Origin: Bacteroidales bacterium
Lineage (GTDB): Bacteria > Bacteroidota > Bacteroidia > Bacteroidales > ML635J-15
Assembly (NCBI GenBank): GCA_016937855.1
Contig: JAFGVU010000039.1
Location: 1-35,515 of the forward strand
Length of the DNA: 35,515 bases
Reading direction: 5' to 3'
Shown here: positions 1 to 35,515 of the stretch, one piece after another
Position numbering within the stretch: position 1 is the stretch's first letter
Layout: every line of letters starts with the position of its first letter
Made by a program: the position numbers and the translations under genes
Notes under the pieces: generated by a model
Databases searched by the model: none
What the model was told of the DNA's origin: nothing
What the model saw: the letters and a program-made list of their open reading frames with translations, nothing else

Positions 1-416
1 ATAAAATAAAGTTTATTACTCTCATCGCCATTAATATCCTCAACAAATAGCGTTATGTAGCTATATGTAGATTCCTGGCTTTCGGCTAATTCAACAGTTA
101 TACCGGAATCATACCCAACTATCAATTGTTCTTCTCCCTGATATGAAACATAATATTGACCTCCCTGCTCAATAATTGTTGCATCAATTGATAAAACATC
201 TCCCAAATCCTGAGAAGTCCCAAACTGCAAATGCAAAACTGACGCATCAGCCTGATTATTCATTTTAAACATCACTTCCAGTTGAATATTTGTACTGGAA
301 GATTCGATGCCTGTAATAGGTTGTACATAAATGTCCTTAATTTGAACATTTGATTGTGCTGCAACAATACCACCAATCAGCAGAATGATTGCACATAAAA
401 TTGTTTTTGTTCTCAT
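1..416 (-). CDS. Secreted protein, 3' end outside the window
   Basis: An open frame starts at ATG (416, minus strand) and runs off the left edge without a stop. The first 20 residues are a typical signal peptide: MRTK, then a hydrophobic run (ILCAIILLIGGIVA) and an AQ junction. The visible mature part (about 118 residues) is rich in beta-branched residues and Gly/Ser with no cysteine cluster, in the style of Ig-like or fibronectin-like extracellular domains of Bacteroidota. No specific family is recognised. It is separated from the virion-type operon by 258 bp of AT-rich DNA. It could be a host gene flanking the element or an element-borne surface protein; the sequence does not decide. Confidence 0.7.
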   Translation of the reverse strand, partial: MRTKTILCAIILLIGGIVAAQSNVQIKDIYVQPITGIESSSTNIQLEVMFKMNNQADASVLHLQFGTSQDLGDVLSIDATIIEQGGQYYVSYQGEEQLIVGYDSGITVELAESQESTYSYITLFVEDINGDESNKLYF

Positions 417-674
417 AATTGCTTAAATTAAAATACAATGCTTATTTTGTGCATAAACATAATACTAAAAACAATTCAATGCAACTTAATGCAATCAGAA
501 GTTATTAACACAGTAATCGAAATTTTAACAATAGCATTATACTAACGACAAGCTTATTTAGTTTTATAAATTTACTAATCTATTAACAATCAACTGATTA
601 TATTTTTTTGATATTTTGTTATTTAGAATACTAAGCTTAAAATAAACTTCAACTATTGTTAATAAATAAAAAAA

Positions 675-1124
675 TTATTGCTTATTAATGATAACAATAC
701 TTATACATAACAACACAAATACAAGCGCAATAACAACATGTGTTTTAATAGAATTATTTTCTAAAAAGTGATATTGCTTCCCATCATCCCTAACCACCCT
801 CTCAACAACAACTTCCTTCTCCACCACAACAGTATCAGCTGCATGATCAGCTTCTACATAAACAGTGTCCAGGACTTGATGGATTTTTACTGTGAGCTTT
901 TCTTTGGTAAGGATAACTGTGTCTTTTAAGCGATCTTGGTTGAATGATGTATCGATCCTGGTTTCTGGAATTATGGTTGTGTCCCTGATTCTGATGGTGT
1001 CGGTAGTTGCAAGTTCAGGATGGAGAGCAACTAAGCGATTTAGTCGCTTTTGGGGTGTGCAGGAGCTTGTTAAACTTACAATTACTGCTGCTAATATCAA
1101 TAGGTATAAAAACTGTTTTTTCAT
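675..1124 (-). CDS. Unimolecular spanin-like lipoprotein
   Basis: This is a 149-residue protein with both anchors expected of a unimolecular spanin. The N-terminal signal ends in a lipobox (LTSSC, Cys22) for outer-membrane attachment. A C-terminal transmembrane segment (about residues 128-146, VVIALVFVLLCISIVII) is for the inner membrane. The periplasmic stretch between is rich in Asp-Thr and Val repeats (DTIRI, DTTII, DTVIL, DTVYV, DTVVV). Spanins fuse inner and outer membranes in the last step of phage lysis of Gram-negative cells. It is the last gene of the operon, 5 bp after the preceding stop and downstream of the amidase, which fits a lysis role. The family call rests on topology and composition. 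Confidence 0.7.
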   Translation of the reverse strand: MKKQFLYLLILAAVIVSLTSSCTPQKRLNRLVALHPELATTDTIRIRDTTIIPETRIDTSFNQDRLKDTVILTKEKLTVKIHQVLDTVYVEADHAADTVVVEKEVVVERVVRDDGKQYHFLENNSIKTHVVIALVFVLLCISIVIINKQ

Positions 1125-1129
1125 GACTG

Positions 1130-1615
1130 TTAATCTATTAGGTATCCTTTTGATGAAAAATATTCTCTTTCGTTGATGACTAGATAATCGTATAAATCAG
1201 TGGTTTGATTTATTCTTTTGATTAGTTCTTGCTCCTTTGATCCAGGATGGAGAGTTCCCTGAAGTAAATTTCTGATAACAACTATTTTATGTCCTGAGCC
1301 GGCTTTTTTAATGTGTTTTTCTAGTTCTTCAGGACTTTGAGCGTGAAGAAATATGTAGTCTTTTACATATCCTCTTTTGTCTAATAGAATAATCATGAAC
1401 CCTTGTTCTTTCTGTAGTTTTATTCCAAATTTTTCTTTTGCAAATGAATATATTCTGCCTATATTGTTGCCAAAATAATTTTTGTTTTCTTTAATTAGTT
1501 TTGCTTTTCCTGATGCTTTTCCTAGTCCTTCACCTTTCGTACGTGATAATATTATAACAATAACGATAATCGTAATTATTGCTGCTAAAATGCTTATTTT
1601 TAATTTTACACTCAT
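1130..1615 (-). CDS. Membrane-anchored JAB/RadC-like protein without the metal site
   Basis: This protein has one N-terminal transmembrane helix (residues 7-24), then a short linker with GEGLG, then a domain that lines up with the JAB domain of the upstream gene. Both share an ILLD strand, a G-x-L-x-P-x-S region and a similar C-terminal strand. The zinc ligands are gone: the HNHPSG of the neighbour is replaced by RNLLQG (115-120), and the downstream Asp is not conserved. It looks like a tandem duplicate that lost catalysis and may act as a structural or partner subunit. It sits 21 bp after the active paralogue. The alignment was made by eye, so the relationship is probable rather than proven. 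Confidence 0.5.
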   Translation of the reverse strand: MSVKLKISILAAIITIIVIVIILSRTKGEGLGKASGKAKLIKENKNYFGNNIGRIYSFAKEKFGIKLQKEQGFMIILLDKRGYVKDYIFLHAQSPEELEKHIKKAGSGHKIVVIRNLLQGTLHPGSKEQELIKRINQTTDLYDYLVINEREYFSSKGYLID

Positions 1616-1636
1616 CTTTATAGAATTATTTATTTT

Positions 1637-2188
1637 CTAAAGCATGTCTTCATCTGCAAATGAATAATAAGAGTTTGGTGTAATAATTAAATGATCCATT
1701 AATCTTATGTCCATAATCAGACCTGCTTCTTGTACTTTTCTGGTTAATTCAATATCACTTTCACTTGGCTGAAGACTTCCTGATGGATGGTTATGACACA
1801 TTATAATACTTGTAGCTAGTGTATTTAAAGCTACGCTAAACATCAATCTAAGGTCGGCTACTGTGCCGGTAATTCCGCCCATACTAAGCTTATCATATCC
1901 CAAAACAGTATTTGACCTATCTAATAACAATATTATCATCTCTTCCCTGGTCTCAATCTGACGACTCCATATATCCTTAAATACCCTATAAGCATCAAAG
2001 GATGATCCAATTGTTAGTTTTTCGCCGGGCTTGATATTTTTGCTGTAAACGATTCTAACTTTCGGAGGATTCTGTGGTATTTTACCTTTGCCCAGACCTT
2101 CTTCCTTATCTTTTTTTTGCTTGCGAATAATTAAACTCGCTATGGCAATTGAGATACAGACAAATATAATTACTAAATATTTTTTCAT
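1637..2188 (-). CDS. Membrane-anchored JAB (RadC-like) domain protein
   Basis: An N-terminal transmembrane helix (about 4-21) is followed by a basic linker with EEGLG (29-33) and a RadC/JAB domain (about 55-183). The metal-binding signature is complete: Glu83 region (REEMIILLLD), His132-x-His134-PSG and Asp145. RadC-type JAB domains are zinc metalloproteins, common in Bacteroidota mobile elements, with uncertain biochemical function. JAB domains elsewhere are isopeptidases or proteases. The transmembrane anchor is unusual for RadC and fits the pattern of this operon, where many products begin with a single helix. A role as virion-associated or maturation protease is possible but not shown. 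The start lies 2 bp after the amidase stop. Confidence 0.8.
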   Translation of the reverse strand: MKKYLVIIFVCISIAIASLIIRKQKKDKEEGLGKGKIPQNPPKVRIVYSKNIKPGEKLTIGSSFDAYRVFKDIWSRQIETREEMIILLLDRSNTVLGYDKLSMGGITGTVADLRLMFSVALNTLATSIIMCHNHPSGSLQPSESDIELTRKVQEAGLIMDIRLMDHLIITPNSYYSFADEDML

Positions 2189-2190
2189 TT

Positions 2191-2769
2191 CTAAATGCTT
2201 CTAAATTGTTCTATCTTGAGATTTCGGCCCGGACATGCTGTCGCATTTCCCGGAATTTCTTTGTGACCGTAAACCGGTAGTTTCTTTTTAAACTTGTCAT
2301 TTAAATACTTAATTAGATTCTTGAGTGATTTTTTCTGAGCTTCACTTGGTTGCTCGGTCTCAAAATTCCCGTTTAAAACAATTCCTATTCCGGTTGCATT
2401 TGCATTGATAGTGTGCCATCCTATCGAGGTGAGTTTATTTGTCTGATAGATGGTTCCATCAGGCTCTATGCAAAAGTGATAGGCAATTCGTGGTGATTTC
2501 AAATATCCCTTGGGGTCGATATGCCACCTGGCAAAATCATATACATTAAACTTGCCGGCTGGTGATGCCGAATGATGGACAATAATCCTATCAATGCTGC
2601 TTAAACTTCTTTGTTGATACTCGCCTCTGCTGGGAAGATCGTTTGTTATGTCTTTTATCATACGTATAAATTTTAACTTGCGTGAAACAATAATTATCAC
2701 CAGTAATAAAGCTCCGGTGATAATCCAATTTTTATATCTTTTAACTGTATCTGGAACTTTGATTATCAT
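2191..2769 (-). CDS. N-acetylmuramoyl-L-alanine amidase with N-terminal anchor
   Basis: This is an amidase_2 / T7-lysozyme-type domain (about 57-190). The zinc ligands are visible: His65 in VHHSA, His169 in GHKEI and Cys179 in ATACPGR. The conserved AYHF and GIGIVLNGNF strands lie between. It cleaves the amide bond between muramic acid and the stem peptide. A hydrophobic segment at residues 15-29 (WIITGALLLVIIIVS) anchors the enzyme, resembling signal-anchor endolysins that are held inactive until release. The gene overlaps the peptidoglycan-binding gene upstream by ATGA (4 bp) and lies upstream of the spanin. This supports an endolysin or virion-associated lytic role. Confidence 0.88.
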   Translation of the reverse strand: MIIKVPDTVKRYKNWIITGALLLVIIIVSRKLKFIRMIKDITNDLPSRGEYQQRSLSSIDRIIVHHSASPAGKFNVYDFARWHIDPKGYLKSPRIAYHFCIEPDGTIYQTNKLTSIGWHTINANATGIGIVLNGNFETEQPSEAQKKSLKNLIKYLNDKFKKKLPVYGHKEIPGNATACPGRNLKIEQFRSI

Positions 2770-3152
2770 ACCATTGCTTGTGCAATTTTTGCCATGTCAG
2801 AAAATTTTACTTGACCCGAATATCCGTTTGCAATTAATGCAGATTCGGTGTTTGGACCAAAATATCCATCCTCCGAAAGCTTTGCATTATATGCTTTGTT
2901 AAGTGCCTTCTGAAGACTTAGTACATTATTTCCCTTACATCCTTTCTGCAATGGATAGGCTTTGCAATCTAGATATTCTAATGCTCTGCTTGCAGGCAAA
3001 CTCGGGCTTGTTGTTTTTTCTTTTAGGCTGTCAGTTCCGGTGGAGCCATCGCTTGGATCAATGCCAAATCGTTTCTTAATTTCGTCTCGCTTCCAAAAAA
3101 CTATTGCTCCAATAATCAACACAATTACTAATAATATTCCTTTTGCTTTCAT
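2766..3152 (-). CDS. Membrane-anchored peptidoglycan-binding protein
   Basis: The 128-residue protein starts with a transmembrane helix (about 4-19). A Ser/Thr/Pro linker follows, then a C-terminal PG_binding_1-type three-helix domain (about 66-128). Its signature is VLSLQKALN...GYFGPNTESALI. Such domains hold lytic enzymes on murein. Two cysteines (CKAYPLQKGC) frame the start of the domain. It is translationally coupled (ATGA) to the amidase gene immediately downstream, so the pair probably acts together in entry or lysis. Confidence 0.75.
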   Translation of the reverse strand: MKAKGILLVIVLIIGAIVFWKRDEIKKRFGIDPSDGSTGTDSLKEKTTSPSLPASRALEYLDCKAYPLQKGCKGNNVLSLQKALNKAYNAKLSEDGYFGPNTESALIANGYSGQVKFSDMAKIAQAMV

Positions 3153-3162
3153 CTCGATTGTT

Positions 3163-3642
3163 TTAATATGTTATTCCGTTTTGTCTTAATATGTCTCTGA
3201 CTTCCTGAAGCTCTCCGCCATCAAGATCATCTGCAAGCCAACTTTTTAAATCTCCTGTTAAATCAGCAAAAAATGTCCCGCCATCTTTCTTCCTGGTACC
3301 AAAACATTGCTGTAAATGATTCCAATCGTCTTGTGTTCGCAAACGCATCATCACATCATAAATACTGTCTTCTTGTGTTCCTGTTCCATTCATGGCTGAT
3401 TCTAGTGTGCTGCACATCGAGAAGTACTCGCCGCGTTCAAAACTTAAATTTGATTGATCAACATCTATCTTCTCAACATCTCTGTGCATCATCCTTCTGA
3501 TTGCTGCTGCAATCTTATTCTTGAATATTATTAAAAATATTATTACAAATATTGCAGTCCATGTTTTGCGCCTGGTGTCAGGTGGTATGGACTCATACTT
3601 GTTTTTTGCCAAAAGGGCTGATGTTATCAGTTTATCGTACAT
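3163..3642 (-). CDS. Membrane protein with annexin-like domain
   Basis: A predicted transmembrane helix (about 27-40, TAIFVIIFLIIF) is followed by a charged linker and a C-terminal domain of about 85 residues. The pattern is GTGTQEDSIYDVMMRL, then DDWNHLQQCFG, then WLADDLDGGELQEV. This alternation resembles an annexin repeat pair: a G-T-x-E-D loop, a helix, DW and FG, then an L-x-x-x-L-x-G-x-E helix. Annexin-like domains occur in structural proteins of Bacteroidota phage-like elements, but no function can be assigned. It is one of several operon products with a single N-proximal helix. It lies 3 bp after the preceding stop. Confidence 0.5.
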   Translation of the reverse strand: MYDKLITSALLAKNKYESIPPDTRRKTWTAIFVIIFLIIFKNKIAAAIRRMMHRDVEKIDVDQSNLSFERGEYFSMCSTLESAMNGTGTQEDSIYDVMMRLRTQDDWNHLQQCFGTRKKDGGTFFADLTGDLKSWLADDLDGGELQEVRDILRQNGITY

Positions 3643-3645
3643 TTT

Positions 3646-3945
3646 CTATGATTTTAATACTGCTAATACTCGACGAACATACTTTGGCAAACGCAACAAC
3701 AATTGGGCTTCAGGTAATTGTTCGCCTTCTTCTATCATCTCTTTGACAACAGGAATTAGCTCAGGCTTTTCATGTATCATTTCTACCGTACTCATAAGAT
3801 CTTCGTGACTTATTGCACGGTTTAATACACTTAGTGCTTTTAGCTTTTGAGATAGCTCCTTTGTGTCTTTTGCATCAAGCTTGATTTCTTTGTGCATGGT
3901 GCGACCATTGTCCTCAATTGTTATCGCTAATTTGTATGTTTTCAT
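3646..3945 (-). CDS. Small conserved-looking protein of unknown function
   Basis: This is a 99-residue soluble protein. It begins with a beta hairpin (TYKLAITIEDNGRTMHKEI), followed by mostly helical, acidic sequence and a basic C-terminus (LPKYVRRVLAVLK). No family is recognised. The start overlaps the end of the coiled-coil gene upstream by 32 bp, and 3 bp separate it from the next gene, so it is an integral member of the virion-type operon. Confidence 0.6.
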   Translation of the reverse strand: MKTYKLAITIEDNGRTMHKEIKLDAKDTKELSQKLKALSVLNRAISHEDLMSTVEMIHEKPELIPVVKEMIEEGEQLPEAQLLLRLPKYVRRVLAVLKS

Positions 3946-4990
3946 CGTCTTCTGCTTTTTGGGTTACTATTTCATTTGTTTGTTCACTCTGCTCTTTTTC
4001 TTCCTCAATCTCATCTTCAGGGATTAAAACATCCATCAGATACATTTTTTGCTCATCTGTCATGTTTGATATTGCTCCAATTAGCTCATCAAATGATATG
4101 TTGCTTTTTGATTTTTGTTGCTCCGGACTTTCGGCAAAGTCATCATCATCAATTATTGGTTCTGAAGCTTTTGCATCGTTTTTTGCACTTCCTAAATCGT
4201 TTTTCTTAAAGGATTTCTTTACTATTTTGTCTGCTTCATCCAGCCCAAAGGCTGATTTCCCTAACTCAAATAGTCCTCCGGCTATTGATTTTGTGTATTC
4301 CTTAACCGTTCCCAATCCTTCAGCTTTTCTTTCCTCAAACTCCTCAAGTTCCTGAAGTAACTTTCGCTCTTTTTCCTCAATTTCTTTTGCACGAAGCTCT
4401 AATTTGTATAGCTCCATTCTCATCTCTAACTCTGCTATTCGCTTGATGGAGTCAGTTTCTCTTTTGGCTGATATCTCATCGTACTCTGCTTTGATTGAGC
4501 GTGTAGCATCGGAAACATTTTTGTCAATTATTCCCTGAAGATCCTGATATGATAATCCGGCTATGCCTCCAAAATTAGAATTACCGGCTTGTGGTCTGGA
4601 TGGAAAGCCAGGAAAACTTAATGGCATCATTTGTTCTTGTCCGGTTGGATAGGGTGCAGATCCTAAATATAAGGGTTGTCCTAAATCATTTCCTTTGAAT
4701 TTATCAAACCTTAGTTTAAAATACTTCTTTGTTGAGTTTAGCATATTCCCGGGATTTGACTTTTCTCCATTCCCAATTACTATTATCAATTCATGTGGAT
4801 AATCTTTGTTTGCATGATCAATTAGAAAATTCCTGAACTTTTCTGTTTCTTCAGATGTTCCGGAAATTATTTCTTTCATTTGGTTTTGCAAGGGACGAAC
4901 ACTCCACAGATCATATATTGGAATGGTATGATTGCAAAATCGTTCCGCAAAGTTTTCATCGTAATCGTGTATGTCGAAAATATGCTGCAT
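3914..4990 (-). CDS. Coiled-coil protein of the virion-type operon
   Basis: The 358-residue protein has three parts. An N-terminal region (1-115) contains possible strand structure. A Gly/Pro/Ser-rich linker follows (112-145, SAPYPTGQEQ...FPGFPSRPQ). Then comes a long Glu/Lys/Arg coiled coil (about 160-225, including ELEMRMELYKLELRAKEIEE). The sequence EGLG (224-227) follows, then a hydrophobic stretch and an acidic tail. No enzyme motif is present. The layout suggests a structural or scaffolding protein. Its ATG shares one base with the stop of the gene upstream (TAATG). The EGLG tetrapeptide recurs in three other products of this operon. Confidence 0.65.
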   Translation of the reverse strand: MQHIFDIHDYDENFAERFCNHTIPIYDLWSVRPLQNQMKEIISGTSEETEKFRNFLIDHANKDYPHELIIVIGNGEKSNPGNMLNSTKKYFKLRFDKFKGNDLGQPLYLGSAPYPTGQEQMMPLSFPGFPSRPQAGNSNFGGIAGLSYQDLQGIIDKNVSDATRSIKAEYDEISAKRETDSIKRIAELEMRMELYKLELRAKEIEEKERKLLQELEEFEERKAEGLGTVKEYTKSIAGGLFELGKSAFGLDEADKIVKKSFKKNDLGSAKNDAKASEPIIDDDDFAESPEQQKSKSNISFDELIGAISNMTDEQKMYLMDVLIPEDEIEEEKEQSEQTNEIVTQKAEDDENIQISDNN

Positions 4991-5328
4991 TATTTTGTTA
5001 TTTTGAGTTTTACATATTGTACTTTGTAATCAAAACTGTGTGATTGTGAAAAATTTATAGATCCTTTGTGTCGCGTGATTATCTCTTCATCTATTGTCTG
5101 GGCTGCTGAAAGCTGCTTTTGTATCAATCTGCTTTCTGTGGCCGAATGATATTCAAGCCAAAAATCAATTGATGATTCAATACTGATCTTATGAATAAAA
5201 ACTGTTTCATCTCTGGCAACATCTATCCTATGTGGATTTTCTTCCTGGTGATGTGATATCACAAAAGCTCGGTTTTCGCCAAGCTCATTTTCTACCATTG
5301 TTTGCAATATGCTGTTTGTTATATTCAT
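4990..5328 (-). CDS. Small probable structural protein
   Basis: This is a 112-residue protein with no signal, helix or catalytic motif. The pattern of alternating hydrophobic residues (RDETVFIHKISIESSIDFWLEY, in two halves, and FDYKVQYVKLKIT at the end) suggests a beta-sandwich. It is coupled by ATGA overlap to the gene upstream and by TAATG to the gene downstream. Together with its two upstream neighbours it forms a run of three short beta-type proteins, which is compatible with minor capsid or spike components. The function is inferred from position only. Confidence 0.55.
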   Translation of the reverse strand: MNITNSILQTMVENELGENRAFVISHHQEENPHRIDVARDETVFIHKISIESSIDFWLEYHSATESRLIQKQLSAAQTIDEEIITRHKGSINFSQSHSFDYKVQYVKLKITK

Positions 5329-5633
5329 TTCTCAAGAATTAAATAAACTGATGTTTCTGTCCCGACTGTTCCATTAACAACTCCGCTGATTATTTCCATC
5401 TCTATTGGTTCACTTAATTTTAATAGTCTTTTGTTTGGCGGGCAATCTGTATTTTTGCCGAACTCAAAACTATGTAGCATAACTTTTTTCCCATTGTCAA
5501 AAGCCAGCGACAGATTGACTCCGCCTGAACAAAAAGCAGCACTCACTTTCTTAAAATCCTTGATAGTGAATCTAAATGAATCACTTCCTTGATTTTGAAG
5601 TTTGCCTTGATATATCTTACGCAAAGAGTACAT
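5325..5633 (-). CDS. Small probable structural protein
   Basis: The 102-residue protein is predicted mostly beta: SFRFTIKDFKKVSAAF, VNLSLAFDNGKKVMLHSFEFG, IEMEIISG and TSVYLIL. It has two cysteines and no membrane segment. No family is recognised. The start overlaps the upstream gene by 17 bp, and its end overlaps the next gene by ATGA. Such small single-domain beta proteins in tandem are more typical of tailless icosahedral virus modules than of a tail module. This is an inference. Confidence 0.55.
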   Translation of the reverse strand: MYSLRKIYQGKLQNQGSDSFRFTIKDFKKVSAAFCSGGVNLSLAFDNGKKVMLHSFEFGKNTDCPPNKRLLKLSEPIEMEIISGVVNGTVGTETSVYLILEK

Positions 5634-6018
5634 TGATAATTTCTTCGGGATTATTGGTTAATAATAACTGTACTTGAAGATTGTAATTCGAGCTCCAGGA
5701 CGGATCATAAAACTTTATTGTCATCTCGTCACCGGATACAGGAACAGGCTTAAACCATGAAAAAAATCTTTTATTTGGTGCTACTGATCCTGAACTCATT
5801 ACATGTGATGCTTCAAATCTTTCGGGTAAAACATCCATTCCTTTAATTTTTACTTGCTCCAAAATGGATTTTTCACTTGCATTGGTGTTCGAAATAGCAA
5901 TACCAACTAGATATTTGTAGTCTTTGTCCAACTCTTCTTTTAATTCATGGACTTTATCGTTCACTATTACTTTATCAATACATTGTATGATAAAACTTGT
6001 CTTGCTTAATTCTGTCAT
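5617..6018 (-). CDS. Small probable structural protein
   Basis: The 133-residue protein has alternating strand pattern throughout. It has an aromatic-rich C-terminal half (NKRFFSWFKPVPV, MTIKFYDPSWSS, YNLQVQLLLTN). No signal peptide, transmembrane helix or enzymatic motif is seen. It overlaps the coiled-coil membrane gene upstream by ATGA. A jelly-roll or beta-sandwich virion component is a reasonable guess. A structure prediction would decide. Confidence 0.55.
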   Translation of the reverse strand: MTELSKTSFIIQCIDKVIVNDKVHELKEELDKDYKYLVGIAISNTNASEKSILEQVKIKGMDVLPERFEASHVMSSGSVAPNKRFFSWFKPVPVSGDEMTIKFYDPSWSSNYNLQVQLLLTNNPEEIINVLFA

Positions 6019-6278
6019 TTTGCTTGTCCTCCTTTTGTTCTTTCTGCTTTGATTTTTAATTCGTCTATTTCTCCGGAGTGTTTTTCAAGGATTTTTTCAT
6101 GCAATTCAATTGACTTGCTCAGATACTCAATGTCCTTTTGACTGCCCTTTATGGATAATGCTAAGTCCTGAATTATCTTTTTGAGTTCTCTCACATTTGC
6201 AACAAAAAACGAGAGTGTTACTCCGTTTAATGATAATAGTACACTAATAATTATTCCAAATATTTTATCGCTGTTCAT
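6015..6278 (-). CDS. Small membrane protein with coiled coil
   Basis: The start is placed at 6278, not further upstream, because AAGGA lies a few bases before this ATG and the preceding gene then overlaps by only 14 bp. The 87-residue product (MNSDKIFGIIISVLLSLNG at its start) has one transmembrane helix (about 5-27) and then an amphipathic coiled coil (VRELKKIIQDLALSIKG onward). The topology is like XhlA-type proteins found beside phage holins, although sequence homology is not clear. It follows the holin-like gene directly. Confidence 0.6.
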   Translation of the reverse strand: MNSDKIFGIIISVLLSLNGVTLSFFVANVRELKKIIQDLALSIKGSQKDIEYLSKSIELHEKILEKHSGEIDELKIKAERTKGGQAK

Positions 6279-6507
6279 CGTCCTTGATTTTTGTGTTTTT
6301 ATAAAGTATTGCTTCTGCAAATTTTTGAAGTGCTTTTGGTGCAAATCCTGCTGTAATTAAAAGTGCATCTAGCTCAAAATAGATTGTCCCTTCAATCATT
6401 TGCCAGGTGATAATAATAAATGCAAATATCAATGTCATCAACGATTGCAAACGAATCAGGGAATCTATTCCTTTGCGCTCCTCGAGATATCTTTTGATCA
6501 TGCTCAT
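6265..6507 (-). CDS. Holin-like small membrane protein
   Basis: This is a protein of about 80 residues. The ATG at 6507 is preferred over a TTG at 6513, and an ATG at 6501 is also possible. It has a strong hydrophobic segment (LMTLIFAFIIITWQMI) and a second weaker one (YFELDALLITAGFAP), short charged ends, and the sequence AGFAPKALQKFAE. Two-helix proteins of this size next to a coiled-coil membrane protein are common as phage holins. The lytic enzyme is further down the same operon. No holin family signature is certain. Confidence 0.5.
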   Translation of the reverse strand: MSMIKRYLEERKGIDSLIRLQSLMTLIFAFIIITWQMIEGTIYFELDALLITAGFAPKALQKFAEAILYKNTKIKDDEQR

Positions 6508-6516
6508 ATACAATTA

Positions 6517-6888
6517 CTATTTATCAAATTCAGCACTAAAAATTGAGGTTTTACCTTTTGCAATAATTGCTTCAGATGTTTTTGTTTCACCATCAACTGT
6601 TACTGTTACTGTGTAATTCCCCTCAGCTAAATTCAATTGATAAAAACCATATTGGTTTGTAACTGCCTTAAATTCATCACCGGAACCGGCTTTTGCTTTT
6701 ACCTCTATTCGATTAAGTGGCACTGTCTTTTTGGTGATATTGCCCTGAAGCAAACCATGATCTGCTCTTTCACTTAATCCTCCCATTCCATTTACAGAAT
6801 GGTATAATTCAGGATCTCTGCGAATTGAAATCGCTAGTTCTCTCCTTTGCTCTGTTGACAATGCTTTTATTGAATTCTTTAAATCCAT
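6517..6888 (-). CDS. Protein with carboxypeptidase regulatory-like beta domain
   Basis: Residues 1-40 are helical (STEQRRELAISIRRDPELY). Residues 45-123 form a beta-sandwich domain of the CarboxypepD_reg / CNA-B style. It shows GLLQGNITKKTVPLNRIEV, then TNQYGFYQLNL, then GNYTVTVTVDG, with a final AEF strand. This order (G-x-V, T-x-x-x-G-x-F, L-x-x-G-x-Y-x-V) is characteristic. Such domains occur in adhesion and spike proteins. It lies between the probable structural protein gene and the holin-like gene. It may be a vertex or attachment component; this is inferred from context. Confidence 0.65.
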   Translation of the reverse strand: MDLKNSIKALSTEQRRELAISIRRDPELYHSVNGMGGLSERADHGLLQGNITKKTVPLNRIEVKAKAGSGDEFKAVTNQYGFYQLNLAEGNYTVTVTVDGETKTSEAIIAKGKTSIFSAEFDK

Positions 6889-6960
6889 ATCTTTTCGTTT
6901 TAATGATTAAAAATAAAAGAGGTCCGGTTGCCCGGATCCTCGATTATCACAAATGAATTT

Positions 6961-7602
6961 CTAGTAACTTTTAACCTCAGTGCCGATAAGCTTCAACTTT
7001 ACTTGTCCGCTCATACTGGATGGAGCATCTTCGATGTCCACGGCAATGGTCTTTTTAGGCACAATAAGTTTTGGATTGTTTAAGACGATAATACCAAAAT
7101 CTCTGTTTACATTATAGCCAAACACTGGTGCCTGAAACATGTCAACCGGATTTTTACTCATGATTTCACGAGTTCCAATCTTAAATGTAAAAACTGCATT
7201 GGCCAAAAAGTCAGGAAAAAGTTCGTCGAAGCGTCCTGATGATCCGCTGCGATATTGCAAACTTATTGCCGATAGCAAAAAGTATTGGTTCTCTGCCAAC
7301 TCTGCATCATCAATATTTCGAAGACCGGCTTCACTTTTTTCGTTCTTCTTGATAATGTCGGTACTTGTGCCGGCTAGCTCACGAATCACAAAATATTCCT
7401 TGTCGGAAATTTGTGCTCGATCTTCTTTTAACATCTTTTGCATGCTAGCAGGCAGATTGGGTATTCTCTCAATCATTTGCTTCCTGAACATACTTGCACC
7501 AAGTTTCGAAAACTGGGCTGCTTTTTTTCTACTCTCTGCGCCGGCTTCGATGCTGCCGCTTAATCCGCTGAGGATAATCTCCTCGTTTGTCATTTCACTC
7601 AT
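6961..7602 (-). CDS. Candidate major structural protein
   Basis: The N-terminal third of this 213-residue protein is helical. The C-terminal half has jelly-roll-like strands: NAVFTFKIGTREI, VDMFQAPVFGYN, FGIIVLNNPKLIV, KKTIAVDIEDA and GQVKLKLIGTEV. Sequences of the form 'strand, short polar turn, strand' around a fixed-length core, with no signal peptide or enzyme motif, suggest a capsid or minor capsid protein. It is preceded and followed by about 36-72 bp gaps, larger than elsewhere in the operon, which may allow separate translation levels. No database family is recognised. It is short for a double jelly-roll capsid protein, so a single jelly roll or minor component is equally possible. 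Confidence 0.5.
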   Translation of the reverse strand: MSEMTNEEIILSGLSGSIEAGAESRKKAAQFSKLGASMFRKQMIERIPNLPASMQKMLKEDRAQISDKEYFVIRELAGTSTDIIKKNEKSEAGLRNIDDAELAENQYFLLSAISLQYRSGSSGRFDELFPDFLANAVFTFKIGTREIMSKNPVDMFQAPVFGYNVNRDFGIIVLNNPKLIVPKKTIAVDIEDAPSSMSGQVKLKLIGTEVKSY

Positions 7603-7638
7603 TTTCGTAAGTATTTAATTAAACATTAGTAAGTAACT

Positions 7639-7878
7639 CTACCTGTAAAGCTCGCTAGAAGCTTGTTTGATGCAATTTTTCCACTTCATTTTTGGATGTG
7701 CTTTCCTGATCTTTTTTGCCCTTTCGGTAATCATCTTAAATCGTGCTGAAGCTTCGGTGTTCTTTTTGCCTCCCGATAAAGTTTTATACCTTTTTGGCTT
7801 TGATGTACTTGTTTTTCTTTTCATTCCGCTAAATTGAAGTTCAGGTTCATTTATCTTTTTTTTTTTACAATTGCCCAT
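7639..7878 (-). CDS. Small basic protein, possibly nucleic-acid binding
   Basis: This is a 79-residue, very Lys/Arg-rich protein. A disordered N-terminal half (KKKKIN, MKRKTSTSKPKRYKTLSGG) precedes a helical tail (FKMITERAKKIRKAHPKMKW). There are two cysteines. Its start overlaps the end of the 734-residue gene by 28 bp. Small basic proteins in virion modules often condense DNA inside the particle. That role is inferred from charge and position only. Confidence 0.6.
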   Translation of the reverse strand: MGNCKKKKINEPELQFSGMKRKTSTSKPKRYKTLSGGKKNTEASARFKMITERAKKIRKAHPKMKWKNCIKQASSELYR

Positions 7879-10055
7879 GCTTCTTTCCAGGCTGTAGATC
7901 CTCCGCCTTTGGATTTTGCTATCTTGCGAACTTCACTATACATTTTATTGTAGTTTTGGGCTGCTGAAACTTGTTTAGGAGTTAGTGGTCGATTAAAGGC
8001 ATCTCGAAATACTTTTTTATAGTACGACTTTCGATTCGTTGTATTATAAGGCTTTTTATCCTTCTTAATCTCTTCGCGAACAAGTGATGCATAAGCTCTA
8101 CTGTTTAAGCCTTGACGCTTAATGTAGTTTTCTTGTTTTCGAGATAATCCAACTTCTCCTAATCCACGTAAGGAGTTCTGACGAACTTTCCAAATTATCA
8201 GTGCTGCAATTCCGACTGTCAAAACAATGGAAACAATAATTATCATTGTCTTATTCTTTGTCAGAAAATATTTGAATTTACTGATCTCATTGCCTTCTTT
8301 ATCACGATAGATTTTGGTTTCTTTACCGTTTTCATCGGTTACAGTTTCGACACTTGCTCCTGATTTTTCGTCAATCTCGATATTTTCCGGTGTGCCGGTA
8401 TTTGTAACGTCCTGATTTTCTTTTTGTGTTCCTGTTGCCATACTTCTGGTTTTTGATGTTGTTGAACTATCGGGGATATTGTTTTCTTTTGTTTCGTCAA
8501 CAATACTTCCGTCTTTTCTTCTCAATTTTAGCTTTTTAAATATCTCGATGATGCCTCCAAAAACTTTGGTCACTGCTGTGATTACTGCCGGAGCAACTCC
8601 TATTTCACCTCTTAGCCCTGATTTCTTTGCACCACGACTGTTCATCACCATTTGTTTGAAATAGAGTTTGTCACCACCTAATGAGTGCCATTTTTGCTCT
8701 GCCTTATCTTTTGCAGATACAAATTGTCGCCATTCTGCTGTGCTGTATCCTAAGTTTCGGGCTTCTGATTCTGTAGCGTAACCGATTGCGAGTTTCTCGG
8801 CCATAAAAAACACATTGGCTCTAAGAAAGGTTTCCATGGTTTTGCGTAAAGTAAAGGTGGCTGGATTATACTTGTTTAAGGCATGTCCTACTTTTGCAAT
8901 TTTTGGATGTTTTTCCTTGAATTTTTGTACTCCTTGCTTTACTTTTGCTCCCAACTTTTTTAGTATTCCACCTGATTTTGGTGCTGGGGATGTCTTTTTC
9001 TTGAATAGTTTGATGGCTGCAAGTCCTTCAAGATCTTCTTCACTATAATGGTCGCTGATGATTTCTTCAAGCATTCCATTATCTTCTAAAAGCTTGAGAT
9101 AATACATATCATCATCGGCTTCACCTGATAGTCCATTTACAGCATCGTCTAGTCCGAATTTTACAGTTTTGTAAAAATTCTTGAACAATGTGTTTTTTTC
9201 AATGGCTTCATCCAACACTTCGATACAACTTGCTTCATCACCAAAATTGGCAATAATCTCATTTATGAGATTTAGATCTGTTTGATTATCGTTTAATTGT
9301 GATAATTCGGTAGGAAATTTTACTTCATTTTCGAGAGTATTTTTCGCATCAATCAGTTGTTTTAGAATGATGTTTCGCTGTAGTTCCGTCCCGCTTATTA
9401 CGGTATCGTACTCATCGTATTGATCTACAATGGCAATATTACCAAGTAATCCCTGGATTGTTTCTAATCCATCATCCTCAACAAAAGTACGTGACAAATT
9501 ATTTATGTCAAAGTCTTCTGTGAGCTCACTGACCATATCAGTGGAAACTGTGCCTAATTCTTCTAGTCGCATGTCTATTACTATTTTGTTTTTTATTGGT
9601 TGTGCTTCATAATTGAAATGTGGAATCTCAGGAACGCAATCGATTACATATCTTGAACCATCACGGCTATATGCTACAGGATATATGTGTTGCCACTGAT
9701 TTAATTTCTTGTAAGCAACTACCCATAGTTCGTGCTGTAATCCTAAGTTTGTTAAAATACTTGAGATTAGTATGCTCATATCATCGCAGTCACCTGTTCT
9801 ATCGTGTAATGTTCTTTGTGGACGACGAAGCTGTTCTCTTCCGGGCTCATCATTTTGATAACGGATATTCTGACGAACAAAATTCCAGATATTTTCGTAG
9901 GTTTCTTTGCAATTGTCTCCCTGAAGGCTGTATGCCAAATCCTGAACTGCCGGATAGTTCTCTCTCACTATTCTGCGAGCTGCATCAATTGTATCATGCA
10001 CATCAGCATAATTCTTTAATGTTGTGGTTTGTCCTGAAACAGCATAATTTCTCAT
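7851..10055 (-). CDS. Large transglutaminase-like membrane protein
   Basis: The N-terminal domain (about 20-150) is a transglutaminase-like cysteine peptidase fold. Its catalytic triad is readable as Cys90 (TGDCDDMS), His123 (QHIYPVAY) and Asp139 (YVIDCVPE). The middle (160-345) is acidic and helical. A basic Lys-rich stretch (about 348-390) is followed by a helical hydrophobic region, a Thr/Ser/Asn-rich linker, one transmembrane helix (about 603-622), the sequence RGLGE (630-634) and a basic C-terminus. It is by far the largest product of the operon and overlaps the gene upstream by ATGA. It could be a virion-associated murein peptidase, a maturation protease or a cross-linking structural protein. 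The catalytic residues are seen; the role is inferred. Confidence 0.7.
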   Translation of the reverse strand: MRNYAVSGQTTTLKNYADVHDTIDAARRIVRENYPAVQDLAYSLQGDNCKETYENIWNFVRQNIRYQNDEPGREQLRRPQRTLHDRTGDCDDMSILISSILTNLGLQHELWVVAYKKLNQWQHIYPVAYSRDGSRYVIDCVPEIPHFNYEAQPIKNKIVIDMRLEELGTVSTDMVSELTEDFDINNLSRTFVEDDGLETIQGLLGNIAIVDQYDEYDTVISGTELQRNIILKQLIDAKNTLENEVKFPTELSQLNDNQTDLNLINEIIANFGDEASCIEVLDEAIEKNTLFKNFYKTVKFGLDDAVNGLSGEADDDMYYLKLLEDNGMLEEIISDHYSEEDLEGLAAIKLFKKKTSPAPKSGGILKKLGAKVKQGVQKFKEKHPKIAKVGHALNKYNPATFTLRKTMETFLRANVFFMAEKLAIGYATESEARNLGYSTAEWRQFVSAKDKAEQKWHSLGGDKLYFKQMVMNSRGAKKSGLRGEIGVAPAVITAVTKVFGGIIEIFKKLKLRRKDGSIVDETKENNIPDSSTTSKTRSMATGTQKENQDVTNTGTPENIEIDEKSGASVETVTDENGKETKIYRDKEGNEISKFKYFLTKNKTMIIIVSIVLTVGIAALIIWKVRQNSLRGLGEVGLSRKQENYIKRQGLNSRAYASLVREEIKKDKKPYNTTNRKSYYKKVFRDAFNRPLTPKQVSAAQNYNKMYSEVRKIAKSKGGGSTAWKEAWAIVKKKR

Positions 10056-10609
10056 AGCAGCATGTAGTCTTCGTTAACACTAAGTGTAATTCCCTCTGCC
10101 TGGATAAAGCCAATAAGTTTTACTTTTAGCTTGCGCAGATTTATTTCGGACCAATATTTACTTGGTTCTGTAATAATTTGCCATACTGTGGCATCCGCTG
10201 GTATAAGTTCTGACTCTTTAAATAATGATAGTGAGTTGATTAAATCAACATTGTATTCTAATGGAATATTTGTTGTTTCACGGCTTTTTAGGATCAAGCT
10301 TCCGGGAAGGATGTTTGTTTGTTCTGCAATTAGTTTTTGTGTTTTGGGAGAATAGCAGTCCAGGCTTAATTGATTGATTGTATAGTCTTTATCGGAAAAA
10401 TTGCGGATCTCGATAAATCCTTTCATTGCAAAACCACTGATGAAGATATCTTTTAAATCGCTGAAGCTAGTAAGCTTTTTTGCAGCTTTAAGTGATGTGT
10501 TCCCAAGCTTTAGCTTTTCGGTGTCCTTTAACCTTCTAAATAGCTTATAGGCTATCCCAAATGTCAGAATCACTGCCACAATAATTAAAATATTCTTCAG
10601 CTTTGGCAT
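10052..10609 (-). CDS. Membrane-anchored LEA14-like beta protein, first gene of the virion-type operon
   Basis: An N-terminal helix (about 5-22, NILIIVAVILTFGIAYKLF) is followed by a domain of about 130 residues. The strand pattern MKGFIEIRNFSDKDYTI, LSLDCYSP, ILKSRETTNIPLEYNV and INLRKLKVKLIGFI is like the LEA14/WHy-type immunoglobulin-like fold. Other members are small anchored beta proteins. This is the promoter-proximal gene of a run of 18 genes whose spacings rarely exceed 25 bp. A 7-bp inverted repeat lies just upstream of the ATG. Confidence 0.55.
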   Translation of the reverse strand: MPKLKNILIIVAVILTFGIAYKLFRRLKDTEKLKLGNTSLKAAKKLTSFSDLKDIFISGFAMKGFIEIRNFSDKDYTINQLSLDCYSPKTQKLIAEQTNILPGSLILKSRETTNIPLEYNVDLINSLSLFKESELIPADATVWQIITEPSKYWSEINLRKLKVKLIGFIQAEGITLSVNEDYMLL

Positions 10610-10611
10610 AT

Positions 10612-10633
10612 TTGCAGTTTGTTTTTACTGCAA
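10612..10633 (-). promoter_or_regulatory. Inverted repeat just upstream of the virion-type operon
   Basis: TTGCAGT and ACTGCAA form a perfect 7-bp inverted repeat with an 8-base spacer, ending two bases before the ATG of the first operon gene. It could be a regulator-binding site or a 5' leader hairpin affecting translation. No convincing TTTG / TAnnTTTG promoter was found by eye directly upstream. Confidence 0.35.
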
Positions 10634-10904
10634 TAATATGGTGAGGAAAATTAGTGCTTTCCGCTAATTGGAGTTATTGGGGAGTAATGGGGAGTGATTT
10701 CTGGTAAGGGGGTGGGGTTAGGGCTCAGTGTAGTGCAAAAAACAATAATAATATCCTTATAGAAGTTCACACGTAGCCGAAGCTTTTGATTTTATATCTT
10801 TTAGGTAATAGCCAAATTAAAAACTTTGGCTATAATGCGTTCTCATCTAACATCTACAGGGAAGTTTGCATATTTAGGATAGGCGTTGTTACAGGTTTAC
10901 AATA
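10634..10904. other. Intergenic region with one hairpin, no gene
   Basis: No coding frame of interest is seen. The region has a G-rich tract (about 10673-10720). A 9-bp stem ATAGCCAAA / TTTGGCTAT with an 8-base loop lies at 10808-10833. It is downstream of the YD-repeat gene and upstream of the virion-type operon, so it may act as a terminator (without a long T-run) or as a regulatory structure. Confidence 0.4.
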
Positions 10905-12059
10905 TTAATAATATGTAATCTCTCTGGTTTTTATCCTAGGATCATACCCATGTGGTTTTATTATGCAACTTATCCAATTACCAAATTGGTCGTATTCATA
11001 CGAATATTCAGTATAAAAATTAGATTCTGTATCTGCTTTACCTTTATAATGATTTTTATAGTGAGTTATTAAATACGATATATCACCAAAACTATTATAA
11101 CTAATAGTTTGCTTTGCTATTTCATAGTCGTTACCAATTTCAAAACCAAAAAGATTACCGCTATTTTTAACTTTTATTTTTTCTTGCATAATTAATTGCC
11201 CCAAATTGTTATAGTCTTTAGTAATTTGTGTTGCTGATTTTACATCTAGCTCTGTTTCCAAAATCAATTGATTTTTATCATTATAAAGATATTTGTAAAA
11301 TACAGTATCAGTAGTGTTTAATATTACATCCTTTTGTTCAAGTAGGTTGTTTCGATTATATGAATATGTTGTTATTGTTGGTTCATCATTAAAAGAAAAA
11401 AAATGAGTTGTTTTAATTACCATATTAAGTGAATTGTACTCAAATATAGTGTACTCAAGTGTTTCTCCATTTTCATTGAAAGTTATGCTTTTTTCCATAT
11501 TATTGTCAATATTGTAGCTGTTTTTTATAACGTTCGATATTACATAAAGCTTCTCAATATCATTTAATTCTTTTGCTAACTCTTTTGCTAACTCTAGATA
11601 TTTAATTTTTTGCAAACCCCAGTTTAAAAAATTGTTATTTGATTTTATATAACTATTTTCTTCCAGAACTTGATTATATTCGTTATATAAATATTTAGTT
11701 TTTCTTTCACATATTCCATTAGAGTTAAAGGATTGCTCAGAAATTAGATTATTATTATCGTCATATTCAAACAAATTATTTGAATATGAAGTAATGTCTG
11801 TACAACTATCTTCTTTTCTTATCATCATGCCTGAAGAATTATATTCAATTCTTTGATTACTAATAAAATTTGTTTTTTCGAAAGAACCAAAGCTCTCTTT
11901 CGCCCCAAAATTTGAAATAATAAGGCTTGCTATTTTTGTTCCATTTATTATTAATGTATCATTTAATCCGACAGTTTGAAAATCTGCATTTGCAGAATTT
12001 GTTATTACAAATAGAAAAAATAATGTAAGTTTAAAAAGCTTAAATTTTTTATTTTTCAT
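10905..12059 (-). CDS. Secreted YD-repeat-like protein
   Basis: The start is placed at 12059 (MKNKKFK), because a signal peptide begins there: a basic head, then LTLFFLFVITNSANA. The protein of about 384 residues carries degenerate RHS/YD-type repeats. Examples are YLYNEYNQVLEENS, YNSLNMVIK, YSYNRNNLLEQKD, YLYNDKNQLILETEL, YNNLGQLIMQE and a final YDQFGNW. YD repeats form beta-cage or hairpin arrays in cell-surface proteins of Bacteroidota. The gene stands alone, flanked by non-coding DNA on both sides. It looks like cargo or a moron-type gene rather than part of the virion operon. Confidence 0.75.
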   Translation of the reverse strand: MKNKKFKLFKLTLFFLFVITNSANADFQTVGLNDTLIINGTKIASLIISNFGAKESFGSFEKTNFISNQRIEYNSSGMMIRKEDSCTDITSYSNNLFEYDDNNNLISEQSFNSNGICERKTKYLYNEYNQVLEENSYIKSNNNFLNWGLQKIKYLELAKELAKELNDIEKLYVISNVIKNSYNIDNNMEKSITFNENGETLEYTIFEYNSLNMVIKTTHFFSFNDEPTITTYSYNRNNLLEQKDVILNTTDTVFYKYLYNDKNQLILETELDVKSATQITKDYNNLGQLIMQEKIKVKNSGNLFGFEIGNDYEIAKQTISYNSFGDISYLITHYKNHYKGKADTESNFYTEYSYEYDQFGNWISCIIKPHGYDPRIKTREITYY

Positions 12060-12220
12060 AGTTATCAATTTTATTTGCAATAATTATTATGTTTGAGTAG
12101 CCGTGTTCTAGTTTGCCTGCAACTAGTTTTCACCTCCCCAAATTTACAAACTTATCGCCGATACACAAAACAAAATCAGTAAATTTTTCAACAAAGTATA
12201 AAAATACTTCTACAAAGTCA
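12060..12220. other. Short non-coding region upstream of the YD-repeat gene
   Basis: An inverted repeat CTAGTT / AACTAG with a 7-base spacer lies at 12108-12126. No further gene is seen. The region merges into the 110-bp repeat array that follows. Confidence 0.3.
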
Positions 12221-12440
12221 TTCTATCCAAAAACTCTTAAATAAGTTTAACACCGACTCTTAAACAAATTATTGTTTCATTAAAAAAAATGACACAATGT
12301 TGCTTACAGGTCGGCATAAACCGTTTATAATTCTATCCCAAAAATTCCTTTATAAGTTTCATACCGACTCTTAAGCAAATTATTGTTTCATTAAAAAAAT
12401 GAAACAATGTTGCTTATAGGTCGGCATTAAATACTTAGGT
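12221..12440. repeat. Two tandem 110-bp units that echo the 3' end of the adjacent HTH gene
   Basis: The units begin at 12221 and 12331, and the same opening sequence recurs at 12441, where it becomes the 3' end of the HTH gene. On the minus strand, the second unit can be read as MKLIKEFLG plus stop. This matches the true C-terminus VKLIKEFLG plus stop, and the first unit gives VKLI, a stop, then EFLD. The remainder of each unit is a long imperfect palindrome (12253-12314 and 12364-12424). Its ends are CCGAC and GTCGG, and in the second unit the core is a perfect 11-bp stem ATTGTTTCATT / AATGAAACAAT (12382-12408). The arms may act as terminators or binding sites. Confidence 0.75.
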
Positions 12441-12442
12441 GT

Positions 12443-12625
12443 TTATCCTAAAAATTCTTTGATCAATTTAACCTGCTTCGGTAACAAAATCCTCAATCTT
12501 TGTTTTCCAGGGCTCATTTCGAGGAGTTGTTTGCGGATTGGAGTAAGCCAATTGTAGATAGTGCGGGGTGTGGTTTCGTAATAATCCGCGAGTTCCTGGA
12601 TGGTATATGTTGGCTTATTTTCCAT
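12443..12625 (-). CDS. Small helix-turn-helix DNA-binding protein
   Basis: This is a 60-residue protein starting at MENKPTYT. The start is chosen because a near-consensus promoter overlaps the upstream in-frame ATG, so only this ATG can lie in the transcript. The MerR/Xis-type winged HTH pattern is clear: YTIQELADYYETTPRTIYNWL, followed by a basic wing (SPGKQRLRILLPKQ). It probably regulates the flanking divergent genes or acts at the palindromic repeats directly downstream. The last nine codons are duplicated twice in the 110-bp repeats. It is a likely leaderless transcript. Confidence 0.7.
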   Translation of the reverse strand: MENKPTYTIQELADYYETTPRTIYNWLTPIRKQLLEMSPGKQRLRILLPKQVKLIKEFLG

Positions 12626-12630
12626 ATCTA

Positions 12631-12662
12631 CAAATATATGGAGCTTCTGCAAAAAAGCCAAA
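12631..12662 (-). promoter_or_regulatory. Bacteroidota-type promoter of the HTH gene
   Basis: On the minus strand the sequence reads TTTG, 20 bases, TATATTTG. This matches the -33 / -7 consensus TTTG and TAnnTTTG. The -7 element ends five bases before the ATG at 12625, so the transcript would start at or next to the start codon. Confidence 0.6.
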
Positions 12663-12750
12663 TGCAAAGTAATTGCAATAGATGAAATCGAACTAACTCA
12701 TTGTAATTTTACTGTTTTCGTAGCTACCTTTACAAAAAACAAAAAACATT

Positions 12751-13248
12751 ATGACTGATTTATATATCGATCTTGAATGGTTTTTTAACCAGGAACTTTT
12801 TTTAGTTGGTTACGCTTACTCTGTAACTACTTTCGGACAGCTATATGATGAAAGCTTAAATACTGAAAATATTATTCGTATGTTACAGCCGGTTGATGGT
12901 TATATTTACTTTTATGGACCGGATATCGGCATGCTTGAGAAATCAACCGGACTCGATATTCGAAATAATTTTCGTTGTGTAAACCTCCTAAAAGTATTTC
13001 GCGACATCATGCCTGGAATGGACTCCTACAAACTCGCATACTTTGAAGAATTATTCGAGATAAAACGCTCACAACGCCAATACAAATCCAATATCTTCAA
13101 ACTCTCCGAAGACTGGAATAATCCCTACAAAAAACAACATGTCCTCAAATACAACATGGAGGATGTTGTAAATTTAGTTAGGTTGAAACGTGAAATATTT
13201 GGGTTGTATGGAATAAAAGAGGATTATTTGGAGGGGGTTAGGTGGTGA
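12751..13248 (+). CDS. RNase H-like 3'-5' exonuclease domain protein
   Basis: This 165-residue protein looks like a DEDDy exonuclease of the YprB / RNase_H_2 type. Asp7-x-Glu9 lies in YIDLEWF, Asp58 in YFYGPDIGML, and Tyr134-x3-Asp138 in KYNMEDVVNLVRLKR. Such enzymes trim nucleic acids from the 3' end. The gene faces away from the HTH gene, and a weak promoter (TTG at 12701, TACCTTTA at 12725) is seen. Its end converges on the last gene of the restriction operon with only 10 bp between stops and no terminator. It may be an accessory of the defence island or a replication helper. Confidence 0.65.
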   Translation: MTDLYIDLEWFFNQELFLVGYAYSVTTFGQLYDESLNTENIIRMLQPVDGYIYFYGPDIGMLEKSTGLDIRNNFRCVNLLKVFRDIMPGMDSYKLAYFEELFEIKRSQRQYKSNIFKLSEDWNNPYKKQHVLKYNMEDVVNLVRLKREIFGLYGIKEDYLEGVRW

Positions 13249-13258
13249 TGGGGAGACT

Positions 13259-13684
13259 TTACTCAAAAACACCCCAATTGTCTTCAAATCCTTTCAAAGA
13301 GCCATAATTTATTGCCGGCATTTTACTTGGTTTTTCTGGATTCCTATATGAGGACCCATAGAATTTTTCTATATTTTGCAGTATCACTTTTCCTTCAATA
13401 ATATAGAATGTTTCATCTTGTTCAAAATCGTTAAGGAAAATAAAAACAAAGATATGATCAGGATTTATATTTTCCTTTTTCAAAAGAAAACAGTTCTTTT
13501 TTCGTAATGTCTTAACTTGTACTGCATACGACTTGTTATTTTCAGGATTGTATGCTAAAACATCTATTGCTTTTGCATTCCCAAATGTTACTGAAGCTTG
13601 CAAACCAAGCTTAAATAATTTGCCAACTGTGAGGAATTCTCCAGCCATGCCAGTGAGTTGTTGGTCTATGTATTTTTTTGCCAT
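13259..13684 (-). CDS. PD-(D/E)XK-like nuclease fold protein, last gene of the restriction operon
   Basis: The 141-residue protein opens with a conserved helix bearing Glu16 (GMAGEFLTVGKL). Asp41 (AIDVLAY) and Gln56-x-Lys58 (YAVQVKT) follow. This E / D / QxK order is a PD-(D/E)XK-type active site as in Holliday-junction resolvase-like and restriction-like nucleases. The rest is strand rich. It starts 4 bp after the hsdR stop, so it is transcribed with the type I system. It may be an auxiliary nuclease. The catalytic set is plausible, but the target is unknown. Confidence 0.6.
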   Translation of the reverse strand: MAKKYIDQQLTGMAGEFLTVGKLFKLGLQASVTFGNAKAIDVLAYNPENNKSYAVQVKTLRKKNCFLLKKENINPDHIFVFIFLNDFEQDETFYIIEGKVILQNIEKFYGSSYRNPEKPSKMPAINYGSLKGFEDNWGVFE

Positions 13685-13688
13685 ATTC

Positions 13689-16600
13689 TTAATCTACCAA
13701 TTCATCCGCCAACAACTTCGCCTGTTCTAAAACCGTTTGAACAGCTTTTGCTTGTTTGTCTGGTGGATATCCATGTTTTTTCAGGAGTTTTTTAACTGTT
13801 ATGCGGAGTTTTGCCTGAACGCTTTCCCGGATGGTCCAGTCAATGCTTGTGTTTTTACGAATTACATCAACCAGTTCCTGGGCAATATGCCTTAATATTT
13901 CGTCGCCAAGGACTTTTACTGCACTATCATTTACTTCAAGAGCATCATAAAAGGCAAGTTCTCTATAGTCTAATCCTAAGTCAATGCCTCGTTTGTCAGC
14001 CTCTTTAACTTTTTTTGACAGATCAATAAGCTCTTCAATAATCTGAGCTGCAGTAATAACATTGTTTTGATACCTTTTTACTGATGAATCCAACATTTCA
14101 GAGAATTTTCTTGCCTGTATAAGATTGGTTTTTCGTCTGCCTATTATCTCATCGTTTAAAAGTTTTTTCAATAATTCCAATGCAAGATTCTTATGTTTCA
14201 TGCCTTTTATTTCGGCAAGGAATTCGTCCGACAAAATTGAAATATCCGGTTTGCTAATACCTGCTTCCTTGAAAATATCAACAACACCATCTGATACAAC
14301 TGCTTCGGAAATTATTTGCTTTATTGCTGTTTCTATTTCTTCGTCACTTCTTGTTTTCTCACTTTGTGTAACTTTTACTATTCTGGCTTTTATTGCTTGA
14401 AATAATGCAAAGTCGTCTCTAATTTCCAATGCTTTAGGGTGAGGAACTGAAATTGAAAAGGATTTAGCTAGTGCTGTAATATTGTTTATAAATCTATCTT
14501 TCCCATTCTCTAATCCAAGAATATAATCAGCAGCCTGGATAGGAAATTGTAATTTTTCTTTGTTCCCTAATGAGAAAAATGCCTTATAATCAAAGTTTTC
14601 AAACATTTGAGAAACAATTTCATATTTTTCCAACATTACCATTACAGCTTCTTCCTGATCGAAAGTTGGTTTCCCTTTACCTCCCGATTCTGTATAAACT
14701 GAAAGTGCTTTCTTTAAGTCGTTGGCAATACCTAAATAATCAACAACCAATCCGCCTTCTTTGTCTTTATAAACCCGATTAACTCTCGCAATGGCTTGCA
14801 TCAGATTATGTCCACGCATTGGCTTATCTATGTACAGGGTATTCATACATGGAGCATCAAAGCCGGTTAGCCACATATCACGCACAATAACCAGTTTCAG
14901 ATTGTCTTTATCATCTTTAAGCCGTTCACCAATTGCTTTTCTTCTTGGTTTATTGCGAATATGTTTTTGCCAATCCAAAGGATCGGATGATGAACCTGTC
15001 ATTATCACTTTTATCATTCCTTTTTCATCATCCTCGTTATGCCAATGCGGACGGATTGCAACTATTTCATTGTACAAGTCAATGGCTATTCTTCGACTCA
15101 TACATACAATCATTCCTTTGCTAAACGATGCGGCATCTCTTTGTTCAAAATGATCGACCACATCCTGAGCAACCAGTTTTATTCGTTGCTCATTTCCGAC
15201 AATGGCTTCCAAGCGAGCCCATTTTGCTTTTAATAATTGTTGCTTGTCACCATATATTTCAGCTTCTTCGGCTACCATATCGAATTCGGCATCTACCTGT
15301 TCTTTTTTATCTTCTTCGAGATGAATCTTTGCCAGACGGCTTTCATAATATATACGAACGGTTGCACCATCATCAACGGCTTGCTGAATATCATAAACGT
15401 CAATATAATCGCCAAAAACAGCCTGAGTATTTTTATCGGTTGATTCTACCGGAGTTCCTGTAAAGCCAATAAAAGATGCATTTGGTAAGGCATCGCGCAT
15501 GTGTCGTGCAAAACCATCAATAAAATCATATTGACTGCGGTGAGCTTCATCAGCAATTACAACAATATTCCTTCTGTCAGATAACATTGGATAGCTGTCT
15601 CCCTGTTCTAATGGAAGAAATTTCTGAATAGTTGTAAATACAATTCCGCCTGAAGAAACTGACAACAAATCTTTCAATTGATCTCTGTTCTCGGCCTGAA
15701 CAGGAGTTTGTCTTAACAAATCGCTGCAATATGAAAATGTTTCAAACAATTGGTCATCTAAATCATTTCTGTCTGTTAAAACTACTATGGTTGGATTATT
15801 TAATTCTAACACTATTTTTCCTGCATAAAATACCATACTTAGGCTTTTGCCAGAACCCTGAGTATGCCAAACTACTCCGGCTCGTTTGTCGCCGTCTTCG
15901 CTTGTAGCTTTTATTGTAGTTGTGATAGCTTTTTTTACAGCATAGAACTGGTGATATGCTGCAATCTTTTTTATTACGCTGTCTTTGGCAGTTTCAAATA
16001 CTGTGAAATGGCGAATTAGTTCAAGCAGAGCTGATGTATTTAGCATGCCTTTTATCATCACTTCCATCTGTGGAATAGATTCTTCTGCCATTACTTTTCC
16101 ATCAATAGACTTCCATTGCATAAATCTTGAAAAAGGTGCTGTAAGAGAACCTGCTCTAGCTTCCCATCCATCAGAAATGAGCAAAATTGCATTGTAAGTG
16201 AATAATGAAGGAATTGCTTGCTTATATGTTTGTAATTGGTTAAATGCTGATTTGATCGTTGCTTTTTCGTCGCTTGCGTTTTTTATTTCGATAACAACCA
16301 ATGGTAAACCGTTTACGAATAATATCAAGTCGGGTCTCTTATTGTTATTGTTCTCAATTACAGTAAACTGATTAACAACTAAAAAATCATTTTTTTCAGG
16401 ATTTACAAAGTCTATTAACCAAACTTTATCTCCAACAATTCGGTTATTACTTCTATACTCCACATCCACACCTTCGGTTAGCATTTTATGAAAAGTATGG
16501 TTGTTCTGGTTTAAATCAGGGCTGTTTGTTCTCAATACTTTTTTTAAAGCATCTTCTTTAGCATCAGATGGAATATTTTTATTTAATCTGTGAATGGCAT

Positions 16601-16754
16601 TTTTTAGTTTTTCTTTTAATACTACTTCATTGTAATCTCTTTCCGGATTTTCTCCATCTGGTGATATTACAGAGCCATGTATATAAGAATAACCAAGCTC
16701 TTGAAGTTCTTCAATAAAAAGCTGTTCTATATGATCTTCTGTGATAAGTGCCAT
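13689..16754 (-). CDS. hsdR: Type I restriction endonuclease subunit R
   Basis: The 1021-residue protein has a complete HsdR layout. The N-terminal nuclease domain carries Asp142 (RPDLILF) and Glu156-x-Lys158 (VVIEIKNA). The superfamily 2 motor domain has Walker A at 300-304 (TQGSGKS) and a DEAH box ([14 protein letters not shown]), with later helicase motifs ([16 protein letters not shown]-like [16 protein letters not shown]). A helical C-terminal domain binds the methylase. The complex translocates DNA in an ATP-dependent way and cuts unmodified DNA. It starts 3 bp after hsdS. It appears intact, so the restriction system is probably active. Confidence 0.95.
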
Positions 16755-16757
16755 AAT

Positions 16758-18134
16758 TTACTTTGATTTATTATAAGCTATTTTTGGTTCTGCTGCCATT
16801 GCCAAAACCTCAGTTTCTTCAATTATATTTTCTGCTGATGATACATCAATTTCTCCTGATAGAAGTTTTGGGAGGAGGAAGTCTCTGGTTTGCTTTAAAG
16901 ATTCAGATTGCACAAAATTTAATTCCTTTGCCTTCCATATTTCAATGATAACTTTTGAAAAATTTTCAATAATTTCTTTTTTGGGGATAACAAACTTAGG
17001 AACTTGAAGTCCGTCAATTTTTAGCATATTCACAGTAGTACCATTTGAGCATCCGACAATTTGCTCTCTGATAGAAGGTTGCATAATTGTATAATACAAA
17101 AACTGATTTGTAATATTCGATCTCTCCAAAGGCGTTACTTTGTAAATATGGTGAGAAAATATTCCAATATCACCAAAATACGTCGGAGTTATAGCAGGAA
17201 AACCTATAAGTAAATATTTGTGTCCTTGCTCGGTATTAGTAACGATGATATCTCCGGGTTTGATTAAATGTCTTTCTTTATAATCTCCAGAATAAAATTT
17301 TATCCCTTTATATTTGTATCCTCCTCCTTCATAAACGGAATTAAGATTATGCATTGGAATTCCATTTTCAAAATCAGTCAATCCACTACCTTTATAACTT
17401 AACCCTCTAAGAGCTTCTATATGGTTTTTAAATATATCAACTTTCCACCCTTTCGGAATCATTCCCAATTCACTTTCCACCATTTCGCCCCCTGAAGATT
17501 TGTATGGGTTGCCATTTTTATTCGGTTTACCCTGAGCAAAGTCGAAGGGAAAGTCAAAATCAACAAACCATTGCTTAAAAACAGCCTGAGCTATTTCTTC
17601 CAGTGTTTTGTTCATTTGGTTGTTTAATTCTATTTTGTCGTCAAGAGAGGAGAGAATTTCGGCTATGGCGCGTTGGGTGGGGAGGTCGGGGAAACTAAAT
17701 TCTAAAGATTTTAAAGTACTTCCAGAAATCTCTCCAAAAGTAGAACCTGATGATTGAGATTTCAAATACTCAACATTATCTTTTAATAAATAATACACAA
17801 ATTCATTATGTGCTATCTTTTCATCAGTAATCAAACTTTTAAATCCTTGATTTGTGGCTAATTCATTGCTTGCTATTGCTAAATATCCGACAGGAGCTCT
17901 TGAGGTTAGTAAAACAGTATTTTTAGGAAGAATTTTTGCACTCGACTTTTCCAAACCTAAATCTGTAATGTTTCTCTCACCATAACCGATATATTTGGAA
18001 TTGTAATTAGATAAATCTTTAGGAGTTATCCATGATATTGCACCATTCCAATAGCTAGATTCTTTTGTTGATGGAGTTCCACCGCCAACAATTTCAGCAA
18101 TTTCTCCTAATTTATATGTTTTCCAGATGGTCAT
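16758..18134 (-). CDS. hsdS: Type I restriction-modification specificity subunit S
   Basis: Two target-recognition domains are visible. The first starts at the N-terminus (WKTYKLGEIAEIVGGGTPST) and ends with a conserved coiled-coil linker (QRAIAEILSSLDDKIELNNQM). The second begins after ESELGMIPKGWK and ends with the LLPKLLSGEIDV helix. Between them the usual linker is lengthened by FDFAQGKPN, encoded by an inserted palindrome (17530-17549). Two different recognition domains predict a bipartite asymmetric site. The ATG directly abuts the stop of the cyclase-like gene (TAA then ATG), and hsdR follows after 3 bp. Confidence 0.95.
   Translation of the reverse strand: MTIWKTYKLGEIAEIVGGGTPSTKESSYWNGAISWITPKDLSNYNSKYIGYGERNITDLGLEKSSAKILPKNTVLLTSRAPVGYLAIASNELATNQGFKSLITDEKIAHNEFVYYLLKDNVEYLKSQSSGSTFGEISGSTLKSLEFSFPDLPTQRAIAEILSSLDDKIELNNQMNKTLEEIAQAVFKQWFVDFDFPFDFAQGKPNKNGNPYKSSGGEMVESELGMIPKGWKVDIFKNHIEALRGLSYKGSGLTDFENGIPMHNLNSVYEGGGYKYKGIKFYSGDYKERHLIKPGDIIVTNTEQGHKYLLIGFPAITPTYFGDIGIFSHHIYKVTPLERSNITNQFLYYTIMQPSIREQIVGCSNGTTVNMLKIDGLQVPKFVIPKKEIIENFSKVIIEIWKAKELNFVQSESLKQTRDFLLPKLLSGEIDVSSAENIIEETEVLAMAAEPKIAYNKSK
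17530..17549. repeat. In-frame palindromic repeat inside hsdS
   Basis: The sequence CCCTGAGCAAAGTCGAAGGG is a copy of a short dispersed element of the form CCCTGAGC...GTCGAAGGG that I know from many Bacteroidota genomes. On the coding strand it yields FDFAQGKP, which interrupts an otherwise standard HsdS linker between the two recognition domains. Confidence 0.6.
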
Positions 18135-18980
18135 TTATGCTGTTTCAATAATTAGTTTTAATTCGTTGCAATAATTATTGTATTGAGGTTGAATATTTTT
18201 ACATTTTGCCAAGATTAGTGCTTTGTAAAATAATTCTATCGTTTTATTCCAGTGTCTTATACTATTTCCTTTAAAATTAGCTTTAAAACTTTTTAATTGC
18301 TCTATTTCTGAAAAGGTACAGCTTTGAAAATCAACCCAAGACAATTCATATAAGTTAATGGTTTCTCCCTTCTCATTAATTGAAATAGGGAAGAATATTA
18401 TTTCTTGATTCAATTCTTTATTGAGCTGTATATCATATAAATAATCAAAACCTGCATTTTCTTTTATTATTTTCAGATCACTTATTACTTCATCAGAAAT
18501 TATAATTCTCATACCTGATATATTAGTTGTTTCAGAGGTTAAGTATGCTCTTGAAATTCCAGCTCCAATTGGATTAAGATTGTTATTTTTATCTCCATTT
18601 ATCATGGATGATATATCATTAAATCTAATAGACCAATCTTTCACAATTCCACAGCGAATAAAAGGAGTATATTCTTCTTTTTCACTAAATCCAGAATAAA
18701 AAGTAAACGTATTACTGAATATTTGCTTAATTACTTTTAAAAGATTCCCAATTGAATAAGATTCCAAATAAAAGCAATCACTGAATGATTTCATAAAAAC
18801 TTCCTCGTTAGAATGTTTTTTACCTTGATTATTTTCAGTAACATAAGTTAGAAATTGAGTTGCTAAGCTTGAATAAATGCTGTTCAATATATTTGCTTTC
18901 TGGGCAAAGCTTCTATTTGAATCCAGAACAATACTTTTATATCCAAGTACGTCGATAAATGCACAGTATTTAATATCCAT
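18135..18980 (-). CDS. Class III nucleotide-cyclase-like protein
   Basis: The 281-residue protein shows the motif set of the cyclase/GGDEF-like fold. Asp10 lies in CAFIDVLGYKSIV, where the first metal Asp of class III cyclases sits. Asp68 lies in MKSFSDCFYL (second metal position, with Lys64 before it). Later come RCGIVKDW (109-116) and PIGAGISRAYLTSE (137-150), the latter typical of the 'GxAxxxAYxLE' segment in this family. Proteins of this FIDxLGF type are frequent in defence islands, and related cyclases make cyclic nucleotide signals in Pycsar. The gene lies 6 bp after the nitrilase-like gene and abuts hsdS. No dedicated effector gene is adjacent. Cyclase activity is not proven. Confidence 0.6.
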   Translation of the reverse strand: MDIKYCAFIDVLGYKSIVLDSNRSFAQKANILNSIYSSLATQFLTYVTENNQGKKHSNEEVFMKSFSDCFYLESYSIGNLLKVIKQIFSNTFTFYSGFSEKEEYTPFIRCGIVKDWSIRFNDISSMINGDKNNNLNPIGAGISRAYLTSETTNISGMRIIISDEVISDLKIIKENAGFDYLYDIQLNKELNQEIIFFPISINEKGETINLYELSWVDFQSCTFSEIEQLKSFKANFKGNSIRHWNKTIELFYKALILAKCKNIQPQYNNYCNELKLIIETA

Positions 18981-18986
18981 ATTTTC

Positions 18987-19892
18987 TTATTTAAGTTTTT
19001 GTTCTTTTGTTTCTCTTTTAATATAACTTTCCATATATCCAGGAGGCTGAGCTTTAAACTTTGCTTTAGGAGTAGTGTCCTTTGTCCTTGGCTCTTTTTG
19101 TTCTTCATCAATGGCTTTTACAGGTACTTTTAATATTTGAGTTGTAAAAAGTTTGCTTCCTTCGTGCTTATAGATATACCGTTTAGGTTCATCTTCATAA
19201 GGTGAAAATACTAGGCTTCCCCCGTAGTAACCTGTATTGCATATTATTACATTACAAAAAACTAATCTTGAAATGGCTTCAGCTAAAAAATAATATGATT
19301 TTGTATCCATATTATATGATATCACTATCATATGATGAATTTTCCCCTTATAAATCAGAAATCGCTCAATATCAAAAAAGTCTGAGCAAATTGCGACACC
19401 AATTCTTCCGTATATGCCCGCATCAAGAATATACATTTTAGTGCTTTGGTATTCTTTTTTTTCTTTTTTTTCAAAGAAATCTTTTTCCATATAAGAGAAA
19501 AATGTTTTACCAAAATATGTTGAAGAAACACTGCCAGATCTTCCTAATAAAGGCCAGTTTCTTGGAACATGAATTACTGCATTATTTGCTACCTGATTAG
19601 GAATAGGTTCAGAAAAATCTAACCCTGCAATTACAACAGCTCCACATTTTTTAGAAAGATTTGCTAAATCTTTTTCTCTATTCAGAGCAACTGATAATTC
19701 AGGAATAATAATAATGTTAGGTTGTTTCTCGATTGGAGCAGAATTAAAACTAATAAATCCATCTTTTATTTCCTGCCAAACTCGATTTGCTTCAAGAGAA
19801 CTCATCTGTACACCAGCATACTTATTTTCATTCCACGCAATTGAATTATCAAGTGTAGTTTGAATTAATCCTATATTTAAAAAATCATTCAT
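18987..19892 (-). CDS. Carbon-nitrogen hydrolase (nitrilase-like) protein
   Basis: The nitrilase-superfamily catalytic triad is readable: Glu65 (IIIIPELSV), Lys129 (TYFGKTFFS) and Cys169 (VAICSDFFD). The usual strand pattern lies around it, for example GAVVIAGLDF and NVIICNTGYYGGS. The C-terminal 45 residues are Lys/Glu/Pro rich and outside the domain. The superfamily hydrolyses or condenses amides and nitriles. Nitrilase domains are known as C-terminal fusions of certain defence reverse transcriptases (UG1/DRT1 type). Here the gene is separate but overlaps the reverse transcriptase stop by 4 bp (ATGA), so the two products are likely made in fixed ratio and work together. Confidence 0.8.
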   Translation of the reverse strand: MNDFLNIGLIQTTLDNSIAWNENKYAGVQMSSLEANRVWQEIKDGFISFNSAPIEKQPNIIIIPELSVALNREKDLANLSKKCGAVVIAGLDFSEPIPNQVANNAVIHVPRNWPLLGRSGSVSSTYFGKTFFSYMEKDFFEKKEKKEYQSTKMYILDAGIYGRIGVAICSDFFDIERFLIYKGKIHHMIVISYNMDTKSYYFLAEAISRLVFCNVIICNTGYYGGSLVFSPYEDEPKRYIYKHEGSKLFTTQILKVPVKAIDEEQKEPRTKDTTPKAKFKAQPPGYMESYIKRETKEQKLK

Positions 19893-22800
19893 GATAAGTT
19901 TTCTTTGTTTTCAATAAATGGATTATTTGAATTTGAAAGTTGCTCGAAACTTATTGGTATTAGCTGTCTTGGCAAATTATCTTGAACAGAAATCTGATAT
20001 TTCTCCAATATTTCACAGGCTTTAGAACAATAAATTTTCAAGTCCTCCAGACTTCTAATATGCGGTGATTCTTTTAGCGTATCATCGGATGGTATAAATC
20101 CTTTGACTTGATTATCCCCTGATTTTATCCAAAGAAATGTTTCCTTATCCTTATTGCTTAGACAAGCATCAATAATAGCATAGGTATAGGATGAAACACT
20201 AATATCTTTCAATTTACTTTTAATTAAGTTAGGTAATGCAAAATTTTGTTCTTCACTATTCCACATCCATGGCAACCTTGTATTCCTTATGAGCAATGAA
20301 AATAACATAATACCAAGACCAAAAACTACTGAAAGGGTGTTGTCCAAGAACTGCGTCAAAGATTCAGGTGTATATCTTTCATCTGTGATCATTACTTCAC
20401 GATCTCTCATTTTTATAGGATTATCTCTGACAGTACTTTTCCATGTTTCCCAGCTTCTTTTATTTTCAGAATTAAGCCAGACTATTGGCATTAAATAATT
20501 TGAAGGATGAATAGGGTCTTTTAAATCCAAATTGAAAAGATTGAGAAAATCCTTTTTACGTGATGCATCTATTCCTTCAGTTATTTGAATAATAATCTGC
20601 AAGCAGGTCCATTCTGAAATACTTGGATCAAATAAAGAATGGTTATTCTTCTCAATATTGTCATTCAAATTAGAAACCCAATCGTAAATTGACAAGAAAT
20701 TTTTATCCTCAAACTCAATATGGTGTTTGATGTTTTTATGCTTATCTAATATTAAGTTCAAAAGGTCCTTTTTATCATCTTTAGCTAGTATGGATTTTGC
20801 CAAATCAAAAAACCAGCCCTCATTGGAGATATTTGTCAATGCTTTGTTTAAAAGTTCAACATCAATAATACCTTCAAGAAAACTGTAATCGGGAGTAAGT
20901 TTAATAAGGCTAATAGCTGATTCTTGGTTTTTATTGAGTAAACTAATGACAGGCAATAATTTTGTGTTAATATCTACTCTATTGTGCCCTTGAAGCTTGT
21001 TTACAAACCATATAATAAAACTGTTTATATTCTTAATATCTGTTTTTTGAAATAAGCAATATTTTTCAAGTTTTAACTTTGTTAATGACTTATTAATTCT
21101 TTTAACATCTATCTTAATTTCATTATCATTTGCAATCTGGGGAAGAGTAGAAATAACTAACATGAAAATTTGAAACGATATTTGAAAATATTCTTTTGGC
21201 TCTTGACTTTGTTTTTTTAATACCTTTTTAAGAAAGTTCTCTTGATAAACCTCTTCAATGAACTTATAATAACTTGACTTTTCTTCTTCCGAATTAAATT
21301 TTGAATTCAACAAATAGCTTGTTCTATTCAAGATTCGGTCTGCGATTACAGACATTACTAAAGAATACAAGAATGAATTAGATAAACAAGATGAAATACC
21401 ATTTCCTTTTAATTCATCAATTTCATCAATAATTCTTCCAAAAGGAGCATAGCCAGTTTGAGAACAATACTCAATTAATCTCACCCAAAGTCTAACTTTT
21501 TGATGGTTTTCTTTTGCTGCTTTTAAGATTAATTCAAATATATATTTTTTGAGTCTTACACTATCGTCTTCTATTGATTTGAAGATTTTTTTTTCTTCTT
21601 CTTTTATGCCAATAATAAAAGTACAAGCCTCTTTAGCAAATTTAGTTTTGCTTCTAAGCAACTTATTGTCTACTTGATATTTATCTAAATGGATTGCATT
21701 ATTAAATTCAGAGAACAATAGTTCGGAAGTATTTTTTCTTAATTTTTCAATCTCTTTTTTATGCTTATTGGAATAAATACTTAAATCCTTCCTTAATTCA
21801 TAAATTCCTGAATAGTCCTTTCTTTTTCTAGGGATCAAACGAGAAAGCATTGTCGCAGCAAATGAAATTCTTGTATCTTTTCTTAGTTCATGGTCAGGAA
21901 AATCTGTAATTAACAGATGTTCTAAATCAGCTATTAATTGTTTTTCCTCATTTTCAGTTAGTAAATCAAATTCTGTATTGTTAATTGCTGATACTTTTGC
22001 TAATGTTTGAGTCATCAGCGGTGATGGAAATTTTGGATTTAATACTGTCGATTTTTTTGCGGCATTTTTAATTTCTGGGGTATCTTCTCCTATTTTTAAT
22101 TTATTCAAATAGTTTGCAAATTCTGTTGGTTCTGTTTTAGTAATATTAATTACGGCTCCTGTATTAAATTTTTCTAATAATTTTTCATATTCTAAAACCC
22201 ATTCAGAAAGTTGCTCAAAATCGTAGGATAAAAAAACATGATCATCAACAAATCTAAAATGAGCTATATTCTTATCTTTTTGAAGTATTTCATTTACTTT
22301 GCAATCTACCTCTAACAATGCGACATTTGCTAAAAATCCTGCAACAAATAATCCTGTTGGAATACCATCAAAATCATTACTAAAAATTTGAATATCTTTA
22401 AGTTCTTCTGGCTCTTTCCAACCCCTAATGTCCAACCGGAAGTTGAGTAATTCTGAAAGTAATTTTTCAAATTTTACATCAGGTACGTTTCCTAAATAGT
22501 AAGTCTTAATATTTTTAAGAATGACACCGACCTTAGTTTTTGGATAAAATTTCTCTAAATCAATACTTGCCCAATAAAGTTTTTTAAAATTAGCATCCTT
22601 TTCCCAATAATCCTTGGTTAGATATTCTACTTTAAGATGATTATTAGTAAGTTCATTATTCTCAAATGCTATTTTTTCAGCAACTTCTTCAATATTTTCA
22701 TCAATTGCTTTTATAGGATCTTCATTAAACGATTTTGCATTTGCCATAATCCTAGTGGTAAGAGAGATATGTCTTCTGTACAAAGGCCAACTTTGATTCC

Positions 22801-23254
22801 ACTTTCTATAAATATTCCCATGGGAATTTCTGTACCAACCGAATTTAATTACATCTTTATTATTTTCATTTTCATACCAAACACTTATAAATAATCTATT
22901 CCCATAACTCCATGAAGGCATTTGATAATCTAGTTCGGGTCCAATAATATTTACAACAGCCAACCATACAACTTGGTCTCTTACTGCAAATAAGAACGTT
23001 TGCCTTGTCCTTGCTTCTTCTTTTTCTGTATCATACCCCTTTGGAAAAGGTATTGGTTTGATTTTATTTAACTGAAAAGTTCCTTCAAGTATTTCTTCTT
23101 TAATTTTAGATAATTCAGCATTTAGATTAATCTCAAACTCTGCAAGTTCAATCTCATTAAACCAAATATCTCCAATCTGATATGCTCTTTTTGCTTTTTT
23201 CCAAGCCCATAACAAATTTTCCTTTTTTACTATTTTTTCTATTATCTTACTCAT
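19889..23254 (-). CDS. Reverse transcriptase with long C-terminal extension (UG/DRT-like)
   Basis: The polymerase domain occupies about residues 40-420. Motif A is SIDLEKFYP with Asp232. A motif B-like GIPTGLFVAGFLAN follows (298-310), then the catalytic FVDD at 335-338 (motif C). The N-terminal motifs (QTFLFAVRDQVVW, YGNRL) resemble those of 'unknown group' bacterial reverse transcriptases, not group II intron or retron enzymes. No maturase or HNH domain is present. The remaining 700 residues are Lys/Glu/Asn/Leu rich and probably helical, with no recognised domain. At 1121 residues it is about the size of RT-nitrilase fusions, but the nitrilase is a separate downstream gene. It overlaps the primase gene by 8 bp. 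It is AT-rich compared with the flanking hsd genes. A role in phage defence is inferred. Confidence 0.85.
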   Translation of the reverse strand: MSKIIEKIVKKENLLWAWKKAKRAYQIGDIWFNEIELAEFEINLNAELSKIKEEILEGTFQLNKIKPIPFPKGYDTEKEEARTRQTFLFAVRDQVVWLAVVNIIGPELDYQMPSWSYGNRLFISVWYENENNKDVIKFGWYRNSHGNIYRKWNQSWPLYRRHISLTTRIMANAKSFNEDPIKAIDENIEEVAEKIAFENNELTNNHLKVEYLTKDYWEKDANFKKLYWASIDLEKFYPKTKVGVILKNIKTYYLGNVPDVKFEKLLSELLNFRLDIRGWKEPEELKDIQIFSNDFDGIPTGLFVAGFLANVALLEVDCKVNEILQKDKNIAHFRFVDDHVFLSYDFEQLSEWVLEYEKLLEKFNTGAVINITKTEPTEFANYLNKLKIGEDTPEIKNAAKKSTVLNPKFPSPLMTQTLAKVSAINNTEFDLLTENEEKQLIADLEHLLITDFPDHELRKDTRISFAATMLSRLIPRKRKDYSGIYELRKDLSIYSNKHKKEIEKLRKNTSELLFSEFNNAIHLDKYQVDNKLLRSKTKFAKEACTFIIGIKEEEKKIFKSIEDDSVRLKKYIFELILKAAKENHQKVRLWVRLIEYCSQTGYAPFGRIIDEIDELKGNGISSCLSNSFLYSLVMSVIADRILNRTSYLLNSKFNSEEEKSSYYKFIEEVYQENFLKKVLKKQSQEPKEYFQISFQIFMLVISTLPQIANDNEIKIDVKRINKSLTKLKLEKYCLFQKTDIKNINSFIIWFVNKLQGHNRVDINTKLLPVISLLNKNQESAISLIKLTPDYSFLEGIIDVELLNKALTNISNEGWFFDLAKSILAKDDKKDLLNLILDKHKNIKHHIEFEDKNFLSIYDWVSNLNDNIEKNNHSLFDPSISEWTCLQIIIQITEGIDASRKKDFLNLFNLDLKDPIHPSNYLMPIVWLNSENKRSWETWKSTVRDNPIKMRDREVMITDERYTPESLTQFLDNTLSVVFGLGIMLFSLLIRNTRLPWMWNSEEQNFALPNLIKSKLKDISVSSYTYAIIDACLSNKDKETFLWIKSGDNQVKGFIPSDDTLKESPHIRSLEDLKIYCSKACEILEKYQISVQDNLPRQLIPISFEQLSNSNNPFIENKENLS

Positions 23255-24290
23255 TCATATCAGATTGATTAATATAACACTCTGAAATATCCTTATATTT
23301 CTTATCAATTTCTATTTTTATTACTTCTTTACCCACATCAGCCAAATTTTCTTTAACCTTCTTGTAAAACAACAATCCGGCACTATCATTATCAGGCATA
23401 ATAATGGGGACATATTCTTTAAAAAGGAATGAATACTCTTTTTTAAACCCTGAAGCTCCAATTATTCCTACGGCATTATATCCCATAGCAAGTGAAGATA
23501 AGCAATCAGTAACTCCCTCTGTAATTATAACTTTATCGCCAAATTGAAGTTGATTAAAAATCGAAGTATTGTAAATTTCAGTATTTACATCATATAAGTT
23601 TATATATCTAATTTTTGAAGTAGGTGATAAACTACGACCTTGTATATAGTCGATTTGATTCTCAAAGTTAAAAAAAGGGAAAAGAATTGTTTTATCCCAC
23701 CATATTAAACCGTAAAAAAATTCTCCATTTCTATTAATATATTCTCTTGCCACTCCTGACTTTAATAACCTTTCTACACCCCAACTATCAACAAGTTTCC
23801 TGAATAATTCTTTGGCATTAAGTATATACCTAATTTTCTTTTCTTCAACTAGCTTTTCAGGAAGTTTTCTTTGAGTACATAGAAATTCTTTGCCTTCACC
23901 TGTAAGTTTTAAATTATTAATAATCCAACTATATAACTCTGGATCTTTATTATTGATATTTTTTCCTTTCTTGCTACTATTCCTAATTATTGGTGCTTTT
24001 TTAAGCGGTTTAAACGAGCTTCTTGGTATTATCCCAAATTCATTTGCTAACCAAAGACAAGCCTCTGAGAATGACCAGTTATAGTAATTAGATACTAAAT
24101 CAATAACACTACCACCAGCATTACAACCAAAACACTTCCAATAATTCTTTGATGTATTAAATTTGAGACTTGGAGATTTTTCTTCATGGATAAAGCATTT
24201 AGTTGTTTTTTTATTAACGACAATACCTAACCTTGAAGCAACTTCTAGTATGGGCAGTTTGTTTAATATTTCAGGTTCGAAGTTTATCAC
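23247..24290 (-). CDS. DnaG-type primase
   Basis: The protein has a CHC2 zinc-binding domain (Cys32, His35, Cys53, Cys56; KCFIHEE and WKCFGCNAGGS). A linker and a DnaG-type catalytic core follow, with TILFPFFNFENQIDYIQGRS. The TOPRIM motifs are Glu258 (VIITEGVTDCL) and Asp300-x-Asp302 (IIMPDNDSAG). At 347 residues it lacks the C-terminal helicase-binding domain of cellular DnaG. Such short primases occur in phages and mobile elements. Here, however, the gene sits far from the replication module and is fused by overlap (8 bp) to the reverse transcriptase. It might lay primers for that enzyme or act as a sensor of replication. Enzymatic competence is likely from the motifs; the partnership is inferred from context. 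Confidence 0.88.
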   Translation of the reverse strand: MINFEPEILNKLPILEVASRLGIVVNKKTTKCFIHEEKSPSLKFNTSKNYWKCFGCNAGGSVIDLVSNYYNWSFSEACLWLANEFGIIPRSSFKPLKKAPIIRNSSKKGKNINNKDPELYSWIINNLKLTGEGKEFLCTQRKLPEKLVEEKKIRYILNAKELFRKLVDSWGVERLLKSGVAREYINRNGEFFYGLIWWDKTILFPFFNFENQIDYIQGRSLSPTSKIRYINLYDVNTEIYNTSIFNQLQFGDKVIITEGVTDCLSSLAMGYNAVGIIGASGFKKEYSFLFKEYVPIIMPDNDSAGLLFYKKVKENLADVGKEVIKIEIDKKYKDISECYINQSDMNE

Positions 24291-24303
24291 TTTTTTATTT
24301 TTT

Positions 24304-25455
24304 TTAGTGTATTTCCTTCTTTATATACTCCTCCAATTCTTCTTTACTTGGCAATGCCACCATATATTTTTGCACAAATATATTTTGATCTAAACCTGCT
24401 GTTGCATATTGTACCATTGTATTGCCTTTTTCGGTACAAAGCAGAATTCCAATAGGAGGGTTGTCGTCTGGCTGCATTACCTCGTTTTTATAATAATTGA
24501 GATATGCATTTATTTGTCCGGCATGGCTATGCTTAAATTTTTCTGTTTTTAAGTCAATCAACACATGGCATTTCAATATTCGGTGATAGAAAACCAAATC
24601 AATAAAATAGTATTCATCGTCAATCAAAATGCGTTTCTGGCGATCCTCAAAACAAAATCCTTGTCCAAGCTCACGGAGAAAAAGTATTAAATGGTCTATG
24701 ATGGCTTGTTCCAGATTGCTTTCTGTTACCATTGCATGAGAGTTTAATCCAAGAAATTCAATTGCAAATGGCGTGTTAACTATATCTTTGGCTTGCAGCT
24801 TTACGGCTTGATGCTGAACCATTGCCGACAGCTTTTCTTTATCCTTTGATAATCCTATTCTTTCAAAATATAGGCTTTCAATCTGCCTTTTCAGTTCCCT
24901 TATCGACCATACACCTTTGGCACATTCTATTTCATAAAAAGCACGCTTTAATTCATCATCAATTTTAATCAATTCTACAAAATGAGAAAAAGAAAGATGT
25001 TTTAATATTTTATCCGGAGACAGACCGTACTTCTTAACAGGAGTACTAACTTCTTTAATAGTAGCAACAATATCCGATATATGGGGAACTAAATCGTCAG
25101 ACGGTGTCTGACTAATTTGTAATTGTTCAGACGCCGTCTGAACAATTCGTGATTTTTCTAAATATTCAGACACTGTCTGAACAATTTCAGGATAGCATAA
25201 ATAAAACTGTCTATAAATATTCAGATTTGTGAATGAAAAACCTTTTAGCCCATTATCAATTAATTGTTTTTCAAGAGTTCGAATTAATTTGTCACCATAT
25301 TTGGCTTTGTCCTCTCCATGTTGCTCAAATTCAACAATGTAATAACCAAAAAGCCAATTGCGAACTGTCAATGGTGTATTCACTGCTTTTGCCGCTATCG
25401 CCTGCAAATAATTTTGAGTTTCCTGTATTTTACTAACTAAATTATTAAAATCCAT
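24304..25455 (-). CDS. DUF1016 (YhcG-like) PD-(D/E)XK nuclease family protein
   Basis: The N-terminal DUF1016 domain is recognised by TVRNWLFGYYIVEFEQHG, followed by AKYGDKLIRTLEKQL and LNIYRQFYLCYP. The C-terminal nuclease domain reads DDEYYFIDLVFYH, then LIDLKTEKFK with Asp in place of the usual Glu, then GQINAYLNYY. The family is typically found inside type I restriction operons, which is the case here: it starts 3 bp after hsdM. Between the domains the peptide QTxSE/D occurs three times, each encoded by a DNA palindrome (25096-25181), making this linker longer than usual. The function is probably DNA cleavage or auxiliary defence. Confidence 0.85.
   Translation of the reverse strand: MDFNNLVSKIQETQNYLQAIAAKAVNTPLTVRNWLFGYYIVEFEQHGEDKAKYGDKLIRTLEKQLIDNGLKGFSFTNLNIYRQFYLCYPEIVQTVSEYLEKSRIVQTASEQLQISQTPSDDLVPHISDIVATIKEVSTPVKKYGLSPDKILKHLSFSHFVELIKIDDELKRAFYEIECAKGVWSIRELKRQIESLYFERIGLSKDKEKLSAMVQHQAVKLQAKDIVNTPFAIEFLGLNSHAMVTESNLEQAIIDHLILFLRELGQGFCFEDRQKRILIDDEYYFIDLVFYHRILKCHVLIDLKTEKFKHSHAGQINAYLNYYKNEVMQPDDNPPIGILLCTEKGNTMVQYATAGLDQNIFVQKYMVALPSKEELEEYIKKEIH
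25096..25181. repeat. Three palindromes inside the DUF1016 gene
   Basis: The palindromes lie at 25096-25112 (GTCAGAC / GTCTGAC), 25121-25147 (13 paired bases around a central C) and 25165-25181 (TTCAGACA / TGTCTGAA). On the coding strand they give SQTPSD, VQTASE and VQTVSE. The middle one contains GCCGTCTGAA. They look like repeated insertion or duplication of one short palindrome while keeping the reading frame. Confidence 0.7.
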
Positions 25456-25458
25456 TGT

Positions 25459-26979
25459 TTAAATTTTATATCCAATGCTTTCAAGGTTTTTTCTAATTCT
25501 GTTTTCTAATTCCGAGCTTTGTTGAAATTGTTCAGCCAGTTTTTCGGTTAATTCAGTCATTTTTTCATCAAATGGAATTCCGTCGTCTTCGATTTCTTCG
25601 TTACCAACATACCTTCCGGGAGTTAATACAAAATTATTTGCTTCGACTTCAGTAATTGAAGCAGATTTACAAAATCCAGCAATATCTTCATATTTGTTTT
25701 TGTCGGTTCTCCAAAGATGATAGGTTTCGGAAATTGAATTAATGTCATTATCGGTTAAGACACGATGCTTGCGATCAACCATTTCGCCCATTTTACGGGC
25801 ATCAATAAACAATATCTCGTTGCTACGGTCTCGATACTTTCCGTTTGTTTTATTCCTTGCCAAAAACCACAAACAAGCAGGTATCTGAGTATTAAAAAAC
25901 AGTTGAGAGGGCAGAGCAACCATGCAATCAATCAATCCAGCCTGAATCATATTCTTACGAATTTCTCCTTCGTTTCCTGAATTGGTGGTCATACTTCCAT
26001 TTGCCAAAACAATTCCTGCAGTTCCGTTAGGGCTGAGTTTATTAATAAACAACTGCAACCAGGCATAGTTAGCATTTCCGGTTGGGGGAATTCCGTATCG
26101 CCATAAAGGACTATCCTGTAGTTGTTCGCCACCCCAATCGCTTATGTTAAAAGGTGGATTTACTAAAATATAATCAGCTTTAAGGTCTTTGTGTTTATCG
26201 TTTTGAAATGTATCACCCAACTCGATTTTAGCATCTATGCCACGTATAGCAAGATTCATTTTGCACAAGCGGTGTGTTGTTGGATTACTTTCTTGTCCGT
26301 AAACAGCGATATCTCCAATTTTTCCACCATGGGCATCAATAAATTTTTCACTTTGAACAAACATTCCACCACTACCACAGCAACCGTCATAAATTCGTCC
26401 GCTGTATGGTTCAAGCATCTCAACTAAAAGTTTCACAATGCTTTCCGGAGTATAAAACTGACCTCCTTTTTTACCTTCGGCATCGGCAAATTGGCCTAAA
26501 AAATATTCATAAACTCTTCCTAATAAATCTTTGCTTTTATGTCCTTCTTCACGGAATCCAATATTTCCGATTAAATCGACTAATTCACCAAGACGCTTTT
26601 TATCTAGTGAAGGACGTGCATAATCTTTAGGAAGTACTCCTTTTAAAGATGCATTTTCTTTTTCGATGGCATCCATTGCATCGTCAATGTCTTTTCCTAT
26701 TGTTGGTTGCTTTGCTCTTTCATGCTGCAAATAATCCCATCTGGCTTTAACCGGAACATAGAAAATGTTTTCTGCCAAATATTCATCTTTATCTTCAGCA
26801 TCAGAAAACTCATCAGCAGAAAGCTTCTCAAATAAATCTTTGAAAGAATCTGAAATGTATTTCAAGAAAATGAGTCCCAGAACAACATGCTTATATTCAG
26901 CAGCATCCATATTGCTACGGAGTTTATCGGCTGCAAGCCAAAGAGTTTTTTCAAGTGTTTGTTCAGTATCTTTTGCCAT
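25459..26979 (-). CDS. hsdM: Type I restriction-modification DNA methyltransferase subunit M
   Basis: The 506-residue protein has all main HsdM signatures. It has an N-terminal helical domain ([20 protein letters not shown]), then [10 protein letters not shown] (174-182), the S-adenosylmethionine-binding motif DGCCGSGGM (198-206) and the catalytic NPPFN (274-278) for N6-adenine methylation. It is the first gene of a nine-gene operon and is preceded by a strong promoter. Methylation protects the host and the element from the linked HsdR. It is complete, with no frameshift. Confidence 0.96.
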
Positions 26980-27023
26980 TTTTATATTTCAGATAAGGAA
27001 TTTCAATAATTTAATTTGATTTC

Positions 27024-27054
27024 CAAAATTACTAATTATCCCAATAAAGCCAAA
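27024..27054 (-). promoter_or_regulatory. Bacteroidota-type promoter of the hsdM operon
   Basis: On the minus strand: TTTG, 19 bases, TAATTTTG, a full match to TTTG / TAnnTTTG. The -7 element ends 45 bp before the hsdM ATG. This is the only strong promoter seen for the whole run of nine genes down to 13259. Confidence 0.65.
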
Positions 27055-27552
27055 TTTATTATTATCAATTAATTTAAATTCAATACATTTCTTTGGATAA
27101 ATTAGAACTTCATGAAATAATTAGAGTTTTATAATTTCATAAACTTTTTTTAATAAAAACTTTTTTTTTGATTTTCCACCTACTACTTACTATTTAATAG
27201 CTAACACATTGATTATCTATGTATTAACTTTTGTTGTAGGTAAAAAAAGACCTTACTCATTTTACTACTTTGGTATCTTTTTAAACTTTGTTGTAATTTG
27301 TAGTACAATAAAAAATTATATTTACTACACTATCTCCCTTTAATTGCATAAGATACAGAGGTCTGTAGTGATGTAGTAAGTGGTTTTTGCATTTTTTGGT
27401 ATTTTTTTACATTTTCGTTTTTTTGATGAAAATTATTGTATAGCTTTACGAATTAAAATAATTGTAACAGGACAAATTATCAATATTTTGTTAAAATAGT
27501 GAACTAGGTAAATATATAAACGAGTTGTGCTTATTGTAAAGAAAGAGCCTGC
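27055..27552. other. Divergent intergenic region with ACTAC/GTAGT motifs
   Basis: No gene is present. The region separates the minus-strand hsdM operon from the plus-strand HEPN-like gene. It holds many ACTAC or GTAGT motifs (about 27178-27380). It also has a 46-bp block at 27364-27409 (TGTAGTGATGTAGTA, 13 bases, then TTTTTTGGTATTTTTTTA) that recurs with the same internal spacing at 33987-34032. It is very AT-rich. Probable roles are operator, shared promoter or origin sequence. Confidence 0.5.
27364..27409 (+). repeat. 46-bp direct repeat, copy 1
   Basis: TGTAGTGATGTAGTA at 27364-27378 and TTTTTTGGTATTTTTTTA at 27392-27409 are identical to bases at 33987-34001 and 34015-34032, with 13 differing bases between the two parts in each copy. 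Both copies lie 140-165 bp upstream of a plus-strand gene in a divergent intergenic region. Confidence 0.65.
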
Positions 27553-28359
27553 ATGATTTTTAAGTATGAAGCATATAATTATTTATTAGCAGAATTAGGG
27601 CGACTAGATTATGTCGTTGAAATTTCTGAAATATCGGTTAAAGATTTCTTAAAGAAAATGGACCAATCCAATGACCCTGGGTCATATTTGAAGGAGAAAT
27701 CTAATGAATTTGGAATTATGGTTTCTTTTGACCCATCAAATAATTATTATAATCAAATTGCTCTTGGAAATATTTCAAATGTCTACCATTTAGGTGAAAC
27801 TTTCTTTTATGAGCTACAAGCTGAATTTAATAGCATATCTAATGAAGACTGGAAATTTGAACAAGGAAAAACAAAATTAGACCAAGTTATTTCTTTCTTG
27901 AAGGGGTTAAACAGAATTAATAATACTGATCAAATAGATGATTATTTAATCAATATTTTTGCTTATTATCATCAATTAAGAGTATATTTTTCACACAAGA
28001 AGACCACTTCAAAAGGTGAAATACATAGCAAATACGAAAATGCTATAAAGCACTTTGACATAGAATTAATGAAACGATATAAAGTTAAAAACTCACCCAA
28101 AAAGCTACAAGAAATTGATTTTGAAGATTATTTCTTATTTACTCAAATAACAAAAGATTTAGCTTTAAAAATTAGTTCTATTGGATATCCTAAACCAAAA
28201 GGATTAGCAGATTTGAAAGAAATAAGACGAATGAAGAAATTTAAAGACAATAGTGTAAGGTTAAATAAATCAATTGAAAATGCATTAATTACAAAATATA
28301 GCTTCATAAAAGAAAATGATTCTGACACTTTAGTTGAACAAATAATTAGCCACATTTAA
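27553..28359 (+). CDS. Protein with HEPN-type RxxxxH motif
   Basis: The 268-residue protein matches no named family. Residues 128-150 read DDYLINIFAYYHQLRVYFSH, with Arg143-x4-His148. This is the arrangement found at the RNase site of HEPN domains, set in a predicted long helix and preceded by another helix. A purine-rich AAAGAAAGAG precedes the ATG. HEPN proteins often act as ribonuclease toxins or defence effectors. The stop codon is only three bases before a tRNA-like RNA, and a second RxxxxH protein follows. The three may form one transcript. Nuclease function is an inference from a short motif. Confidence 0.6.
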   Translation: MIFKYEAYNYLLAELGRLDYVVEISEISVKDFLKKMDQSNDPGSYLKEKSNEFGIMVSFDPSNNYYNQIALGNISNVYHLGETFFYELQAEFNSISNEDWKFEQGKTKLDQVISFLKGLNRINNTDQIDDYLINIFAYYHQLRVYFSHKKTTSKGEIHSKYENAIKHFDIELMKRYKVKNSPKKLQEIDFEDYFLFTQITKDLALKISSIGYPKPKGLADLKEIRRMKKFKDNSVRLNKSIENALITKYSFIKENDSDTLVEQIISHI

Positions 28360-28362
28360 AAA

Positions 28363-28460
28363 GGGCATTTCGTCTAGCGGTCTAGGACGTCCGAAGCCAC
28401 ATTGAAATCTTGGTTTCAAGGTGATTTCGGGAAACGGGAGTTCGAATCTTCCAATGCTCA
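28363..28460 (+). tRNA. tRNA-Glu-like RNA with expanded anticodon arm
   Basis: Acceptor, D and T arms are intact. The acceptor GGGCATT pairs over 7 bp with AATGCTC, with discriminator A. The D arm GTCTAGCGGTCTAGGAC has the tRNA-Glu pattern. The T arm is GGGAG-TTCGAAT-CTTCC. A 4-base variable loop (AAAC) also fits tRNA-Glu. The anticodon arm is 42 bases instead of 17: outer stem TCCGAA/TTCGGG, inner CAC/GTG, then TTGAAA/TTTCAA closed by TCTTGG. Thus a nearly continuous hairpin replaces the 7-base loop and no anticodon is exposed. The total is 98 bases; CCA is not encoded. It is either a specialised tRNA mimic or a tRNA gene with an insertion. It lies between two genes for RxxxxH proteins. Confidence 0.6.
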
Positions 28461-28478
28461 CGACTAAAATATTTATTA

Positions 28479-29417
28479 TTGGACGAGTTTAAAATACATA
28501 TTGAAAGAATGCTCAAACCTTATCTGGAAATCGCAAAGATAACCGAACCGATTAGGAAAGTTCAAGAACAGTGGACGAACCAAGCAAGAGTTTTCCAAAA
28601 AGAAATTGAGCCAACTTTGGAACTTCAAAAAAATCTTGCTGAACCATTAAAAAACCTTCAAAATTCCTTTGAGAATATTAGTAAGATTTATGGTTATATG
28701 CCTAAATTAGATAATCCATTTTTGAAGCAATTAGAAGCCTTCAAAGAGATTGGAGAAAGACTTAAAGAATATACAAAAAGAATACCAGAACAATTTTTAA
28801 TAATAGCACAACATGGTTGGTTTATTGACTTGGATAGTGAGTTGGATTTTGCTTCACTAGTTGCTCATAGCATACAAGAAGGGAAAGTTCATAAAGCAAA
28901 TGAAATACTGGTAGATTATTATAAAACAAATTTTGAAAGAATTTTTAAAACCTTGATTAAAAGGCATTATAACAGAAAAGAAATTTTTGAAAGCATAAAA
29001 GAATCCTATGAGGAAAGTAATCATATTCTTTTAATTCCGGCTGTTCTAACGCAAGTTGATGGTATTTGTTTTGACTTTACAAAAAAGAAGTTTTTTATAA
29101 AAGAGAAAAAGAAAGAGAAATATAAGTATTTACCTGAAGTAATAGTAGTATTAGAAGAATCGGCTAGAAATTTCTCGGAGTTATACTTGTCTCCACTTCA
29201 AAATCAGACACCGATTATGGCAAGACAACAAGATATTAATAAATTCCCTTGCAAATTAAACCGACACGAAATCTTACATGGAATAAGCACAGATTACGGA
29301 AATGAGATCAATAGTTTAAAAGTAATTTCGCTTCTAAAATATGTTTCAGATTTGCTGACAGACCTTGATAATAAATCACTAAGCAATATAGCAGGCTTTG
29401 GCACAATTGCGGACTAA
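28479..29417 (+). CDS. Unknown protein with NRHEILHG motif (HEPN-like)
   Basis: The frame opens with TTG at 28479; an in-frame ATG at 28509 preceded by GAAAGA is an alternative start. The N-terminal 100 residues are helical and Glu/Lys/Gln rich (coiled-coil type). The C-terminal half contains IPAVLTQVDGI (about 186-196) and LNRHEILHGISTDYG (260-274). Arg262-x4-His267 again gives the RxxxxH arrangement. I recall proteins ending in 'NRHxILHG...YGTxxNSLKxxxLL' as a widespread uncharacterised family. No membrane segment is present. The gene follows the tRNA-like RNA by about 18 bp and is probably co-transcribed with it. Confidence 0.6.
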   Translation: MDEFKIHIERMLKPYLEIAKITEPIRKVQEQWTNQARVFQKEIEPTLELQKNLAEPLKNLQNSFENISKIYGYMPKLDNPFLKQLEAFKEIGERLKEYTKRIPEQFLIIAQHGWFIDLDSELDFASLVAHSIQEGKVHKANEILVDYYKTNFERIFKTLIKRHYNRKEIFESIKESYEESNHILLIPAVLTQVDGICFDFTKKKFFIKEKKKEKYKYLPEVIVVLEESARNFSELYLSPLQNQTPIMARQQDINKFPCKLNRHEILHGISTDYGNEINSLKVISLLKYVSDLLTDLDNKSLSNIAGFGTIAD

Positions 29418-29511
29418 AAAGTGGCTAAAACATTCGAATATTTTATAATTTTGCCCCTAGCTTTAAACATTTGCAGTTGAAAAACCCGCCACTATTGCCA
29501 AGCCACAACCG

Positions 29512-29856
29512 TCAAATCAACTCCCTCACAATCTCCCACACCTCACCATTAGGATTATTCTTTACCGCTTCGGCAACTTTTATGGTATTGATTTCTTGGA
29601 AGTATTTTGAACTATACACATTTTTTGAATTATAATTTAAGTTTTTTACTCTACTTTCATCAGCATCTAATTTGGAGTTGTGCTCTTGAAGGAGTTTTAC
29701 AAAAATTCTTAATATAGTATTTGCATCTTCAAGCCCGGGCTTTTTTATTTTGCTAAATAAGTCTTCGCTGTTCCAATATACCTTTTTCCTGCATATTCGC
29801 TCAATAGCTATAGCTCTCATTACTCTAAATTTTTTATATTCTATATCTTCTGTCAT
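29512..29856 (-). CDS. Small protein of unknown function downstream of the VapE-like gene
   Basis: This is a 114-residue protein, mostly helical and basic in the first half (KKFRVMRAIAIERICRKKVYW), with no recognised motif, signal or membrane segment. It lies in the same direction as the VapE-like gene but is separated from it by a strong terminator hairpin, so it may have its own promoter or depend on read-through. It converges with the plus-strand RxxxxH gene. Confidence 0.5.
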   Translation of the reverse strand: MTEDIEYKKFRVMRAIAIERICRKKVYWNSEDLFSKIKKPGLEDANTILRIFVKLLQEHNSKLDADESRVKNLNYNSKNVYSSKYFQEINTIKVAEAVKNNPNGEVWEIVRELI

Positions 29857-29873
29857 TTTTTCATAATTTTTAA

Positions 29874-29911
29874 AAAAAGGCTACTGTAATTCCAATTGCA
29901 GCAGCCTTTTT
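29874..29911. terminator. Bidirectional terminator hairpin
   Basis: AAAAAGGCT pairs with AGCCTTTTT. A second inner stem (CTG / CAG, then AATT / AATT) lies between. T-runs are present on both strands. It begins 10 bp after the stop of the VapE-like gene. Confidence 0.8.
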
Positions 29912-29920
29912 AGATTATTT

Positions 29921-31957
29921 TTACTTATCTATTAAACATCTAACATAATACCCATATACCGGCATACTATTCTCTGCTCTCTTCGAAACCCTCTCAAACC
30001 CTAAAAACCTTAATTCCTTTCCAATCTTTATTGGACTTAAATTGATTGAAGTTCGCTCCGAAATGTATTCAAGAAGATCTGTTGCAGTTTTAAATTCGCC
30101 GTTTTTTTCATCTGCAGGTGCAAAGAATTTCATTACTAAGTCGCGTTCCGGTGTTGAGACCTGGTACTTTTTGTTGATGTAATCGTTTTCTTTGATTTCG
30201 TCCGGAGTTAATTCAAACTCAAATTTAACTTTTGTAAGTAAATGATATGCTTGAGACCAAACATCATCAATATCAATTTCGTTGGTATAGTTCCAATCTA
30301 TGCTTTCAATCTCGAAACATAACCATCGTACTGATCCGTTTTCATCAGTAAGGAATTCCCATCTATCTGTGGATCCTATAAAACTCGCACGCCTTGAATG
30401 TACTGTTGGTCGCTTATCATAAGTTAACCTGGCTTTTACCTTGTCCTTTGAAAACATCGATTTAAAGGCATTTATCTCAGCTTTATCAGCTTGTGATAGC
30501 TCATCCAGATTAATAAGAAAATTCTCTGTTATTGCAATCATACTGTCCTTGTCCGTTGATATGCTTTCGGTAATGTAATCTTTAAGGTCCGTCGGACATA
30601 AAAAACGGCAAAATGTTGATTTTCCACTATTCTGTTTCGTACTTACTAAAACAAATGCCTGTTTATTAAAATAATGATCGTCTATTGCTGTTTTTACAGC
30701 TCTGACAAGCCACTTTTTGAAATGCTTCTCAAGTCGTTCTCTGTCATTGGTAATCAAAAACGATGTGAGCTTCAAAATGTAATCAGTACTGCCATCCCAT
30801 TCCGGAAGACTTTCAAAATATTTTCGAAAAACATGGTATCTCTGAACAAAATCAGACTTCAATAATGCTATCAAATGGTTGAGACTTATGTTTATATTGT
30901 CCTTTTGTAACTGGATAAACATATTGTTTTCATTCATCTCAAGCCATTCGGGATCGTCCTTTTTCTTGTACTCAAACTTATTGCTGATTACATTATATCG
31001 CAAATCGAAATTCTTACTTAAATAATCTTCTGTGATAATAAATTTATTCGAAGTGATTTTTGAATTTCTATCTGATTTATCAGGCACATTTGCCAAACTG
31101 CTATCATCATTGATTCGCTTATTCATGCTACGGATAACAATGCCATACTGTTTTGCAATATGAAATAATGTCTTGATGCTAATTCCACTATTGTTGTTTT
31201 TTAGACATTTATTGTATTGATCGTTGCAATTATCAGCACTATAGTCTTGATTATATTTACTTATCTCATGATAATAGTTCCGTCCGGATTCTCCGAACTC
31301 GCTCTCGAGTGCAAATCCAATCTTAAGCCATTCTTCGTAATTTGAAGTAATATCAATTCTTTTCCCATCAATTTGCTCGATAAGCTTTTCAACATCGTTT
31401 TTCATAATCTTCTCAGGATTGATCTTGAATATTTCGCAATTTGAATTATAGTAAAGATTGGGATCGTTTGACACAAAACATAACCTGGTAACATCTTTAC
31501 CTGAAGGATCGATTTTTACTCCGGTAATCTTTTCATAATATGATTGTGCTCGTAAAAATGCCTCTCGATGTTTTGTTACGCTGTTATCTGTACGAACCAA
31601 AATCTTAATCCCTTTTCCACTGGGACTTTCAAAACAGGCAAATGTAAACTTACATGACTCTGCTTTTTTCCGAACATCTGCGATGTTTTCAATTTTATCA
31701 ATATCCAGAATTATAATCCTGGAATATTCTTGCAAAAGATTTGATTTTCTACCTCCATTAAACATTCCGGAGGGAGTAAAAGCCGGCAAGGACTTTTTCC
31801 TTGCCGTATATTCACTTATTCTCTCTTCAGCAACAAGTTGTCTGAGACTATCAATGTGATGCTTAAACTTTCCTGTCCTAATCAATTCAAGAATTATCTC
31901 AATAGGCTTATTTGCAATAATCCTATTAAAATTCTCGAATATGCTAACTTCTGTCAT
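29921..31957 (-). CDS. BT4734-like primase fused to VapE/VirE helicase-like domain
   Basis: Residues 50-180 form a BT4734/VirE_N-type primase-polymerase domain, with the catalytic-type motif IIILDIDKI (81-89), SPSGKGIKI (111-119) and the later VTRLCFVS. A middle helical PriCT-like part (about 185-275) is followed by the VapE-type P-loop domain (about 365-640). The Walker A is KQNSGKST (441-448) and an acidic NFLINLDEL is likely Walker B. This combination is the standard replication-initiation protein of Bacteroidota prophages and satellites. A strong AAGGAGG precedes the ATG and overlaps the stop of the HTH gene. It is followed by a terminator. It probably acts at the repeat array at 32366-32639. 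Confidence 0.85.
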   Translation of the reverse strand: MTEVSIFENFNRIIANKPIEIILELIRTGKFKHHIDSLRQLVAEERISEYTARKKSLPAFTPSGMFNGGRKSNLLQEYSRIIILDIDKIENIADVRKKAESCKFTFACFESPSGKGIKILVRTDNSVTKHREAFLRAQSYYEKITGVKIDPSGKDVTRLCFVSNDPNLYYNSNCEIFKINPEKIMKNDVEKLIEQIDGKRIDITSNYEEWLKIGFALESEFGESGRNYYHEISKYNQDYSADNCNDQYNKCLKNNNSGISIKTLFHIAKQYGIVIRSMNKRINDDSSLANVPDKSDRNSKITSNKFIITEDYLSKNFDLRYNVISNKFEYKKKDDPEWLEMNENNMFIQLQKDNINISLNHLIALLKSDFVQRYHVFRKYFESLPEWDGSTDYILKLTSFLITNDRERLEKHFKKWLVRAVKTAIDDHYFNKQAFVLVSTKQNSGKSTFCRFLCPTDLKDYITESISTDKDSMIAITENFLINLDELSQADKAEINAFKSMFSKDKVKARLTYDKRPTVHSRRASFIGSTDRWEFLTDENGSVRWLCFEIESIDWNYTNEIDIDDVWSQAYHLLTKVKFEFELTPDEIKENDYINKKYQVSTPERDLVMKFFAPADEKNGEFKTATDLLEYISERTSINLSPIKIGKELRFLGFERVSKRAENSMPVYGYYVRCLIDK

Positions 31958-31969
31958 AATTGGTCCTCC

Positions 31970-32260
31970 TTAAAAACTTTGAACTTTTATGTAATTCTTT
32001 TTCAAAAATTTCTCTACATCACTTGCTTTGTAGTAAATTTTATTTCCTACTTGAGAAAAAGGTATTTTTCTTTCATCTCTATAAGCCTGTAATGTTCTTT
32101 TACTAATCTTTAATAGCAACAATATGTCCTGATTATCAAGCCAACGATCTGACAGTGGGGTTTGTGCGTCAACTTTAAGTTTTATAAATCTTTCCTCTAA
32201 ACTTTGTAATTTGTCCATAATTTGTTTGAAAGCTTCTGATTCAATTGTGATAACGTTCAT
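31970..32260 (-). CDS. Excisionase-like helix-turn-helix protein
   Basis: The 96-residue protein has an N-terminal coiled coil (AFKQIMDKLQSLEERFIKL) and a C-terminal winged HTH of the HTH_17/AlpA type. The HTH reads WLDNQDILLLLKISKRTLQA, followed by the wing IPFSQVGNKIYYKASDVEKFL. Such proteins act as excisionases or regulators in Bacteroidota elements. It is the first gene of an operon with the VapE-like gene (12-bp gap). Two palindromes just upstream could be its operators. Confidence 0.8.
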   Translation of the reverse strand: MNVITIESEAFKQIMDKLQSLEERFIKLKVDAQTPLSDRWLDNQDILLLLKISKRTLQAYRDERKIPFSQVGNKIYYKASDVEKFLKKNYIKVQSF

Positions 32261-32273
32261 AATAATTAGATTT

Positions 32274-32337
32274 AAAAATTAAACATTTGCCCTGGTATGG
32301 CCAATACCATTTTGGCATAATTGTTTGTTGCAACAAA
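32274..32337 (-). promoter_or_regulatory. Promoter and operator palindromes of the HTH-vapE operon
   Basis: On the minus strand: TTG, 20 bases, TAATTTTT (32274-32281), close to the TTTG / TAnnTTTG consensus. The palindrome TGGTATGGCCAATACCA (32293-32309) covers the -33 element. A perfect 14-bp palindrome TTTGTTGCAACAAA (32324-32337) lies just behind. This arrangement suits repression by the HTH protein encoded directly downstream. Confidence 0.45.
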
Positions 32338-32365
32338 ATCTATTGCAATATTATCGCACTAAAAA

Positions 32366-32639
32366 AGTCCCCGAAGTCCCCAAATGCAATTTTTTTCAAA
32401 AAAAGTTGTAATTCACTCTATATCAACAAATTAAGTGATTTTTGATAAAAAAAGTCCCCAAGATTTTTTTCGGGGACTTTTTTATTAGCTATATGTCTGA
32501 ATATCAATCTATTAAAAAATATTTTTTCAAAATTTTGAAAAAAAAACAAAAAAAGTCCCCGAGAAAAATGCAAAAGTCCCCGAGAAAAATCAAAAAGTCC
32601 CCGGAAATTTTGGGGACTTTTTACAAATTTTTGGGGACT
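32366..32639. repeat. Array of nine AGTCCCC motifs, candidate replication origin
   Basis: Six direct copies of AGTCCCC (starts 32366, 32375, 32453, 32554, 32575, 32596) and three inverted copies (32472, 32612, 32633) lie within 274 bp of very A/T-rich DNA. Most are framed by poly-A or poly-T. Three direct copies are spaced exactly 21 bp apart (AGTCCCCGAGAAAAAT units), as in iterons. Direct/inverted pairs also form hairpins with A/T flanks (32448-32483 and 32592-32622). It sits between the excisionase-like gene and an unknown 329-residue gene. It could be an origin, a terminator cluster or both. Confidence 0.7.
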
Positions 32640-32669
32640 TTTTTTAGCTGTTTTTTGGATAATAATACT

Positions 32670-33659
32670 TTAAAACGTCAATTTTTTTGATCCGCTTACT
32701 CTTTTGTCTTCTCGGCTATGTTTTAAACAGGTCTGAATAGTACCAATTTTTAATAAATTTCCATTCTTATCACAAACTATTTTACTCAGCAATTCTTCTA
32801 GCTTTTTCTGTTCAACTTCAATTGCTTTTTTTTCATCATCAGTTAGCATATTGATAGTTTCGTAAACTGCAGTTAAAAATTGATTTGTCTGAACATTTAA
32901 CTTCACAAAGGGCTCATTGCATAAATCTAGTTTTTCTTCAACTTTATACTTCTTTGGATAATCAGCTTTTGGTTCTATGAAAAGACTAAAATCTATGACA
33001 TCATAAAGATCTGCTTTTTCTTTGTACTTTTCCACATTCTTTTCCAGGAAGTATGAGCTGAACATCTTTCGCAAATAGGATAAAACGTTAATCATAAAAG
33101 CATTTATCATGATCACCATTAAAATTGCATTACGATTTTTAGTCTTTTGTATTTTAATGAGAACTAGCTTTGCATCATAGCAATATCTCTTAACAACCTG
33201 AATGTTTTTTTTCGCATAATGAGTTATTTGTTCATCACTATTACAATTATGCAAAATATACTTAGTTTTTACTTTTAGACGTTCAAATGAATCTCCTAAA
33301 ATCAATTTAAGCTTTTTACCTTTTTCACAATCAGGATCCGGAAGTGTTTTTATTTCATCCTCAAGGTGATAAACTTTTTTAGGAATAAGGATTATGCTGG
33401 TAATATTATCAAACACATTTGATTTAACTGTATAATCAAAATCTGATTTTGTGCGAAAGCCAAATTGCTTATATTTTATTTTTGCTACTTCTTTTTTGAC
33501 ATCCAGATCTAAACCTGGAAGTTGAATTTCTGCAGTACTAATTTTCTTTACTAAACTTAAAACATCATCATTCTCAAAATCCCCATTCTTTAAAAAATCG
33601 TTTTCTAAAATCTCCTTAAATACATCAACATCAATACTTCTGTACGCTTCGTAACTCAT
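32670..33659 (-). CDS. Unknown 329-residue protein beside the repeat array
   Basis: The protein is Lys/Asp/Leu rich, with one hydrophobic stretch (about 183-195, AILMVIMINAFMI) inside a helical region. A C-terminal segment reads KIGTIQTCLKHSREDKRVSG, which resembles the end of RteC-like proteins of Bacteroidota transposons, although the rest does not match by eye. It reads toward the AGTCCCC array, which lies immediately after its stop. A role in control of transfer or replication is a guess from its position. Confidence 0.55.
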   Translation of the reverse strand: MSYEAYRSIDVDVFKEILENDFLKNGDFENDDVLSLVKKISTAEIQLPGLDLDVKKEVAKIKYKQFGFRTKSDFDYTVKSNVFDNITSIILIPKKVYHLEDEIKTLPDPDCEKGKKLKLILGDSFERLKVKTKYILHNCNSDEQITHYAKKNIQVVKRYCYDAKLVLIKIQKTKNRNAILMVIMINAFMINVLSYLRKMFSSYFLEKNVEKYKEKADLYDVIDFSLFIEPKADYPKKYKVEEKLDLCNEPFVKLNVQTNQFLTAVYETINMLTDDEKKAIEVEQKKLEELLSKIVCDKNGNLLKIGTIQTCLKHSREDKRVSGSKKLTF

Positions 33660-34195
33660 AACTATCCATGATAAATCTTACACAAATCTTTTCACTTTCA
33701 CAATTATACAAAACTACGTCAGATTACAATATATTGCATCGAATGTTAATAAATTGCAAATCCTTGAACTCATCTATCTTTCAAGCCTTTTCGAGCTTTA
33801 AGTCGTTGATTTTCAGCACCTAAAATTTTATCAACAAAAAGTTGATATTATAAATCGTTCACACAAACAATGCCACTCACCAAAGCTAAGTCATTGCTAA
33901 TTCCAAAAAAATAGTAACCTGTAGTACTCTTTTATTAGTAAGAATTACTACAATATAATAGTTAAATGCCATTGCTTATAGAGTTTTGTAGTGATGTAGT
34001 AGGGGGATTTGGTGTTTTTTGGTATTTTTTTAGTTAGTTTTCATTTTATTTTTTAGTTTTCATTTTATTTTTTTTATTTTTACAAAATGTATATATAATT
34101 TATACAAACACATATATTTTATAAAAAGAATAACAAAAATTCACTTAGATAAGTTGTATTCAATAATATGAAACTCATTATAAAATTTAAAATAA
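33660..34195. other. Divergent intergenic region with second repeat copy
   Basis: No gene is seen. It contains GTAGT/ACTAC motifs and copy 2 of the 46-bp repeat (33987-34032), followed by two near-identical AGTTTTCATTTTATTTTTT segments (34036-34080). It separates the minus-strand 329-residue gene from the plus-strand membrane protein gene, matching the layout at 27055-27552. Confidence 0.5.
33987..34032 (+). repeat. 46-bp direct repeat, copy 2
   Basis: The parts 33987-34001 and 34015-34032 are identical to 27364-27378 and 27392-27409, with the same 13-base gap. The bases just upstream (ATTGCTTATAGAG against ATTGCATAAGATACAGAG) are also related. Confidence 0.65.
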
Positions 34196-34915
34196 ATGAT
34201 GTCAGGATTTAGTTACAAAAACTTGCTTTTACAAATAATACACGGTAGTATAATAATTGTCACTATTGCATTTTTGAATAAAGATGCATCACAACCTATT
34301 ATTATCTTTTTAACATCACATGAATCTATAGCTGTTGTTTTATTTGTTTTTATATCGTTCATAATCGGAAATATAATTGATTTCATTGCAGATTCTCTTG
34401 AAAGCTTTACTATGAAATTTGTAAAACCTCCATTATACTATATCCTATCAAAAGAAAGTACATTCGGCATAGCTCTTGCTCATCGAGAATATATTCTAAC
34501 ACAATTGTGTATAACAGCTGCTGAATTAAAAAAATCTAATTTAACCAAATCTAATTTAACTAAATCGTATTTAAAAATATTTAAAAATAAAACGCTTACT
34601 AAAAATGATAAAATTAAATTAAATTACATTTTACAAGTTGCAAAAAACAAAGCATTCAAAGTTTGTAGTGACTATCAGAGAGAACAAATAGATTCGTTTT
34701 TTGTACTATATGTTTTTTCAAGAAACATATCATTAAGTTTACTAATTTCGATAATATTACTATTTGGTCATATAAATTGTTTTATGTTGTTATTACTTTT
34801 CTTGTTAATGCTTTTTTCATTATGTGCTTCATGCAGATATTACTTATATTATTTAAGGATATTATTAGGGTCAACTATTCCCAAAAAAATATTACAACAA
34901 AAGATTAAGAATTAA
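34196..34915 (+). CDS. Multi-pass membrane protein of unknown function
   Basis: The 239-residue protein has about four predicted transmembrane segments: two N-terminal (around 11-26 and 42-60) and two C-terminal (around 177-210). Between them lies a cytoplasmic helical part of about 110 residues. That part has a 5-residue repeat KSNLT-KSNLT-KSYLK, encoded by three near-identical 15-base units at about 34529-34575. No family is recognised. It stands alone at the right end of the element, just before the attachment-site-like sequence. Single membrane proteins in this position are often exclusion or defence effectors, but nothing in the sequence proves that. Confidence 0.6.
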   Translation: MMSGFSYKNLLLQIIHGSIIIVTIAFLNKDASQPIIIFLTSHESIAVVLFVFISFIIGNIIDFIADSLESFTMKFVKPPLYYILSKESTFGIALAHREYILTQLCITAAELKKSNLTKSNLTKSYLKIFKNKTLTKNDKIKLNYILQVAKNKAFKVCSDYQREQIDSFFVLYVFSRNISLSLLISIILLFGHINCFMLLLLFLLMLFSLCASCRYYLYYLRILLGSTIPKKILQQKIKN

Positions 34916-35236
34916 TTCCCATTAATCAAATGTTGGTGGTTTAATTTCACTATAAATCAATAGTTGATGTTTTATTTGATCAAAATTTATTTCTAAAAGT
35001 GCTTATTGATTTACTAGAAATTTGTTATAGCACATTCAAACACTGATCAAATTTTTTTTAAAACTTAACTTGCATTTATTTACATTATTTTGTATTTTTG
35101 TAATAGAACAAAACAATAATGTTTTTTGAAGTAATTTAGTGTATTTTGTTGTTTGAATTTCAGGTGTCCAAAAAGAGACCAATGATTTTCAGGCTTTGCA
35201 AAACTCTGATTATAAGACATTTAGGAGGATTAGGAC
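34916..35236. other. AT-rich non-coding region at the element end
   Basis: No gene is seen. A promoter-like sequence occurs at 35070-35100 on the plus strand, followed only by very short frames before the attachment-site-like sequence. The composition becomes less AT-rich after about 35160. Confidence 0.4.
35070..35100 (+). promoter_or_regulatory. Bacteroidota-type promoter reading toward the element end
   Basis: TTG (35070-35072), 20 bases, TATTTTTG (35093-35100) matches the -33 / -7 consensus. Transcription would run through 35160-35255 into the terminator at 35261. No open frame of note follows, so the product may be a short RNA, or the site may have driven a gene now interrupted. Confidence 0.45.
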
Positions 35237-35255
35237 GTTCCCTCTTTCTCCGCCA
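35237..35255 (+). other. Probable attachment-site remnant resembling a tRNA-Ser 3' end
   Basis: GTTCCCTCTTTCTCCGCCA has the form of the 3' end of a bacterial tRNA-Ser gene: T-stem strand, acceptor strand TTTCTCC, discriminator G and CCA. It is followed six bases later by a strong terminator. No complementary 5' half (GGAGAAA) or D arm lies upstream, so it is not a complete tRNA gene. A duplicated tRNA 3' end is the usual footprint of tyrosine-recombinase integration. No second copy or integrase is in the window. Confidence 0.45.
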
Positions 35256-35260
35256 AAGTT

Positions 35261-35290
35261 AAAACCCATCGCTGAGGCGATGGGTTTTTT
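35261..35290 (+). terminator. Rho-independent terminator
   Basis: AAAACCCATCGC, loop TGAG, GCGATGGGTTTT and further T residues form a perfect 12-bp stem. It lies directly after the tRNA-Ser-like 3' end, where a tRNA terminator would be expected. Confidence 0.85.
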
Positions 35291-35294
35291 GTTA

Positions 35295-35477
35295 GTGCAA
35301 ATCCGCCAAAAACCCAGTTTTTGAAGCGGATTTGCACAAACAAAAAACCAGCGAACAAAGTTCGCGTAGGTTTTAACTTTGATTGCCACCCCCCTCTGGG
35401 ATCACAAATTTTGTTCGCAAAATTTGTGATCCCAACCCAACCTGCAATTTTTCAATTTTGCGAAGCAAAATTGAAAA
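35295..35477. repeat. Cluster of four strong hairpins
   Basis: The hairpins are: 35295-35337, outer 12-bp stem GTGCAAATCCGC with inner CAAAAAC/GTTTTTG; 35345-35374, AAAACC and GCGAAC with GTTCGC and GGTTTT; 35398-35433, a perfect 16-bp stem around TTCG; 35449-35477, a 13-bp stem around GAA. A 13-base inverted pair CAAAGTTAAAACC (35254) and GGTTTTAACTTTG (35369) encloses the terminator and the first two hairpins. This is REP-like intergenic DNA, probably on the host side of the junction. Confidence 0.75.
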
Positions 35478-35515
35478 GAGCAGATAGATTTCACCATATT
35501 ATTTATTTGCAAAGC

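Follow-up and report, generated by a model that had tools for sequence, protein, structure and literature searches.

A type I restriction operon in a 35,515 nt stretch of Bacteroidales DNA (the window) holds genes for a DnaG-like primase, a reverse transcriptase (RT), a nitrilase and a protein with cyclase-like motifs, and raises the question of whether these genes act together, and if so, in what kind of system. The initial annotation took all four for one cassette. The four ORFs are intact on the minus strand and tightly packed between hsdM–yhcG and hsdS–hsdR (Table 1), and the arrangement is as it had been described: primase and RT genes overlap by 8 bp, RT and nitrilase genes overlap by 4 bp, and 6 bp separate the nitrilase gene from the fourth gene. 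The fourth gene adjoins hsdS (0 bp) and yhcG lies 13 bp from the primase gene. Since the gaps in the operon are at most 13 bp, an RNA gene would not fit between the operon genes. The hsdM, hsdS and hsdR genes are genuine, as claimed. The G+C content of the cassette (0.27–0.31) is lower than that of the hsd genes (0.34–0.37), but base composition is a weaker argument here because the right flank of the operon, at 0.299, falls in the range of the cassette.

Table 1. Genes of the type I restriction operon and of the cassette within it (positions refer to the window).
Product	Position	Strand	Supporting matches and remarks
HsdM, type I methyltransferase subunit, 506 aa	25459..26979	-	PADLOC MTase_I 4.8e-215; TIGR00497 hsdM 1.9e-53, under its cut-off
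YhcG/DUF1016 PDDEXK nuclease	24304..25455	-	PF06250 1.2e-50; also in the broken operon of genome G010
DnaG-like primase, 347 aa, GTG start	23247..24290	-	RTasDnaG-like 7.3e-76; PF01807 2.1e-14; PF13155 7.8e-8
UG6 RT, 1121 aa, long C-terminal helical region	19889..23254	-	RT_UG6 2.7e-197
Nitrilase-fold hydrolase, predicted effector, 301 aa	18987..19892	-	RTasNitrilase 4.6e-95
Orphan protein, FIDVLG...FSD motifs, 281 aa	18135..18980	-	cyclase-like by motif only
HsdS, type I specificity subunit	16758..18134	-	PADLOC Specificity_I 1.4e-95
HsdR, type I restriction subunit	13689..16754	-	TIGR00348 1.5e-198, over its cut-off

Three of the four proteins are matched by models for parts of defence-associated RT (DRT) systems in PADLOC: the primase by RTasDnaG-like (254 bits), the RT by RT_UG6 (656 bits; the next model reaches 64.5 and Drt1a 57) and the nitrilase by RTasNitrilase (317 bits). 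Their motifs are intact, as had been noted. In the primase, the CHC2 zinc ligands (C32, H35, C53, C56) and the TOPRIM residues E258, D300 and D302 are invariant in 16 aligned rows, D232 and V336-D337-D338 of the RT in 15 rows, and E65, K129, E136 and C169 of the nitrilase in 14 rows. A second PADLOC model, RT_UG5-nitrilase, also matches the nitrilase (1.3e-32), but it describes a nitrilase-fused RT, whereas the RT found here has no UG5 match.

The RT falls within the UG6 clade with a support of 100/99 in a tree that used 10 of the 16 UG6 rows, and is set apart from eight retron and five group II RTs, so that the expected position outside the retron and intron enzymes is borne out. Among the retron rows six were scanned in PADLOC and two (L071, L084) were labelled by motif. 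Five of 12 group II loci (L122, L126–L129) were dropped for want of a matching Y/F-x-D-D frame; L130 and L131, below the cut-off, were labelled 'other', and the group II RTs are not united in a single group. UG6 joins UG29 with a support of 99/97; because the tree program warns of long branches meeting, this join is to be taken with more caution than the UG6 clade. The reading of the RT as part of a domesticated or mobile retroelement, a group II intron or retron without a role in defence, draws on the RT fold, on Foldseek, which returned group II intron RTs as the best matches to the AlphaFold2 model (pLDDT 71.8, pTM 0.73), and on a weak match to the group II model TIGR04416. The latter gives 37.4 bits against a cut-off of 300, and the Foldseek matches, with TM scores of about 0.2 by query length, are taken as reflecting the shared RT core only. 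Furthermore, a scan of the window and five UG6 loci with Rfam yielded a single match, to a tRNA-like sequence, and none to an RNA of retrons or introns; nor was an msr-msd RNA found in the operon, where the gaps are at most 13 bp. Together with the tree, this makes a retroelement hardly tenable. A single-sequence scan of genomes with the RT returned nothing, and neither did searches of plasmids and phages and of viral contigs.

Primase, RT and nitrilase genes recur together. The primase gene lies directly upstream of the RT gene in all 15 other UG6 loci (L012, apparently the same contig as L003, is counted among them), and the nitrilase gene directly downstream in 13 of 13 with enough sequence. 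In L012 the first residues of the nitrilase are visible before the contig ends, which gives 14 of 14 loci with sequence past the RT; L017, whose contig stops within the RT gene, was excluded from this count. These 15 loci span at least four phyla with the order primase-RT-nitrilase kept, so the order is more than chance; the fourth gene does not recur. The pairwise distances of the three proteins agree closely (r 0.980–0.995 for 14 loci, the window included), and in each of three Mantel tests none of 2000 permutations reached this agreement. In seven related loci the DNA identity is 0.81–0.85 within the genes; it falls to 0.54 in the sequence directly upstream in all seven and to 0.50 directly downstream in six. 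The drop at the ends of the unit is smaller for the pair L005/L007 (0.57–0.61 inside versus 0.48–0.50 outside). Judged by sequence, the three genes look like one recurring bacterial unit for phage defence. The proposal that they occur together is thus confirmed well beyond this one locus, but the unit is of a known kind: the 2023 release of PADLOC-DB already lists RT_UG6, RTasDnaG-like and RTasNitrilase as DRT parts, and in the myRT paper an RT assigned to UG6 has a nitrilase in its neighbourhood (PMC8934634), which removes the novelty that had been suggested. A literature search found no description of UG6 mechanism or activity. All three proteins match UG6 DRT systems in the same order; the type I embedding and the orphan gene are seen in the window only, among 16 loci.

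The initial annotation went further and read the four genes as one system in which the fourth protein, with its paired Asp, may make or sense a nucleotide signal. D10 and D68 are indeed present, both are kept in the one close relative (45%), and the gene follows 6 bp after that for the nitrilase. However, it is still closer to hsdS, and the fourth protein was found in none of the 15 other UG6 genomes (E 0.01). Of the 100 relatives searched only its own genome held a copy, and so it was for a motif scan of the collected loci and for 395 genomes of the phylum searched with a two-row alignment. Among 395 genomes of the class there were the own copy, one strong relative and 17 further rows, which are short (E 0.006–0.05) and were taken as noise. 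The close relative is encoded near an hsdR gene, its genome gave no match to UG6, and the contig end truncates the next gene upstream. Plasmids, phages and viral contigs contained no copy, the PDB gave no match by sequence or by two-row profile, and no match was obtained in PADLOC, NCBIfam or PHROGs; Pfam returned one sub-threshold match and no cyclase match. A comparison with the class III cyclase fold (PF00211), limited to the 22 of 24 loci that had the motif, a choice that favours the motif, gave an hhalign score of 17.0, and at least 5 of 100 column shuffles scored higher; a single-sequence AlphaFold2 model has too low a pLDDT (35.7) to be of use. While the Asp pair thus stands, the fold lacks statistical support, and 'cyclase' is to be taken as a reading of the motif. 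A four-gene system is very unlikely, and the fourth gene probably travels in the operon as a passenger of its own.

We consider that the three genes form a UG6 DRT system that occupies the hsdM–hsdS slot as exchangeable cargo, and that RT, primase and nitrilase act as set out in the following, to which we assign a probability of about 60%. The model for this is DRT1 (UG1; PDB 9yfd, PMC13275509), which also combines an RT with a nitrilase. A profile of the UG6 nitrilases matches 9yfd (E 2e-21), and the four catalytic residues fall on identical ones. The tail F-K280-x-x-P283-P284-G285 aligns to T-K1219-T-Q-P-A1223-G of DRT1 with a moderate posterior (0.4–0.6), and the single-sequence alignment puts the tail elsewhere. 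In DRT1, K1219A and A1223F abolish defence (PMC13275509). The separate nitrilase thus keeps the catalytic residues of DRT1 and, at that moderate posterior, its essential C-terminal motif K-x-x-P-P/A-G. The likeness at the level of the RT rests on the PADLOC Drt1a match, since a profile search of the PDB did not return DRT1 and DRT1 was absent among the best 50 of 1050 Foldseek rows. As in DRT1, the RT would make non-genomic DNA that builds and licenses an assembly of the nitrilase; infection would release this assembly, and the nitrilase would then halt or kill the cell, resulting in abortive infection. DRT1 is a single chain that primes on its own serine (S402), whereas three chains are found here, and the DnaG-like primase would act together with the RT, in the simplest case by synthesizing a short RNA as primer.

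How DNA synthesis starts is the point at which a rival view departs. The UG6 RT may prime itself on a hydroxyl residue, as DRT1 does; instead of supplying primers, the DnaG-like protein may then be a sensor or nucleic-acid binder, or may cut nucleic acid with its TOPRIM domain. T415, T417 and S422 of the RT are invariant in 15 rows, and T415 lies 77 residues past the second catalytic Asp, by counting rather than by alignment a distance similar to that of the DRT1 priming serine (PMC13275509). In RT-Toprim retrons TOPRIM stands next to an RT, and an effector role is stated for retron-Eco2 (PMC13275509). Among the DnaG structures matched by the UG6 primase profile the best is 2au3 (2.3e-23), but the second acid of the last D-x-D of DnaG, a metal ligand, is Ser, Asn or Ala in UG6, so its priming activity may be altered, which favours protein priming. 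The primase chain ends shortly past the TOPRIM region. On the other hand, the CHC2 zinc ligands are kept, and a TOPRIM nuclease is not known to need them. Moreover, UG29 RTs (L118/L119), single chains of about 2,500 residues, unite CHC2, DNAG_N, TOPRIM and RT and match the UG6 primase profile, and thus fuse the layout that is encoded here by separate genes; a nitrilase was not detected in the UG29 RT with the UG6 nitrilase profile. By analogy to this fusion, the primase probably serves the RT, and we regard self-priming as the less likely course, though more probable than the other alternatives. The UG6 locus ties together three questions: how nitrilase-linked DRTs begin DNA synthesis when there is no template RNA, what role the nitrilase has in DRTs, and why some RTs are accompanied by a primase. 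Each step of the mechanism is open to single mutants, in the conserved tail and in the active site of the primase. A fuller version, in which RNA-primed, template-poor DNA from a dedicated primase and RT arms a stand-alone nitrilase via a DRT1-type lid, the whole serving also as a fail-safe for type I restriction, appears doubtful.

The location in the hsd operon may lead to shared expression with restriction and, more speculatively, provide a second barrier to phages that have overcome restriction. A tighter link would be a guard in which the type I enzyme silences the UG6 module until phage inhibition of restriction releases it. EcoprrI offers a precedent, with prrC as a second defence gene within a type I operon (PMC3874165, PMC2610378), as is the case here. 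PrrC is, however, one anticodon nuclease held by the enzyme. No HsdM, HsdS or HsdR was matched beside the 15 other UG6 loci, for which as much as 10 kb of flanking sequence was retrieved, or less where a contig ended earlier, and so UG6 seems not to need an adjacent type I partner. The slot, too, carries many unrelated genes. HsdM was found at 38 places in 32 of 149 genomes (own included in each case), and 20 of the 37 others were fetched. Nineteen loci were analysed (L027 was excluded for its short length): 17 encode HsdM as well as HsdS, and the remaining two are pieces of the broken operon of G010. In 14 of these 17 operons further ORFs, predicted mechanically with a limit of 80 aa, occupy the hsdM–hsdS slot; of eight slot proteins scanned in Pfam six matched and two did not. 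Genes in the slot elsewhere include Schlafen, RhuM, SIR2-like, YhcG, integrase and DUF1828/1829. A guard of the PrrC type is improbable in view of these data, while cargo in an exchangeable slot fits them, and an entire DRT system of several genes can be housed in a type I operon in this way. The YhcG nuclease gene is probably an older cargo of the same slot.

The primase, RT and nitrilase genes lie in a run of eight minus-strand genes (13689–26979, in the order hsdM, yhcG, primase, RT, nitrilase, an orphan gene, hsdS, hsdR), separated by at most 13 bp and with two overlaps (8 and 4 bp). The initial annotation described the four central genes as one cassette within a type I restriction operon. 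Their positions, intact ORFs and tight packing were correct, and so was the siting, with hsdM-yhcG on one side and hsdS-hsdR on the other. When the proteins were searched against profile databases, as suggested there, PADLOC identified the first three as DRT components (see table). In Pfam the nitrilase had no match above the gathering cut-off and the RT had no match at all, which may account for the unfamiliar look of the cassette. The RT scored 37.4 bits against the NCBIfam group II intron model (cut-off 300).

Features of the window and the UG29 RTs of two other loci
Feature	Position	Strand	Assignment
Primase	23247–24290	−	DRT part, PADLOC RTasDnaG-like, 7.3e-76
RT	19889–23254	−	DRT part, PADLOC RT_UG6, 2.7e-197
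Nitrilase	18987–19892	−	DRT part, PADLOC RTasNitrilase, 4.6e-95
tRNA-like sequence	28363–28460	+	Rfam tRNA, 40.2 bits (cut-off 29)
Two ORFs around it	27553–28359, 28479–29417	+	Weak or sub-threshold family matches only
VapE-like/PriCT-2 protein	29921–31957	−	Replication-type, mobile-element type; adjoins operon
UG29 RT	L118:1158–8741		2527 aa
UG29 RT	L119:1506–9257		2583 aa

A genome scan with a two-row RT alignment yielded 15 loci, so the primase-RT-nitrilase order is not confined to the locus where it was first noticed. They belong to Mucilaginibacter, Flavobacterium, MAGs of Chlorobiaceae, Clostridia, Verrucomicrobia and Deltaproteobacteria, and, in nine cases, to Roseateles, Sideroxyarcus, Leptothrix, Pelomonas, Variovorax (two), Candidimonas, Burkholderia and Hydrogenophaga. 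The primase is immediately 5′ of the RT in all 15, and the nitrilase immediately 3′ in all 13 with enough sequence. The contig of the Chlorobiaceae locus L012 (also L003 in the phylum-genome scan) allows the opening residues of the nitrilase to be read before frame and contig stop, and L017 breaks off within the RT. UG6 is a rare type: at E 1e-20 it matched 2 of 395 phylum genomes, the window's own among them, and its RT had no match in phage and plasmid records at E 1e-5. We conclude that primase, RT and nitrilase make up a real three-gene DRT, conserved and of a kind already known and apparently uncharacterised. Mestre et al. (2022) reportedly defined the UG groups and their partners. In the myRT paper, RT BBI33370.1 is placed in UG6 with a nitrilase neighbourhood, and dnaG is an occasional RT-gene neighbour, class not stated (PMC8934634). 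The sources searched, available in part, define 'class 3' of the UG/Abi RTs through nitrilase or phosphohydrolase partners and gave no mechanism for UG6.

Pairwise distances of the three proteins correlate at 0.980–0.995 across 14 loci including the window, and none of 2000 Mantel permutations reached such values in any of the three comparisons; this shows shared descent, not contact. Within the three genes, seven related loci share 0.81–0.85 DNA identity, falling to 0.54 upstream (seven loci) and 0.50 downstream (six loci). The contrast is weak for the pair L005/L007 (0.57–0.61 within, 0.48–0.50 outside). The drop suggests that the nitrilase is the last gene of the unit, and a strongly conserved flanking RNA gene is not evident. 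The flanks of three UG6 loci (L005, L006, L007) carry genes of NO VEIN C-terminal, DUF2779, Schlafen AlbA_2 and AAA_21 kinds.

In a tree of 27 RT domains, which carries a long-branch warning and in which group II rows are not monophyletic, the window RT falls within the UG6 clade (support 100/99), separate from the 8 retron-type and 5 group II RTs included, in keeping with the UG/DRT identity first proposed. Two UG29 RTs join this clade in the same tree (99/97); an RT search of 14 genomes recovered them in two, both of which also carry UG6. The UG29 proteins start with CHC2, DNAG_N and TOPRIM domains and are matched by the UG6 primase profile at 1.3e-25 or better. Thus a DnaG primase is fused onto the RT in UG29, whereas the two are separate genes in UG6, and this fusion in the nearest group argues that primase and RT act together. 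The predicted RT structure (pLDDT 71.8) has an RT core followed by a long helical C-terminal part. The Foldseek matches listed include AbiK, DRT4 and UG15 (677–761 columns, low TM); DRT1 is absent from the best 50 of 1050.

Active-site residues are invariant in the RT (D232, D337, D338; 15 rows), the nitrilase (E65, K129, E136, C169; 14 rows) and the primase (C32, H35, C53, C56, E258, D300, D302, D334; 16 rows). When aligned against DnaG structures, UG6 primases have Ser, Asn or Ala in place of the second acid of the last D-x-D. DnaG carries a helicase-binding part, which is absent here, since the primase (347 aa) stops soon past the TOPRIM region (255–337, Pfam).

The UG6 nitrilase profile matched the DRT1 nitrilase in PDB at 2e-21, its sole match at 0.001, and the four nitrilase residues align to identical ones in DRT1. 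The invariant tail F-K280-x-x-P283-P284-G285 aligns to T-K1219-T-Q-P-A1223-G of DRT1, at a posterior of 0.4–0.6 and with a differing single-sequence alignment. According to the DRT1 report, defence requires both RT and nitrilase active sites, the C-terminal tail covers the active site of a neighbour, and K1219A or A1223F reduces defence to the tail-deletion level (PMC13275509). Profile match, catalytic residues and tail together suggest that UG6 probably shares the effector step of DRT1, the nitrilase being a chain of its own in UG6. As for DNA synthesis, no intergenic space in the operon is wide enough for a template RNA, and Rfam found nothing in five UG6 loci and, in the window, only the tRNA-like sequence outside the operon. 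Template-free or primase-started synthesis by the UG6 RT would fit this better than would a scheme like that of retrons or DRT2; a template RNA may be hidden within coding sequence. The main interest lies in the combination of a primase with a separate nitrilase, now testable against DRT1.

While the other three cassette genes recur together, the fourth is found in 0 of 15 other UG6 genomes (E 0.01), and a match is obtained in its own genome. Its one relative among 395 class genomes (45%) shares its short contig with hsdR and, from reading the sequence, a recombinase-like ORF; the contig end removes the upstream side. UG6 had no match in that genome, an empty search that is weak by itself. The cyclase-like label comes from a motif. 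Its residues are present, and D10, D68 and R109-x-G111 are retained in the relative, but a two-row profile scored 17.0 against 22 bacterial class III cyclases, exceeded by at least 5 of 100 shuffles. Judged on sequence, the gene is probably an orphan passenger unlinked to the UG6 unit, cyclase-like on motif alone.

The nearest relative operon (genome G063; HsdM 95% protein identity, no RT match) shares 82–85% DNA identity with the window across hsdR and hsdM and short matches in hsdS, and the likeness ends about 40 bp inside yhcG (25415). A DUF1828/1829 gene and small ORFs occupy its hsdM-hsdS slot; Schlafen and RhuM genes lie between hsdS and hsdR. Among 17 related operons with both hsdM and hsdS, the slot contains one or more ORFs of at least 80 aa in 14 and none in three; this is a common cargo slot. 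As yhcG is also present in the broken operon of genome G010 (~80% DNA identity up to 24362), it is probably older than the UG6 unit in the window's operon. In G010, of the same genus, the hsdM-yhcG copy is in pieces over two contigs (L032, L033), with hsdM interrupted. The G+C content is 27–31% in cassette genes, 34–37% in hsd genes and also low (30%) in the right flank. HsdM and HsdS profiles matched none of the 254 ORFs from 16 loci (15 UG6 plus L068; flanks up to 10 kb), and the HsdR profile matched in L068 only. The type I setting thus appears to be incidental for UG6 in general.

The tRNA-like sequence, divergent from hsdM, lies between two ORFs of no assigned family and has an anticodon arm extended by a ~32-nt hairpin. 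ARAGORN made no call and blastn gave no match among phages or plasmids at E 0.01; by its sequence it looks like a tRNA-Glu. At a further locus (L048:9152–12689), several hsdS-like pieces adjoin a phage-type integrase, an arrangement typical of shuffling specificity loci.
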